This document shows, piece after piece, positions 1 to 51,820 of a DNA stretch of 51,820 nucleotides. The first letter of the stretch is position 1. Every line of letters begins with the position of its first letter. The stretch is from Pelagibacterales bacterium SAG-MED47. GTDB taxonomy: Bacteria > Pseudomonadota > Alphaproteobacteria > Pelagibacterales > Pelagibacteraceae. A program made the translations under genes and the position numbers. Under the pieces are notes generated by a model. That model was not told where the DNA came from. It worked only from the letters and a program-made list of their open reading frames with translations, and did not search any database. Location: NCBI GenBank assembly GCA_014653355.1, contig JACWEO010000008.1, forward strand, positions 1 to 51,820, read 5' to 3'.

Positions 1-240
1 TTTTATCAAAAAAAACCAAATGAAATCAAACTTACTAACATTTTTAATGCAGTAGATGAGAAGGTCAAAACTGTTCAATGTAAAAAAGAATCTAAAAAAG
101 GATGTAATGGTAAAGCGATTAAATGTGTAACACATAACCTTTGGGATGAATTAGAAAATCATATCAACAGTTTTTTTGAAAAAAAAAGTTTAGAAGATTT
201 ATTAAAAGATAATATAGAACATAGAAATTTAAATGGATAA
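1..240 (+). CDS. iscR: Rrf2/IscR-family Fe-S-sensing transcriptional regulator (C-terminal part)
   Basis: Only the last 79 codons lie in the window, open from base 1 to the TAA at 238-240. The visible part has three cysteines (local residues 27, 35 and 42) with x7 and x6 spacing, like the Fe-S ligand cluster of IscR-type Rrf2 proteins, followed by a helical segment with the T-x-x-x-W-D-E-L pattern typical of the family C-terminus. The DNA-binding winged helix is outside the window. It overlaps the sufB start by 8 bp, so it is the first known gene of the suf operon and, by family precedent, probably its Fe-S-status regulator. RirA or another Rrf2 subtype cannot be excluded from the C-terminus alone. 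Confidence 0.8.
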
Positions 241-1675
241 TAGACAGAAAGAAATAGATAACTTAAAAGATTATAAGTACGGTTTTACAACTGATATTGA
301 AAATACAAGAGCCCCTAAGGGTCTAAATGAGGACGTTATAAAATTTATTTCTAATATTAAAAAAGAACCTAGATGGATGCTTGATTTTAGATTAAAAGCA
401 TATGAAAGATTTAAACAACTTAAAGAACCAAATTGGCAAAAACCAAAATATCCAAAAATAGATTATCAAGACTTATATTATTATTCAGCTCCTAAAAGTA
501 TGGATGATAAACCAAAAAGTTTAGATGAATTAGATCCTAAACTTTTAGAAACTTATAAAAAATTAGGTATTCCACTTCAAGAACAGGCAAGACTGAATGG
601 TATAGCGGTTGATGCAGTATTTGACTCTGTATCAGTTGCAACTACATTTAGAGAGGAACTTACAAAACAGGGTATTATCTTTTGTCCAATTTCAGAAGCA
701 ATTCAGAATCATCCAGAATTAGTTAAAAAATATTTAGGATCTGTAATCCCTACCACAGACCATTTTTTTGCAACACTTAACTCAGCTGTATTTACTGACG
801 GTTCATTTGCATACATACCGGAAGGAGTAAGATGTCCAATGGAATTGTCAACTTATTTTAGAATTAATGCATCAAATACAGGTCAGTTTGAAAGAACTTT
901 GATTATTGCTGATAAAGGAAGTTACGTAAGTTATTTAGAAGGCTGTACTGCTCCTATGAGAGACGAAAATCAACTACATGCTGCAAATGTTGAATTGATA
1001 GCACTTGATGATGCAGAAATAAAATATTCTACAGTTCAAAATTGGTATCCTGGAGACAAAGATGGTAAAGGTGGAATATACAATTTTGTTACTAAGCGTG
1101 GCTTATGTAAAGGAAAGAATTCTAAAATTTCATGGACACAAGTTGAAACGGGCTCTGCAATTACGTGGAAATACCCTAGTTGTATTTTAAAAGGGGATAA
1201 CTCAGTTGGAGAATTTTATTCAATAGCTATAACAAACAATCATCAAAAAGCTGACACAGGTACAAAAATGATCCATTTAGGGAAAAATACTAAAAGTAAA
1301 ATTATTTCTAAAGGTATAAGTGCAGGATTTTCAGATATGACATATAGGGGATTAGTTGATATTTCATCAAGGGCATCTAATTCTAATAATTATACTCAGT
1401 GTGATTCTTTATTAATGGGTAATAAATGTGGAGCCCATACAGTTCCATATATTAAAAATAAAAATTCAGAGTCAAATATTGCTCATGAGGCAACAACATC
1501 AAAGATAAGTGATGAGCAGTTACATTATTGTCAGCAAAGAGGTTTAAGTGCAGAAGAGGCAGTTAGTTTGATTGTTAATGGATTTTGTAAAGAGGTATTG
1601 CAACAATTACCAATGGAATTTGCTGTTGAGGCACAAAAACTTGTTGGCATTAGTTTAGAAGGAAGCGTGGGCTAA
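233..1675 (+). CDS. sufB: Fe-S cluster assembly scaffold SufB
   Basis: 480 residues, normal SufB length. SufB forms the SufBC2D scaffold on which Fe-S clusters are built in the cytoplasm. The C-terminal half has the family hallmarks: the [14 protein letters not shown] segment near residue 190, the beta-helix core, and the A-H-E-A-T-T-S-K-I block with Y-x-x-Q-R-G near residues 420-440. The ATG lies inside the end of the upstream iscR-like gene (8 bp overlap), and the stop TAA shares its last base with the sufC ATG, which suggests translational coupling. It is a clear family member with no oddities. Confidence 0.97.
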
Positions 1676-2409
1676 TGTTAAAAATAAGTAAGTTAAACGC
1701 AAAGATAGATAATAAAGAAATTTTAAAAAATTTTTCTTTGAACATAAATCCTGGAGAAGTTCACGCTATAATGGGCCCAAATGGATCTGGTAAAAGTACA
1801 TTATCAAATATTTTATCAGGAAAAAAAGGATATGATGTTTCAGGAGAAGTTCTTTTTGAAGAAAAAGATTTATTTGAATTTGAAACAGAAGAAAGAGCTC
1901 ATAAAGGTATATTTTTAGCATTTCAATATCCATTAGAGATTCCTGGAGTAAATACAAATATATTTTTAAAGACGTCATTGAATGCGGTTAGGAAGGCAAG
2001 AGGGGAAAAAGAACTTGATGCTATAGAATTTTTAAAACTAGTGAAAAAAAAATCGAGAGAACTTAAATTTGATGAGGATAAATTAAATCGACAATTAAAT
2101 GTTGGTTTTTCTGGAGGTGAAAAAAAGAAAAATGAAATTTTACAAATGTCATTGTTAGCTCCAAAATTATCTATTTTAGATGAAACAGATTCAGGATTAG
2201 ATATAGATGCATTAAAAATAGTAGCTGATGGAGTTAACGCTTTAAGAGATGATAAGAATTCATTTTTAATAATAACGCATTATCAAAGACTACTTGATTA
2301 TATTAAACCTGATTATGTTCATGTTTTGATGAATGGAAAAATTGTTAAATCTGGAGGTGCAGAATTAGCCTTAGAATTAGAAAAAAAGGGGTATGAAAAT
2401 TTTCATTAA
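1675..2409 (+). CDS. sufC: Fe-S assembly ATPase SufC
   Basis: 244 residues, an ABC-type ATPase without membrane partner that drives SufBC2D. Walker A GPNGSGKST lies at residues 34-42, the signature is F-S-G-G-E-K-K-K-N, and Walker B is the SufC-type L-D-E-T-D-S-G-L-D, followed by the switch histidine in I-I-T-H-Y. The ATG overlaps the sufB stop by one base (TAATG). The sufD ATG follows the stop codon directly with no spacer, so sufBCD is read as one coupled unit. Confidence 0.97.
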   Translation: MLKISKLNAKIDNKEILKNFSLNINPGEVHAIMGPNGSGKSTLSNILSGKKGYDVSGEVLFEEKDLFEFETEERAHKGIFLAFQYPLEIPGVNTNIFLKTSLNAVRKARGEKELDAIEFLKLVKKKSRELKFDEDKLNRQLNVGFSGGEKKKNEILQMSLLAPKLSILDETDSGLDIDALKIVADGVNALRDDKNSFLIITHYQRLLDYIKPDYVHVLMNGKIVKSGGAELALELEKKGYENFH

Positions 2410-3657
2410 ATGAAAGAACAATTGCAAAAGGATTTTGATAATACTATTAAAAATTTGAGTTTATCTCAAAAAGATATTCAAGTAAAAAAATTTTACTTAG
2501 ATAATTTTATAAACAGAGGATTTCCAAATAGAAGAGAAGAGGACTGGAAATTTTCTGATCTTAATCAAATAATAAAAAAAAATATTGGGGAACTTAGTTT
2601 TTATAGTGAATATACATCTACAAATAAAATTGATACTTCTGTATTTGTAGATGGACTAGAGCATAACAAAATAGTCTTTATAAATGGTAGAATTGAAAAA
2701 ATTGATTTTGATTATGAAAAAAAAGATCAAATAGAGATAGTTGATCAATCAGAAAGTATTAATGAATTAAATATTAACAATTCTTTATCTGACTTAAACA
2801 ATGCTTTTACTAATAAATCTTTTAAAATTTTGGTTAAAAAGGGCTATAAATTATCAAAACCACTTATTATTTATCATACAACAAACTCTAAAATTTGGTC
2901 CAAAAATATTAATTTAAGATTAAATTTTGAGCTTGCAGAAGATAGTTCTTTAAGAGTAATTGACTTATTTAACGATACTTCTGAAAAAAATTTTTTAAAT
3001 ATTTTTTATGACTTTGAACTAAAAGAAAATGCAATTTTAAAAAATTATAAGGTAGACAAATCTGAAAATAGAAATATAAAATACTTATTTAACAATATTG
3101 ACCAAAATAAAAACAGTATTTCTGAAACTTTTATTTTTTCTTCAGGATCTAATTTCTTTAAAAGTGAAATTAATTGTAATTTAAAAGGAGAATATTCATC
3201 AGCTTATGTAAATGGTATTTTCTCTCTTAAAGACGATAAACATCATGAAATTAGAACAATAATAAATCATTTAACAGAGAATACTATAAGCTATCAACTA
3301 ATTAAAAGTGTTTTAGAGGATAGTTCTAAAGCAGTATATCAAGGCAAAATATTTGTAAACTCTAAAGCACAAAAAACAGATGGCTATCAACTCAGTAACG
3401 CAATATTATTACATAAAGACTCAGAGTTTAATGCTAAGCCAGAATTAGAGATTTATGCAGATGATGTTAAATGTTCACATGGTTCTGCATCAGGAAGTCT
3501 TAATGAAGACTCTATATTTTATTTAATGTCTAGAGGTCTGAATTATCATCAATCAAGAGAACTTTTAATAAATGGTTTTTTGCTTGATGTTGTTGAAAAA
3601 ATTACAGATTCAGAAATTAAAAATTTAATAAAAAATATGATTGGAATTAAAGAATGA
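2410..3657 (+). CDS. sufD: Fe-S assembly scaffold protein SufD
   Basis: 415 residues. It is the SufB paralogue that completes the SufBC2D scaffold and is linked to iron acquisition. The N-terminus has the R-R-E-E-D-W-K-F-S-D motif of SufD near residue 40, and the C-terminus has the C-S-H-G-S-A-S-G segment with a following L-M-S-R-G-L, both characteristic of SufD. The middle of the protein is highly diverged and Lys/Asn/Ile-rich, as expected for such an AT-rich genome. The 3' end overlaps sufS by 4 bp (ATGA). Confidence 0.95.
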   Translation: MKEQLQKDFDNTIKNLSLSQKDIQVKKFYLDNFINRGFPNRREEDWKFSDLNQIIKKNIGELSFYSEYTSTNKIDTSVFVDGLEHNKIVFINGRIEKIDFDYEKKDQIEIVDQSESINELNINNSLSDLNNAFTNKSFKILVKKGYKLSKPLIIYHTTNSKIWSKNINLRLNFELAEDSSLRVIDLFNDTSEKNFLNIFYDFELKENAILKNYKVDKSENRNIKYLFNNIDQNKNSISETFIFSSGSNFFKSEINCNLKGEYSSAYVNGIFSLKDDKHHEIRTIINHLTENTISYQLIKSVLEDSSKAVYQGKIFVNSKAQKTDGYQLSNAILLHKDSEFNAKPELEIYADDVKCSHGSASGSLNEDSIFYLMSRGLNYHQSRELLINGFLLDVVEKITDSEIKNLIKNMIGIKE

Positions 3658-4874
3658 AGATAGAAAATATTAAAAAAGAATTTCCTATTTTTGATGAAAA
3701 AATCCAAAATCATGATTTGGTTTACTTAGATAGTGCAAATTCTTCACAAAAGCCTAAAATTGTTTTAGATAGAATAAATGACTTTTATTCTAAACAATTT
3801 TCTAACGTTGGTAGAAGTTTACATTATTTAGCAGTTGCTGCGACAAATCTTTATGAAAATACAAGAGTTTCTGTTCAAAAGTATATTAATGCAAAGGATA
3901 AAAATGAGATTGTTTTTACGAAAGGAGCAACAGAGGCTTTAAACCTTGTAGCAAACACCCTTGGTCAAACTATTTTAGAGCCAGATGATGAAGTTTTAAT
4001 TACTGAATTAGAACATCACTCTAATTATGTTCCATGGCATTTTCTTAGAAAATCTAAAAATATAAAAATTAAATTTGCTGAAATAAATGAAGATGGAGAT
4101 ATTCCAATAGAAAATATAGAGAAAGAAATAACAGATAAGACTAAAGTTATAGCAATCACACATTTATCTAATGTAACTGGTTCTGTTCTTCCTATTAAAG
4201 AAATTACACAATTAGCTCATTCCAAAAATATAATAGTTGTCGTAGATGGATGCCAGGGTGGGCCGCATCTTAAACTAGATATGCAGGATTTAGATTGTGA
4301 TTTTTATGCAATCTCATGTCATAAAATGTATGGACCAACAGGGCTTGGAGTTTTGTATGGTAAAAAGAAATGGCTTGAACAGCTACCTCCTTATCAAGGT
4401 GGGGGTGGGATGATTAATGAAGTAAAAAAAGATAGAATTTCATATGGAGAACTTCCTAATAAATATGAAGCTGGAACAATGGCAACAGCACAAGTAATTG
4501 CATTTGATCAATCAATAAAATTTTTAGAAAGTATTGGAATAGAAAATATAATAAAACATGAAAAAGAATTAATTGAATATGGTCAAGAAATTTTACAAAA
4601 AAATAATTCTGTTGAATTAATTGGAAACCCAAAAGAACGTGGTGGTGTTCTTTCTTTTACTATAAAAGGTATTCACCCACATGATATTGCAACTATTTTA
4701 GATGAAACAGGGGTAGCAATTAGAGCCGGTCATCACTGTTGCCAAATTCTTCATGAGAAATTAGGTATATCCGCAAGTGCTAGAGCATCTTTAGGTGTTT
4801 ATAACACTAAAGATGATTTAGATAAATTAAATGAAGGAATTAGTAATTGCAAAAAAATTTTTGATCTAAAATGA
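3654..4874 (+). CDS. sufS: Cysteine desulfurase SufS
   Basis: 406 residues, group II cysteine desulfurase (fold-type I PLP enzyme) that takes sulfur from cysteine for cluster assembly. The PLP lysine is in S-C-H-K-M-Y-G-P-T-G near residue 224, and the catalytic persulfide cysteine is in R-A-G-H-H-C-C-Q near residue 364. It has two adjacent cysteines where most SufS have one. The gene overlaps sufD by 4 bp and sufU by 4 bp. No sufE is present; the adjacent SufU-like protein is the likely sulfur acceptor. Confidence 0.96.
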   Translation: MKIENIKKEFPIFDEKIQNHDLVYLDSANSSQKPKIVLDRINDFYSKQFSNVGRSLHYLAVAATNLYENTRVSVQKYINAKDKNEIVFTKGATEALNLVANTLGQTILEPDDEVLITELEHHSNYVPWHFLRKSKNIKIKFAEINEDGDIPIENIEKEITDKTKVIAITHLSNVTGSVLPIKEITQLAHSKNIIVVVDGCQGGPHLKLDMQDLDCDFYAISCHKMYGPTGLGVLYGKKKWLEQLPPYQGGGGMINEVKKDRISYGELPNKYEAGTMATAQVIAFDQSIKFLESIGIENIIKHEKELIEYGQEILQKNNSVELIGNPKERGGVLSFTIKGIHPHDIATILDETGVAIRAGHHCCQILHEKLGISASARASLGVYNTKDDLDKLNEGISNCKKIFDLK

Positions 4875-5335
4875 ATTTAAAAGAACTTTATCAAGAAATA
4901 ATCTTAGAACATGGAAAGAATCCTAGAAATTTAGGAAAACCAAATAATTTTAATAAAGATGCCAAAGGAAACAATCCTTTGTGTGGAGATAATGTGCATA
5001 TTTATTTGAAACTAAATAATCTAAGAAAAGTTGAAGACATATCTTTTGAGGGAAGTGGATGTGCTATTTCAATGGCATCTGCTTCAATTATGACTGAATT
5101 AATGAAGGGTAAAAGTGACAATGAAGTGAGAGAAATTATAGAAGATTTTTTAGGAATGATTAAAGAAAATCCTGAATTAAAATCTAAAATATTAGAAGAA
5201 GATGATAAAACAAAATTAATGTGTTTATCAGGAGTTAAACAATACCCAATGAGAGTTAAATGTGCTACACTATCATGGCATACTTTAGTGTCCGCAATAG
5301 ATAATAATGGAAAAGAAATAAGTACTGAAAATTAG
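4871..5335 (+). CDS. sufU: SufU-type sulfur transfer/scaffold protein (IscU family)
   Basis: 154 residues, NifU_N/IscU fold. The three conserved cysteines occur in N-P-L-C-G-D-N, G-S-G-C-A-I-S and V-K-C-A-T-L-S-W. The roughly 20-residue insertion before the third cysteine separates SufU from true IscU. By family knowledge SufU is a zinc-dependent sulfurtransferase that accepts persulfide sulfur from SufS. It overlaps the sufS stop by 4 bp, which fits a SufS-SufU pair replacing SufS-SufE. Confidence 0.92.
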   Translation: MNLKELYQEIILEHGKNPRNLGKPNNFNKDAKGNNPLCGDNVHIYLKLNNLRKVEDISFEGSGCAISMASASIMTELMKGKSDNEVREIIEDFLGMIKENPELKSKILEEDDKTKLMCLSGVKQYPMRVKCATLSWHTLVSAIDNNGKEISTEN

Positions 5336-5341
5336 AATTTT

Positions 5342-5638
5342 ATGGAAGTGAAAAATAAAATTATAGAGGAAATTAGAAAAATATACGATCCAGAGCTTCC
5401 TGTAAACATTTATGAGCTTGGATTGATTTATGATATTAAAGTAGATGGCAGGAAAGCAGAAATTAAAATGACATTAACCACACCTAATTGTCCTGTAGCT
5501 GAAAGTTTACCTAAAGAAGTTAAAGAAGGTGCAATGCAAGTAGATGAAATTGATGATGTTGACCTTCAACTAGTTTGGGATCCACCTTGGACAAAAGATA
5601 TGATGTCAGATGCAGCAAAACTGGAGTTAAATTTATAA
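5342..5638 (+). CDS. sufT: SufT-like DUF59/MIP18 Fe-S maturation factor
   Basis: 98 residues covering a single DUF59 domain: D-P-E-L-P-V-N-I-Y-E-L-G-L-I-Y near the N-terminus, T-L-T-T-P-N-C-P in the middle and V-W-D-P-P-W-T-K-D-M-M-S at the end. All three blocks are diagnostic of SufT/PaaD-like proteins, which help deliver Fe-S clusters. It starts 6 bp after sufU and its TAA overlaps the next ATG by one base. Assignment to the SUF pathway rests on family and context together. Confidence 0.92.
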   Translation: MEVKNKIIEEIRKIYDPELPVNIYELGLIYDIKVDGRKAEIKMTLTTPNCPVAESLPKEVKEGAMQVDEIDDVDLQLVWDPPWTKDMMSDAAKLELNL

Positions 5639-5970
5639 TGAGTTCAATAATAAAGTTAAGCGATAATGCTGCCTCAAGAATTAAAGAAATAATGTCTAAT
5701 GCTGAAAAAAAAGCTATAGGTGTTAGGGTTTCCGTAAAATCAGGAGGATGTGCTGGGATGTCTTATGTTATGGAATATTCAAAAGAAGTTAATCCTAATG
5801 ATGAGATAATAGAAGATAAAGGTGTAAAAGTTTATATCGACTCTGCTGCAGTTATGTATCTTTTAGGAACAGAAATGGATTATAAAAAAGAGGATTTTTC
5901 TTCAACATTTGTGTTTAACAATCCCAACGAAACAGAGCGTTGCGGCTGCGGTGAGTCATTCAAAGTATAA
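5638..5970 (+). CDS. sufA: A-type Fe-S carrier (SufA/ErpA/HesB family)
   Basis: 110 residues from the ATG at 5638, which overlaps the sufT TAA (TAATG). A longer in-frame reading from 5575 would only add sufT-coding bases. The three A-type cysteines are present: S-G-G-C-A-G-M near residue 36 and the terminal C-G-C-G-E-S-F. A-type proteins carry finished clusters to apo-targets. This is the last gene of the suf operon. A weak GCATT/AATGC inverted repeat lies downstream (about 5990-6005) without a convincing T-run. Confidence 0.93.
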   Translation: MSSIIKLSDNAASRIKEIMSNAEKKAIGVRVSVKSGGCAGMSYVMEYSKEVNPNDEIIEDKGVKVYIDSAAVMYLLGTEMDYKKEDFSSTFVFNNPNETERCGCGESFKV

Positions 5971-6027
5971 TCCTATTTTGAACATATCAGCATTGCAAAA
6001 AATGCATAAGTAAGATATATTCTTTAT

Positions 6028-6198
6028 ATGAACATTTTTGAATTTAGAAATTTGCTAAATAGTGAAGACAGAAAAGAAAAGAGAAAAAGTTTTATAAGAT
6101 CTCTTATTAAATCTGTAGAAACTGGAGCAAATGGAACTCAAGATTACGTTGTTAAAAAAGGTTCTGGCAAAAATAAAATTGCTAAAACTAGACAGTAA
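6028..6198 (+). CDS. Small basic hypothetical protein, 56 aa
   Basis: An ATG-to-TAA frame of 57 codons fills the sufA-glnA gap. The product begins M-N-I-F-E-F-R-N-L-L and is charged (many Lys/Arg), helical at the N-terminus and Gly/Lys-rich at the C-terminus (K-K-G-S-G-K-N-K). There is no signal peptide or membrane segment. It ends 3 bp before the end of the convergent glnA, which fits the general gene packing here. I do not recognise a family. Its reality depends on conservation in related genomes. Confidence 0.5.
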   Translation: MNIFEFRNLLNSEDRKEKRKSFIRSLIKSVETGANGTQDYVVKKGSGKNKIAKTRQ

Positions 6199-6201
6199 TA
6201 T

Positions 6202-7608
6202 TTAGCAGCTGTAATACATTTCGAACTCAATCGGATGAGGAGTGTGTTCGAAAGTGTGTATTTCTTCAAACTTTAATGCAATGTAAGCATCTATTTGATC
6301 ATCAGTGAAAACATTTCCTTGTTTTAAAAAATCTCTATCTTTATCTAAGCTTTCCATAGCTTCTCTTAGAGATCCACAAACTGTTGGAATTTTTTTGACT
6401 TCATCCTCTGATAACGCATAAAGATCTTTATCAAAAGATTTACCTGGATCAATTTTATTTTTAATTCCATCTAAACCAGCCATTAACATAGCAGCAAAAG
6501 TTAAATAAGGATTACCTGCTGCATCACCAAATCTAATTTCACATCTTGCAGCTTTTTTACTTAAAGTAATAGGTATCCTACATGATGCTGACCTGTTTCT
6601 TGCTGAGTAAGCTAATAAAACAGGAGCTTCAAATCCTGGAATTAATCTTTTGTAGCTATTAGTTGTTGCATTTGAAAATGCGTTTATAGCTTTAGCATGT
6701 TTTAAAATTCCACCAATATAATGTAGTGCAGTATCAGATAAACCAGCATACTTATCACCAGAAAATAATGCAGTGTCTCCCTTCCAAATTGATTGGTGTA
6801 CGTGCATTCCTGAACCGTTATCACCTTTAACAGGTTTAGGCATAAAAGTTGCGGTTTTACCAAATGAGTGAGAAACCATGTGAACAGCATATTTATATAA
6901 TTGTAAATTATCTGCTTGATCCACTAAAGTTCCAAAATACATTCCAAGTTCATGTTGACTTGGAGCAACTTCATGGTGATGTTTTTCAACTTTAATACCC
7001 ATGTCCTTCATTGCTTTTAAATATTCACTTCTCATATCTTGTTCACTATCTACAGGTGGAACTGGAAAGTAACCACCTTTTATTCCTGGTCTATGACCCA
7101 TGTTTCCATTTTCATATTCTCTTCCAGAATTATAAGGACCTTCCTTACTATCAATCTTAAAACCTGTTTCATTCATATCATTTTTAAATCTTACATCATC
7201 AAAAACAAAAAATTCTGCTTCTGGTCCGAAAAATGCTTTATCTCCAATTCCTGAGCTTTTTAAGTAAGCTTCAGCTTTTTTAGCTGTACCTCTAGGATCC
7301 CTTTCATAAGGATCTTTCTTTACTGCATCTAAAATATCACAAAAAAGATTTAGAGTATTATGAGATGTAAATGGATCTACGATTGTTCTTGATAAATCAG
7401 GCTTGAGTATCATGTCAGACTCGTTAATAGCTTTCCAACCGGCTATAGATGAACCATCAAAAAATATACCTTCATTTAGCATTTCATCATCAACCATTTT
7501 AGCATCCATGGTTACATGCTGAAGTTTGCCTCTCGGGTCTGTAAATCTTAAGTCAACGTATTCAATATCTTTATCTTTAATAGTTTTTAGTACATCATTT
7601 GCACTCAT
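6202..7608 (-). CDS. glnA: Glutamine synthetase type I
   Basis: 468 residues, full length for GSI-beta. It makes glutamine from glutamate, ammonia and ATP. The F-D-G-S-S-I-A-G-W loop lies near residue 50, metal ligands are in G-P-E-A-E-F-F-V-F, the ATP-binding K-P[14 protein letters not shown] near residue 260, and N-R-S-A-S-C-R-I-P follows. Tyr in the D-L-Y-A-L segment near residue 400 matches the adenylylation site of the beta type, so control by a GlnE-like enzyme is possible. A strong ribosome-binding site (AAAGGAGATT) precedes the ATG. No glnB is next to it. Confidence 0.97.
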
Positions 7609-7749
7609 ATAATCTCCTTTATAATGCCGGGACTTGTGATACCAAATAAAGACTGTTAAAGAATGTACTTTTACTTAATAACACCTATGCATTTTTCACA
7701 TGAGTGTATAATTAAATGCAAAAAAAAACTAACAATTATAAGTTGAATA
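7609..7749. promoter_or_regulatory. Divergent spacer between glnA and ybaK-like gene
   Basis: This 141-bp spacer must hold the promoters of both flanking genes. A 7-bp inverted repeat TGCATTT (7688-7694) / AAATGCA (7714-7720), with 19 bases between the arms, could be an operator. It does not match the NtrC consensus well enough to claim one. Nothing riboswitch-like was seen. Confidence 0.4.
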
Positions 7750-8229
7750 ATGACTTTATTACTTAAAGAGCCTGTAAAAAGAGTTGAAAAATTACTTAAA
7801 GAATTTGATCAAAATCAGAGTGTGATTTTACTTGATACTTCTGCAAGGACAGCTCTAGAAGCTGCTTCATCTTTAAGTTGTGAGGTCGGTGCAATTGTGA
7901 AAAGTTTACTTTTTAAAACAGAACAAAATTATACTCTATGTCTTGTTGCCGGAGATAAAAAAGCTTCTTTAAATAAAATCAAAAAAATTCTTAATATAAA
8001 AGATGCTTCTATGGCTTCAGCTGATGATGTAAAAAATGTTACAGGTTTTACAATAGGAGGTGTTTCACCAATCGGCCATTTAAACAAAATCACTATTCTC
8101 ATAGATAATTCTTTAGAGAGATTTAATTATTTATTTGCTGCAGCAGGCCATCCTAATTGTGTATTCAAAATTAGCTTCACAGACTTAAATGAAATTACAA
8201 AAGGATCAATTAAAGAATTAATAGTATGA
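7750..8229 (+). CDS. YbaK/EbsC-family aminoacyl-tRNA deacylase
   Basis: 159 residues. The fold hallmarks are present: the conserved Lys in G-A-I-V-K-S-L-L-F near residue 57, L-C-L-V-A-G-D-K-K near residue 76, the G-F-T-I-G-G-V-S-P-I-G-H segment near residue 103, and A-A-G-H-P-N-C-V-F near the end. These proteins remove mis-charged amino acids (for example Cys or Ala) from tRNA-Pro in trans. The gene overlaps the next by 4 bp. The exact substrate class (YbaK, ProXp or other) is not decidable by eye. Confidence 0.88.
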   Translation: MTLLLKEPVKRVEKLLKEFDQNQSVILLDTSARTALEAASSLSCEVGAIVKSLLFKTEQNYTLCLVAGDKKASLNKIKKILNIKDASMASADDVKNVTGFTIGGVSPIGHLNKITILIDNSLERFNYLFAAAGHPNCVFKISFTDLNEITKGSIKELIV

Positions 8230-9122
8230 GACAACCAAAATTATTAGATTATATATTATTAGTTTTTTTGGCATTAATCTGGGCTTCAGCTTTTTTTAAT
8301 ATTAAAATCGCCACTTACTCCTTTGGACCAGTAACAATTGCATTTCTTAGAGTCTTTTTTGGAGCCATACCTGTCCTACTACTTTGTTATTATAAAGATA
8401 TAAAGATAGAAGCATTTTCAAAAGATTGGTATTGGTTTGCATTAATAGGATTTATTAATTTAGTAGCTCCTTTTTTCCTAATCGCCTATGGAATTAAATC
8501 AGTTCAAAGTAATCTTGCTGCAATTTTAATGTCTACTACACCTCTTAGCTCAACTGTATTAGGGCATTTTTATACAAAAAATGAAAAATTTAATTTTATT
8601 AAAACGTTTGGAATCTTGATAGGTTTTTCAGGCATACTTTATTTATTTTCGGACAACTTATTAATTGACGAAAATAATTTTGTATCTGCTCTATTAATTC
8701 TTTTGGGCTCTACTTGTTATGTTATTGGTGGAGTTTTAACTTTAAAAATAAGCAAGAAAAAAAATGAAAATGTAACTGGTTCAATATTAATTTGGGCTAC
8801 GATTATCTTAATACCACTCGTTATTTTTATAGAACAACCTAGGAATATAAGTCCAAGACTAGACTCAACCATTTCTGTAATTTACTTAGGACTTGTTTCA
8901 ACAGGTTTAGCATGGTTACTTAGATTTAGAATTTTAGTTAAAAATGGATTAATTTTTCAATCCCAAGTTTCTTATTTAATTCCTATTTTTGGTACTTTTT
9001 TAAGTTATATTTTCTTGAAAGAATTAATTACTTTAAAAGTATTAATTTCTTTAATAGCAGTTTCAGTTGGTATTTATTTTGTCAGAAAAGCAGATTTAAA
9101 AAAAATTATTCACCATAATTAG
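8226..9122 (+). CDS. EamA/DMT-superfamily transporter
   Basis: 298 residues with about ten hydrophobic segments in two EamA repeats. The first begins with A-L-I-W-A-S-A-F-F-N, typical of RhtA/YdcZ-like DMT exporters, and the second has G-L-V-S-T-G-L-A-W and a terminal A-V-S-V-G-I-Y-F segment. It is an inner-membrane transporter, probably for metabolite export. Substrate is unknown. It overlaps the YbaK-like gene by 4 bp (ATGA). Confidence 0.88.
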   Translation: MRQPKLLDYILLVFLALIWASAFFNIKIATYSFGPVTIAFLRVFFGAIPVLLLCYYKDIKIEAFSKDWYWFALIGFINLVAPFFLIAYGIKSVQSNLAAILMSTTPLSSTVLGHFYTKNEKFNFIKTFGILIGFSGILYLFSDNLLIDENNFVSALLILLGSTCYVIGGVLTLKISKKKNENVTGSILIWATIILIPLVIFIEQPRNISPRLDSTISVIYLGLVSTGLAWLLRFRILVKNGLIFQSQVSYLIPIFGTFLSYIFLKELITLKVLISLIAVSVGIYFVRKADLKKIIHHN

Positions 9123-9216
9123 AATAGACACAAGATATAGTATAAATACAATTCTGAGTAGAAAATTAAAGTTTTTAAAAATAGACACTCATTAGAATAC
9201 TTAGTTTAATCTTTTA

Positions 9217-9411
9217 ATGGCTATTAAGAGAAAAAAAATAGCAAAATCAAAGACCAAAAAAAAAACATTTAAATTGGTCAAATTATCTAGAAAAAAAATA
9301 AAAACGAAAAGAAAAGTTGCAAAAAAAATTTCTGCGACCATGAAACGTTTAAAAAAATCTAGAAAAAACAATAACATAAAAACAACTAACGTAAAAAAAA
9401 GGAGAAAAAAA
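9217..9411 (+). other. Polybasic in-frame leader ORF upstream of the aldehyde dehydrogenase
   Basis: From an ATG at 9217 the reading frame is open for 65 codons straight into the aldehyde dehydrogenase. About half of the residues are Lys/Arg (about 33 of 65) and none is Asp or Glu, resembling histone-H1-like or ribosomal tails. No Shine-Dalgarno-like site precedes 9217, while a good one (AAAAAGGAGAAA) sits just before the ATG at 9412, where the usual protein length begins. It may be an alternative extended N-terminus, a basic leader, or a chance open frame in A-rich DNA. Confidence 0.5.
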
Positions 9412-10956
9412 ATGAGTGCAGAAGCAATGAAAGTGTCATCTGTATTAGATACATCTCATTTAAAGGTAAAATTTCCATTTAAATCTAAATATGGAAACTA
9501 CATAAATGGAAAATTTGTAGAGCCTTTATCAGGCAAGTATTTTGATAATCCTAGCCCGATATCAAATGAGACTATCTGTTCAATGGCAAGATCAAATGAT
9601 AAAGATGTGGAGGCAGCATTAGATGCAGCTCACGCAGCTTTTACAACATGGGGAAAAACTGACATCACTACAAGATCAAACATAATGATGAAAATAGCTG
9701 ATGTTCTTGAAAAAAATCTAAACTTATTAGCTACAGCTGAGTGTTTAGATAATGGAAAACCTATAAGAGAATGTATGGCAGCAGATTTACCACTGGTAAT
9801 TGACCACTGGAGATATTTTGCTGGAGTAATTAGAGCTGAGGAGGGTTCTGTTGCTGAGATTAGTAATTCTCAATACTCTTACAATATACCTGAACCATTA
9901 GGTGTAGTTGCACAGATTGTTCCATGGAATTTTCCATTATTAATGGCAACATGGAAATTAGCTCCAGCTCTAGCTGCAGGTAATTGCTCTGTTTTAAAAC
10001 CAGCAGAACAAACACCAGCTTCAATTATGGTTATGATGGAACTGATTGGTGATTTATTGCCTCCAGGAGTTGTAAACATAGTAAGCGGTTTTGGATTAGA
10101 AGCAGGTAAACCTTTAGCATCCTCAAAAAGAATTGCTAAGGTTGCTTTTACTGGTGAAACTTCTACTGGAAGATTAATCATGCAGTATGCTGCTCAAAAC
10201 ATTATTCCTATCACATTAGAATTAGGTGGAAAATCTCCAAATATATTCTTTGAGGATATCATGGAAAAAGATGATGACTTCTTAGATAAATGTGTTGAAG
10301 GTTTTGTAATGTTTAACTTAAACCAAGGTGAGGTATGTACTTGTCCGAGTAGAGCATTAGTTCAAGAGTCTATCTATGATAAATTCATGGAGAAATGTAT
10401 TGCTCGAACTAAAGCAGTTGTTCAGGATAATCCACTGAAAATGGAAACTATGATTGGAGCTCAAGCTTCAGTTGAGCAGATGGAGAAGATTAAATCTTAT
10501 CTTGATCTTGGTAAAAAAGAAGGTGCAAAAGTTCTTGCTGGAGGTGCTGTTGGAAAACTTAATAGTGGATTGGAAAAAGGGAATTATATTCAACCTACAA
10601 TTTTTGAAACCAACAACAAATCTCGTATTTCTCAAGAAGAAATATTTGGCCCTGTAGTATCTGTAATTAAATTTAAAGATGAAGCAGAAGCATTAGAAAT
10701 TGCTAATGACACTCTTTATGGTTTAGGTGCAGGTGTTTGGACTAGAAATGGTAATGTTGCTTATAGAATGGGAAGAGCAATACAAGCTGGAATTGTATGG
10801 ACTAATTGTTACCATGCATATCCTGCACACTCACCATTTGGCGGTTACAAACAATCAGGAGTTGGAAGAGAAACTCATAAAATGATGCTTAGTCATTACA
10901 GACAGAATAAGAACCTACATGTATCTTATGCTGAAAAGAAATTAGGCTTCTTTTAA
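9412..10956 (+). CDS. Aldehyde dehydrogenase, AldB/ExaC (acetaldehyde) type
   Basis: 514 residues from the ATG at 9412, chosen because AGGAG lies directly upstream and AldB/ExaC proteins are about 506 residues. The product has the NAD-binding V-P-W-N-F-P motif, the catalytic Glu in L-E-L-G-G-K-S, and the nucleophile in [11 protein letters not shown], a segment characteristic of the acetaldehyde-type subfamily. It oxidises short aldehydes to acids with NAD. The DUF779 gene downstream is a frequent partner of this type. An in-frame basic extension to 9217 is described separately. Confidence 0.93.
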
Positions 10957-10970
10957 ACAAATAATATATA

Positions 10971-10999
10971 CTGGCCCATGATTCGTAATCATGGGCCAG
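10971..10999. terminator. Perfect 13-bp hairpin between ALDH and DUF779 genes
   Basis: CTGGCCCATGATT (10971-10983), a CGT loop, and the exact reverse complement AATCATGGGCCAG (10987-10999). It is far more GC-rich than its surroundings, so clearly selected. There is no T-run after it on either strand, so it may attenuate, stabilise mRNA or control translation rather than terminate. An ATG in the right arm (10991) is in frame with the DUF779 gene. Confidence 0.75.
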
Positions 11000-11008
11000 A
11001 GATTAAAA

Positions 11009-11362
11009 ATGAAAGTATCAGCAACTCACTCAGCACTAAATTTATTATCAGAACTTCAAGAAAGATATGGAGAAAAATTAATGTTTCATCAATCTGGAGG
11101 ATGTTGTGATGGAAGTGCGCCTATGTGTTTTCAGGAGGGTGAATTCCCTTTAGGTGATAATGATATTAAATTAGGAGAAATTGGTGGAGTTCCTTTTTAT
11201 ATGAATGCAGACCAATACGAAAAGTGGAAACACACAGATCTTACAATTGATGCAGTAAAGGGCATTGGTGGAATGTTTTCTCTAGACAACGGAACAGGAA
11301 GAAGATTTTTGACAAAATCTGAAATATGTCTTGTAGTAGATAATGAAAACCCAAATCATTAA
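11009..11362 (+). CDS. DUF779 domain protein
   Basis: 117 residues from the ATG at 11009. A start at 10991 would add six residues but lies inside the hairpin arm. DUF779 motifs are evident: L-M-F-H-Q-S-G-G-C-C-D-G-S-A-P-M-C near residue 25, and G-P/V-P-F-Y-M-x-x-x-Q-Y-E-K-W in the middle. The family is widely found beside AldB/ExaC-type aldehyde dehydrogenases, as here. Its biochemical role is not established; the cysteine pair in G-G-C-C-D suggests a redox or metal function (inference). Confidence 0.88.
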   Translation: MKVSATHSALNLLSELQERYGEKLMFHQSGGCCDGSAPMCFQEGEFPLGDNDIKLGEIGGVPFYMNADQYEKWKHTDLTIDAVKGIGGMFSLDNGTGRRFLTKSEICLVVDNENPNH

Positions 11363-11386
11363 TTAATTATCCAAAATCATTATTAT

Positions 11387-11857
11387 ATGTCAGTTTTTTT
11401 AAGTTCACAAAAAATAATTAAGGATTGGATTGATTATAATAACCATATGAATGTGTCCTATTATCTTTTAATATTTGATAAATTTGGGGCAGATGTTCTC
11501 AATGATATATTTAAAATGGGTGAGCATTCAGCAAAAACTACTGGAAAAAGTACAATGATTGTTGAAACTAATATTACATATAATCAAGAATTAAAAATCA
11601 ATGATATGGTAGATATAAATTTAGTTTATTTTGAACATGATAAAAAAAGACTTCAGTATAAGATGGAAATGATCCACAAAGAAAAGAAATATTTAGCGTC
11701 AACAATAGAAGCTTTAGCATTATATGTTGATCTTAATACAAGAAAAGTTTCAGAATTTGAGACTGAAAAAGTTCAAATAATGGATGATTATATCAAAGCT
11801 AATCGTGATAAGTTTGATTATAAAGATTTGAAATTTTCTTCAAAACTAAAAAAATAA
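11387..11857 (+). CDS. Hot-dog fold acyl-CoA thioesterase (4HBT family)
   Basis: 156 residues. The N-terminus has D-W-I-D-Y-N-N-H-M-N-V-S-Y-Y, the D-x-N-x-H-x-N-N-x-x-Y pattern of 4HBT thioesterases with the catalytic region, followed by a central helix and a five-strand sheet. The D-Y-N-x-H-M subtype is common among thioesterases linked to carnitine/betainyl-CoA metabolism, but the acyl group cannot be named from sequence. It lies 24 bp after the DUF779 gene and may be cotranscribed with it. Confidence 0.82.
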   Translation: MSVFLSSQKIIKDWIDYNNHMNVSYYLLIFDKFGADVLNDIFKMGEHSAKTTGKSTMIVETNITYNQELKINDMVDINLVYFEHDKKRLQYKMEMIHKEKKYLASTIEALALYVDLNTRKVSEFETEKVQIMDDYIKANRDKFDYKDLKFSSKLKK

Positions 11858-11865
11858 AAAATATT

Positions 11866-11892
11866 TACTTCCAGCCCGCAACACTGGAAGTA
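11866..11892. terminator. Bidirectional terminator hairpin
   Basis: TACTTCCAG (11866-11874), a 9-nt loop, and CTGGAAGTA (11884-11892) form a perfect 9-bp stem between two convergent genes. A-rich sequence before and TA-rich sequence after the stem supply weak T-runs on both transcripts. Position and symmetry fit a shared terminator. Confidence 0.75.
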
Positions 11893-11900
11893 TAAATTAA

Positions 11901-12227
11901 TTATTGTCCTGGTGCTTTGTATTGACTAGAAGCAACCTCACTTGCTTTAGTTGTTGCTTTAGTAAAATCTATTGCCTCTAGGATTGTTAGGTTTTTAACT
12001 GCTCCTGATGCTTCTACTACAAGTTTAACAGCTGCAAAATCTTCAAAACTGTTTAACTCATTTACAACCACAAAGTCATAAGATCCTCTAACAATATCCA
12101 TACTATGCATTGTTCCACCCATAGCTTTTGTTAATTGTTCTACAACTGCTTTTCTATCAGTTTTTGGATCCTTCAAAAAACCCTGAAATGCTTTTGCAGT
12201 GTAGTTTCCCATTATGTATGCTTTCAT
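11901..12227 (-). CDS. GYD domain protein
   Basis: 108 residues with a ferredoxin-like alpha/beta fold expected for the GYD family: Y-I-M-G-N-Y-T near the N-terminus, then G-G-x-M-x-S-M-D-I-V-R-G-S-Y-D-F-V-V-V-N-E (the name-giving block), then G-A-V-K-N-L-T-I-L-E-A-I-D-F. A run of Thr/Lys/Ala/Ser follows. Biochemical role is unknown; relatives are small cytosolic dimers. It is monocistronic, with terminator hairpin at 11866-11892 and a divergent promoter region at 12228-12326. Confidence 0.85.
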   Translation of the reverse strand: MKAYIMGNYTAKAFQGFLKDPKTDRKAVVEQLTKAMGGTMHSMDIVRGSYDFVVVNELNSFEDFAAVKLVVEASGAVKNLTILEAIDFTKATTKASEVASSQYKAPGQ

Positions 12228-12326
12228 ATAACTCCATTTGTTTTATTAAAAAACTATTGTAACAAATTTTTTTAATGTGTAAAAATTACATAGTGGACAC
12301 AACCTGAAGTAATGTTAAGTTAAATT

Positions 12327-13769
12327 ATGTACGAAAAATTTGGACAATTTATTGATGGTAAATGGCAACAATCGTCTGACAATGGAACTTACGAGGTCAT
12401 TAATCCTGCAAATGAGGAAGTTTTGGGTAAAGCTTCTAAAGCAACACCAAAAGATGTTGATAGAGCTTTAAAGTCTGCTGAGAAAGGTTTAGAGGTCTGG
12501 AAAAAAACTGCTCCATGGCAAAGATCTTATATCATTAGAAGAATTGCTGATAAAATGAGACAGAAACAAGATGTGCTTGCTAAATGGATGACCTTAGAAG
12601 TTGGAAAACCTTTTGCTGAAGCTAAAGGAGAAGTTAATGGAGCTGCTGATATTTTTGAATGGAATGCTGAGGAGACAAAAAGAATTTACGGTCAAACTGT
12701 AGAAAGTAGATTTGAAGACACTAGAGTTCATGTTTATTATCAACCAGTAGGAGTTGTAGCCGCATTATCTCCTTGGAATTTTCCAGCTGTATTGTCAGCA
12801 CGTAAAATCTCTACGGCTTTAGCTGCTGGTTGTTCTGTTATTATAAAACCTGATGTGATTACTCCAGGTGTAGTAATGGAAATGGTTGATATTTGTAATC
12901 AATGTGGAGTTCCTCCAGGAGTGGTAAATCTATTATCAGGAGACCCCCCAAGTATTGCTCAACAATTAATAGCTTCTGATATTGTAAAAAAAATTTCAAT
13001 TACAGGTTCTTCAAGAGTAGGAAAGCTAATTTTAAAACAAGCAGCGGATAAAGTTCAAAGAGTAACAATGGAATTAAGTGGTCATTCACCTTTTATTGTT
13101 TTTGATGATGCAGATATTAAAAAAGCAGCAGATATTGCAATTGCTGCAAAATTTAGAAACAATGGACAAGTATGTATATCTCCAAATAGATTCTATATTC
13201 AAGAAAGTAAAAAAGATGAGTTTGTTGACTTATTTGTCCAGAAAACTAAAAAATTAAAAATAGGCAATGGAATGGATCCAAGTACACAATTAGGTCCTCT
13301 CACTACTGAAAAAAGGTTGAATGAAGTTGAATTATTAGTAGAAAAAACTAAAAAAGAAGGAGCCAAAGTTTTATTGGGAGGAAAAAGACCAGCTGGTTTT
13401 AATAATGGATTTTTTTATGAACCAACAATTTTTGATAATATAAAAGATAATTTTACAATTATGAAAGAAGAACCTTTTGGACCACTTGTGCCGATGCTTT
13501 CATTTAAAACTTTTGATGAAGTGATAAAGAGAGCAAATAATCATGAATTAGGACTATGTAGTTATGTTTGCACTAATTCAATGGAAAGAGCTCATTTAGC
13601 CTCAGAACAACTTGAAACAGGATCGGTTGCAGTAAATACTGGTTTAGTAGCTATTGCAGAGGCACCATTTGGTGGTATTAAACAGAGTGGCTATGGAAGA
13701 GAAGGTGGCTCAATGGCAATAAAAGATTATTTAAATATTAAATATACTCATATGGGTATAAAAGGTTAA
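12327..13769 (+). CDS. NAD(P)-dependent aldehyde dehydrogenase
   Basis: 480 residues, normal ALDH length. The motifs are S-P-W-N-F-P near residue 150, the catalytic Glu in T-M-E-L-S-G-H-S-P, the nucleophile in N-N-G-Q-V-C-I-S-P near residue 285, and E-E-P-F-G-P-L-V-P. The E-L-S-G-H-S-P variant and overall look suit the succinate-semialdehyde/lactaldehyde/glycolaldehyde group; the substrate is not fixed by eye. It is the first gene of a four-gene run (4-bp gap to the FAH hydrolase), suggesting oxidation of an aldehyde made in the same small-molecule breakdown route. Confidence 0.93.
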   Translation: MYEKFGQFIDGKWQQSSDNGTYEVINPANEEVLGKASKATPKDVDRALKSAEKGLEVWKKTAPWQRSYIIRRIADKMRQKQDVLAKWMTLEVGKPFAEAKGEVNGAADIFEWNAEETKRIYGQTVESRFEDTRVHVYYQPVGVVAALSPWNFPAVLSARKISTALAAGCSVIIKPDVITPGVVMEMVDICNQCGVPPGVVNLLSGDPPSIAQQLIASDIVKKISITGSSRVGKLILKQAADKVQRVTMELSGHSPFIVFDDADIKKAADIAIAAKFRNNGQVCISPNRFYIQESKKDEFVDLFVQKTKKLKIGNGMDPSTQLGPLTTEKRLNEVELLVEKTKKEGAKVLLGGKRPAGFNNGFFYEPTIFDNIKDNFTIMKEEPFGPLVPMLSFKTFDEVIKRANNHELGLCSYVCTNSMERAHLASEQLETGSVAVNTGLVAIAEAPFGGIKQSGYGREGGSMAIKDYLNIKYTHMGIKG

Positions 13770-13773
13770 CTAT

Positions 13774-14625
13774 ATGAAGTTATTGAGATTAGGTAAAATT
13801 GGAAAAGAAAAACCAGCAATAATAGATAAAGACAATACTTACAGAGACTTATCATCTATCGTCGAAGATTTTAATCCAAATAGTTTAAACTTTAGTACAT
13901 TAGAAAAAATTAAAAATACAAATACTCTATCTTTACCAAAGCTTGACCCAAATTTAAGAATTGGATCTTGTGTTTCAAATCCATCAAAATTTATTGGGAT
14001 AGGGCTAAATTTCAAAGATCATGCAGAAGAACAAAATTTACCAATCCCTAAAGAGCCAATTATTTTTTCTAAATTTACAAGCTGCATAACTGGCCCAAAT
14101 GATCCAATTATTGTTCCTAAAGATTCAAACCATACAGATTGGGAAGTTGAATTAGGTTTCGTAATTGGTAAAAAAGCAATAAATATAAGCGTAGATAATG
14201 CCTTGGATCATGTGTTAGGTTTTTTTCTAGTAAACGATGTAAGTGAAAGAAATTTTCAAAAAAACAAAGGTTTAACCTGGGATAAAGGTAAAGGTTTTGA
14301 TACTTTTGGACCCATAGGACCTTATATAGTTACCAAAGATGAACTTCCAGATTTTCAAAAATTAAATATGTTTTTAGATGTTAACGGAAAAAGAATGCAA
14401 ACAGGCAATACAGAGAAAATGATTTTTGATGTAAAATCACTAGTTTCATATATGAGTTCTTGTATGAGTTTGCACCCAGGTGATATTTGTTGCACAGGCA
14501 CTCCTCCGGGTGTTGGTGAAAATATGAAACCTCCTTGTTTTTTAAAAGGTGGTGAGGAAGTTGTTCTAGGTATAGATAAGCTAGGCAATCAAAAACATGA
14601 AGTATTAGAATATAAAGATTTATAA
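13774..14625 (+). CDS. Fumarylacetoacetate hydrolase (FAH) family protein
   Basis: 283 residues. C-terminal FAH domain with G-I-G-L-N-F-K-D-H-A-E-E near residue 75, metal ligands in D-W-E-V-E-L-G-F-V-I-G, the catalytic-loop segment N-D-V-S-E-R-N-F-Q and the T-G-T-P-P-G-V-G motif. Its closest-looking subgroup includes ureidoglycolate lyase and 2,4-diketo-3-deoxy-sugar-acid hydrolases (FahA-like), so a C-C bond cleavage of a 2-oxo/1,3-diketo acid is likely. Being 4 bp after an aldehyde dehydrogenase supports a sugar-acid or hydroxy-acid catabolic pair, but the substrate is not established. Confidence 0.9.
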   Translation: MKLLRLGKIGKEKPAIIDKDNTYRDLSSIVEDFNPNSLNFSTLEKIKNTNTLSLPKLDPNLRIGSCVSNPSKFIGIGLNFKDHAEEQNLPIPKEPIIFSKFTSCITGPNDPIIVPKDSNHTDWEVELGFVIGKKAINISVDNALDHVLGFFLVNDVSERNFQKNKGLTWDKGKGFDTFGPIGPYIVTKDELPDFQKLNMFLDVNGKRMQTGNTEKMIFDVKSLVSYMSSCMSLHPGDICCTGTPPGVGENMKPPCFLKGGEEVVLGIDKLGNQKHEVLEYKDL

Positions 14626-14638
14626 TACTTAAAATTTA

Positions 14639-15346
14639 ATGACAGAATTAATTATAGCTTTTGGTGCAGGATTGATAAGTTTTTTGTCTCCATGCGTTTT
14701 ACCTCTAATACCAGGATACATTTCTTATATTTCGGGAAGTTCATTAAATGAATTAATTGAAAAGAAAAATATAAATTTTATTCCTATGATTTTTTTTACA
14801 ATAGGGTTTTCAATAATATTTATAATTTTTGGAGCAGCATCTACATTTCTAGGTAAAGTATTACTTCAAAATTCCTACGAACTTAGAATTTTTGCAGGTT
14901 TAGTTATCATTTTATTTTCACTTCATATTATAGGTATATTAAATATAAATTTTTTAAATTTTGAAAAAAGAATCCATACAAATAATAATTCTAATTTTTT
15001 TAGTCCAATTTTAATTGGAATGGCATTTGCGTTTGGTTGGACTCCATGTATTGGTCCCATATTGGGCTCAATACTTGTTATTGCCGCAACAGAAGACAGT
15101 ATAATTAAAGGTATATTACTTTTGTCTTTTTATTCTTTAGGTTTGGCAATACCATTTATTTTTTCAGGTTACTTATTTCAAAAATTCCTGGCTTTTTCAA
15201 AAAATTTTAAAAAGAATATAAATTTAGTTTCTAAATTAGGTGGAATTATTCTATTAATTACTGGTATTTTAATATTAACTGATCAACTCCAGGGACTGGG
15301 ATTTTATTTATTAAATATTTTTCCATTCTTACAAAGTTTTGGATAA
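14639..15346 (+). CDS. ccdA: CcdA-type thiol:disulfide transporter
   Basis: 235 residues, six transmembrane segments. The two redox cysteines are in F-L-S-P-C-V-L-P-L-I-P-G-Y (TM1) and F-G-W-T-P-C-I-G-P-I-L-G (TM4), the classic CcdA pattern. It moves reducing equivalents from cytosolic thioredoxin to the periplasm, needed for cytochrome c maturation and for keeping periplasmic thiols reduced. It lies 13 bp after the FAH gene and 4 bp before a flavoprotein gene. Confidence 0.93.
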   Translation: MTELIIAFGAGLISFLSPCVLPLIPGYISYISGSSLNELIEKKNINFIPMIFFTIGFSIIFIIFGAASTFLGKVLLQNSYELRIFAGLVIILFSLHIIGILNINFLNFEKRIHTNNNSNFFSPILIGMAFAFGWTPCIGPILGSILVIAATEDSIIKGILLLSFYSLGLAIPFIFSGYLFQKFLAFSKNFKKNINLVSKLGGIILLITGILILTDQLQGLGFYLLNIFPFLQSFG

Positions 15347-15350
15347 AAAA

Positions 15351-15932
15351 ATGAAAATATATCAAATAGACTCTAGTGCTAGAAAAGAGGGTTCGACTTC
15401 AAGGGCACTTGCAAAAAAATTATTAAATAAGATTAAAAAACCAGACGATAAGGTTTTATACAGAGATTTAGATGATGAAATGGTTTTTGTTTCTGGGCTC
15501 ACAGAGTCTGGAATGAAAATTGAGAAAAAAGATCAGACTGAGCATCATAAAAAGATGTTTGATTTGTCTGATAAGCTTGTCAAAGAACTTAAAGAAAGTG
15601 ATATAATTATTATTTCTGCACCAATTTATAATTATGGACCTCCAGCAACTTTAAAAGCTTGGTCAGATCTTGCTGCAAGAGTTGGAGAAACTTTTAGGTT
15701 TAAATCTAATGGAAGAAGAGAGGGTTTATTAAAAAACAAAAGAGCATATTTAGTAATAACATCTGGGGGTACAAAGCTTAATAGTAAAGAAGATTTTCTT
15801 ACACCATGGTTAAAATTTGTTTTAAATTTTTTTGGGATTAATAAAATTGATATAATTTGTGCAGATCAAATGGCTTTAGATTATGAAAAATCAATTAAGG
15901 ATGCTGAAAAACAGATTGAAAATATTTCTTAA
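15351..15932 (+). CDS. FMN-dependent NADH:quinone/azo oxidoreductase (AzoR-like flavodoxin fold)
   Basis: 193 residues from the ATG at 15351; a TTG at 15339 in the same frame is unlikely because it lies inside ccdA. Flavodoxin-like fold: the N-terminal D-S-S-A-R-K-E-G-S-T-S-R phosphate loop, P-I-Y-N-Y-G-P-P-A-T-L-K-A-W FMN loop near residue 90, and T-S-G-G-T near residue 140, all as in AzoR. These enzymes reduce quinones and azo compounds in the cytosol. The 3' end overlaps the convergent dioxygenase gene by 4 bp. Confidence 0.9.
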   Translation: MKIYQIDSSARKEGSTSRALAKKLLNKIKKPDDKVLYRDLDDEMVFVSGLTESGMKIEKKDQTEHHKKMFDLSDKLVKELKESDIIIISAPIYNYGPPATLKAWSDLAARVGETFRFKSNGRREGLLKNKRAYLVITSGGTKLNSKEDFLTPWLKFVLNFFGINKIDIICADQMALDYEKSIKDAEKQIENIS

Positions 15933-17029
15933 AGATTAAACTTTCTTTTTAAATGTTTTAATTTTCCTTCAGTGCTATCATAATCTATATAACACCCTTG
16001 TAAAAAACGATTACCCTCATCAGGGTTATAAGTTGTTCTTCCATGAAGCAGCCTATAATTATCCATCATTAACAAATCACCAGGAGAAAGTTTAAATTGG
16101 ATTCTCTGTTTATCTGAGTTATAAAATTCAGATATTTTTTTTCTTGCAGAATAATAAAGTGCTAACTTTTTTTTTTCCATAAAAGGTACAAAGTCTAATC
16201 GGGGACTAAATCTAACTTGTTTAAATTTTCCTTCCTCATCAAGTTTTATCATTTCAGCCCAATCTTCTAAAACTACACTTTGGTCAATAAATTTAAATCT
16301 TACTTTTACTTCACTTAAAATTTTATAATATTTAGGAAATTCTCTTTTTAATTTTTCAGAAACAGTAAATCCATCTACTAAGGTAGACGAACCACCCTTA
16401 ACACCATTTTCAATACAATGTAAAATTTGAATACACGGAACTGGATTTCTGTAAGGATTATCCGTATGTGGAGCTAAGGGTAAAGAAGTATAAGCTAAAT
16501 CGTTAGGTTTAGGTTTTGATTTCACATTAAAATATTCTCCAAAATTTGTTCGCCTTACACTTCCAATTGAGTTTGCAAAATTTATCAAAAAATTATTTTT
16601 GGTTGGAACCTTTTTAAATATTATGAATCCATATTCGTAAAAATTAATTAAAGCATCATACATTTCTTTTTTTTCAAAAAAATTCTCCTTAAATTCAAAA
16701 ATTTTAAAATCTTTAAAAGTAGAGTCCCACTCTATTCTTTCAATAAATTTTACAAAATTATTCTTTGAAAATTCTTTTAAAATATCTTGAGTTGATAATT
16801 TAGCAAAAACACCATCACCAAAAGTTACTTCAAGAAATCCATCTAATAAATTAACCTTATGAATTTCTATATTTTGTTCAAGTTCAGTTGGGTCAAATAA
16901 TCTTTGTTGGGTTGCTTTATCTACAAAGTTGTCTCCATTAACTCTTTCTCTTAGCCAAAAAGGATGAATCTCCTTTTTAAGCCCATCTTTATTGAAAAAA
17001 ACTTTATTATTATTTAATTCAATTTTCAT
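15929..17029 (-). CDS. Fe(II)/2-oxoglutarate dioxygenase, gamma-butyrobetaine hydroxylase-like
   Basis: 366 residues with an N-terminal GBBH-like small domain (H-P-F-W-L-R-E-R near residue 25) and a TauD-type dioxygenase domain. The iron facial triad is visible as P-H-T-D-N-P (near residue 187) and H-G-R-T (near residue 329), with the 2-oxoglutarate arginine in G-N-R-F-L-Q-G. The cysteines that bind zinc in animal butyrobetaine/trimethyllysine hydroxylases (W-L-R-D-N-C-x-C-x-x-C) are absent. Carnitine synthesis or another betaine hydroxylation is plausible; substrate is unproven. Confidence 0.88.
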   Translation of the reverse strand: MKIELNNNKVFFNKDGLKKEIHPFWLRERVNGDNFVDKATQQRLFDPTELEQNIEIHKVNLLDGFLEVTFGDGVFAKLSTQDILKEFSKNNFVKFIERIEWDSTFKDFKIFEFKENFFEKKEMYDALINFYEYGFIIFKKVPTKNNFLINFANSIGSVRRTNFGEYFNVKSKPKPNDLAYTSLPLAPHTDNPYRNPVPCIQILHCIENGVKGGSSTLVDGFTVSEKLKREFPKYYKILSEVKVRFKFIDQSVVLEDWAEMIKLDEEGKFKQVRFSPRLDFVPFMEKKKLALYYSARKKISEFYNSDKQRIQFKLSPGDLLMMDNYRLLHGRTTYNPDEGNRFLQGCYIDYDSTEGKLKHLKRKFNL

Positions 17030-17101
17030 TTGATAAATGAATGATTATTTAAAATTTAGCTTTAATCAATAGTAATAAAATAGTAATAATCTTTTGTCCC
17101 T

Positions 17102-17902
17102 ATGTTAAAATCTTCTGATTATAAAGTTTATTCGAAATTCCTTGAAAATTTAGCAATAAAACTAACTCAATATTATTATTTGAAATTAAACAAACCTTTT
17201 AAAATTTCAAATAAAAAAAAGAGAGGGGGATATGATCCTGTTACGAGTGCAGATAAAGCTTTTGAAAAGTTTATTAGAAAAGAAATATCAAAAAAATTTC
17301 CTAACCATCAAGTGAAAGGAGAAGAATTTGATCAAAAAAAAACAAATAGTGAGTTTACTTGGGTAATAGATCCAATAGATGGAACAAGATCTTTTGTAAT
17401 TGGAAACCCAACTTGGAGCAACTTAATTTCTTTAAATTATAAAGGCCACCCAATATTAGGTCTTGCAAATTTTCCAATTTTAAAGAAGTATTATTTTAAC
17501 ACTTCAAATAGATTAGCATATGTTGTCGAAGGAAAAAAAAGAAAAAGGATAAATGTAAATAAAAAAGTTTTATTTTCAAATATTAAGTTGGCAGCAGCTT
17601 TTCATGGAGGCATCACTTTAAACCAACAAAAAAAAATTCCAAAAGTTTTAAAGTTAATGCAATTCCCATGCGTAGATGCTCTAAGTTATGCACATCTAAC
17701 TGAAGGAAAGATAGATGTAGTAATACAATGTGGAAACAAGATCTGGGATATTCATCCATTAATCCCCATTATTAATGCAGCAGGAGGAACAGTTTCTACT
17801 TGGAGTAATAAAAATGCAGTTAAAGCAGGAAATATTTTAGTCACTACTAATAAAAATATTCATAAAAAATTTATAAAGATTTTGAAACCAGTTGCTAAGT
17901 AG
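17102..17902 (+). CDS. hisN: Inositol monophosphatase family, HisN-like histidinol-phosphatase
   Basis: 266 residues, IMPase fold. Metal-binding motifs are G-E-E-F-D near residue 78 and W-V-I-D-P-I-D-G-T-R-S-F near residue 93, plus the C-terminal I-W-D-I-H-P-L. The T-R-S-F-V-I-G-N-P-T-W version matches the HisN subgroup (R-A-F-x-x-G-x-P-x-W) better than SuhB or CysQ. It would supply histidinol in histidine synthesis. No other his biosynthesis gene is next to it (the HisD-like protein at 25166 looks non-biosynthetic). It overlaps the convergent SMR gene by 8 bp. Confidence 0.8.
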   Translation: MLKSSDYKVYSKFLENLAIKLTQYYYLKLNKPFKISNKKKRGGYDPVTSADKAFEKFIRKEISKKFPNHQVKGEEFDQKKTNSEFTWVIDPIDGTRSFVIGNPTWSNLISLNYKGHPILGLANFPILKKYYFNTSNRLAYVVEGKKRKRINVNKKVLFSNIKLAAAFHGGITLNQQKKIPKVLKLMQFPCVDALSYAHLTEGKIDVVIQCGNKIWDIHPLIPIINAAGGTVSTWSNKNAVKAGNILVTTNKNIHKKFIKILKPVAK

Positions 17903-18230
17903 TTTTTCCAAGAGTGTTTAAAAGAATTACTCCGATAATAATTAATGTAATCCCAACTATTCCATAAATATTTGGTATTTGGTTGTATTTAAATACTGCA
18001 AATAGAGAAACTGCAGTTATAGTTAGTCCGCCATATGTTGCATAAGCAAATCCCACTGGAATTATATTCATTGCTTTCGATAAACAAAAAATACATGCAA
18101 TTATGGAAATTATACAAAAAATAGTTGGCCCAATATTTGTAAAACCATTCGTGGATTTTAAAAAACCATTAGAAGTTATTCCAAGAGCAATGGCCAATAG
18201 TAGAAATACATATCCTGATAAATTACTCAT
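17895..18230 (-). CDS. SMR/EmrE-like four-TM protein lacking the conserved glutamate
   Basis: 111 residues, four membrane segments, aligned over its length with EmrE (N-G-F-T after TM1, I-P-V-G-F-A-Y-A-T-Y-G-G in TM3, G-V-I-L-L-N at the end). The membrane Glu of TM1 (Glu14 in EmrE), which couples protons and binds substrate in classical SMR pumps, aligns with glycine, and the protein has no Asp or Glu at all. So it is unlikely to be a normal proton-driven multidrug pump. It is the last of nine tightly packed genes (14 bp after the DUF2798 gene). Confidence 0.85.
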   Translation of the reverse strand: MSNLSGYVFLLLAIALGITSNGFLKSTNGFTNIGPTIFCIISIIACIFCLSKAMNIIPVGFAYATYGGLTITAVSLFAVFKYNQIPNIYGIVGITLIIIGVILLNTLGKTT

Positions 18231-18244
18231 AATTAAACCTATGA

Positions 18245-18466
18245 CTATTTAGTAATTTTATCTACAAACTTTTTAGCAATAGGACCAACCAATAATGCAG
18301 CTGTAATTGCAATTGGAAGTCCAACTGCCCAAGCTTTTAAGAATCTGTTTATATAACCACTGTCTAATCCAGTATTCACATAAGTAATAATTAAGGTCAT
18401 TAATAAACTCATTCCAAAACCCATAATCAATATAAACAAAAGATTAGAATATTTTTTAGGAAACAT
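18245..18466 (-). CDS. DUF2798-like small membrane protein
   Basis: 73 residues with two transmembrane helices: one at about 8-29 containing G-F-G-M-S-L-L-M-T, the second at about 46-63 with L-P-I-A-I-T-A-A-L-L-V-G-P-I. The pattern W-x-x-x-L-P-I-A near TM2 and the short basic tail match DUF2798. Function unknown. It starts 5 bp after the TPR gene and is followed by the SMR gene 14 bp later, within the nine-gene run. Confidence 0.75.
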   Translation of the reverse strand: MFPKKYSNLLFILIMGFGMSLLMTLIITYVNTGLDSGYINRFLKAWAVGLPIAITAALLVGPIAKKFVDKITK

Positions 18467-18471
18467 TTTTT

Positions 18472-19023
18472 TTATATACTTTCCTTTTTTATCTGTAATT
18501 GAAGTTTTTCAATCATAATTAATGGTGATTTCATATTAGGATGAACTTTGTGAGCTTCAATGTAGCTATCAATAGCTTTTTGATAATTATTTAAAGCGGT
18601 TTGAACCAACCCTTGACCAGACAAGGCACCAAAATGTCTTTTTTCAAGTTTAAGAACTTTATCTATATCAGCCTGAGACAGTTCATATTTTCCCATTAGG
18701 TATAATACTGTAGCTCTTTTATTCCATGCCTCAGCCCAATTAGAGTCCAATTCGATTGTTTTGGTGAATGTGTCATAAGCTGACTCAAGTTTATTTTGAG
18801 ACATATAAAAAGACCCATCTGATAAAAGAGCTGTTAAACTATTTTCTGAAGGATGAGTAGTCCACAGTTCCCATATCTTAGACTCAATTTCCTTTGATTC
18901 TTGATAGCTAGTTGTAGTTTTTAGTTGATCAAATAATTTATCAATTTGTTTTTGATGATTACTATCAGCGTAAGAAAAAAATGAATAAGTAAAAAAAATA
19001 ATAATAAAAAATATTTTTTTCAC
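18472..19023 (-). CDS. Exported tetratricopeptide-repeat protein
   Basis: 183 residues. The N-terminus is a clear signal peptide (K-K-I-F-F-I-I-I-F-F, cleavage near the S-Y-A-D at 18-20). About three TPR units follow from residue 75 on, with W-A-E-A-W-N-K-R-A and F-G-A-L-S-G-Q-G-L as typical turns. It is likely a periplasmic protein-protein adaptor. Its ATG follows the NTF2-like stop codon with no spacer, so the two are probably translationally coupled. Partner unknown. Confidence 0.8.
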   Translation of the reverse strand: MKKIFFIIIFFTYSFFSYADSNHQKQIDKLFDQLKTTTSYQESKEIESKIWELWTTHPSENSLTALLSDGSFYMSQNKLESAYDTFTKTIELDSNWAEAWNKRATVLYLMGKYELSQADIDKVLKLEKRHFGALSGQGLVQTALNNYQKAIDSYIEAHKVHPNMKSPLIMIEKLQLQIKKESI

Positions 19024-19344
19024 TTATTTAGAAAGTTTTGTAGCTCCTGTTTCTTGGTATGCTACTTTTCCGTCTTTAAACTTATAATAAGTCATTACAG
19101 CTTCTTTATTACCATCATTAAAAGTTACCATTGCATGTTCAAAGCCCACTTCATCATTTTCAAAAAGTACTCTTAAATTACTTTTTTTAACATCTTTCAT
19201 ACCAACCCAACCAACTACATCTTTCTTAGTTAAGCTTTTACCAGATGAATGCATTAAAAATTGATAGTTATCATGTATTAATTCTTCTGCTCCAGCGGTA
19301 TCACCCTCATTCACTATTTGAGTCATCTTTTCTATAATCGACAT
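19024..19344 (-). CDS. NTF2/SnoaL-like cone-fold protein
   Basis: 106 residues. Starts with a helix and I-V-N-E-G-D-T-A-G-A-E-E-L-I-H-D-N-Y-Q-F, a usual NTF2-like beginning (helix, then a short turn before the curved sheet), and ends with Y-Y-K-F-K-D-G-K-V-A-Y-Q-E-T-G, the typical last strands. There is no signal peptide, so it is cytosolic. NTF2-like proteins range from isomerases to simple binding proteins, so no reaction is assigned. Gap to the previous gene is 11 bp. Confidence 0.75.
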   Translation of the reverse strand: MSIIEKMTQIVNEGDTAGAEELIHDNYQFLMHSSGKSLTKKDVVGWVGMKDVKKSNLRVLFENDEVGFEHAMVTFNDGNKEAVMTYYKFKDGKVAYQETGATKLSK

Positions 19345-19355
19345 ATTTTCTCCTG

Positions 19356-19772
19356 TTAAATATAAATTTTATCAGCTAAACCGTAACAAAGTACAGCACT
19401 TAATATAGTATGCGCTAATGGGCCATAAATTGCTTCATCAGAAGTCTTGTCTGTGTGTCCTAGTTTATTTATTTTAGTACTATAAAAACCAACAATAAAA
19501 GCACATAGGTTTTGTAAAAAAATTACGTTAAAGAAACCCCAAGTAGCTTCTAAGCCGTTAGGTCTTATAAAGCCGACATAGATTGCCATTAAGGTTGAAC
19601 CGATAAAAAAACATCCAAAAAATCTAACTACACCTGCGCCTGTAGCATCGATCCCATATTTATCCAAAAAAGATTGAGTTTGGACAACACATCTAAATCC
19701 ATAAAAAGCATAACCTATAAAATGAATTATAAAAATTGCTAAGTAAAATATTCCATTAAATTTTTCTATCAT
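19356..19772 (-). CDS. Four-TM membrane protein of unknown function
   Basis: 138 residues. Hydrophobic segments lie at about 7-27, 45-66, 78-97 and 117-133, with a short polar link (L-G-H-T-D-K-T-S-D-E) before the last. Residues G-F-R-C and F-F-G-C-F-F-I-G carry cysteines within or near membrane segments. I do not recognise a family. It is the centre of the nine-gene unit, 14 bp after the first small cytosolic protein gene upstream and 11 bp before the NTF2-like gene. Confidence 0.7.
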   Translation of the reverse strand: MIEKFNGIFYLAIFIIHFIGYAFYGFRCVVQTQSFLDKYGIDATGAGVVRFFGCFFIGSTLMAIYVGFIRPNGLEATWGFFNVIFLQNLCAFIVGFYSTKINKLGHTDKTSDEAIYGPLAHTILSAVLCYGLADKIYI

Positions 19773-19786
19773 TGAAACTCTTTTTT

Positions 19787-20077
19787 TTATTTAGCATTAA
19801 AATCTATAATATCATCTGTACACTCAACAAATTTGTGAGGTTCATAGAAATCGTTCATAGACTCTAATTGTTTATTAATTGCATCTGGATTAGTACCTTT
19901 CCACCAACAATACATCGTTAAATTATCTCCTGGTGTATTCCAGCTCATTTGACACTTTGCATTGTCGCTTGTCATTGCCTTAGTCATATCTTCCATAGAC
20001 ATTGATCCAGTCACTTCAATCATTTTAGCTTTAGCTTCTTTTGATTTAAAAGTGTGTGTTACTATATAGTTTTTCAT
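19787..20077 (-). CDS. Small ferredoxin-like-fold hypothetical protein (second of two)
   Basis: 96 residues, no signal peptide. Predicted order strand-helix-strand-strand-helix-strand (Y-I-V-T-H-T-F, helix with S-M-S-M-E-D-M-T-K-A-M, C-Q-M-S-W-N, L-T-M-Y-C-W-W-K-G, then a helix with P-D-A-I-N-K-Q-L-E). The layout resembles dimeric alpha-beta barrel or DUF4242-type proteins, where a strand ending in an aromatic patch is followed by A-I-x-x-x-L. This is a fold-level guess. It lies 7 bp after a similarly sized, similarly patterned gene. Confidence 0.65.
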   Translation of the reverse strand: MKNYIVTHTFKSKEAKAKMIEVTGSMSMEDMTKAMTSDNAKCQMSWNTPGDNLTMYCWWKGTNPDAINKQLESMNDFYEPHKFVECTDDIIDFNAK

Positions 20078-20084
20078 ATTTCTC

Positions 20085-20369
20085 CTATTTTACTTTTGTT
20101 AAATCATAGATTGAATAGCTATCTAATACAGTATCCATGATAGGTTTTGATACTTCAGTTCCTTCAATAAATTTGTGTAATGCAGGTTCATCAGTACAAA
20201 ATATTTTAAACATTACAGTACTTTTATCTGGGGTTACCGTTCCAATAGTTTTTTCTACTACTGCAACTTTAGCTCTTTCTGCTAAACCCTCTGGTGATTG
20301 CATAAAACCCATAAATTTTTCAAACATACCTTCTTTTAATTTAGCAACTACTAACATTTCCTTTTCCAT
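20085..20369 (-). CDS. Small ferredoxin-like-fold hypothetical protein (first of two)
   Basis: 94 residues, cytosolic. The pattern is a strand (M-L-V-V-A-K-L), helix (F-E-K-F-M-G-F-M), strands (V-G-T/T-V-T and S-T-V-M-F-K-I-F-C-T-D), helix (P-A-L-H-K-F-I-E-G) and a last strand S-Y-S-I-Y-D-L, as in antibiotic-monooxygenase-like dimeric barrels. Direct sequence identity with its downstream neighbour is low, but the size and order match. A ribosome-binding site (AGGAGG) precedes the ATG. Function unknown. Confidence 0.65.
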   Translation of the reverse strand: MEKEMLVVAKLKEGMFEKFMGFMQSPEGLAERAKVAVVEKTIGTVTPDKSTVMFKIFCTDEPALHKFIEGTEVSKPIMDTVLDSYSIYDLTKVK

Positions 20370-20386
20370 TTTTTCCTCCTTATTTA

Positions 20387-20761
20387 TTAATATATTCCTG
20401 ACTCTGCTATTTTCTTGATTTCATTTTTAGATCCAGAAATTAATTTAAAAATAAATTTGTTACATTCTTGAGTTGTTTTCTCCTCATACGGTTTACCGTA
20501 ACGAATATCGACAACTTTTAGCAATTCTTTATTGAGTTTTTCTTCATTAACACCTTCTTTTAACAAATAAGAATTTAAAAACTTTTTTGCTGCAAAAGAG
20601 TGTACAATCTTTTCCAATTCAAGCTCTCCTTGGGGAATCATGCTATTAGCATAATAAATTCCAGTGCATTCTATAGTTTTAGATTTATCATTATCATTCA
20701 TATCTGCAAAGGTTACGCTAGTAATGATTGTAAAGAATATTATTGCTAAAATTTTTCTCAT
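20387..20761 (-). CDS. Exported two-cysteine protein, paralogue B
   Basis: 124 residues with signal peptide (K-I-L-A-I-I-F-F, cleavage near T-F-A-D). The mature part opens with D-M-N-D-N-D-K-S-K and then C-T-G-I-Y-Y-A-N, and a second cysteine is in T-Q-E-C-N-K-F. The same landmarks at the same spacing occur in the gene directly upstream, so the two are tandem duplicates. It is likely periplasmic with one possible disulfide. No known family recognised. Confidence 0.72.
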   Translation of the reverse strand: MRKILAIIFFTIITSVTFADMNDNDKSKTIECTGIYYANSMIPQGELELEKIVHSFAAKKFLNSYLLKEGVNEEKLNKELLKVVDIRYGKPYEEKTTQECNKFIFKLISGSKNEIKKIAESGIY

Positions 20762-20763
20762 TA

Positions 20764-21156
20764 CTAATATAAAGTTTGAATTACTTTTTTGACTCTTTCA
20801 GCCCCGTTAGGAACTAACGCTTCAACGTAAGAATGACATTTGTCAGTTTTAGCTTTGTCATATTTCGATCCGTAATGTTTATCTACTGCTTTATTAACTC
20901 CTTCATCCCACTCTTTTTCTGGAATGCCTATTTCAAGAGCATAAGTTTTTAAAACTTTTACAGTTGATATAGATTTTTCTTTCATAGCGTATTCAAATGT
21001 TTCACCAGATGGAAGAAAGTAGTTAGCCATATAAATACCAACGCAGTCCCAAGCTTTGGACTTATCGTTGTCACTCATACCAGCCAATGATGCAGTAGAT
21101 ATTAGAATTGCCACACAGTAAGTAGCAAATATTTTTAAAGTATTTTTTATTTGCAT
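20764..21156 (-). CDS. Exported two-cysteine protein, paralogue A
   Basis: 130 residues from the ATG at 21156; GGAG stands 5 nt upstream, whereas an in-frame ATG at 21171 lacks a site. Signal peptide runs to about A-S-L-A-G. The mature part has G-M-S-D-N-D-K-S-K, C-V-G-I-Y-M-A-N, P-S-G-E, Y-G-S-K-Y and T-D-K-C, matching paralogue B 2 bp downstream. First gene of the nine-gene unit, with a 10-bp hairpin in its leader (21170-21197). Function unknown. Confidence 0.75.
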   Translation of the reverse strand: MQIKNTLKIFATYCVAILISTASLAGMSDNDKSKAWDCVGIYMANYFLPSGETFEYAMKEKSISTVKVLKTYALEIGIPEKEWDEGVNKAVDKHYGSKYDKAKTDKCHSYVEALVPNGAERVKKVIQTLY

Positions 21157-21169
21157 TGTATCTCCATTC

Positions 21170-21197
21170 AAATAAAGATCTCCACTAATCTTTATTT
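21170..21197. promoter_or_regulatory. 10-bp inverted repeat in the leader of the nine-gene operon
   Basis: AAATAAAGAT (21170-21179) and ATCTTTATTT (21188-21197) are exact reverse complements around an 8-nt spacer. It lies 14 bp upstream of the first ATG (21156, minus strand), right before the GGAG site. It could be a 5' UTR hairpin or an operator for a dimeric regulator. Confidence 0.55.
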
Positions 21198-21263
21198 AAT
21201 TTTCACGTTAATTAAATAGATGTCTTAAAGGTAACAGTTTTGTTACATACCAGCTATGCGATA

Positions 21264-22265
21264 TTATAACCAACTAGGAATAGGTAAGTTTTTTTCTTCT
21301 AAAAAAGATTTGTTAAACATCTTGGAGTTGTATTTATCTGATCTATCACAAAGGATAGTTACTATAGTTTTTCCAGGTCCTAATTCTTTTCCTAGTTTGA
21401 TTGCTCCAGCAATATTAATTCCACAACTAGTCCCTAAACTTAATCCCTCATTTTGAATTAAATCATAGAGAATAGGTAAAGCTTCTTTATCATCTATTGA
21501 ATATGCGTCATCGATTTTTGCATTTTCAAAGTTTTTAGTAATTCTACTAGATCCAATTCCTTCAGTTATAGAATTTCCATCAGACTTTAATTCACCATTT
21601 TTGATATAGTTAAAAAGAGAAGATCCTTTTGGATCTGACAAATAAATTTTTACATCTTTATTTTTTTCTTTTAGAAAATTACTTACACCTGAAATCGTTC
21701 CACCAGTTCCAGAAGAACAAATGAAACCGTCTACTTTACCCTCAGTTTGTTCCCAAATTTCATTCCCAGTTCCTTCATAATGACCTTTGGCATTAGCGGT
21801 ATTATCAAATTGATTAGCCCAGACTACTCCATTATTATTTGTAGGTCTTAACTCATCAGCTAATCTAGCTGCAACTTTAACAAAATTATTATCATCTTTG
21901 TAAGGTTTGGCTGGCACCAATCTTAATTCAGCACCTAAGTTTCTTAAAGTATCTTTTTTTTCTTGGGTTTGATTATCATTCATTACAATAATAGTTTTAT
22001 AACCAAGTGAGTTACCTAATAGTCCTAAGCCTATACCAGTGTTTCCAGCGGTGCCTTCAACAACAATACCACCTTTTGAGATTAATTTTTTATCTTGAGC
22101 GTCTTTAATAAGAGACAAAGCAGCTCTATCTTTAACAGAACCGCCAGGATTTAAAAATTCAGCTTTGCCATAAATATTACATCCAGTAATTTCTGAGGCT
22201 GCTCTTAATTTAATTAAAGGGGTATTACCAATTCCAGAAATAAAATCTTCTTGACTATTTTTCAT
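21264..22265 (-). CDS. cysK: Cysteine synthase (O-acetylserine sulfhydrylase family)
   Basis: 333 residues from the ATG at 22265 (an ATG two codons earlier, 22271, is equally possible). A much longer frame to 22349 would run deep inside cysE and is not needed. Fold-type II PLP enzyme: [11 protein letters not shown] at the N-terminus, PLP lysine in [17 protein letters not shown] substrate loop, and [10 protein letters not shown] phosphate loop. Makes cysteine from O-acetylserine and sulfide. It overlaps cysE by 11 bp. Confidence 0.93.
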
Positions 22266-22839
22266 TACCATTTTCTTTAGAGTCTTCTGTAACAGCATAT
22301 GGTTTAAATTCACCAGAAGATGTTCCAACATTTCTTGCGGGTATGCCAATCATAACTGCATTATTAGGAACATTTTTTGTAACAACTGCGTTAGCTCCAA
22401 CTTTAGCATTCTTTCCAATTATAACTGGACCTAATATTTGAGCACCAGAACCAACAACAACATTATCCATTAAAGTTGGATGTCTTTTAACTTCTCTTTG
22501 ACTGTCAGAATTTATACTAGGTGCAATACCCCCTAAAGTTACCATATGATAGATTGTTACATTTTCACCAATTTCTGATGTTTCACCAATAACCACACCC
22601 ATTCCATGATCAATGAATAAATTTTTTCCAATTTTAGCTTTAGGATGTATTTCTATACCTGTTAAGAATCTTGATAGTTGTGAAATGATTCTTGCTACTA
22701 AATCAAACTTGGCGATTGCAAAAAAATTAGCAATTTTATGAAAAAAAATAGCTTTTACACCCGGGTAAGTAAGTATTAAACTTAACTTAGATTTTGCCGC
22801 AGGATCTCTATCTATTATAGATTGTAAATATTCATTCAT
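22255..22839 (-). CDS. cysE: Serine O-acetyltransferase
   Basis: 194 residues, the short form without the extended N-terminal helical domain of the E. coli enzyme. The left-handed beta-helix is evident: I-H-P-x-A-K-I-G, [21 protein letters not shown] and [11 protein letters not shown]. It supplies O-acetylserine to cysK, which overlaps its 3' end, so the two genes are coupled. The C-terminal tail is charged and not obviously the Ile-ending peptide that binds CysK. Confidence 0.94.
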
Positions 22840-22911
22840 AGTATTTTGCCAGCTTGATAAAAATGGTTAATGCTTATATAGTTACTTTAATCAGTATTTA
22901 AAGGAGAAATT

Positions 22912-23322
22912 ATGTATAAAAACACTAACTGTTTTCATTTAGCAATCCCTTGTGGAGATTTAGAGACAGCAAAAAAATTTTATAGTGAAACTTTAGGATG
23001 TCGATTAGATAACTCAGCACAAGAATGGGCTGATGTTGATTTTTGGGGAAATGAATTAACACTTCACGCAAGTGATCATAAATTAGATAGTGAAAGACAT
23101 GATGTTGATATGGGAAATGTTTCTGTCCCACATTTTGGAGTTCATTTATCAAGAAAAGATTTCGATACTTTAAAAAATAGATTGAAAGAAAATGGTGCAA
23201 AATATTATGATGAGCCTTATCTTAGATTTAAAGGAACGAAATATGAGCAAGAAACTTTTTTTGTAAAAGATCCTAACGAAAATATTTTAGAGATTAAAAC
23301 ATTAACAGCTAATTCAGAATAA
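22912..23322 (+). CDS. VOC (glyoxalase/dioxygenase) family protein
   Basis: 136 residues, two beta-alpha-beta-beta-beta modules. N-terminal C-F-H-L-A-I-P-C-G-D-L-E-T-A-K-K-F-Y-S-E, a metal-type His in C-F-H-L and in H-F-G-V-H-L, and the C-terminal F-F-V-K-D-P-N-E-N-I-L-E-I-K are VOC signatures, with the terminal Glu a metal ligand. An AAAGGAGAAATT ribosome-binding site precedes the ATG. Reaction is unknown; this subtype (with D-V-D-F-W-G near residue 45) is common among uncharacterised VOC proteins. Confidence 0.85.
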   Translation: MYKNTNCFHLAIPCGDLETAKKFYSETLGCRLDNSAQEWADVDFWGNELTLHASDHKLDSERHDVDMGNVSVPHFGVHLSRKDFDTLKNRLKENGAKYYDEPYLRFKGTKYEQETFFVKDPNENILEIKTLTANSE

Positions 23323-23334
23323 TCTGATTTTTAA

Positions 23335-23949
23335 ATGGAATACCTGGTACTGGGTTTTTTTACCGGGCTGAGCTTAATATTAGCAATAGGTGCACAGAAT
23401 ATTTTTGTAATAGAACAGGGACTAAAAAAACAACATGTATTTTTAGTCTGTTTAGTTTGTTCTTTATCAGATTTATTATTAATATTTTCAGGTATCCTTT
23501 TATTTCATTTTTTTCATCAATATTTTAATTTATTTTTAGAGTTAATATTAAATATCTCGCTAATAATTTTTTTGATTTATTTTATATATTCTAAAATCAA
23601 ATCTTTAAAAATTAACATCAATTTTAATAGTGAATTTAAAGATATTTCTAGTTCTGAGATTTTATTAAAGACACTTGGTTTTACTTATCTGAATGCTCAT
23701 GTTTATTCTGATACAGTTTTTTTTTTAGGAAATTTTTCAAAAAATTTTCTTTTTGATGAAAAAATTTATTTTGGCGTTGGTGCATCAATTGCATCATTTA
23801 TATTTTTCTTTCTGTTAGGTTATTTATCTGTTTACTTTTCAAAACATGCTCGGAGTGATAAAACATGGAAATATATTAATATATTCATAATTGGCTTTAT
23901 GTGCGTCCTTATAATTTATATAGTTAAAGAAACAGTATATTTTCTTTAA
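23335..23949 (+). CDS. LysE/ArgO-family amino acid exporter
   Basis: 204 residues with six hydrophobic segments. The first begins with G-L-S-L-I-L-A-I-G-A-Q-N-I-F-V-I-E-Q-G-L, nearly the LysE/ArgO consensus, and the T-L-G-F-T-Y-L-N-A-H-V-Y segment corresponds to the conserved N-P-H-V/W-x-D region, here with A replacing P. It exports basic amino acids (arginine/lysine) across the inner membrane in known relatives. It lies 12 bp after the VOC gene. The specific substrate is inferred from family only. Confidence 0.86.
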   Translation: MEYLVLGFFTGLSLILAIGAQNIFVIEQGLKKQHVFLVCLVCSLSDLLLIFSGILLFHFFHQYFNLFLELILNISLIIFLIYFIYSKIKSLKININFNSEFKDISSSEILLKTLGFTYLNAHVYSDTVFFLGNFSKNFLFDEKIYFGVGASIASFIFFFLLGYLSVYFSKHARSDKTWKYINIFIIGFMCVLIIYIVKETVYFL

Positions 23950-24016
23950 TTAATAGCATTTTTAGGTGACAATTATAGCGCATGTTAAATTCTCTATTAG
24001 TATTTATTTTAAATGT

Positions 24017-24694
24017 ATGAGTGATCTAAATAAACATGTTCAACCAAAAAACTTTAGTGACAAAGTTGCTTTATCTTTTACTAAATTTCTAAGGTTGCTA
24101 GCAGATACTTTTTTTAAAAAAAGATATGGCCACAGAGCTGTGGTACTAGAAACGGTTGCAGCTGTCCCAGGAATGGTTGCTGGAATGTTGTTACACTTAA
24201 AATCTCTTAGAAAAATAGAAGATGATAAAGGTTGGATAAAAACTCTCTTAGACGAAGCTGAAAATGAAAGAATGCATTTAATGACATTTGTTCATATTGC
24301 AAAACCAACTGCTGTTGAAAGATTTATAATTATGATTGCACAATTCATTTTTATTTTAACTTATGCAATAATATATTTAGTTTCTCAAAGAACTGCTCAT
24401 AGAATCGTTGGTTATTTTGAAGAGGAAGCTGTTATTAGCTATACAGAATATTTAAATGAGCTTGAAGCTGGAACTATTCCTGATCAACCTGCTCCTGAAA
24501 TTGCAATAAATTATTGGAACCTGCCACTACATTCTACACTTAAGGATGTTGTAAGAGCAATAAGAGATGATGAGGCAGGACATAGAGATGTAAATCATCA
24601 GTTTGCTGATCTAATTAATATTAAAAAATCAAAAAAAAATGTTGTTACAAATGAAAAAATTAAAAAAGAAAAAACTGAAGAAATTTTAAATTAA
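24017..24694 (+). CDS. aox: Alternative (cyanide-insensitive) quinol oxidase
   Basis: 225 residues from the ATG at 24017 (M-S-D-L-N-K); a GTG at 23966 in frame is not needed. Diiron ligands are all visible: Glu in V-L-E-T-V-A-A-V-P-G-M, E-x-x-H in N-E-R-M-H-L-M, Glu in Y-F-E-E-E-A-V, and E-x-x-H in D-D-E-A-G-H-R-D-V-N-H. AOX is a monotopic inner-membrane protein that passes electrons from ubiquinol directly to oxygen without proton pumping, giving relief when the main chain is overloaded. It lies 13 bp before an exported MsrB gene. Confidence 0.96.
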   Translation: MSDLNKHVQPKNFSDKVALSFTKFLRLLADTFFKKRYGHRAVVLETVAAVPGMVAGMLLHLKSLRKIEDDKGWIKTLLDEAENERMHLMTFVHIAKPTAVERFIIMIAQFIFILTYAIIYLVSQRTAHRIVGYFEEEAVISYTEYLNELEAGTIPDQPAPEIAINYWNLPLHSTLKDVVRAIRDDEAGHRDVNHQFADLINIKKSKKNVVTNEKIKKEKTEEILN

Positions 24695-24707
24695 TTCTTA
24701 ATTAAAT

Positions 24708-25169
24708 ATGATTGATAAAAGAAAATTCTTAAAATTATTAGGATTTTCTTACTTGTTATTTTTAACGTTACCTTACAGGGTTTTATCATCAGCAACCAAA
24801 AAAATTATTAATCGAAATCTTTCAAAAGCCCAAAAAAATGTAATGTTTAATGAGGGCACAGAAAGAGCTTTTACAAGTGATTTGCTCAAAGAAGATAGAG
24901 AAGGATTTTACCATTGTGCAAATTGTAATGCTAAGCTATTTGCATCTAATTCAAAATTTGATAGTGGAACGGGATGGCCTTCATTTTCAAAGGCGTTACC
25001 AGGAGCATTTAAAACAAAAATAGATTATTCATTTGGTATGAAGCGAGTTGAATATCATTGTGCAAACTGTGGTGCTCATCATGGTCATGTTTTTTTAGAT
25101 GGTCCAACTGCTACTGGAAAAAGATTTTGTAATAATGGATTGTGTTTAATTTTTATTCCAGAAAATTAA
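24708..25169 (+). CDS. msrB: Exported peptide-methionine (R)-S-oxide reductase MsrB
   Basis: 153 residues. The first 30 are a signal/anchor region: K-R-K-F-L-K-L-L-G-F-S (Tat-like, but with K-R instead of R-R) then a hydrophobic stretch. The MsrB domain follows from about residue 43: two zinc C-x-x-C pairs (H-C-A-N-C and H-C-A-N-C-G), F-D-S-G-T-G-W-P-S-F and the catalytic Cys in K-R-F-C-N-N. It repairs oxidised methionine in envelope proteins. Neighbouring CcdA-type reductase activity would be needed for recycling. It overlaps the convergent HisD-like gene by 4 bp. Confidence 0.93.
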   Translation: MIDKRKFLKLLGFSYLLFLTLPYRVLSSATKKIINRNLSKAQKNVMFNEGTERAFTSDLLKEDREGFYHCANCNAKLFASNSKFDSGTGWPSFSKALPGAFKTKIDYSFGMKRVEYHCANCGAHHGHVFLDGPTATGKRFCNNGLCLIFIPEN

Positions 25170-26452
25170 TTAGAAAAACCATATTTTCTTAGTCTTGCGT
25201 CACCTGTTCTTGCGTGAGCTTCCATACCTTCGTATCTTGAAATCCTTGCACAGGCTGCTCCAACAGACTTAGTAGACTCTTTTGTCATTCTTTGAAAACT
25301 TAATGTTTTAATAAATTTTCCTACAAACAATCCACCTGTATAACGACCAGCACCTTTTGTAGGTAAAATATGATTTGTGCCAGAGCACTTATCTCCATAA
25401 GCAACAGTTGTTTCTTCACCAATAAATAGTGAACCATAATTTTTTAACCTTTTATGAAACCATTCAAGATTTTGAGTTTGAACTTCTAGATGTTCAGGTG
25501 CATACTCATCACTTATAGTTGCCATTTCCTCATCAGTATCACAAAGTATAACTTCACCATAATCCCTCCATGCTGCTTCAGCACTCGTTCTTGGGACTTC
25601 TGGTAACTTAGCAATCAATTCTGGAACTCTTTTTATTACTTCCTCAGCTAGTCTTTTACTGGTTGTGTATAACCAAGCAGGAGAATTATATCCATGTTCA
25701 GCTTGACCAACTAAGTCTACCGCTACCATTTCAGCATCAGCTTTGTCATCAGCAATAACAGCAATTTCTGTTGGACCTGCAAACAAATCAATTCCAACTT
25801 TCCCAAATAAAATTCTTTTTGCCTCCGCAACAAACTGATTTCCTGGACCAACTAATATATCTGCAGGTGGATTTTTAAATAATCCGTTAGTCATTGCAGC
25901 AATACCAGGAACCCCACCTAAATTTAGTATTACATTAGCACCACATAAATCAGCTGTATAAACAATTGCTGGATGAGCTCCGATTCCTTCTTTGGGAGGA
26001 CTACAGGCAACAATATTTTTTACTCCAGCAACTTTTGCTGTTGTTACACTCATAACAGCAGAAGCTATATGTGCATAACGTCCACCAGGTATATAACAAC
26101 CAGCAGTGTTAACTGGTATTAACCTTTGACCAGCAAATAATCCCGGAGAAAGTTCTACCTCAAAATCTTTGCCATAATTTTTTAATTGAGCTTCAGCAAA
26201 CTTTCTTACTCTTTCATGAGAAAATTGAATGTCATCTTTTGTTTTTTGATCTAATTCTTTTTTAATCTTTTCAATTCTTTCTTTGGAAACAATGATTTCA
26301 CCATCATATTTATCGAATTTTTTAGTTAAATTTATACATGCTTCTTCTTTAGAATTTTCAATTTCTTTTAATAAATTTTTTACTACCTCAGTAGTTTTAG
26401 TATCATCTGTAGAAGATGTTTTAGGTGATTTTTTTAAATAAGTAATTGCCAT
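25166..26452 (-). CDS. Histidinol-dehydrogenase-superfamily enzyme, HpsN-like
   Basis: 428 residues. Zinc ligands of the HisD fold are present: A-E-H-G (His), A-P-E-H-L-E, G-D-K-C-S-G-T-N-H and E-A-H-A-R. The C-terminal R-Y-T-G-G-L-F-V-G-K-F-I-K-T block resembles the sulfopropanediol 3-dehydrogenase (HpsN)-type group rather than biosynthetic HisD (usually R-F-S-S-G-L-S-V). It probably oxidises an alcohol/diol to an acid with NAD. It ends the tau operon, following the Pta-like gene. Biosynthetic HisD cannot be fully excluded, but there is no other his gene here. Confidence 0.82.
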   Translation of the reverse strand: MAITYLKKSPKTSSTDDTKTTEVVKNLLKEIENSKEEACINLTKKFDKYDGEIIVSKERIEKIKKELDQKTKDDIQFSHERVRKFAEAQLKNYGKDFEVELSPGLFAGQRLIPVNTAGCYIPGGRYAHIASAVMSVTTAKVAGVKNIVACSPPKEGIGAHPAIVYTADLCGANVILNLGGVPGIAAMTNGLFKNPPADILVGPGNQFVAEAKRILFGKVGIDLFAGPTEIAVIADDKADAEMVAVDLVGQAEHGYNSPAWLYTTSKRLAEEVIKRVPELIAKLPEVPRTSAEAAWRDYGEVILCDTDEEMATISDEYAPEHLEVQTQNLEWFHKRLKNYGSLFIGEETTVAYGDKCSGTNHILPTKGAGRYTGGLFVGKFIKTLSFQRMTKESTKSVGAACARISRYEGMEAHARTGDARLRKYGFSN

Positions 26453-26513
26453 AGTTTTTATTTGAATTAATGCGACTATTTAATGCAAATTAGTTTTTTT
26501 TTCAATGAAAGTA

Positions 26514-27425
26514 TTAATCTAAGGCTACCACTGCAGCAGCAATCGAGGCTAATCTGGCAGGTGCTTCGTCTGATCGACTTGTAATTACCACTGGTACTTT
26601 ACCACCAATTACAACTCCAGCAGCACAGGCTCCACAGAAATATATTAACATTTTAACTAAAGCATTTCCTGTTTCTACGCTTGGAACCAATAAAACATCA
26701 GCTTCGCCAGCTACAATATTTTGTATTCCCTTAATTGATGCTGATTTTTTTGAAATACTATTATCAAAAGCAAGTGGACCAAAAACATCTGCATTTAAAT
26801 TGTCTTTTTTAGCTAGTTTAGTTATTTCAGCTGCATCCCTAGAACTTGGAACACTATCTAGTACCTCTTCAGTAGCAGAAAGAACAGCAACTTTTGGCTT
26901 ATTAATTCCAATTCTATTCGAAAAATTTATTACGTTTTTTAAAATATGCATTTTTGTTTTTATATTTGGTAAAACATTTAATGCTCCGTCAGTAATTATT
27001 AATGGTTTGCTCTCTTTCTTAATAGTCATATGCCAAATATGACTTAATCTAGTTTTTCCTAATAAGTTATATTCTCTTTTTAAAACTTCTTTCATTAAAA
27101 TATCTGTGTGAATATGACCTTTAACAATAATTTTAACCTTTTTTTCACTTGCTAATTTTGCTGCTATTGGTGCAGTATTATTTTCAACTGGTTCATTTAT
27201 AATTTCATAATTAGAAATATCCCATTTCAAATCTTCAGCACATTTCAAAATTTCTTTTTCATCACCAATGAAAATTGGTTCTATTAAATTCTCATTCACT
27301 GCATCTTGCACAGAAAGCATAGGTAAGGGTTTACCTGCATTAACTATTGCTGCTTTAACTCCTTTTTTTTTATGAGCAACATCTAAAAGATTATTTGGAC
27401 AGACTATTTCTTTGTTTGATAGCAT
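26514..27425 (-). CDS. Phosphate acetyl/butyryltransferase-like protein
   Basis: 303 residues, PTA_PTB fold. Landmarks are P-I-F-I-G-D-E-K-E near residue 50, L-I-I-T-D-G-A-L-N-V-L-P in the middle, V-A-V-L-S-A-T-E-E-V near 178, and G-P-L-A-F-D-N-S-I-S-K-K-S-A with G-A-C-A-A-G-V-V-I-G-G toward the end. It interconverts acyl-CoA and acyl-phosphate. In taurine catabolism a Pta normally uses acetyl phosphate released by Xsc; here no xsc is adjacent. It starts 4 bp after the LDH2 gene and has a 61-bp gap before the HpsN-like gene. Confidence 0.87.
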   Translation of the reverse strand: MLSNKEIVCPNNLLDVAHKKKGVKAAIVNAGKPLPMLSVQDAVNENLIEPIFIGDEKEILKCAEDLKWDISNYEIINEPVENNTAPIAAKLASEKKVKIIVKGHIHTDILMKEVLKREYNLLGKTRLSHIWHMTIKKESKPLIITDGALNVLPNIKTKMHILKNVINFSNRIGINKPKVAVLSATEEVLDSVPSSRDAAEITKLAKKDNLNADVFGPLAFDNSISKKSASIKGIQNIVAGEADVLLVPSVETGNALVKMLIYFCGACAAGVVIGGKVPVVITSRSDEAPARLASIAAAVVALD

Positions 27426-27429
27426 GAAT

Positions 27430-28434
27430 TTAATTTTTAAGTATTTTTAAGTCTTTTTTAATTGTTTCTGAAATTTTAATATCCTTTTTTGAATTCATTT
27501 TGAACCTTTTAAACTTATTTTCACCAGGGTACATAATATTTTTTACACCTTTAATTTTAGGTAATTTTTTAATTGTTTTAATATTATTTTTAATTCTACT
27601 ATTATAATCCTTCACAAATAAATTTGTTTTAAATGTGATAAATAAATGGCCGATATTTTGTGGACCAGAAAAATCGTCAAATGGGTCTTTTACTCTGCCA
27701 GCATGATTACTACCTGTCAATACACCACTTAAAATATCAACCATCCAAGCTAATCCCGAACCTCTGAAACTAGCAATAGGTAATTGAACTCCTTTCAGAG
27801 CTTTTTTTGCATCTGTTGTGGGTTTACCAAATTTATCTAAAGCAACACCTTCAGGAATTTTTTGATTATTTCTTGCAGCTACTCTAATCTTTCCTCTATT
27901 AATCATTGAAATAGAGGTATCCAAAATAAATGGAATCTTTGAACCTGTAGGAGTTCCAAAACAAATCGGGTTAGTACCAAATAAACTTTTTAATGCTCCA
28001 TGAGGAGCTACTGCTGGTGGTGCACTTGTGTAAATCATAGTAACCAGATTTTTTTTTACTGCTTGTTCTGCATAATATCCTGAAAGACCATAATGACCGC
28101 TATTTTTTACCGCAACCATTCCTATTCCTGTTTTAGTTGCATTTTGAATTGCTTTTTTTATAGCAATATCCGCAGCCACAAAACCTATACTATTATTTGC
28201 ATCCACAAGTGAGATAGATTGTGAAATCTTTTTAATCTTAATTTTAGGTTTTGAAATAATAACTTTTTTAGAAATTCTCTCACAATACATTTTTAATCGT
28301 GAAAGACCGTGCCCGTAAGCACCCACTAACTCAGCATTGATTAAAGCATTAGCTGAAATCAAAGCATGATTATTGTTTAAGCCAAATTTTTTAAAGATTT
28401 TAACAACTTCTTTTTTTAAAATATCCGTTTTCAA
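27430..28434 (-). CDS. LDH2/MDH2-family (ComC/sulfolactate-type) NAD(P) dehydrogenase
   Basis: 334 residues. Begins with a TTG codon at 28434, preceded by AAAGGA and only one base after the tauC stop. The catalytic His/Arg block G-A-Y-G-H-G-L-S-R-L, the N-S-G-H-Y-G-L-S-G-Y-Y substrate loop and F-G-T-N-P-I-C-F-G-T-P are those of the LDH2 superfamily (malate, sulfolactate, ureidoglycolate, 2-keto-acid dehydrogenases). Position inside a tau operon suggests a sulfonated hydroxy acid such as sulfolactate, but the substrate is inference. Confidence 0.88.
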   Translation of the reverse strand: MKTDILKKEVVKIFKKFGLNNNHALISANALINAELVGAYGHGLSRLKMYCERISKKVIISKPKIKIKKISQSISLVDANNSIGFVAADIAIKKAIQNATKTGIGMVAVKNSGHYGLSGYYAEQAVKKNLVTMIYTSAPPAVAPHGALKSLFGTNPICFGTPTGSKIPFILDTSISMINRGKIRVAARNNQKIPEGVALDKFGKPTTDAKKALKGVQLPIASFRGSGLAWMVDILSGVLTGSNHAGRVKDPFDDFSGPQNIGHLFITFKTNLFVKDYNSRIKNNIKTIKKLPKIKGVKNIMYPGENKFKRFKMNSKKDIKISETIKKDLKILKN

Positions 28435-28435
28435 A

Positions 28436-30361
28436 CTATCCTTTTCCGCGCCATGGGATTGTTTTATCTATAATTTTTCTCAAAGTGATATCAAACAGCA
28501 ATCCAAGCATACCCATTATAAATATTGTTATCCAAATCACTTCATATTGAAAATATTTTTTTGCAACATTTTCTACAAATCCAATACCCGTTGTACCTGC
28601 TAAAAACTCTGCTGCAACTAAAGTTCCCCAACACATACCTACTGCAACTCTTATACCAGTAAGAATTTCTGGTAGTGAGTTAGGAAATATTACGTGTCTT
28701 AGTATTTGTCGTTTAGATGCTCCCAATGAATGAGCGGCATGAATTTTAGAAAGCTGAGTCCCAGAGGCACCAGCTCTAGCTGAAATAATCATAATTGATA
28801 AAGAAACCATAAATAAAAGAAATACTTTTCCGGTGTTATCTATACCTAATACAGAAATAATTAGTGGTGCCCAAGCTAAAGGAGGAACAGGTCTATAAAG
28901 TTCAATCAAAGGATCAAAAAAACCTTTAGCAAATCTATTTAGCCCCATGAACAAACCTAATGGTACACCAATGATTATTCCAAACACCAATCCCAGAAAA
29001 ACTCTTAAAAATGAGTCCCAAATGTGTCCGTAAGGTACTGGCACCTTAAATAGTTTGAAATCACCTGTTACAACTTTCAAAACATTACCTTTGAAATTTT
29101 CTTTTACAATTCCATCTTTAGTGTGAACAGGATACTCACCAGGTAAAATATCTGCTATCCAATCAGGTAAAATAAATCCAATCATTTTACTGACATCAAC
29201 CATATCTATCCAAAGAAGAGGTATATCTTTGTAACCAACGCTTGGTTTTGACATTAATATAAATTTATTAAAAGTATCTGATGGTTTTGGAAGCCATCTA
29301 CCAGAACCTTGTTCAGAACAACTTGGACCACTAGCAACTATCGTTCCAGCTGGGAATAACAAAATATCTATAAATCTTAGACCACCCTGTGTTTTTAATT
29401 GTGCATTATCAAATTTAATAATAGCGTTTTGCATTTTGTCTAATGCATTAGGTGGATATATACTTGCGAATTCTATTCTTCTTGCGATTTTTACAATATT
29501 TTTTGCATAGGTAGATACTACTTCCTCACTATCACTTAGATTTTTTCTATAAGATTTAATATCATCTTTTAGTTTTTTAATTTGATTTTTAAATTGAGGA
29601 TTATGATTTCTTAGTTTAAAAAATTCATCACTAATTAAGTTTAATTGTTGTGCAGCAGCATGAAATTTTAAACCTTTATTAGTGGCTGGAATTAAAGGTA
29701 CTTCCATCGTATTTTCTATAGAACCAGTTCCTGATTGTACTTTTACAATTCCCCATCCACCTTCTTCACTTACAGCTTTAAGTCTTTCATTAAGCTCCTG
29801 TTCGGTTTCAAAGGGATAATCTGGTTTTTGAAAATTTTCAGTTAAAAGGTTAATTTTACCTGTTATGCCATTAATCTTTTGTTTAGTTTCATTTTCAATC
29901 AAATCTTCATTTGTTAATAATGGAATTAATTGATTTGTTTTTTTTATAAATCCTGCAAGAACTGTTTTTTGCTGATTATCTATTTCTTGAGAATTTTGTA
30001 TTTCGTTTAAAATTAGATTAAGGTTTTTATTTTCTTTTTTGATTTGAGATGTGCTTTTGAATTCTCTTTCTTCAATAGGAAATTGATATTTTAAACCTAG
30101 CAATGAATCATTTACTTTTGCTACTTGGCAAAGTTCGTTAGCAGATTTTGGATAAAATCCTTTTGCAATATCCCATGAATAATATAGCCAAACTAAAAGA
30201 AGAAAACTGCTTCCTACGATAACCCAATGCGTACCACCTAATGCTCTTTCAGGATTACCAAATACTGCATCAACTTTTTCAGTTTTAATTAATTTTCTTC
30301 CATAAAGAATACAGCCGATAACTGCTACAAAAATTAAAAAAGTTATTATTTGAGTAAGCAT
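28436..30361 (-). CDS. tauC: ABC transporter permease, TauC-like with large N-terminal domain
   Basis: 641 residues, over twice the usual TauC size. Residues about 447-641 are the normal six-TM BPD permease, including the EAA-type loop H-A-A-H-S-L-G-A-S-K-R-Q-I-L-R. The first 446 residues contain two TM segments (about 4-20 and 46-65) and a long, probably periplasmic helical region (70-330), then A-G-T-I-V-A-S-G-P-S-C-S. The ATG follows the tauB stop with no spacer. It takes up taurine or a related sulfonate with TauA and TauB. The extra domain has no obvious known family by eye. Confidence 0.9.
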   Translation of the reverse strand: MLTQIITFLIFVAVIGCILYGRKLIKTEKVDAVFGNPERALGGTHWVIVGSSFLLLVWLYYSWDIAKGFYPKSANELCQVAKVNDSLLGLKYQFPIEEREFKSTSQIKKENKNLNLILNEIQNSQEIDNQQKTVLAGFIKKTNQLIPLLTNEDLIENETKQKINGITGKINLLTENFQKPDYPFETEQELNERLKAVSEEGGWGIVKVQSGTGSIENTMEVPLIPATNKGLKFHAAAQQLNLISDEFFKLRNHNPQFKNQIKKLKDDIKSYRKNLSDSEEVVSTYAKNIVKIARRIEFASIYPPNALDKMQNAIIKFDNAQLKTQGGLRFIDILLFPAGTIVASGPSCSEQGSGRWLPKPSDTFNKFILMSKPSVGYKDIPLLWIDMVDVSKMIGFILPDWIADILPGEYPVHTKDGIVKENFKGNVLKVVTGDFKLFKVPVPYGHIWDSFLRVFLGLVFGIIIGVPLGLFMGLNRFAKGFFDPLIELYRPVPPLAWAPLIISVLGIDNTGKVFLLFMVSLSIMIISARAGASGTQLSKIHAAHSLGASKRQILRHVIFPNSLPEILTGIRVAVGMCWGTLVAAEFLAGTTGIGFVENVAKKYFQYEVIWITIFIMGMLGLLFDITLRKIIDKTIPWRGKG

Positions 30362-31159
30362 TTAAATATCTTTCCCCATAATTTCTTCTTCCATATTCCA
30401 AATCATTTCTAATATTTCTTCACGTTTTGTGGAAAAATCCTTATTTTTTTTAATTTCTCTTAAATCTTCTTTTAATCCCATCGTAGCAAAAGGTAGATTG
30501 TATTCTTTATGTATACGGCCTGGTCTAGGAGCCATCACGTAAAGTCTTTCACCAAGTAATAAAGCCTCTTCAACTGAGTGAGTAATTAAAATAATTGTCT
30601 TTCCAGTTTCTTTCCAAATTTTCAAAACTAAAGACTGCATTTTTTCTCTGGTTAATGCATCAAGTGCGCCTAATGGTTCATCCATTAAAATTAAATCTGG
30701 ATCGTTAATAAGGCATCTTGCTAGAGCAACTCTTTGCTGCATTCCTCCTGACAATTGATAAGTTGGAGTATTACCAAATCCTCGTAAACCTACAATTTCT
30801 AACCACTCATCTACTTTTTTTGCAGTTTGTATTGGATCTTCTTTCTTCATTCTTAATCCAAAGTTTACATTCTCTGCAACAGTTAACCATTCAAACAAAG
30901 CTCCTTGTTGAAAAACCATTCCTCTTTCAACACCAGGGCCATCAATCTCTTTATTATTTAAAGTGATAATTCCTGAAGTTGGCCTGATAAATCCTGCGGT
31001 GATATTAAGTAAAGTTGTTTTTCCACAACCAGATGGACCGAGAACTGTAAGAAGTTCTCCTTTTTTAAGTGTAAAATTTAAATCTTTTAAAGCATGAACT
31101 GTTTCTCCTTTTGGAGTCTTAAAAATCATATTAAGATTTTGAGAAATTAGATCACTCAT
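30362..31159 (-). CDS. tauB: ABC transporter ATP-binding protein, TauB-like
   Basis: 265 residues. Walker A is G-P-S-G-C-G-K-T-T near residue 42, the signature L-S-G-G-M-Q-Q-R-V-A-L-A near 137, Walker B L-I-L-M-D-E-P-L-G-A-L-D, and the H-loop I-L-I-T-H-S-V-E-E-A, all typical of the nitrate/sulfonate/taurine ATPases. It powers uptake through the TauC-like protein, whose gene follows without spacer. An 88-bp spacer with a strong terminator-like hairpin separates it from tauA upstream. Confidence 0.92.
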   Translation of the reverse strand: MSDLISQNLNMIFKTPKGETVHALKDLNFTLKKGELLTVLGPSGCGKTTLLNITAGFIRPTSGIITLNNKEIDGPGVERGMVFQQGALFEWLTVAENVNFGLRMKKEDPIQTAKKVDEWLEIVGLRGFGNTPTYQLSGGMQQRVALARCLINDPDLILMDEPLGALDALTREKMQSLVLKIWKETGKTIILITHSVEEALLLGERLYVMAPRPGRIHKEYNLPFATMGLKEDLREIKKNKDFSTKREEILEMIWNMEEEIMGKDI

Positions 31160-31187
31160 AAAATGACTTTATATTAAAATTTCTAAT

Positions 31188-31227
31188 AAAAAAATAGGCA
31201 CCAATTTAATAAAATTGGCGCCTATTT
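31188..31227 (-). terminator. Terminator/attenuator between tauA and tauB
   Basis: Read on the minus strand, a 16-bp stem (arms at 31212-31227 and 31192-31207, 4-nt loop) with one G-U pair is followed by a 7-base T-run (31194-31188). On the plus strand the same pair would be A-C, so the structure favours minus-strand RNA. It sits right after tauA, fitting partial termination to give more tauA than tauBC mRNA. Confidence 0.8.
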
Positions 31228-31247
31228 AAATTTTAAATACCTTTAGA

Positions 31248-32189
31248 TTATAAAGGTAAGAAACTAGTGTCTACGTTTCCTCTTGGCGTACCCATTCCTT
31301 TTAAGAATGCATCAAGATTTCCTTTAGTCATAGATTGCGCAGTTTCTTCTGGAGTTAGAAATTTAAATCCACTTAAAGTTTCTTTCATATCTCCAACTTT
31401 CATTTCAGAAGCTTTAGCCATAACATTCATATTGCTTTTGCCAGCTTTATATCTTGCATTAGCTTCATGAGTTACTTCTATAAATGTTCTAAGCATTCCA
31501 GGATTTTCCTTCATAAACTTTGTTGTAACTGAAGTGATATCAATTCCTAGGATACCTGCTTTTCTTGCTTCATCAACTGTAAGTAATCTTGAACCAACTG
31601 CAGTTGCAGCTTTAATTGAATTACCACCAAACAAACATGCCATTACGACATCACCACTAACTAAAGCAGCAGCTCCTTCTTCAGGATCCATTTGAATAAT
31701 ATCCATTTTGCCTCTGTCAGCTCCAACAACTTTCATACTTTCGTCAAAAACGTATTCAGCCATTGTTCCTAATGGAACAGCAACTTTTTTACCTTCTAAT
31801 TCAGTAGCATTTGCTTTTGTAATTCCAGAAGCATTAGAAGTAACACAAGTTGTTCCTCCCATTCCGTATTCCATAGCAATATCAACTAATTTAATTGGCG
31901 CTTTAGATTTAACAGCATTAATGAAAGGTACTAAACCTTGAGAATAAGAAATATCTATATCCCCTGCAAGCATAGCGTCAGTCATTGCTCCACCGTTTGT
32001 GAAATTTGTCCATTTAACTGGAACACCAAGAGCTTTAGCGAATGCTTTTTTTTGCATATCCTCTAAATTTGGACTTGGCCATTCTAGAAAATAGGCAACT
32101 CTAACTTCGTTAGCAGCCGCATTTGCAGCAGAAATACTTAAGTTAAGAGCTACAAAACATCCTAGAAGAAAACTTATTATTTTTTTCAT
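31248..32189 (-). CDS. tauA: Taurine-type ABC transporter substrate-binding protein TauA
   Basis: 313 residues with signal peptide (L-L-G-C-F-V-A-L-N-L-S-I-S-A-A-N-A). The mature protein starts V-R-V-A-Y-F-L-E-W-P-S-P and follows the SsuA/TauA bilobed layout (G-A-M-T-D-A-M-L-A-G-D-I-D-I-S-Y, K-K-V-A-V-P-L-G-T-M-A-E, and S-G-D-V-V-M-A near the hinge). It binds taurine or a relative in the periplasm. First gene of the minus-strand operon; a T/A-rich leader with AGGGG site precedes the ATG. Ligand is inferred from family and context. Confidence 0.88.
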   Translation of the reverse strand: MKKIISFLLGCFVALNLSISAANAAANEVRVAYFLEWPSPNLEDMQKKAFAKALGVPVKWTNFTNGGAMTDAMLAGDIDISYSQGLVPFINAVKSKAPIKLVDIAMEYGMGGTTCVTSNASGITKANATELEGKKVAVPLGTMAEYVFDESMKVVGADRGKMDIIQMDPEEGAAALVSGDVVMACLFGGNSIKAATAVGSRLLTVDEARKAGILGIDITSVTTKFMKENPGMLRTFIEVTHEANARYKAGKSNMNVMAKASEMKVGDMKETLSGFKFLTPEETAQSMTKGNLDAFLKGMGTPRGNVDTSFLPL

Positions 32190-32403
32190 TTATTCCCCTA
32201 TCTTTAATTATTTAATTGTAGATATTAAAATTCAATTTTGAATAGAAGTAAAACAAATTATATCTGGAACCAGAATTGCAAATTTTTCAATTGTACAATT
32301 CAAAGTTGTATTATATAGTTAGTTTAATTTAAGTTTTAATAAATTTATAGCAAACAAACTAATTTAGTCTATTAATTTAAGAATACTTAAATATTAATTA
32401 ATT
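32190..32403. promoter_or_regulatory. Divergent control region between tauA and the aminotransferase gene
   Basis: This 214-bp spacer drives both arms of the sulfonate/amine island. Two perfect inverted repeats stand out: TCTGG-AA-CCAGA (32263-32274) and the palindrome AATTGTACAATT (32289-32300). The second resembles half-site pairs of GntR/FadR-type operators, the first contains the CTGG core also present in known TauR (MocR) sites. No regulator gene is adjacent, so the factor is unknown. Confidence 0.55.
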
Positions 32404-33750
32404 ATGAGCTCAGAAAACAGAACAAATATTCCAAATTCGCTAAATGAACATTGGATGCCGTTTACATCCAATAAAGATTTTAAAAAAAATCCTAGATTAA
32501 TTACTGAAGCAAAAGGTGTCTATCTTAAAACACACCATGGAAAAACCCAAATTGATGCAAGCTCGGGTTTGTTTTGTAATCCTCTTGGTCATGGAAGAAA
32601 AGAAATAACAGAAGCAGTTACAAAACAATTAGAAACTTTAGATTATGCCCAACCATTCCAACAAGGTTTTGGTGGCTCATTTGAATTAGCTACTAAAATT
32701 TCAAAACATACACCAGGTGATTTAAATAAAATTTTTTATACAATTTGTGGCTCTACGGCAGTTGAGACTGCTCTTAAAATTGCAATTGCGTATCATAGAG
32801 CCAAAGGTCATGCAGAAAGATTTAGATTTGTAGGTAGAGAGCGTGGATATCATGGAATGAACATTGGATGTATTTCAGTTGGAGGTATGGTAAATAATGT
32901 TAAGACATTTGCTAGTGTTCTTATGCCTGGCGTTCAACATATAAGCCATACTCATTTACCAGAACATAAATTTGTTAGTGGTCAACCAGAGACAGGTGAT
33001 TACTTAGCAAATGATTTAGAAACTATTTGTGCAAACTTTGGTGGAGAGAATATTGCAGCATGTATTGTTGAACCTATTGCCGGATCCACAGGTACTTTGG
33101 TTCCTCCAAAAGGATATTTGCAAAAACTAAGACAGATTTGTGACAAGCATGGAATTCTATTAATTTTTGATGAAGTTATCACTGGATGGGGAAGGACTGG
33201 ATCAAAGTTTGCAGCACATGAGTTTGGAGTTACTCCAGATATAATGACAATGGCAAAAGCAACAACTAATGGAGTTGTTCCAATGGGTGTTGTTGCATGT
33301 AACGATTATATTTATGATGCTGTTATGGACTCATCTCCAATGGGATCAGTAGAATTATTTCATGGTTATACTTATTCAGGAATTCCTGTTGCAGTGGCTG
33401 CTGCATTGGCAGTTCAAGACATTTTTGAAAAAGAAGATATTTTTAATCGAGCAAAAGATTTAGCACCTTATTTTCAAAAAGGTTTATTCTCTCTTCAAGA
33501 TTTAGAATCTGTAGATAACATAAGAGGTTATGGAATGATGGGTGGAATAGATATGAAACTAAATACAAAACCTGGTAAGGCTGGATATGAAACTTTTAAA
33601 TCATGTTATGAAGCAGGTGTAAACTTTAAAGCAACAGGTGATTGTTTAATCATTGCTCCACAATTTATATGTGAAAAAAAACACATTGATGAGATTATTG
33701 ATAAATTAAGAACAGGTATCATTAACTATCAAAAGAACCAAAAGAACTAG
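32404..33750 (+). CDS. Class III omega-amino-acid/taurine:pyruvate aminotransferase
   Basis: 448 residues. N-terminal H-W-M-P-F-T-S-N-K-D-F and P-R-L-I near 15-32 resemble the omega-amino acid:pyruvate aminotransferase of Pseudomonas. PLP motifs include I-F-D-E-V-I-T-G-W-G-R-T-G and the lysine in T-M-A-K-A-T-T-N-G-V-V-P-M-G. By family it transfers an amino group from beta-alanine, taurine or similar to pyruvate, making alanine. The alanine dehydrogenase 43 bp downstream would regenerate pyruvate, and the divergent tau genes support taurine as a substrate (Tpa role, inferred). Confidence 0.88.
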   Translation: MSSENRTNIPNSLNEHWMPFTSNKDFKKNPRLITEAKGVYLKTHHGKTQIDASSGLFCNPLGHGRKEITEAVTKQLETLDYAQPFQQGFGGSFELATKISKHTPGDLNKIFYTICGSTAVETALKIAIAYHRAKGHAERFRFVGRERGYHGMNIGCISVGGMVNNVKTFASVLMPGVQHISHTHLPEHKFVSGQPETGDYLANDLETICANFGGENIAACIVEPIAGSTGTLVPPKGYLQKLRQICDKHGILLIFDEVITGWGRTGSKFAAHEFGVTPDIMTMAKATTNGVVPMGVVACNDYIYDAVMDSSPMGSVELFHGYTYSGIPVAVAAALAVQDIFEKEDIFNRAKDLAPYFQKGLFSLQDLESVDNIRGYGMMGGIDMKLNTKPGKAGYETFKSCYEAGVNFKATGDCLIIAPQFICEKKHIDEIIDKLRTGIINYQKNQKN

Positions 33751-33793
33751 TTAGTTTATATTTTACATATCTATAATAACACAGAGAGAGATA

Positions 33794-34912
33794 ATGCGGA
33801 TAGGCGTACCTAAAGAAATAAAACCTCAAGAAAATAGAATTGGGTTAACACCTGAAAGTGTAAAAACTTTAGTATCTGAAGGTCACGAAGTTTTAGTTGA
33901 AAATAATGGTGGTTTTGAAGCTGGTTTTGATAATGATCAATATACAAAAGCTGGTGCTAAAATAGCTAGTAATGCAGCTGACATTTTTAATGATGCTGAA
34001 ATAATTGTTAAAGTAAAAGAGCCTCAAAAGGTTGAAGTAGATATGATAAGAGAAAATCAAATTATTTATACTTATCTTCATTTAGCTGCTGCAAAAGAAC
34101 TTACAGAGGGATTAATTAAATCTAAAAGTATTAATATTGCTTATGAAACTGTTACTGATGATAATGGTAGACTTCCTTTGCTTGCACCTATGAGTGCTGT
34201 TGCAGGACGAATGTCTGTTCAAGCAGGAGCACATTGTTTAGAAAAAAATCAAAAAGGTAGAGGTCTTTTATTAGGAGGTGCACCAGGAGTAACTGGTGGA
34301 ACAGTTGTTATTTTAGGTGGTGGAGTAGTTGGGGAAAATGCTGCAGTTATAGCGACAGGGATGCAAGCTAAAGTTCATATAGTTGATAAATCAGAAGCAA
34401 GACTCAATCAATTAGTTGAAATGTTTGGTGATAAAATTATTCCTGAACAAAGTGATAAAATAGATTTAAATAATTTAATTGCAGAAGCAGATCTAGTAGT
34501 TGGGGGTGTACTTATACCTGGAGCTGAAGCACCAAAATTAGTTACAAAAGATATGTTAAAATTAATGAAAAGAGGTTCTGTAATAGTTGATGTAGCAATA
34601 GACCAAGGAGGGTGTGTTGAAACTAGCAAACCAACAACTCATGGTGACCCAACTTACATAGTTGATGATGTTGTTCATTATTGTGTAGCAAATATGCCTG
34701 GTGGAGTTCCTAGAACTTCAACATTAGCTTTAAATAAAGCAACACTTCCTTTTTTAGTAAAATTAGCAAACAAAGGTTTCCAAAAAGCTTTAGGGGAAGA
34801 TAAAAACTTTTTAGCAGGATTAAATGTTCATAAAGGCCATGTGACTTATAAAGCAGTTGCAGATGTATTTGGACACGAATATCTTGATCCTGGAGAAGCT
34901 ATCAAAAATTAA
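33794..34912 (+). CDS. ald: Alanine dehydrogenase
   Basis: 372 residues. The N-terminal M-R-I-G-V-P-K-E-I-K-P-Q-E-N-R-I-G is the ALD start block. It has the pyruvate-side H in Y-L-H-L-A-A and the NAD site V-I-L-G-G-G-V-V-G-E-N-A-A near residue 173. It converts alanine to pyruvate, ammonia and NADH. With the aminotransferase upstream it forms the Tpa/Ald cycle that releases ammonium while recycling pyruvate. An AGAGAGAGAT purine run precedes the ATG; the next gene is 4 bp away. Confidence 0.96.
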   Translation: MRIGVPKEIKPQENRIGLTPESVKTLVSEGHEVLVENNGGFEAGFDNDQYTKAGAKIASNAADIFNDAEIIVKVKEPQKVEVDMIRENQIIYTYLHLAAAKELTEGLIKSKSINIAYETVTDDNGRLPLLAPMSAVAGRMSVQAGAHCLEKNQKGRGLLLGGAPGVTGGTVVILGGGVVGENAAVIATGMQAKVHIVDKSEARLNQLVEMFGDKIIPEQSDKIDLNNLIAEADLVVGGVLIPGAEAPKLVTKDMLKLMKRGSVIVDVAIDQGGCVETSKPTTHGDPTYIVDDVVHYCVANMPGGVPRTSTLALNKATLPFLVKLANKGFQKALGEDKNFLAGLNVHKGHVTYKAVADVFGHEYLDPGEAIKN

Positions 34913-34916
34913 TTAA

Positions 34917-37361
34917 ATGGAAAAAAAACTACCAAATAGCACTAAGGTTGTTGTTATTGGAGGTGGTGTAGTAGGTTGTTCTGTTGCTTATCACTTAGCT
35001 AAATTTGGTTGGAAAGATACAATTCTTTTAGAAAGAGATCAGCTAACATCAGGAACAACTTGGCACGCAGCAGGATTGGTTAGTCAACTAGGTCCAACAG
35101 CTGCAATAACTAAGATAAGAAAATATACATTAGATTTATATAAAAAACTTGAAAAGGAAGTTGATCATTCTGCGGGTTTAAGATTAAACGGCGCCCTTTC
35201 AATTGCTCAAAATAAAGGAAGATGGCAAGAACTTCAAAGACAAGCAACTACGGCACAACTTTATGATGTTGATGTAAGAATTTTAGATAAAAATCAAATT
35301 AAAAAAGATTATCCAATTATTAATACTGATGAAGTCATTGGTGGAATTTTAATGCCTGGAGATGGTGCTGCTGATCCATCAGGTGTTACTCATATGTTGG
35401 CTAAAGCTGCAAGAAAAGAGGGAGCACAAATTTTTGAAAAATCTCCAGTAGATGAAATTTTAACTAAGAATGGAAAAATCTCAGGAGTAAAAGTTAATGG
35501 TCAAGAAATTGAATGTGAATATATTGTTTTAGCATCTGGAATGTGGTCAAGACAAATTGGAGAAAAAGCTGGAGTAAGTATCCCACTTTATCCTGCTGAA
35601 CACTTTTATATTATTACTGAACCAATAGAAAATTTGTCTAAAACATTACCTGTAATTAGAGACTTTGATAATCGAACTTATATTAAAGAAGATGCAGGTA
35701 AAATATTAGTTGGTATTTTTGAGGGAAATTCTATTCCCGCTTGGGATAAGACAAACAAAGTACCAGAAGATTTTTCTTTTGGTGAGTTTCAAGAGAATTT
35801 TGAACATTTTGAACCTTATTTAGCCTCTGCTATTAAAAGATTTCCAGTTTTAGAGTCTGCTGGTATTAGAAAATTCTTTTCAGGACCAGAGTCTTTTACA
35901 CCTGATACAAATACATTATTAGGAGAAGTGCCAGAAGTTAAAAACTTTTTTGTTTGTTGTGGGTTAAATAGTATTGGTATAGGGAGTGGAGGAGGTGTTG
36001 GTAAAGTTACCGCAGAATGGTTAATGACTGGCCATATCAATGAAGATATTTTTAGCTACGATATAAAAAGATTTCAAAAATTTCATTCAGAATTGGGTTT
36101 TATTAAAAAAAGGATTACAGAGACCTTAGGGGATTTATATGGAATGCATTGGCCATTCAAGCAACATAAAACCTCTAGAAATATTAAAACTTTACCTCAC
36201 CATGATAATCTAAAAAGCTTTGGTGCATGTTTTGGTGTTTCAGGTGGCTATGAAAGACCTATGTGGTTTGCTTTGGATGGGGAAAAAGCTGAGTACGAAT
36301 ATAGTTACAATTATCAAAGCTGGTATCCATCTGCTGAATATGAAACAAATAATACAGTTAAAAATGTTGGTTTGTTTGATTTAACTCCTTTTTCTAAGTT
36401 TGAAATAAAATCAGATAAAGCACATCAAGAATTACAGAAAATTTGTACTGCAAACATTAAAAATGAACCTGGTAAATGTGTTTATACACATATGTTAAAC
36501 CCTGATGGTGGAATAGAGACAGATTTAACAGTTGTATGTATTGATAAAAATCATTTTAGAATAATAAGTTCTGCAGCAACAAGAGAGAGAGATAAATTTC
36601 ATATTAACAAACATCTTTCAAAAAATGTTGAATTAAAAGATATTACAGATGATTTATGTGTGTTTGGTTTGTTTGGTCCAAAAAGTAGAGATTTACTTAA
36701 AACATTAAGCGAAGATAATTTTGAAAATGATCAATTTAAATTTGGATTTGCAAAGTTTATTACAATTGATGGGGTTAAAATCTGGACACAAAGATTATCT
36801 TATGTAGGTGAATTAGGCTATGAGCTATATGTAGATCTTAAAGATGCAAAAAAAATATACGAATTACTTATAGAAAAAGGTAAAGATTTTAATCTTTCTA
36901 ATTGTGGAATGCATGCAATGGATATTATGCGAATGGAAAGTGGATTTTTACATTGGGGACATGATATTTCCCCCGAAGAGAACCAGTATCAAGCAGGTTT
37001 AGCTTTTACTATTAGCAATAAAAAAGATGTAGATTTTATAGGTAAACAAGCTCTTGAAAAAATTAAACAAGATAAAGTTAAAACTAGATTTTCAATGTTT
37101 ACTTTAAAAGAAAGTGAACCTGGAAAACCATTATTACTTCATGATGAACCTATCTATATTGATGAAAAAATTATAGGAAGATCAACATCTGGAAACTATT
37201 CATTTAATTTTAAAAAGAATTTAGTATTTGGATATATCGATAATGATTTTTCCAATGAAGAACTTCAAAATAAAAACTTATTTATTGAGGTAGAAAAAAA
37301 GAAATATTCAATAGAAATAATCAACAAACCTTTAAAACAAACAAATTTTAAAAATAATTAA
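34917..37361 (+). CDS. FAD-dependent dimethylglycine/sarcosine dehydrogenase-like protein with GcvT domain
   Basis: 814 residues, DMGDH/SARDH architecture. FAD-binding G-G-G-V-V-G-C-S-V-A at about 15-24; the His that holds FAD covalently in DMGDH is present in T-T-W-H-A-A-G-L. The DAO domain runs to about 370 (S-I-G-I-G-S-G-G-G-V), followed by a linker and a C-terminal GcvT fold (about 440-790) for tetrahydrofolate-bound one-carbon acceptance (D-L-T-P-F-S-K-F-E-I and G-E-L-G-Y-E-L-Y). It demethylates an N-methylated amine; the exact substrate is unknown. Confidence 0.92.
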   Translation: MEKKLPNSTKVVVIGGGVVGCSVAYHLAKFGWKDTILLERDQLTSGTTWHAAGLVSQLGPTAAITKIRKYTLDLYKKLEKEVDHSAGLRLNGALSIAQNKGRWQELQRQATTAQLYDVDVRILDKNQIKKDYPIINTDEVIGGILMPGDGAADPSGVTHMLAKAARKEGAQIFEKSPVDEILTKNGKISGVKVNGQEIECEYIVLASGMWSRQIGEKAGVSIPLYPAEHFYIITEPIENLSKTLPVIRDFDNRTYIKEDAGKILVGIFEGNSIPAWDKTNKVPEDFSFGEFQENFEHFEPYLASAIKRFPVLESAGIRKFFSGPESFTPDTNTLLGEVPEVKNFFVCCGLNSIGIGSGGGVGKVTAEWLMTGHINEDIFSYDIKRFQKFHSELGFIKKRITETLGDLYGMHWPFKQHKTSRNIKTLPHHDNLKSFGACFGVSGGYERPMWFALDGEKAEYEYSYNYQSWYPSAEYETNNTVKNVGLFDLTPFSKFEIKSDKAHQELQKICTANIKNEPGKCVYTHMLNPDGGIETDLTVVCIDKNHFRIISSAATRERDKFHINKHLSKNVELKDITDDLCVFGLFGPKSRDLLKTLSEDNFENDQFKFGFAKFITIDGVKIWTQRLSYVGELGYELYVDLKDAKKIYELLIEKGKDFNLSNCGMHAMDIMRMESGFLHWGHDISPEENQYQAGLAFTISNKKDVDFIGKQALEKIKQDKVKTRFSMFTLKESEPGKPLLLHDEPIYIDEKIIGRSTSGNYSFNFKKNLVFGYIDNDFSNEELQNKNLFIEVEKKKYSIEIINKPLKQTNFKNN

Positions 37362-38209
37362 TTTTTATTTTTTAAAAGAAAAACAAATATAAATCCAGTT
37401 ATATACATTGTTAATCCATAAGCGGCGGTTGGAGTTATATATAAAATATCAGTACCAAATATTTGAGTTGAAACAAATATTGCTAATGTACCATTTTGTA
37501 GACCACATTCTAAAGCAATACATTTCATTTGTTTAATTCCTGAGGCAAAAGATTTTGCAAGATAATAAGCAGTAATCATCATTGTTATATTAAGAACTAA
37601 AGCAATTAGACCAGCTTGTTTAAAGAAACTAATAAAGTTTTCCCTTTCTTCATAAAATGCTGCTATGAAAAAAATAATAAACAAAACGATATTAAGTTTG
37701 TTAAATATTTGAGTTTTTGAAGCCACAAAGTTTTCAGCAAATTTTCTTATAATCATTCCCAAGACAACTGGAACCGTTACAACTAAAAACATCTTAAGTG
37801 CTATACCAGTCATTGAAATATTTTGAGAAATATTTGTAATTCCAAATAAATCAGCAGATGTAAAAATTATAAGAGGAACTGTAATAATAGAAATTAAACT
37901 AATTATAGCTGTTAAAGTAATAGATAAAGCGACATCTCCATTGGCAAATTTAGTTAATATATTTGATGTAACTCCACCTGGTGCAGCAGCAATAATCATA
38001 ACTCCAATAGCAATTTCAGGCGGTGTTTTTAAAATAATAATTAATAAGTAAGCAACTAACGGAAGAATTATTAATTGAGAAAAAAAACCTACAAAAAAAT
38101 CTTTTGGAGTTTTTAATACTCTCGTAAAATCTTCAATTTTTAAACCTAAACCCAAACCCAACATTATTAATGCGAGTATGATAGGTGCTATTTTTGTTAC
38201 TACATCCAT
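37358..38209 (-). CDS. BASS-family (bile acid:sodium symporter-like) transporter
   Basis: 283 residues, about nine hydrophobic segments. The motif A-A-P-G-G-V-T-S-N near residue 75 and the E-C-G-L-Q-N-G-T-L-A segment near 227 are the conserved sodium-site regions of BASS proteins. It would import an organic anion (bacterial relatives carry pantoate, pyruvate or similar) with sodium. It ends 4 bp inside the convergent DMGDH-like gene. Substrate unknown. Confidence 0.9.
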   Translation of the reverse strand: MDVVTKIAPIILALIMLGLGLGLKIEDFTRVLKTPKDFFVGFFSQLIILPLVAYLLIIILKTPPEIAIGVMIIAAAPGGVTSNILTKFANGDVALSITLTAIISLISIITVPLIIFTSADLFGITNISQNISMTGIALKMFLVVTVPVVLGMIIRKFAENFVASKTQIFNKLNIVLFIIFFIAAFYEERENFISFFKQAGLIALVLNITMMITAYYLAKSFASGIKQMKCIALECGLQNGTLAIFVSTQIFGTDILYITPTAAYGLTMYITGFIFVFLLKNKN

Positions 38210-38275
38210 CGACCCCTTTAATGAAATAAATAATTTATAATGAATATATTTAAAATTTTTTAAAAAAAAAGAATT

Positions 38276-39295
38276 TTATGAAATTGTCAAAAGATTAAGA
38301 ACTTTTCTAATGAATTTAGCTTTATTTTTGAAAATTAATTTTTGATATGGCAAAACTCTTCGAACATTAAAACCTGTTAAAATATATTGTTTTTTTTCAT
38401 TTAATCTTAAAAAATCATTTTTTATTAAAAACTTACATTTTCTAATTACTGTTGCTCGAGGGATTCCAGTCATATCAGAAACAGACATTGCACTAACACC
38501 GTTACTTCTAGCTTTATCACCTCTTATTAACTCTTCGTTAAATGTATTATAATCACCTGTAAATAGTTCTTTCTGAAAATCCATATAGTCATGTGTTTGA
38601 TTGGAGCCGTTCCTTTTATTTAAGGTTACGGAATAATTAAAAGCTTGGTTCATACAAACTGTTCCCCAAACGTGAAATGTTGTTAAGTCCTCAAACATAT
38701 CATGATATCCAATAATCATTGGAATTTGCATCCTATAAAACCATCTCCAACAAATAGAGAAATTTTTCTTTAACACATTTTCAATCGTTTTTACTTCAAG
38801 TTTTTTGGAATAAAGTTTTTCTTTAGCAAGTATTTCTGAGATTTTCAAAATATAACCAGCTGTATATTTCATTTGGTTTTCAGGTTTAATAAAAGTAAAT
38901 GACCTTCGATCAATTATAATTTGTTTTTTCTGTCTTTTAAGAACTCCTAATTTTTCAAGTTCTAAAACTTTTCTTCTAACAGTTTCTTTTGGTAGTTGAA
39001 GTTTTTCACATAACTCTGTGATACTAAATTTATCTATTTGTAGAAAATTTTTTGAATAATATTGCTCATACGATAATTTAATATTCATCTGATCATAAAA
39101 CTGTAAAGTTTTTTCAACTAAAGAAATGATAATCATATATTTATAATGATCCTTGAAAGCTTGATAAACTGCATTCATCCACCTCCACTGATGATTGATC
39201 CAATCTTTTCCTAATTGATCATAGTTGGCCATCATATGATTATAAACCTGCTCATCGTTTAGAACTTTTGAAAAATCTATTTGTTGTAAATTCAT
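38276..39295 (-). CDS. Two-winged-helix DNA-binding regulator of unknown family
   Basis: 339 residues from the ATG at 39295; a frame from 39343 exists but lacks a ribosome site and would run into the spacer. Two helix-turn-helix units are evident: about 90-133 (I-T-E-L-C-E-K-L-Q-L-P-K-E-T-V-R-R-K-V) and about 265-305 (V-S-D-M-T-G-I-P-R-A-T-V-I-R-K-C), both followed by a basic wing. The regions between are aromatic/helical without known domain. It is probably a transcription factor acting on the divergent small membrane-protein genes (inference). Confidence 0.72.
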   Translation of the reverse strand: MNLQQIDFSKVLNDEQVYNHMMANYDQLGKDWINHQWRWMNAVYQAFKDHYKYMIIISLVEKTLQFYDQMNIKLSYEQYYSKNFLQIDKFSITELCEKLQLPKETVRRKVLELEKLGVLKRQKKQIIIDRRSFTFIKPENQMKYTAGYILKISEILAKEKLYSKKLEVKTIENVLKKNFSICWRWFYRMQIPMIIGYHDMFEDLTTFHVWGTVCMNQAFNYSVTLNKRNGSNQTHDYMDFQKELFTGDYNTFNEELIRGDKARSNGVSAMSVSDMTGIPRATVIRKCKFLIKNDFLRLNEKKQYILTGFNVRRVLPYQKLIFKNKAKFIRKVLNLLTIS

Positions 39296-39407
39296 AATTG
39301 TATAAATGAGATTTGAAACCCAAAATGGACATGTGTCAACCATATTATGACCCAGTATGAACTTTTACAAAATTGTTAAGTATCTATTTTGTTGGTTAAA
39401 TGTAATC

Positions 39408-39635
39408 ATGAGTGATAAAGGCTTTGCAGATAATAAAACTAGTATCGAGACCCCAAATGATATTGGAGTTGCTGAAAAGCCTTTATCAAATCAAACTATT
39501 TCTGGAAGAGTGGATATTAACGTTCTTAAGTCAAAACTACAAGAGAGTGAAAGCAAAGAATTAAAAAAAAATATTTCTATTCTTGTAGTATTAATTCTGG
39601 GACTAGGAGTTATGGGAATTTACTTATCTTTATGA
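39408..39635 (+). CDS. Small tail-anchored protein 1
   Basis: 75 residues from the ATG at 39408 (M-S-D-K-G-F-A-D-N); an upstream in-frame ATG at 39357 adds an unlikely aromatic-rich leader. The soluble N-terminal part is polar; one C-terminal TM helix (I-L-V-V-L-I-L-G-L-G-V-M-G-I) ends the protein. The segment R-V-D-I-N-V-L-K-S-K-L before the TM recurs in the next gene. The stop overlaps the next ATG by 4 bp. Unrecognised family. Confidence 0.65.
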   Translation: MSDKGFADNKTSIETPNDIGVAEKPLSNQTISGRVDINVLKSKLQESESKELKKNISILVVLILGLGVMGIYLSL

Positions 39636-39883
39636 TTTCATTTGCAAAAATATATATCAGGTGGTTTAATACAACTGTGAAAAAAACTGGTTCAAGCGTA
39701 AAAGATAAAATAGTTTCTAAATACTTTGAAACTACTACAGTAAAATACCAACCCAAGAGAAGTGACATTAATGTTCTATTGAATAGAATAAAGGTTAACA
39801 AAAAAAGTGAGTCTAGAAAAAAATTATATTTTTCAGCTGCAGCTTCAACGGGAATTCTTCTTTTTGGACTAATAATTTTTTAA
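39632..39883 (+). CDS. Small tail-anchored protein 2
   Basis: 83 residues; N-terminal basic amphipathic part (R-W-F-N-T-T-V-K-K), then R-S-D-I-N-V-L-L-N-R-I and a C-terminal TM helix (F-S-A-A-A-S-T-G-I-L-L-F-G-L-I-I-F). The shared R-x-D-I-N-V-L-x-x-K/R-L/I plus TM layout suggests the two proteins are related or form a pair. It overlaps the preceding gene by 4 bp (ATGA). Function unknown. Confidence 0.65.
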   Translation: MISFAKIYIRWFNTTVKKTGSSVKDKIVSKYFETTTVKYQPKRSDINVLLNRIKVNKKSESRKKLYFSAAASTGILLFGLIIF

Positions 39884-39930
39884 TAAATTAAGCCTTTAAA
39901 ACTTCATTATACCTCAAATAAAAAAAAGTG

Positions 39931-39958
39931 TTGAAACACAATCTTGTATAACTATAAA
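39931..39958 (+). promoter_or_regulatory. Candidate sigma70-type promoter
   Basis: TTGAAA (39931-39936) and TATAAA (39953-39958) with a 16-bp spacer lie 13 bp before the STELLO-type gene. In such AT-rich DNA similar pairs arise by chance, so support is modest. Confidence 0.35.
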
Positions 39959-39971
39959 GTTTTATTAATAT

Positions 39972-40892
39972 ATGAAACAACCTTTAATATATATAGCTAC
40001 AACGACCATTAACCCGCCCACTAAAGCTCTTAAAAATTTTGCTAAAAATAAAAATTGTAAATTAATAGTTGCATTGGATAAAAAATCGAAAAAATTTAAC
40101 CTTAAAGATTCTGTTATCTTATCTACAAAGTATCAAGAAAAAAAATGGCCCAAACTATCAAAGCTAATTGGTTGGAATTGTATTCAAAGAAGAAACTTTG
40201 CAATCTTAGAAGCTTATGAAAGAGGTGCGCAAATAATAGGTCTGATAGATGATGACAATATTCCATATTCTAACTGGTTTAAAAATATATATGTAAATAA
40301 AAATTTTAAATGTGATGAAATAAAAATTAATAAACCAATTTTTGACCCAGTTGGATATACCAATTATTCTAATCTATGGCATAGGGGAATGCCATTAGAG
40401 TATGTTAATGGTAGAAAATATTTAAAATTAAAAAAATCAAATATTAAACCAGATGTACAAGCAAATTTTTGGAATGGCGATCCAGATATTGATGCAGTTT
40501 GTAGAATGGTACTAAAACCACAATGTAATTTTAAAAAAAATAAATTTCCTTTTTTTTCAAATAAAATTTCTGTTTTTAATTCACAAAATACTTTAATTAC
40601 TAGAAAAGTTGTAAAAGATTATTTTTTATTTCCACACATCGGTAGAATGGATGATATTTGGGCTTCGTTTTATGTTACGTCAAAAAAATATAGAATTGTT
40701 TATAATGAACCAACCGTCTATCAACAAAGAAATGCTCATAACTTATTAAAAGATTTTAAAGATGAGTATATAGGTTATGCCAATTCTTCAAGTTTAGTTG
40801 AGAGCTTAAAAAAAAACCCTGAAAATATATATAATTTTTTACCTAAGAGAAGCGCACAAGCTTTTGATGAATGGAAAAAATTAACTAGGTAG
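39972..40892 (+). CDS. STELLO (DUF288)-family glycosyltransferase
   Basis: 306 residues. The start I-A-T-T-T-I-N-P-P-T-K-A-L-K-N-F-A, then L-S-T-K-Y-Q near 50, and I-D-D-D-N-I-P near residue 96 match the STELLO/DUF288 layout, where D-D-D is the metal/nucleotide-sugar site. It lacks the membrane anchor of plant STELLO proteins, so it should be cytosolic. Likely role is transfer of a sugar to a surface polymer; donor and acceptor are unknown. It is 31 bp before a second glycosyltransferase. Confidence 0.75.
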   Translation: MKQPLIYIATTTINPPTKALKNFAKNKNCKLIVALDKKSKKFNLKDSVILSTKYQEKKWPKLSKLIGWNCIQRRNFAILEAYERGAQIIGLIDDDNIPYSNWFKNIYVNKNFKCDEIKINKPIFDPVGYTNYSNLWHRGMPLEYVNGRKYLKLKKSNIKPDVQANFWNGDPDIDAVCRMVLKPQCNFKKNKFPFFSNKISVFNSQNTLITRKVVKDYFLFPHIGRMDDIWASFYVTSKKYRIVYNEPTVYQQRNAHNLLKDFKDEYIGYANSSSLVESLKKNPENIYNFLPKRSAQAFDEWKKLTR

Positions 40893-40923
40893 CTATTCTA
40901 TAATTTAAATATAAAATTGTTCA

Positions 40924-41649
40924 ATGAGTCTAGAAAATATTAAAAATGATTATTTTGAATTTGTGATTGGTATTACAGTAAAAAAAGAGAATGAAATTGA
41001 TAATTTTGTTAACGAATTATTTAATCACTTACCAGAAAAAGTACTTATAGTTTTATTTTTTGACAGTTCTAGAGATTTATCTACTTTTAAAAAATCAGAA
41101 GAGCTCGCTAAAGATAAAAAAAATATTTTAATTATTTATGATGATAAAACCAAAAACTTAGCTGATGCTTATTTTAGATTATATAAATTTTGTTCCAACC
41201 TTAATACAAAATGGGTAATTTCTATGAACGCTGGTTGGAGGCACAAACCTGAGGATTTGATAAAATTTGTTAATTTGTCCGATAAAGAGAATATAGATTG
41301 TGTTTGGGGGTATAGAGAAAAAGCAAATAATAAGCATCATATACTCAGAAAATTGATAAGTTATTTTGGGGGAGTGATAAGTGATATATTTCTCAATATT
41401 AAAATAAAGGACCTTACTTCAGGTTTTTACATGATTAGAACGAGTGTTTTAAAAGCAGAACTTTTAAAAAAAAATCATTTTATTTCTAAATTTCATTTTT
41501 TTGATACTGAGCTTAAATTTTATTTAAAAAACTATTCTTTTGAACAAGTAAAAATAATCTATAAAACACCCAATAACTCATTACCTTTTAAAATTATTCT
41601 AGACTCGCTTAAAGTACTGATTTATCTTTTTATAAAGCGTGTCAATTGA
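40924..41649 (+). CDS. GT2-like (DPM1-type) glycosyltransferase with altered metal site
   Basis: 241 residues. GT-A type 2 pattern: A-D-A-Y-F-R-L-Y near 79, then the place where DPM1/polyprenyl-phosphate transferases have M-D-A-D reads I-S-M-N-A-G-W-R-H-K-P-E-D-L. The K-D-L-T-S-G-F-Y-M-I-R block (DTSGF-like) is present near residue 159. Thus the acidic DxD metal motif is lost. The C-terminal hydrophobic helix may bind the membrane. It might be inactive or use a different metal logic. Probably cotranscribed with the STELLO-type gene. Confidence 0.72.
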   Translation: MSLENIKNDYFEFVIGITVKKENEIDNFVNELFNHLPEKVLIVLFFDSSRDLSTFKKSEELAKDKKNILIIYDDKTKNLADAYFRLYKFCSNLNTKWVISMNAGWRHKPEDLIKFVNLSDKENIDCVWGYREKANNKHHILRKLISYFGGVISDIFLNIKIKDLTSGFYMIRTSVLKAELLKKNHFISKFHFFDTELKFYLKNYSFEQVKIIYKTPNNSLPFKIILDSLKVLIYLFIKRVN

Positions 41650-41654
41650 AATAC

Positions 41655-41683
41655 TTGATTGCACAAAAAATAAAATCTATTAT
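41655..41683 (+). promoter_or_regulatory. Candidate promoter of tRNA-Met
   Basis: TTGATT (41655-41660), a 17-bp spacer and TATTAT (41678-41683) lie about 20 bp before the tRNA, the right distance for a short leader. Confidence 0.5.
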
Positions 41684-41702
41684 AAATCAACGATAATTTA
41701 AT

Positions 41703-41779
41703 GGCGGGGTAGCTCAGTTGGTTAGAGCGCAGGACTCATAAGCCTGAGGTCAGTGGTTCGATCCCACTTCCCGCTACCA
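41703..41779 (+). tRNA. trnM: tRNA-Met (anticodon CAT)
   Basis: 77 nt including an encoded CCA. The acceptor GGCGGGG pairs with TCCCGCT (two G-U pairs), the D-arm is GCTC/GAGC, the T-arm is AGTGG-TTCGATC-CCACT, and the anticodon loop is CTCATAA. In the anticodon stem four pairs are canonical and the pair closing the loop is A-G. The acceptor stem and the D-loop suit an elongator-type tRNA-Met or tRNA-Ile2 (with lysidine); tRNA-Ile2 cannot be ruled out by eye. Confidence 0.93.
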
Positions 41780-41803
41780 TTTTAATAAAAAATTTTTGCA
41801 TTA

Positions 41804-42739
41804 ATGACACAAAAACAAATAATAATTAAAAACCTCTCTAAGGTTTATGACAATGGCTTTAAAGCCCTAAAAAATATAAATTTAGATATTAGAAAAGGAG
41901 AAATTTTTGCAATGCTTGGACCTAATGGTGCGGGCAAGACGACATTAATAAGTATTATTTGTGGAATCGTTACTCCAACATCAGGAAAAGTTACAGTAGA
42001 TAGTTTTGATATAATAGATGACTATAGGGAAACTCGCTCAAGAATAGGAATAGTTCCACAGGAATTAACCTTAGAACAATTTGAAACAGTCTTTAATAAT
42101 GTATCATACACAAGGGGACTTTATGGAAAAAAACCAAACCCAGAGCAAATAGAAAAAATTTTAAAACGTTTAAGTTTGTGGGATAAAAAAAATCTTATTC
42201 TTAGACAACTATCAGGAGGAATGAAAAGGAGAGTTTTAATTGCAAAAGCCTTGTCTCATGAACCAAATATATTATTTCTAGATGAGCCAACTGCAGGTGT
42301 TGATGTTGAATTAAGACAAGATATGTGGAAAGTAGTCGAGTCTTTAAGGGATACGGGTGTTACAATAATATTAACAACACATTATATTGAAGAAGCAGAA
42401 GCAATTGCTGACCGTGTAGGAGTTATTAATCAAGGTGAAATTATAATAGTTGAGCAAACTGATGAGCTACTAAAAAAAATGGGTCATAAAAAACTGACCG
42501 TAGAGCTTCAAGAGGAAATATTAGATATTCCTAAAACTCTTGATAAATATAATCTTACTTTAGGGAAAAATAAAATGTCAGTTGATTATATTTATAGTGT
42601 TAAAGAAAAACAAACTGGGATTACTAATCTATTACAAGACTTAAAAGATTCAGGATTAAAACTCAGAGATTTAAAAACAGAACAAAGTACATTGGAAAAA
42701 ATATTTGTAAATTTAGTAAAAGAAAATAATGAAATTTAA
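41804..42739 (+). CDS. ABC-2 type transporter ATP-binding protein (YadG-like)
   Basis: 311 residues. Walker A is G-P-N-G-A-G-K-T-T near residue 40, signature L-S-G-G-M-K-R-R-V-L-I-A, Walker B I-L-F-L-D-E-P-T-A-G-V-D, and the H-loop T-T-H-Y-I-E-E-A-E. The C-terminal 80 residues are the regulatory extension usual in DrrA/YadG ATPases. It energises export by the permease whose gene overlaps its end by 11 bp. Substrate unknown. Confidence 0.92.
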   Translation: MTQKQIIIKNLSKVYDNGFKALKNINLDIRKGEIFAMLGPNGAGKTTLISIICGIVTPTSGKVTVDSFDIIDDYRETRSRIGIVPQELTLEQFETVFNNVSYTRGLYGKKPNPEQIEKILKRLSLWDKKNLILRQLSGGMKRRVLIAKALSHEPNILFLDEPTAGVDVELRQDMWKVVESLRDTGVTIILTTHYIEEAEAIADRVGVINQGEIIIVEQTDELLKKMGHKKLTVELQEEILDIPKTLDKYNLTLGKNKMSVDYIYSVKEKQTGITNLLQDLKDSGLKLRDLKTEQSTLEKIFVNLVKENNEI

Positions 42740-43496
42740 TTATCAGGGTTTTAGAGCAATTTATTTACATGAGATGGATCGTTTTAGAAGAACATTGTTA
42801 CAATCTCTTATATCACCAGTCCTATCTACTTCATTGTACTTTATTGTATTTGGATCCGTTATAGGATCATATGTAGAAAACATTGATGGAATAAGTTATG
42901 GGTCATATATAGTTCCTGGACTTTTAATGTTAACCCTTTTGACACAATCAATTAGTAACACTTCATTTGGAATTTTTTTCCCGAAATTCAATGGCACAAT
43001 TTATGAAATCTTAGCAGCACCAATCTCAACCTTTGAAACAGTGTTAGCTTTTGTAGGTGCAGGAGCTACAAAGACTTTAATTGTAGGTATTGTAATTTTT
43101 ATTACTTCTACTTTTTTTGTTGAAGTATATGTTGAAAAACCTTTTTTATTGATTTTATTGTTAATATTAGTGGCTTTTACTTTTGCTTTATTTGGTTTTT
43201 TAATTGGATTAATGAGTTCGAATTTTGAGCAATTATCAGTTATTCCAACACTAGTTATTACGCCTATGGTTTTTTTAGGCGGAAGTTTGTATTCTTTAGA
43301 TATGTTGCCTCCATTCTGGCAAACTGTAACTTATTTTAATCCAGTAGTTTATTTAATTAATGGTTTAAGATTTGCTTTTTATGGAGTATCAGATTTTAAT
43401 ATTTGGATTAGTATTACCTCAATGATTTTATTCTTAATTATTTGTGTAGTTACAGTAACTCTAATTTTAAGAAAAGGATATAATATAAAATCTTAA
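42729..43496 (+). CDS. ABC-2 type permease (YadH-like)
   Basis: 255 residues with about six membrane segments and the ABC-2 signature near residues 170-200 (P-M-V-F-L-G-G-S-L-Y-S, L-P-P-F-W-Q, F-N-P-V-V-Y-L-I-N-G-L-R), close in pattern to YadH/NodJ permeases. It forms the membrane half of the exporter with the preceding ATPase. The 3' end overlaps the convergent GcvT-like gene by 4 bp. Confidence 0.92.
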   Translation: MKFNYQGFRAIYLHEMDRFRRTLLQSLISPVLSTSLYFIVFGSVIGSYVENIDGISYGSYIVPGLLMLTLLTQSISNTSFGIFFPKFNGTIYEILAAPISTFETVLAFVGAGATKTLIVGIVIFITSTFFVEVYVEKPFLLILLLILVAFTFALFGFLIGLMSSNFEQLSVIPTLVITPMVFLGGSLYSLDMLPPFWQTVTYFNPVVYLINGLRFAFYGVSDFNIWISITSMILFLIICVVTVTLILRKGYNIKS

Positions 43497-44632
43497 CTTG
43501 AAGCAATTTTTTTCTTAGGATCATAAAACGGTTTTTCAATTATTTTTGACTTTACCTCTTTATCATTTATTCTGACTACTAATTCATTCCCAATTTTTGA
43601 AAATTTTATATCAACTATTGCAAGAGCAATATTTTTTTTTAGTCTTGGTGAGTAGACGGCTGAAGTGACTTTACCAACAATAACTCCATTGTTATGAATT
43701 GACCAAAAAGATGTATTGGGTCCTTCTAAAGGTTTACAGTCTATTTCTAAACCAACTTGTTTTCTTTTAATTCCATATTTTTTGATTTTTTTAAGTGCCT
43801 CTTTTCCAATAAAGTTAATTTTGCTATCTAAATTAACAAGTCTCTCTAGACCAAGTTCATAAGGGTTAGTGTTAATATCAGCATCAGCATGATAAGAAAG
43901 CATTCCACCTTCAATTCTTCTGATAGAGGAAGTATGGCCTGGTTCAAGACCATATTCTTTACCAGCTTTCATTATTTTCTCATAAAGTTCGTTTCCCTTA
44001 GCACCATCTCTTAAAAATATTTCATATCCAAATTCACTGGACCAACCAGTTCTTGATACAATTAATGGAATTCCATCTAACTCATATTCTCTGAACCAAT
44101 AATATTTTAGTTTTTTTATATCTTCACCAAACAGCTTGACCATTATCTCTGCTGAAGTAGGTCCTTGTAGTTGTAGTGGAGATACATCTGGTTCATTAAT
44201 TCTAACATTTAAACCTGAATTGACTGCAACACCCTGCGCCCATAATAAAACATCACTATCCGCAAGTGATAACCAAAAATGATTTTCTGCTAGTCTTAAA
44301 AGCACTGGATCATTAATTATTCCACCATTATCATTTACAATTAATACGTATTTACATTGGCCAATTGAAAATTTTGTAAGGTCTCTAGGGGTGAGTAATT
44401 GGATGAATTTATAGGCATCTGGACCAGTAATTTCTACTTGTCTTTCAACAGCAACATCGCAAAGAATTGCTTTTTCAATTAAATTCCAAAAATTTTTTTC
44501 AGGGCTTCCAAAATCCCTTGGAATGTACATATGATTATATACGGAAAAACCTGTTGCTCCCCATTTAACAGTTGAGTCAAAATAAGGAGATTTTCTTATT
44601 TGAGTACCAAATCCAAAATTTTTATTTACCAT
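43493..44632 (-). CDS. DmdA/GcvT-family aminomethyltransferase-like protein
   Basis: 379 residues from the ATG at 44632 (five residues less than the longest frame). GcvT fold with V-Y-N-H-M-Y-I-P-R near residue 37, V-E-R-Q-V-E-I-T-G-P-D-A near 68, and R-R-I-E-G-G-M-L-S-Y near 250. The S-V-Y-N-H-M and V-E-R-Q-V-E-I blocks also appear in DMSP demethylase DmdA, so this is a DmdA or a DmdA-like paralogue that moves a methyl group to tetrahydrofolate. Whether DMSP is the substrate cannot be decided by eye. Confidence 0.78.
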   Translation of the reverse strand: MVNKNFGFGTQIRKSPYFDSTVKWGATGFSVYNHMYIPRDFGSPEKNFWNLIEKAILCDVAVERQVEITGPDAYKFIQLLTPRDLTKFSIGQCKYVLIVNDNGGIINDPVLLRLAENHFWLSLADSDVLLWAQGVAVNSGLNVRINEPDVSPLQLQGPTSAEIMVKLFGEDIKKLKYYWFREYELDGIPLIVSRTGWSSEFGYEIFLRDGAKGNELYEKIMKAGKEYGLEPGHTSSIRRIEGGMLSYHADADINTNPYELGLERLVNLDSKINFIGKEALKKIKKYGIKRKQVGLEIDCKPLEGPNTSFWSIHNNGVIVGKVTSAVYSPRLKKNIALAIVDIKFSKIGNELVVRINDKEVKSKIIEKPFYDPKKKIASS

Positions 44633-44694
44633 AATGGCTAATAACATACACCATCTAGATTACAAAGAAATTCATTATACAGATAAGTAAAATT

Positions 44695-44716
44695 ACTGAC
44701 CCATTCTTGGGTCAGT
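44695..44716 (-). terminator. Hairpin downstream of isocitrate lyase
   Basis: ACTGACCCA (44695-44703), TTCT loop, TGGGTCAGT (44708-44716): a perfect 9-bp stem in the 96-bp spacer after aceA. On the minus strand it is followed by TAATTTTA, a weak T-run, so it likely terminates or attenuates aceA transcription before the DmdA/GcvT-like gene. Confidence 0.65.
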
Positions 44717-44743
44717 TAACTTATTATTCAAGAGGATTATTTT

Positions 44744-46018
44744 TTAAAATTGTTCTGACTCTGTAGAACCTGCCATTGCTGTTGTAGAGCTCTTTCCGCT
44801 ACTGATAGTATTAGAAACCGCGTCGAAGTAGGATGTACCAACTTCTCTTTGATGTTTGACACTTGTGTAGCCATCCTTCTCACGAGCAAATTCTTGTTCT
44901 TGTATTTTTGAATAAGCAGACATACCTTCCTTTTTATATTTCTCAGCAAGCTCAAAAATTGCAATATTTTGAGTATGAAATCCAGCTAGAGTAATAAATT
45001 GAAATTTATAACCCATCGCACTAATTTTCTCTTGAAAAGAAGCTATTTCAGCATCTGACAAATGTTTTTTCCAATTAAATGAAGGTGAACAGTTATAGGC
45101 TAGAAGTTTACCAGGAAATTTTTCATGAATCGCTTCGGCAAATTTTTTGGCTTCTTCTAGGTTTGGAGTTGCTGTTTCACACCAAATTAAATCTGAATAA
45201 GGGGCATAAGCTAAACCTCTCGAAATTGCTTGCTCAATTCCTGCTTTAACATAATAAAATCCTTCAGGTGATCTTTCACCCGTCATAAATGGTTTATCGT
45301 TTTCATCATGATCATTTGTAATTAATTTTGCAGCATTAGCATCAGTCCTTGCTAAAATAATTAATGGAACGTCTGCAATGTCAGCAGCTAATCTAGCGGC
45401 CTTTAAGTTTTTAATCATTGTCCCAGTTGGAACAAGAACTTTTCCTCCCATATGTCCACATTTTTTTTCACTTGCTAACTGATCTTCAAAATGAACTCCA
45501 GCAGCACCAGCTTTAATAAATTTTTTTGCTAGTTCAAATACATTTAATGGTCCACCAAAACCTGCTTCACCATCTGCAATAATTGGCAACATGTAATCTA
45601 CTCTTTTTTCTTTTTTCATATCACCATCTTTAAGTTCCATATGTTGAATTTGGTCTGCCCTGATTAAAGCATTATTCATTGATTCAACTAATTTTGGAGC
45701 ACTGTCATAAGGATATAGAGATTGATCAGGATACATTTCTCCTGCACTATTAGCATCAGCTGCAACTTGCCAACCACTTAAATAAATTGCTTTCAGTCCA
45801 GCTTTTGCATGTTGAACCGCATGATTTCCTGAAAGTGAACCTAAAGTATTTACGTAGTTTTCGGTGTTTAATAATTTCCACAATTTGACTGATTGTTGTT
45901 TGCAAAGAGAATATTCTATTTTAATAGAACCTCTAAGTCTTTCAACATCCTCATCGGTATAATCTCTTTTAATCCCAGCAAATCTTTTTAAGTCGTATGA
46001 AATATTTTCGGCACTCAT
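44744..46018 (-). CDS. aceA: Isocitrate lyase
   Basis: 424 residues. Active-site K-K-C-G-H-M-G-G-K near residue 185, substrate and metal motifs including D-G-E-A-G-F-G-G near 148 and R-T-D-A near 222, and the C-terminal S[14 protein letters not shown] end are classic ICL. It splits isocitrate to glyoxylate and succinate, allowing growth on two-carbon units. It lies downstream of a 53-codon ORF on the same strand (63-bp gap) and is likely controlled by the divergent ScfR/RamB-type protein. Confidence 0.97.
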
Positions 46019-46081
46019 TATTGGTGTCCCTTGAGGTTAAATGTTGTTATTTAAGAAATGAATTAAGTTGAACTGAAAAAA

Positions 46082-46243
46082 CTAGTTTGATTCGTTTAGG
46101 GTATCAACTAGATCATTCATTCCACTTGAACCCCAATCACAATGATCATCTCTCATGTAAATACCTTTGCTATTATGTCTAGCAAGGTCTTCATGTCTTA
46201 TGATTTGAGCTTCATTTTCAATGTTTTTTAATTTTTCGTCCAT
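46082..46243 (-). CDS. Small acidic protein upstream of isocitrate lyase, 53 aa
   Basis: An ATG (46243) to TAG (46082) frame on the same strand as aceA. The product starts M-D-E-K-L-K-N-I-E-N-E-A and has a distinctive centre, Y-M-R-D-D-H-C-D-W-G-S-S-G-M-N-D-L, with one Cys and two His close together. No membrane segment. The gene fills most of the 336-bp gap between aceA and the regulator and would be the first gene of the aceA transcript. Unrecognised family; coding status inferred from position and non-random composition. Confidence 0.6.
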   Translation of the reverse strand: MDEKLKNIENEAQIIRHEDLARHNSKGIYMRDDHCDWGSSGMNDLVDTLNESN

Positions 46244-46354
46244 GTAAACTTTATAATTTACAAAATTTACAAAATCTATAAAAAAGAATAAAAGTGTTGT
46301 AAATCAATAAAAAAAGTTGTAAAAATAAATTGACAAAATTTACAAATAGAAAAT
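46244..46354. promoter_or_regulatory. Divergent aceA/scfR-like control region with repeated TTTACAAA boxes
   Basis: TTTACAAA occurs at 46257-46264, 46266-46273 and 46339-46346, TTGACAAA at 46330-46337, and TTGTAAA at 46297-46303 and 46317-46323. Two pairs stand in 9-bp phase. These look like AT-shifted versions of the TTTGCAAA sites bound by ScfR/PccR-RamB regulators, whose gene starts at 46355. Functional assignment is inference. Confidence 0.6.
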
Positions 46355-47785
46355 ATGAGTCAACTAAATCTTAAAATAGGTCCAAAAATAAAGGCTTTTA
46401 GAAGACAATTAGGTCTTCAAGCCAATAAACTTGCTGAAGAATTAGGTATTTCTCCCAGTTATTTGAACTTAATTGAGGGTGGAAAAAGGAAAATTGATGG
46501 GGATCTTTTATTAAAAATTTGTGAAAAGTTAAATATTGAACTTTCACAACTAACTTCAAAAACTGATCTAAATTTAGAAAATACTTTATCTGAAATTTTG
46601 GATGATGAATTATTTGAGGATTTAGACATTCTGGGTCCAGAAGTAAAAGATCTTGTTGGAACAAATCCAAAAATTGGAAAAGCAATTGTAAGATTAGGAG
46701 ATATCTTAAAAAAGAAAGATCATGAATTAGTAAATAAAATCGAAAAAATGTCCGGTAAGATTGTTGATAATAGGAAAAACTCTTTTCCTGGGGAAGTTAT
46801 TTCTGATTTTTTACAAGATAATAAAAACTATTTTCCAAAGTTAGAAGATTTTGCTAATAAAGTTTTCGAAAAGGTCCAAAAAAATAATCGAACTAGGTAT
46901 ATTGCTCTATGTGAATATCTAGGTTCAGAGTATGGAATAAATGTTAAAGATGTAATTCCTGAGGAAGACAAACCTTTTTCAAAAATTTTTAATAAAAATA
47001 AGAAAGAACTTTTGTTAAGTGATTATAGTTCTTTAGAGACAAAAAAACTTCATGCAGCAGCACAAATAGCTCAAGTAGGAGCTAATAAAGAAATTGAAGA
47101 ATATCTGTCTAAATTTACCTTCCCTTCAGAAGAGTCAAAAAAATTAACAAAAGTTGCTTTATTAAATTATTGCGGCGCTGCAATCTTAATGCCTTATAAG
47201 CCTTTTCATTCGGAATGTAAGAAACTTAAATATGATTTAGAACTTTTACAAAATACATTTGCAACTTCTTTTGAACAAGTTGCCCACAGAGTTACGTGCC
47301 TTCAGGATCCAAAATTACCAGGAATTCCATTTCATTTTTTAAGAGTAGATATGGCTGGAAATATTTCAAAACGATTTTCTTTATCAGGAATAGAAATTCC
47401 AAGATATGGAGGAGCATGTCCGAGATGGAATGTTTATTCAGCTTTAACAAGACCAGGGGTAATTCAAGCCGCAGTAAGTAAAATGACAAATGGTGAGAAG
47501 TATGTCTGTATTGCTAGAACAGTTGAAAAAGGTATTGGAAGATTTGGCCAATCAAAAAGTATTCTATCAATTGGACTAGGTTGTGAGGCAAAATACGCAA
47601 AAGATTTTGTATATACTGAGAATATAAATATCAATGATAAGTCTACAGAAATACCAATTGGTGTTTCATGTAGAACCTGTGATAGGTTGGACTGTTCACA
47701 GAGGGCATTTCCTCCTCTACATAAGAAGTTTGATGTTGATATAAATTCAAGAGGTGTTTCAGTTTACGTTGGAGATAAAAGTTAA
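46355..47785 (+). CDS. ScfR/RamB-type XRE regulator (short-chain fatty acyl-CoA regulator family)
   Basis: 476 residues. N-terminal XRE helix-turn-helix at about 8-62 (K-L-A-E-E-L-G-I-S-P-S-Y-L-N-L-I-E), a middle ImmA/IrrE-like region around 230-290 (K-L-H-A-A-A-Q-I-A and A-A-I-L-M-P-Y), and the C-terminal cysteine module S-C-R-T-C-D-R-L-D-C-S-Q-R-A-F-P-P of this family. Relatives regulate isocitrate lyase, methylcitrate or propionyl-CoA genes in response to acyl-CoA state. Divergent from aceA, which supports the same role here. Confidence 0.9.
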   Translation: MSQLNLKIGPKIKAFRRQLGLQANKLAEELGISPSYLNLIEGGKRKIDGDLLLKICEKLNIELSQLTSKTDLNLENTLSEILDDELFEDLDILGPEVKDLVGTNPKIGKAIVRLGDILKKKDHELVNKIEKMSGKIVDNRKNSFPGEVISDFLQDNKNYFPKLEDFANKVFEKVQKNNRTRYIALCEYLGSEYGINVKDVIPEEDKPFSKIFNKNKKELLLSDYSSLETKKLHAAAQIAQVGANKEIEEYLSKFTFPSEESKKLTKVALLNYCGAAILMPYKPFHSECKKLKYDLELLQNTFATSFEQVAHRVTCLQDPKLPGIPFHFLRVDMAGNISKRFSLSGIEIPRYGGACPRWNVYSALTRPGVIQAAVSKMTNGEKYVCIARTVEKGIGRFGQSKSILSIGLGCEAKYAKDFVYTENININDKSTEIPIGVSCRTCDRLDCSQRAFPPLHKKFDVDINSRGVSVYVGDKS

Positions 47786-47799
47786 GGATTACAAAATTT

Positions 47800-47964
47800 A
47801 TGCTAAAATTTATTATTCCAGCCGTCATTGTTTTTTTGATTGTTCTATTTTGGGAAAAAATAAATGAAGCAATTTATAAAAAATTTAAAATTAAAATAAA
47901 CTATTTTGTTATAACTGTTTTCTTGCTAATTTTAGGAGTAATATTTATATTATTGTATTACTAA
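47800..47964 (+). CDS. Small two-TM membrane protein, 54 aa
   Basis: An ATG-to-TAA frame of 55 codons, starting 14 bp after the regulator gene. Two hydrophobic helices (about 4-18 and 34-52) frame a basic middle (Y-K-K-F-K-I-K-I). It has no recognised family and could be cotranscribed with the regulator. Hydrophobic codon pattern on an AT-rich background can mimic a membrane gene, so confidence is moderate. Confidence 0.5.
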   Translation: MLKFIIPAVIVFLIVLFWEKINEAIYKKFKIKINYFVITVFLLILGVIFILLYY

Positions 47965-48070
47965 TCTTTATGAAAATACTAACAAATTTCTTGCAAATTG
48001 ATCATAACTCAATTGAAGAAAAATCATATAATATGTCATTTTTTATTTAAAAATATTGATAGTGTAAATA

Positions 48071-48700
48071 ATGAAAGAATTATTAAAAAGTGTAAAAGAA
48101 AAATTAGCTTCTAAATATTATAAAAACGGGACATCAAAAAGTATTAAGAAATTTAAACCACGATTAAAGGCTCGTATAAGAAAAAATAAACAAATTTTAA
48201 ATAAAAAAGTCGATAATTTTTTTTACTGGATTAAAGGCGCAACGCTAGTAGAATTGAAAGAATGTAATACTGATGAAGATCCTGTAAGACCAGAGCTAGA
48301 TATTATTTTTAGAAGAAGTCATGGAAGAAAAATATATGGTGTTAAATATATGGGTGAAATACATGCTGTAATGTGTTTTGCTTACACAAACCACATTCCA
48401 AAAAATGTTGAAGAATTAGATAAATTTAGTCAGGATGCTTTTTTACAAAGTACTTTAAGAGGTCAAAATGTTGGTCAAATTGCAATTGCCTATACCGTTT
48501 GGTCAAAAAAAAAAGGTGGGGGGAAGTTGATTGTTAAAGAAGTTTATAAAAAAATAAAAAAATCAAATCATTTAAATAGATTAGTAACATTATCTCCCTT
48601 AACAGACATGGCAACTAAATTTCACACTAAAAATGGCGCAAAACTTTTACAAATTAATGAAACAACTCAGAATTTTGAGTATCAAGTAGAAAAAAAATAA
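48071..48700 (+). CDS. GNAT-fold acetyltransferase-like protein with basic N-terminus
   Basis: 209 residues. The first 55 are very Lys/Arg-rich and helical. From about 60 a GNAT-like pattern appears: Y-M-G-E-I-H-A-V-M-C-F, then V-G-Q-I-A-I-A-Y-T-V-W-S-K-K-K-G-G-G (a CoA-binding-loop-like G-rich turn), a helix, and N-G-A-K-L-L near the end. The classic R/Q-x-x-G-x-G/A loop is not clean, so this is a fold guess. It lies 13 bp before the 48-aa gene. Confidence 0.6.
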   Translation: MKELLKSVKEKLASKYYKNGTSKSIKKFKPRLKARIRKNKQILNKKVDNFFYWIKGATLVELKECNTDEDPVRPELDIIFRRSHGRKIYGVKYMGEIHAVMCFAYTNHIPKNVEELDKFSQDAFLQSTLRGQNVGQIAIAYTVWSKKKGGGKLIVKEVYKKIKKSNHLNRLVTLSPLTDMATKFHTKNGAKLLQINETTQNFEYQVEKK

Positions 48701-48713
48701 ATAATAGTCAGTA

Positions 48714-48860
48714 ATGACAAAAATTAATTTGAATTATCCAACCACTATGTGGATTGGAGAGAATCGTACTACAGATGGTAATCCAAAAAAATTAACTTTA
48801 TTCGATATGAAAAGTATGTATCAACATAGTTTTTCAGGTGACATGTTATTTAATGAATAA
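48714..48860 (+). CDS. Small protein, 48 aa, upstream of the glutamine amidotransferase
   Basis: An ATG-to-TAA frame of 49 codons lying between two genes, with its stop overlapping the next ATG by 8 bp, as normal for translationally coupled genes here. The product M-T-K-I-N-L-N-Y-P-T-T-M-W-I-G-E is polar/aromatic with M-Y-Q-H-S-F near the end. No family recognised. The coupling is the main argument that it is real. Confidence 0.6.
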   Translation: MTKINLNYPTTMWIGENRTTDGNPKKLTLFDMKSMYQHSFSGDMLFNE

Positions 48861-49647
48861 TTTAAATATTTTAATTGTTGAGGGTAATTTGAGAGAAGAA
48901 AACAAGAATTTCTCAAAAGTTGGAATTCAAACTCATACAGAAAGTCTCAAAGAAAGTCTGAATTATTTTTCAAAAGATTTGAATTTTGATGTCGTAAATC
49001 CTTCATCAGATGAAGATTTAGAATCTATTAAATCTAAACTACCAAGTTACCATGGTTTAATTTGGGGAGGTAGCAGTCTTAATATTTATAATGATACACC
49101 TGAAATAAGAAATCAAATTACATTTATGAAAGAGTGTCAAAATAAAGTAAAAAAAATTTTAGCTATATGTTGGGGTATGCAAGTTGCAGTAACAGCAGCA
49201 GGAGGTCAGGTCAAAAAAGCAAATGCCTCACACATTGGTATCGCAAATGAAATAACAGTAAATGACAAAGGTTTAAAACACCCAATTTACAAAAATAAAA
49301 AAAAAATATTTAATTCTCCTGCATTTAATTTTGATGAGGTAGTAACTTTACCCAAAAATGCTGTTTGTTTAGCATCAAATAAAATCAACAAGATACAGAG
49401 TTTATATTTTGAGGTTAATAATTCAAAAATTTGGGGGTTGCAGTATCATCCAGAAATTAATTATGAAAAAATGATAAGTTTAATAGAATTTAGAAAAGGT
49501 AGATTAATTACAAGCAGAAAAGTATTTAAAGATGAAAAAGAAATTCAAGATCACATTTCACTAATTAAAAAAGAAATAAAAGTATCAAACAAAGAAATTA
49601 GAATGCTTGAATTAAAAAACTGGCTCAATTCAATTAATTTAGATTAA
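48853..49647 (+). CDS. Class I glutamine amidotransferase (GATase1) protein
   Basis: 264 residues from the ATG at 48853; the GTG at 48838 in frame is less likely. Single GATase1 domain: oxyanion region W-G-G-S-S near residue 75, nucleophile in A-I-C-W-G-M-Q near 109, and H-P-E in L-Q-Y-H-P-E near 202, with the catalytic Glu. Glutamine is hydrolysed to supply ammonia. No synthase domain is attached, as in GuaA-like or gamma-glutamyl-type stand-alone proteins. Its synthase partner is not evident; the preceding small genes may belong to the same unit. Confidence 0.85.
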   Translation: MNNLNILIVEGNLREENKNFSKVGIQTHTESLKESLNYFSKDLNFDVVNPSSDEDLESIKSKLPSYHGLIWGGSSLNIYNDTPEIRNQITFMKECQNKVKKILAICWGMQVAVTAAGGQVKKANASHIGIANEITVNDKGLKHPIYKNKKKIFNSPAFNFDEVVTLPKNAVCLASNKINKIQSLYFEVNNSKIWGLQYHPEINYEKMISLIEFRKGRLITSRKVFKDEKEIQDHISLIKKEIKVSNKEIRMLELKNWLNSINLD

Positions 49648-49656
49648 AAGACATAT

Positions 49657-51084
49657 TTAATTTTTCCTAAACTTTTTAAAAGAAAAATTTTTTGGCCTTT
49701 GTCTTTTTTTAAATTTTTTCTTCCCTTTAAATTTAAATTTTTTATTCAAAACTTTTGTTGTGTCATTTGAAGGTTTTTTATCAAAATAATTTGGATTATT
49801 TGTAAAACCGAATTTTTTCTTTTTATTCTTAAAACTAAATTTTTTAGATTTATCTTTTTTATAAAAATTTTTATTATCCTTAAAGCTTGGTTCTTTAGAA
49901 CCAAAAATCTTCTTGTATTTGAACTTTCTTTTTTTATTAAAACTTTTATTAGATTTTTTCCTACTTTCGGAATTTCTTTTTTGTTTATCTTTTAAGGTTT
50001 TAAAATTTGGATCAATTAATCTACTTATAGAATTCCACATCGATCTATCATTTTGTGTTAGGAATGTTAAAGCAGAACCTTCTTTACCAGCTCTTCCAGT
50101 TCTACCAATTCTATGAATATAATCTTCTGGTACTTGAGGAAGATCATAATTAATTACATGTTGTATTAATGGGATATCCAAACCTCTAGCCGCAACATCT
50201 GTTGCAATTAATATTCTACTTTTTCCATTCCTAAATCCGTTTATCACTCGATCTCGTTTACTCTGTCTCAAATTACCATGGATTGCATCTGCCGAGTGGC
50301 TGTCAAATTTCAATCGTTTGACAATTTTATCTGCACTGTGTTTAGTTTTTACAAAAACTAAAATTGAACCATTTCTTTCATTTAACTGATTGATAAGTTC
50401 GTGATACTTTTTATCCTGAGAAATTTGTAAAGTTTCTTGTTTTATTTTATCAATTGGAGTCGACAATGAACCCACAGCTATTCTTTCTGGATTTTTTAAA
50501 TATTTTTCAGAAATCTTTAAAATATTATTAGGCAAAGTAGCAGAGAATAATAAAGTTTGATGATTTTTTGGAATAAACTTTAAAATTAATTCTATCTGGG
50601 GAGTGAAGCCCATATCTAACATCCGATCTGTTTCATCTAAAACTAGGTACGATACTTTAGATAAATTTAAACTTTGTCTTTTTAAATGGTCATTAATTCT
50701 TCCAGGTGTTCCAACAATAATACGTGCTCTTTTTTTTAATCTTTTAAGTTGCTTTTGCATACTCTCTCCACCAATCAGTAATGCGTTTCCAATTCCTATT
50801 TCTCTAACATTTAATTTTAAAACTGTTTGCATTACTTGACTTGCTAGTTCTCTTGTAGGGCAAATGATTAAAGCCATAGCATTTTTATCTAAAATTAATT
50901 TATTAATCATTGGAATGGTAAAAGCTAAAGTTTTACCAGTTCCTGTCTGAGCCGTTCCTAATATATCTCTTCCCATTAAACTAATAGGAATTGATTTACT
51001 TTGAATTGGAGTAGGGGTTTTAAAATCAGCAAATTTTATGGAATTTTTGAGTTTATTCTCTATGGGTAATTCATTGAAATTCAT
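49657..51084 (-). CDS. DEAD-box ATP-dependent RNA helicase
   Basis: 475 residues. Q-motif (P-T-P-I-Q-S-K-S-I-P), Walker A A-Q-T-G-T-G-K-T, D-E-T-D-R-M-L-D (DEAD variant D-E-T-D), S-A-T-L-P, and H-R-I-G-R-T-G-R-A-G are all in place over the first 340 residues. The C-terminal ~130 residues are a Lys/Arg/Phe-rich disordered tail, as in RhlE/DeaD RNA helicases that act in ribosome assembly or mRNA decay. It is convergent with the GATase gene (9-bp gap). Confidence 0.94.
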   Translation of the reverse strand: MNFNELPIENKLKNSIKFADFKTPTPIQSKSIPISLMGRDILGTAQTGTGKTLAFTIPMINKLILDKNAMALIICPTRELASQVMQTVLKLNVREIGIGNALLIGGESMQKQLKRLKKRARIIVGTPGRINDHLKRQSLNLSKVSYLVLDETDRMLDMGFTPQIELILKFIPKNHQTLLFSATLPNNILKISEKYLKNPERIAVGSLSTPIDKIKQETLQISQDKKYHELINQLNERNGSILVFVKTKHSADKIVKRLKFDSHSADAIHGNLRQSKRDRVINGFRNGKSRILIATDVAARGLDIPLIQHVINYDLPQVPEDYIHRIGRTGRAGKEGSALTFLTQNDRSMWNSISRLIDPNFKTLKDKQKRNSESRKKSNKSFNKKRKFKYKKIFGSKEPSFKDNKNFYKKDKSKKFSFKNKKKKFGFTNNPNYFDKKPSNDTTKVLNKKFKFKGKKKFKKRQRPKNFSFKKFRKN

Positions 51085-51215
51085 AATTAAGATATTAAAG
51101 TATTAAATTGCTTGCTTATATCTTTTTAAAGCAAATACAATGAATGATTTGATATATAAAGACTGGGTAAAAATGGACTATTGAGAATAACATTAAATTC
51201 ATTTAAAATAAAAAT

Positions 51216-51820
51216 ATGCTCAATTATATCTTACCATTTATAATACTTATTTTAATAGTGGTCTTTATTCATGAATATGGACACTATTATTTTGCAAGAA
51301 AATATGGAGTAGGAGTTACAGATTTCTCTATCGGTTTTGGTAAAGAGATATTTGGTTGGAATGATAAGTATGGCACAAGATGGAAAATTTGTTGGATACC
51401 ATTAGGAGGATATGTCAAGTTTTTTGGTGATCGAAATGTATTTTCTCAAGCTGATCAAGAAAAAATCCTTGAAAAGTATAATGAAGAAGATCGTCAAAAG
51501 TTATTTGTCTTAAAACCTTTATACCAAAGAGCTTTAATTGTTTTTGGAGGGCCTTTAGCAAATTTTTTATTAGCATTAGTTATTTTTTTTTCTATTTATA
51601 CTTTTGTTGGTAAGGACTTTACTCCTGCAGTTATTAATGAGGTTCAAAAAGATAGTCCAGCTATGGTTGGAGGGTTAAAACAAAATGACATAATTTTGGA
51701 AATAGATGGAAATGAAGTAAAAAGTATTATGGAAGTCTCTAAATATATCATGATGTCTACTGATGATGCTATAGACTTTAAAGTAATGCGTTCTATTGAT
51801 GAATTAATGTTAAAAATAAA
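51216..51820 (+). CDS. rseP: RseP-type site-2 membrane metalloprotease (5' part)
   Basis: The first 201 codons lie in the window; the gene runs off the end. TM1 carries the zinc site H-E-Y-G-H at residues 19-23, then the conserved F-S-I-G-F-G and P-L-G-G-Y-V-K-F, G-G-P-L-A-N-F in the next TM, and the start of a PDZ domain (A-V-I-N-E-V-Q-K-D-S-P-A) at about 135. By family it cleaves transmembrane anti-sigma or other membrane substrates. Confidence 0.93.
   Translation, partial: MLNYILPFIILILIVVFIHEYGHYYFARKYGVGVTDFSIGFGKEIFGWNDKYGTRWKICWIPLGGYVKFFGDRNVFSQADQEKILEKYNEEDRQKLFVLKPLYQRALIVFGGPLANFLLALVIFFSIYTFVGKDFTPAVINEVQKDSPAMVGGLKQNDIILEIDGNEVKSIMEVSKYIMMSTDDAIDFKVMRSIDELMLKI

Follow-up and report, generated by a model that had tools for sequence, protein, structure and literature searches.

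Small tail-anchored proteins of Pelagibacteraceae and their genomic linkage to a tandem winged-helix regulator, a BASS-type transporter and a predicted two-copy operator

Two small genes, designated A and B, were analysed in a 51,820-nucleotide stretch of DNA from Pelagibacterales bacterium SAG-MED47 (assembly GCA_014653355.1, contig JACWEO010000008.1, positions 1 to 51,820; hereafter the window). They belonged to one family of membrane proteins whose members were linked to the genes of a tandem winged-helix regulator and a BASS-type transporter. The family, its motif, the purifying selection acting on it, the genomic linkage and a two-copy DNA site were all evident from sequence. We tentatively propose, as a quite possible reading, that A and B are the membrane-side partners of a self-regulated regulator/transporter module, a biochemical role that we infer from this setting. 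The original prediction had described a pair of small membrane proteins forming a duplicated, undescribed family; the observation was right, its interpretation was right but incomplete, and the family is undescribed in the databases searched. The new part is the genomic setting, namely the regulator, the symporter and the two-copy site, all of which lie beyond that prediction.

The features of the window, in order of position and with the basis of each in brackets, were as follows.

34917 to 37361, + strand: dimethylglycine/sarcosine dehydrogenase-like flavoprotein with a GcvT-like C half; elsewhere, family members often lie directly behind its homologues (profile)
37358 to 38209, - strand: BASS-type transporter, related to the bile acid:Na+ symporter family, 283 aa (profile)
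38276 to 39295, - strand: tandem winged-helix regulator; family profile match from ATG 39295, reading frame open to 39343 (355 aa) (profile and model)
39311 to 39339, - strand: predicted regulator promoter, -35 TTGACA (39339-39334), 17-bp spacer, -10 TCAAAT (39316-39311) (sequence)
39318 to 39330, + strand: predicted operator copy 1, ACCCAAAATGGAC, within the -35/-10 spacer of the predicted regulator promoter (sequence)
39350 to 39362, + strand: predicted operator copy 2, ACCCAGTATGAAC, 32 bp from copy 1 (sequence)
39373 to 39401, + strand: predicted A promoter, -35 TTGTTA, 17-bp spacer, extended -10 TGGTTAAAT, ending 6 bp before ATG 39408 (sequence)
39408 to 39635, + strand: A, 75-aa tail-anchored protein, motif RVDINVLKSK, membrane helix at residues ~55-75 (open reading frame and profile)
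39642 to 39670, + strand: predicted B promoter, -35 TTGCAA, 17-bp spacer, extended -10 TGGTTTAAT, ending 6 bp before GTG 39677 (sequence)
39677 to 39883, + strand: B, 68-aa tail-anchored protein from GTG, motif RSDINVLLNR (start from relatives and the extended -10)

Motif and membrane topology of the family

Both open reading frames described at the outset were present, A with 75 aa at 39408-39635 and B with 83 aa when read from ATG 39632 (39632-39883), and so was the block that they were said to share just before the helix; across A and B, the family motif read [KR]-x-[DN]-I-N-[VI]-L and was followed by a basic stretch and then by the C-terminal hydrophobic helix. Conservation was assessed in 80 named SAR11 loci retained from 181 B relatives, all with titles of Pelagibacteraceae or Pelagibacterales: [KR]VDINxL[KR] was found in 78 of the 78 uninterrupted A proteins, and [DN][IV]N[VI]LLNR was found in 80 of the 80 B proteins, the latter count being partly built in because the loci were fetched with a B-motif pattern. 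The motif, whose absence from homologues would have spoken against the family, was thus kept throughout. The basic residue K41 was invariant in the aligned A proteins but not in that of L015, where R replaced K after INIL; the alignments comprised 24 of 30 A loci (A1, L015 left out) and 25 of 30 B loci (A2). In 2 of the 80 named loci (L143 and L181, both single-cell assemblies), A was broken by in-frame stops, representing either sequencing error or loss, and B and the regulator were recovered there by the same search that missed A (upstream of position 6001).

The single C-terminal membrane helix expected of each protein was found throughout, with a hydrophobic 19-mer no more than 6 residues from the C terminus in 77 of 77 family open reading frames; the tail-anchored topology was assigned by the positive-inside rule only. 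The structure model of the L037 member displayed a disordered tail plus a single helix (residues 29-66 of 67) running from the motif through the membrane segment, with block pLDDT values of 86-95 over residues 31-67. The D/N of the motif immediately preceded this helix, and I, L, L and V made up one hydrophobic face of it; because D/N is a natural helix cap and these residues share a face, part of the motif conservation would be structural.

Paralogy, selection and database status

The soluble parts of A and B from the window displayed modest similarity, since 31 of 5000 shuffles of B scored equally well. An hhalign comparison of the A profile with the B profile gave a probability of 95.6 and an E value of 1.2e-8 over 44 columns spanning the motif and the membrane helix, and A and B were therefore regarded as paralogues; this match, together with a tree carrying separate main A and B clades, supported the duplication proposed originally. 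The tree (73 rows, 62 columns) was weakly resolved and left some members outside both clades, and it contained (i) one clade of A-type members, including those parted from B (supports 96/86), and (ii) a second clade with most B-type members, among them the ones located behind the flavoprotein gene (96/90). In L028, L037 and L072, the second copy grouped with single-copy members, and L043 (SAR11_1220) formed a long branch outside the B clade with unsure placement. Both genes were under purifying selection, with median dN/dS values of 0.13 for A (177 non-independent pairs, all below 1) and 0.08 for B (151 non-independent pairs, all below 1).

A and B had no above-threshold match in Pfam, NCBIfam, PHROGs or PADLOC, consistent with an undescribed family; no relevant toxin or antitoxin family match was found in these four databases, and the best E value of a PDB sequence search with the small proteins was only 0.93. 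ETRAMPs (PF09716) are a secreted family of malaria parasites, and they are likewise small and lysine-rich with a membrane helix. The weak profile match to them was set aside as most likely a composition effect: B from the window scored 16.0 bits against a gathering threshold of 29.1, A had no match, and 7 of 26 family members matched with a best E value of 1.8e-4.

Distribution of the family

At E<=0.1, 104 of 151 genus genomes had a match to A, in many cases a weak one, and matches to the B profile at E<=0.01 were found in 44 of 118 genomes of the family sample, covering 6 of 14 genera. The family-wide profile A4 (E<=0.001) identified members in 79 of the 147 genomes of the order sample, comprising 67 of the 76 genus genomes plus 12 from other genera of the same family, and it found no member in the second family of that sample. 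The class sample of 240 genomes, which contained few Pelagibacteraceae, yielded matches in 8 genomes at E<=0.05, convincing only in the source genome itself and one further genus genome; no relative was present among 577 pattern matches in viral contigs. Convincing members were confined to Pelagibacteraceae in the samples examined. As to the pair, an adjacent pair of members was present in 19 of the 79 family-positive genomes, while 17 carried two separated copies and 43 a single copy; the pairing noted in the window is real, but it holds in one part of the genus only.

Start of B and predicted leaderless promoters

The overlap of the two genes, as first described, probably does not stand: the 4 bp are likely to be an effect of how the open reading frame was delimited, because 22 of 30 loci had no B start earlier than the equivalent of GTG 39677. 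An earlier in-frame start was present in the remaining 8, the window included, and B started ~41 bp after the A stop in most other loci.

The -10 hexamers read in the window were TTAAAT for A and TTTAAT for B. An extended -10 was located 4-8 bp before an in-frame start of B in 73 of the 80 named loci (65 exactly at 6 bp) and of A in 38 of 78 (25 at 6 bp and 13 at 5 bp), and the examined A genes that missed the strict pattern had near variants. In the control, comprising open reading frames of at least 150 aa with all in-frame starts tested in the same way as A and B, the extended -10 was found in 10 of 747, none at 6 bp. An extended -10 so near the start codon implies a leaderless message and makes ATG 39632 unlikely as a start; we infer that A and B are expressed from these predicted leaderless promoters.

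The regulator and its linkage to the family

The regulator gene was divergent from A in the window. Its structure model contained two winged helices (mean pLDDT 82), and an IclR-type helix-turn-helix scored 25.3 bits against a cut-off of 22, in keeping with a winged-helix fold. Neither the Pfam nor the NCBIfam results included an IclR ligand-binding domain, and the second half of the model was another winged helix with helices. Foldseek with the model gave nothing at E<=0.001, the best matches being single winged helices of CRP, MarR and IclR types (best E 0.06), and a PDB sequence search with the regulator returned winged-helix fragments only (best E 0.011). The winged helices also weakly resembled phage O-type replication initiators (4.5e-7) and CARF/Csa3 proteins (7e-8), and because of this resemblance the term transcription regulator is itself provisional. 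A 188-aa half-length relative with a single winged helix (L220 3448-4014, - strand) adjoined the BASS gene in G151, which suggests that the tandem regulator perhaps arose by duplication.

Strong regulator matches were defined by E<=1e-37 with profile A3, and 33 weaker or mostly half-length rows were set aside; the resulting 80 strong matches, two of them cut at contig ends, came from 76 of the 147 order-sample genomes. In this sample, 76 genomes had a strong regulator match, 79 had the small-protein family, 75 had both and 67 had neither. The class sample gave regulator matches in 9 of 240 genomes at E<=1e-4, at full length only in the source genome and one further genus genome, the other seven being shorter and weak. 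A family member lay within 205 bp of the regulator in 63 of the 80 strong matches, 53 divergent and 10 convergent, and the members adjoining the regulator were the A-type and single-copy ones; because 10 of these 63 neighbours were convergent, a shared promoter alone is insufficient to account for the linkage.

The 17 strong matches without a nearby member comprised (i) 9 in genus g4, where regulator and small protein lay on different contigs, and (ii) 8 others, including second or distant copies (SAR11_0047 in G176, G339, two in G193, one in G294, and G365) and a further two, in G135 (A-type gene 34 kb away) and G324 (cut at a contig end). The small protein was present without a strong regulator match in G112, G168, G173 and G330, and the regulator was present without the small protein in G365. 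Across the 76 genus genomes, the numbers with both, small protein only, partner only and neither were 65/2/1/8 for small protein and regulator (Fisher p 2e-8, ancestry uncorrected).

The BASS-type transporter

The gene product encoded at 37358-38209 matched TIGR00841 with 177.2 bits (NCBIfam cut-off 326.3) and E 4.7e-52 over 274 residues, and it was termed BASS-type because it was related to this model yet fell below the curated cut-off. A BASS gene was located within 1 kb of the regulator in 71 of the 80 matches (27 tandem, 34 convergent and 10 divergent), and the corresponding counts for small protein and BASS in the 76 genus genomes were 64/3/1/8 (p 8e-8, ancestry uncorrected), with the broken BASS gene of G351 counted as absent. 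In that genome, the gene was in two pieces, one with a stop (G351:C44:66176-66912), and regulator and small protein were also absent; regulator, BASS gene and small protein may be decaying jointly there.

Each pair of components was also met in partial form: (i) regulator plus BASS, the small protein being absent, in L198 (from gene order, SAR11_0047 plus SAR11_0048, the latter listed as a sodium symporter); (ii) regulator plus small protein without an adjacent BASS gene in SAR11_1248/1249; and (iii) BASS plus a degenerate-motif small protein with no nearby regulator (G193, L218).

AcrZ- and KdpF-like small proteins are a model for transporter accessory subunits, and A and B might likewise be small subunits that stabilise or tune the BASS-type symporter while being merely co-regulated with the rest. 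This explanation, which we regard as unlikely but worth keeping in view, fits the position of BASS beside the regulator in 71 of the 80 matches, its co-occurrence with the family, and the degenerate-motif member of G193 directly behind BASS with the regulator far off; it fits less well with HTCC1062 and G151, which have regulator and small protein with BASS elsewhere, with G004, which has BASS and no small protein, and with the conserved part, which is found in both the cytosolic and the membrane helix.

The predicted two-copy operator

In the clade of the window, a 13-bp site, ACCCANNWTGRAC, was found in two copies exactly 32 bp apart between regulator and A in 77 of the 80 named loci and in the window itself, and the 52-kb window had no further copies of it on either strand. 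Both predicted operator copies lay upstream of the predicted A promoter, and in 75 of the 77 loci TTGACA of the predicted regulator promoter lay between the copies at a constant position. A longer version of the site, TGACCCANNTTGAACTT, was scanned for in 19 genomes: (i) exact matches were found in 10 genomes, once each and always at the module locus; (ii) G000 and G252 had the site at the module locus with one mismatch; (iii) G167 had none within 2 mismatches at its own locus and two 1-mismatch sites elsewhere; (iv) G259 and G360 each had one 1-mismatch site elsewhere; and (v) the module-free genomes G004, G340 and G352 had 2-mismatch matches only, 8 in total versus 3 for the control pattern. 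In 526 kb from 45 loci chosen around module genes, 27 of the 35 sites with at most one mismatch were near a small-protein gene, and against these 35 sites the reversed pattern gave 11 and six permuted patterns 1 to 13.

The site was also present upstream of single members convergent to the regulator (L038, L040 and L079) and upstream of the L218 member, which adjoins BASS at a long distance from the regulator; in genus g4, whose regulator is not linked to the small protein, it was degenerate or weaker upstream of the small protein. No predicted operator was found upstream of B. Sites before BASS were weak: 6 of 20 BASS genes had one with at most 2 mismatches (3 with 1), compared with 36 of 209 genes in the same loci (19 with at most 1), a control that includes the module's own genes.

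The predicted operator is found mostly at this locus, which makes the small protein look like a main output of the regulator. This would fit some different kind of membrane effector, acting for instance under envelope or osmotic stress, on which a local regulator happens mainly to act; this is improbable in our judgement, as it leaves the retention of BASS with the regulator unexplained.

The flavoprotein and the wider neighbourhood

The window carried an organosulfonate-type cluster at 25166-37361 with HisD-like, phosphate acetyltransferase-like, sulfolactate-dehydrogenase-like, TauABC-like, omega-aminotransferase and alanine dehydrogenase genes together with the DMGDH/GcvT-like flavoprotein gene, and these neighbouring genes suggest that the context is the use of sulfonates or amino compounds. 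The TauC-like permease of this cluster (28436-30361, - strand, 641 aa) had an unusually long N-terminal extension, its first ~440 residues lying outside the permease model, and several relatives were of equal length. Directly downstream of B were two glycosyltransferase-like genes (39972-41649), the first with a weak STELLO match below the cut-off.

The small protein and the flavoprotein gave counts of 64/3/5/4 in the 76 genus genomes (p 0.003, ancestry uncorrected), so that presence of the small protein tracked regulator and BASS more closely than the flavoprotein, and the flavoprotein as main partner was ranked below them. A and B might instead be a membrane anchor or electron-transfer helper for the DMGDH/sarcosine dehydrogenase-like flavoprotein or its ETF partner, an explanation to which we assign a distinctly low probability. 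It draws on 30 flavoprotein loci picked from 71, of which 29 had a same-strand member no more than 300 bp downstream, a figure that is not a rate, and on the HTCC1062-clade member, which adjoins genes that we take to be ETF-QO and EtfAB/EtfBA (L206 5788-9133, L084 10676-13272). Against it, the flavoprotein occurred without the family in five genus genomes (G004, G296, G351, G352 and G365) and the family without the flavoprotein in three (G316, G348 and G364), and in the clade of the window A and B were not directly behind the flavoprotein gene.

A toxin-antitoxin or selfish unit, in which a small membrane toxin would be governed by an adjacent autoregulated DNA-binding protein, agrees with a small membrane protein adjoining an apparently self-regulated DNA-binding protein but is very improbable, given a regulator that exceeds 300 aa and carries two winged helices, in contrast to usual antitoxins, retention in streamlined genomes under purifying selection, no relative in viral contigs, and no PADLOC match for A and B.

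Relation to described genes and known systems

A literature search, mostly without subscription journals, found no paper discussing the small-protein family. SAR11_1249 and SAR11_1248 of Candidatus Pelagibacter ubique HTCC1062 belonged to the same small-protein and regulator families as the window genes, although SAR11_1249 was a single copy with no BASS gene beside it, and it is described as hypothetical or unknown where it is treated in PMC2704228 and PMC2217521. The gap between the G176 regulator and small-protein matches (1189853-1189956) corresponded exactly to the 104-bp gap between SAR11_1248 and SAR11_1249, which identifies G176 with HTCC1062; this intergenic region appears in a table of long, GC-rich gaps, in a row that names no RNA motif (PMC2704228). 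In the pertinent part of PMC2217521 (2007), SAR11_1248 is annotated as winged helix DNA-binding, SAR11_1249 and SAR11_1220 are unknowns without Sargasso homologues at its cut-off, and SAR11_1220 lies in HVR4 of HTCC1062 with one membrane helix, beside the sarcosine dehydrogenase SAR11_1221. By gene order, SAR11_1220 was a second, divergent family member (G176:1166755-1166931) behind the flavoprotein gene; that part of PMC2217521 mentions no relation between it and SAR11_1249.

The layout of the module, with a regulator and a putative membrane partner side by side, resembled known feedback control. Membrane-bound anti-activators and sequestering transporters include anti-sigma factors, Mlc/PtsG and MalT/MalK. 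Unlike those systems, the window combined a 60-80-residue tail-anchored protein with a tandem winged-helix regulator; with respect to an anti-activator, adjacency to the regulator was found in 63 of 80 matches, and the operator was predicted from sequence.

Proposed mechanism

In the proposed module, A and B would be small inner-membrane proteins anchored by the C-terminal helix with the N terminus in the cytosol, and A would belong to a compact unit with the tandem winged-helix regulator and the BASS-type symporter. The regulator would bind both sites together, on the same face of the DNA, since 32 bp is about three turns, and it would repress its own promoter, since one site lies between the -35 and -10 of that promoter. 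It would act on A from upstream, either driving or limiting it, with site centres at about -84 and -52 on the assumption that transcription begins at the ATG, and A and B would be made from leaderless messages. In the membrane-bound form, the N tail would be disordered and an unbroken helix would run from the motif D/N, probably as its cap, into the membrane. The exposed helix may serve as a docking surface, which we guess to be most likely for the regulator or the neighbouring transporter; docking is the simplest reading because of the remaining conservation and the close linkage with a regulator that has no obvious sensor domain. The small protein might then retain the regulator or let it go, or connect it with the transporter, so feeding back the state of the membrane or of transport. 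B either lost the operator or was without it from the start; in some relatives it lies behind the flavoprotein gene, and it may serve the same partner under another promoter.

Several findings count against this proposed module: (i) G112 and G330 have a B-type member only and no strong regulator match, so that the partner of B there would not be this regulator; (ii) genus g4 has an unlinked regulator with a degenerate site, no site was found upstream of B, and the sites before BASS are weak; (iii) in HTCC1062, SAR11_0047 occurs with BASS and no small protein, and SAR11_1248 with a small protein and no BASS; and (iv) 1-mismatch sites lie outside the module locus in G167, G259 and G360, and the reversed pattern still gave 11 sites. 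The motif could also owe its conservation to helix capping and insertion into the membrane instead of docking.

A more far-reaching version, which we consider possible but doubtful, is a minimal form of membrane-to-gene signalling, in which a regulator free of a ligand domain would take its input from 60-80-residue tail-anchored peptides, the DIN-x-L helix would dock the regulator to the membrane or to the Na+ symporter, and the regulator would control itself and the peptide via a 32-bp-spaced two-site operator and leaderless promoters. If true, this would be a new type of membrane-to-gene signalling in the most streamlined free-living bacteria.

Significance

SAR11 cells are among the most abundant in the sea and have very few regulators. 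A conserved module of regulator, transporter and small protein beside organosulfonate-type genes is accordingly a candidate for substrate sensing with almost no sensory apparatus, and two 'unknown' genes of HTCC1062 now share a family whose neighbourhood is defined and whose DNA site and partner can be tested.
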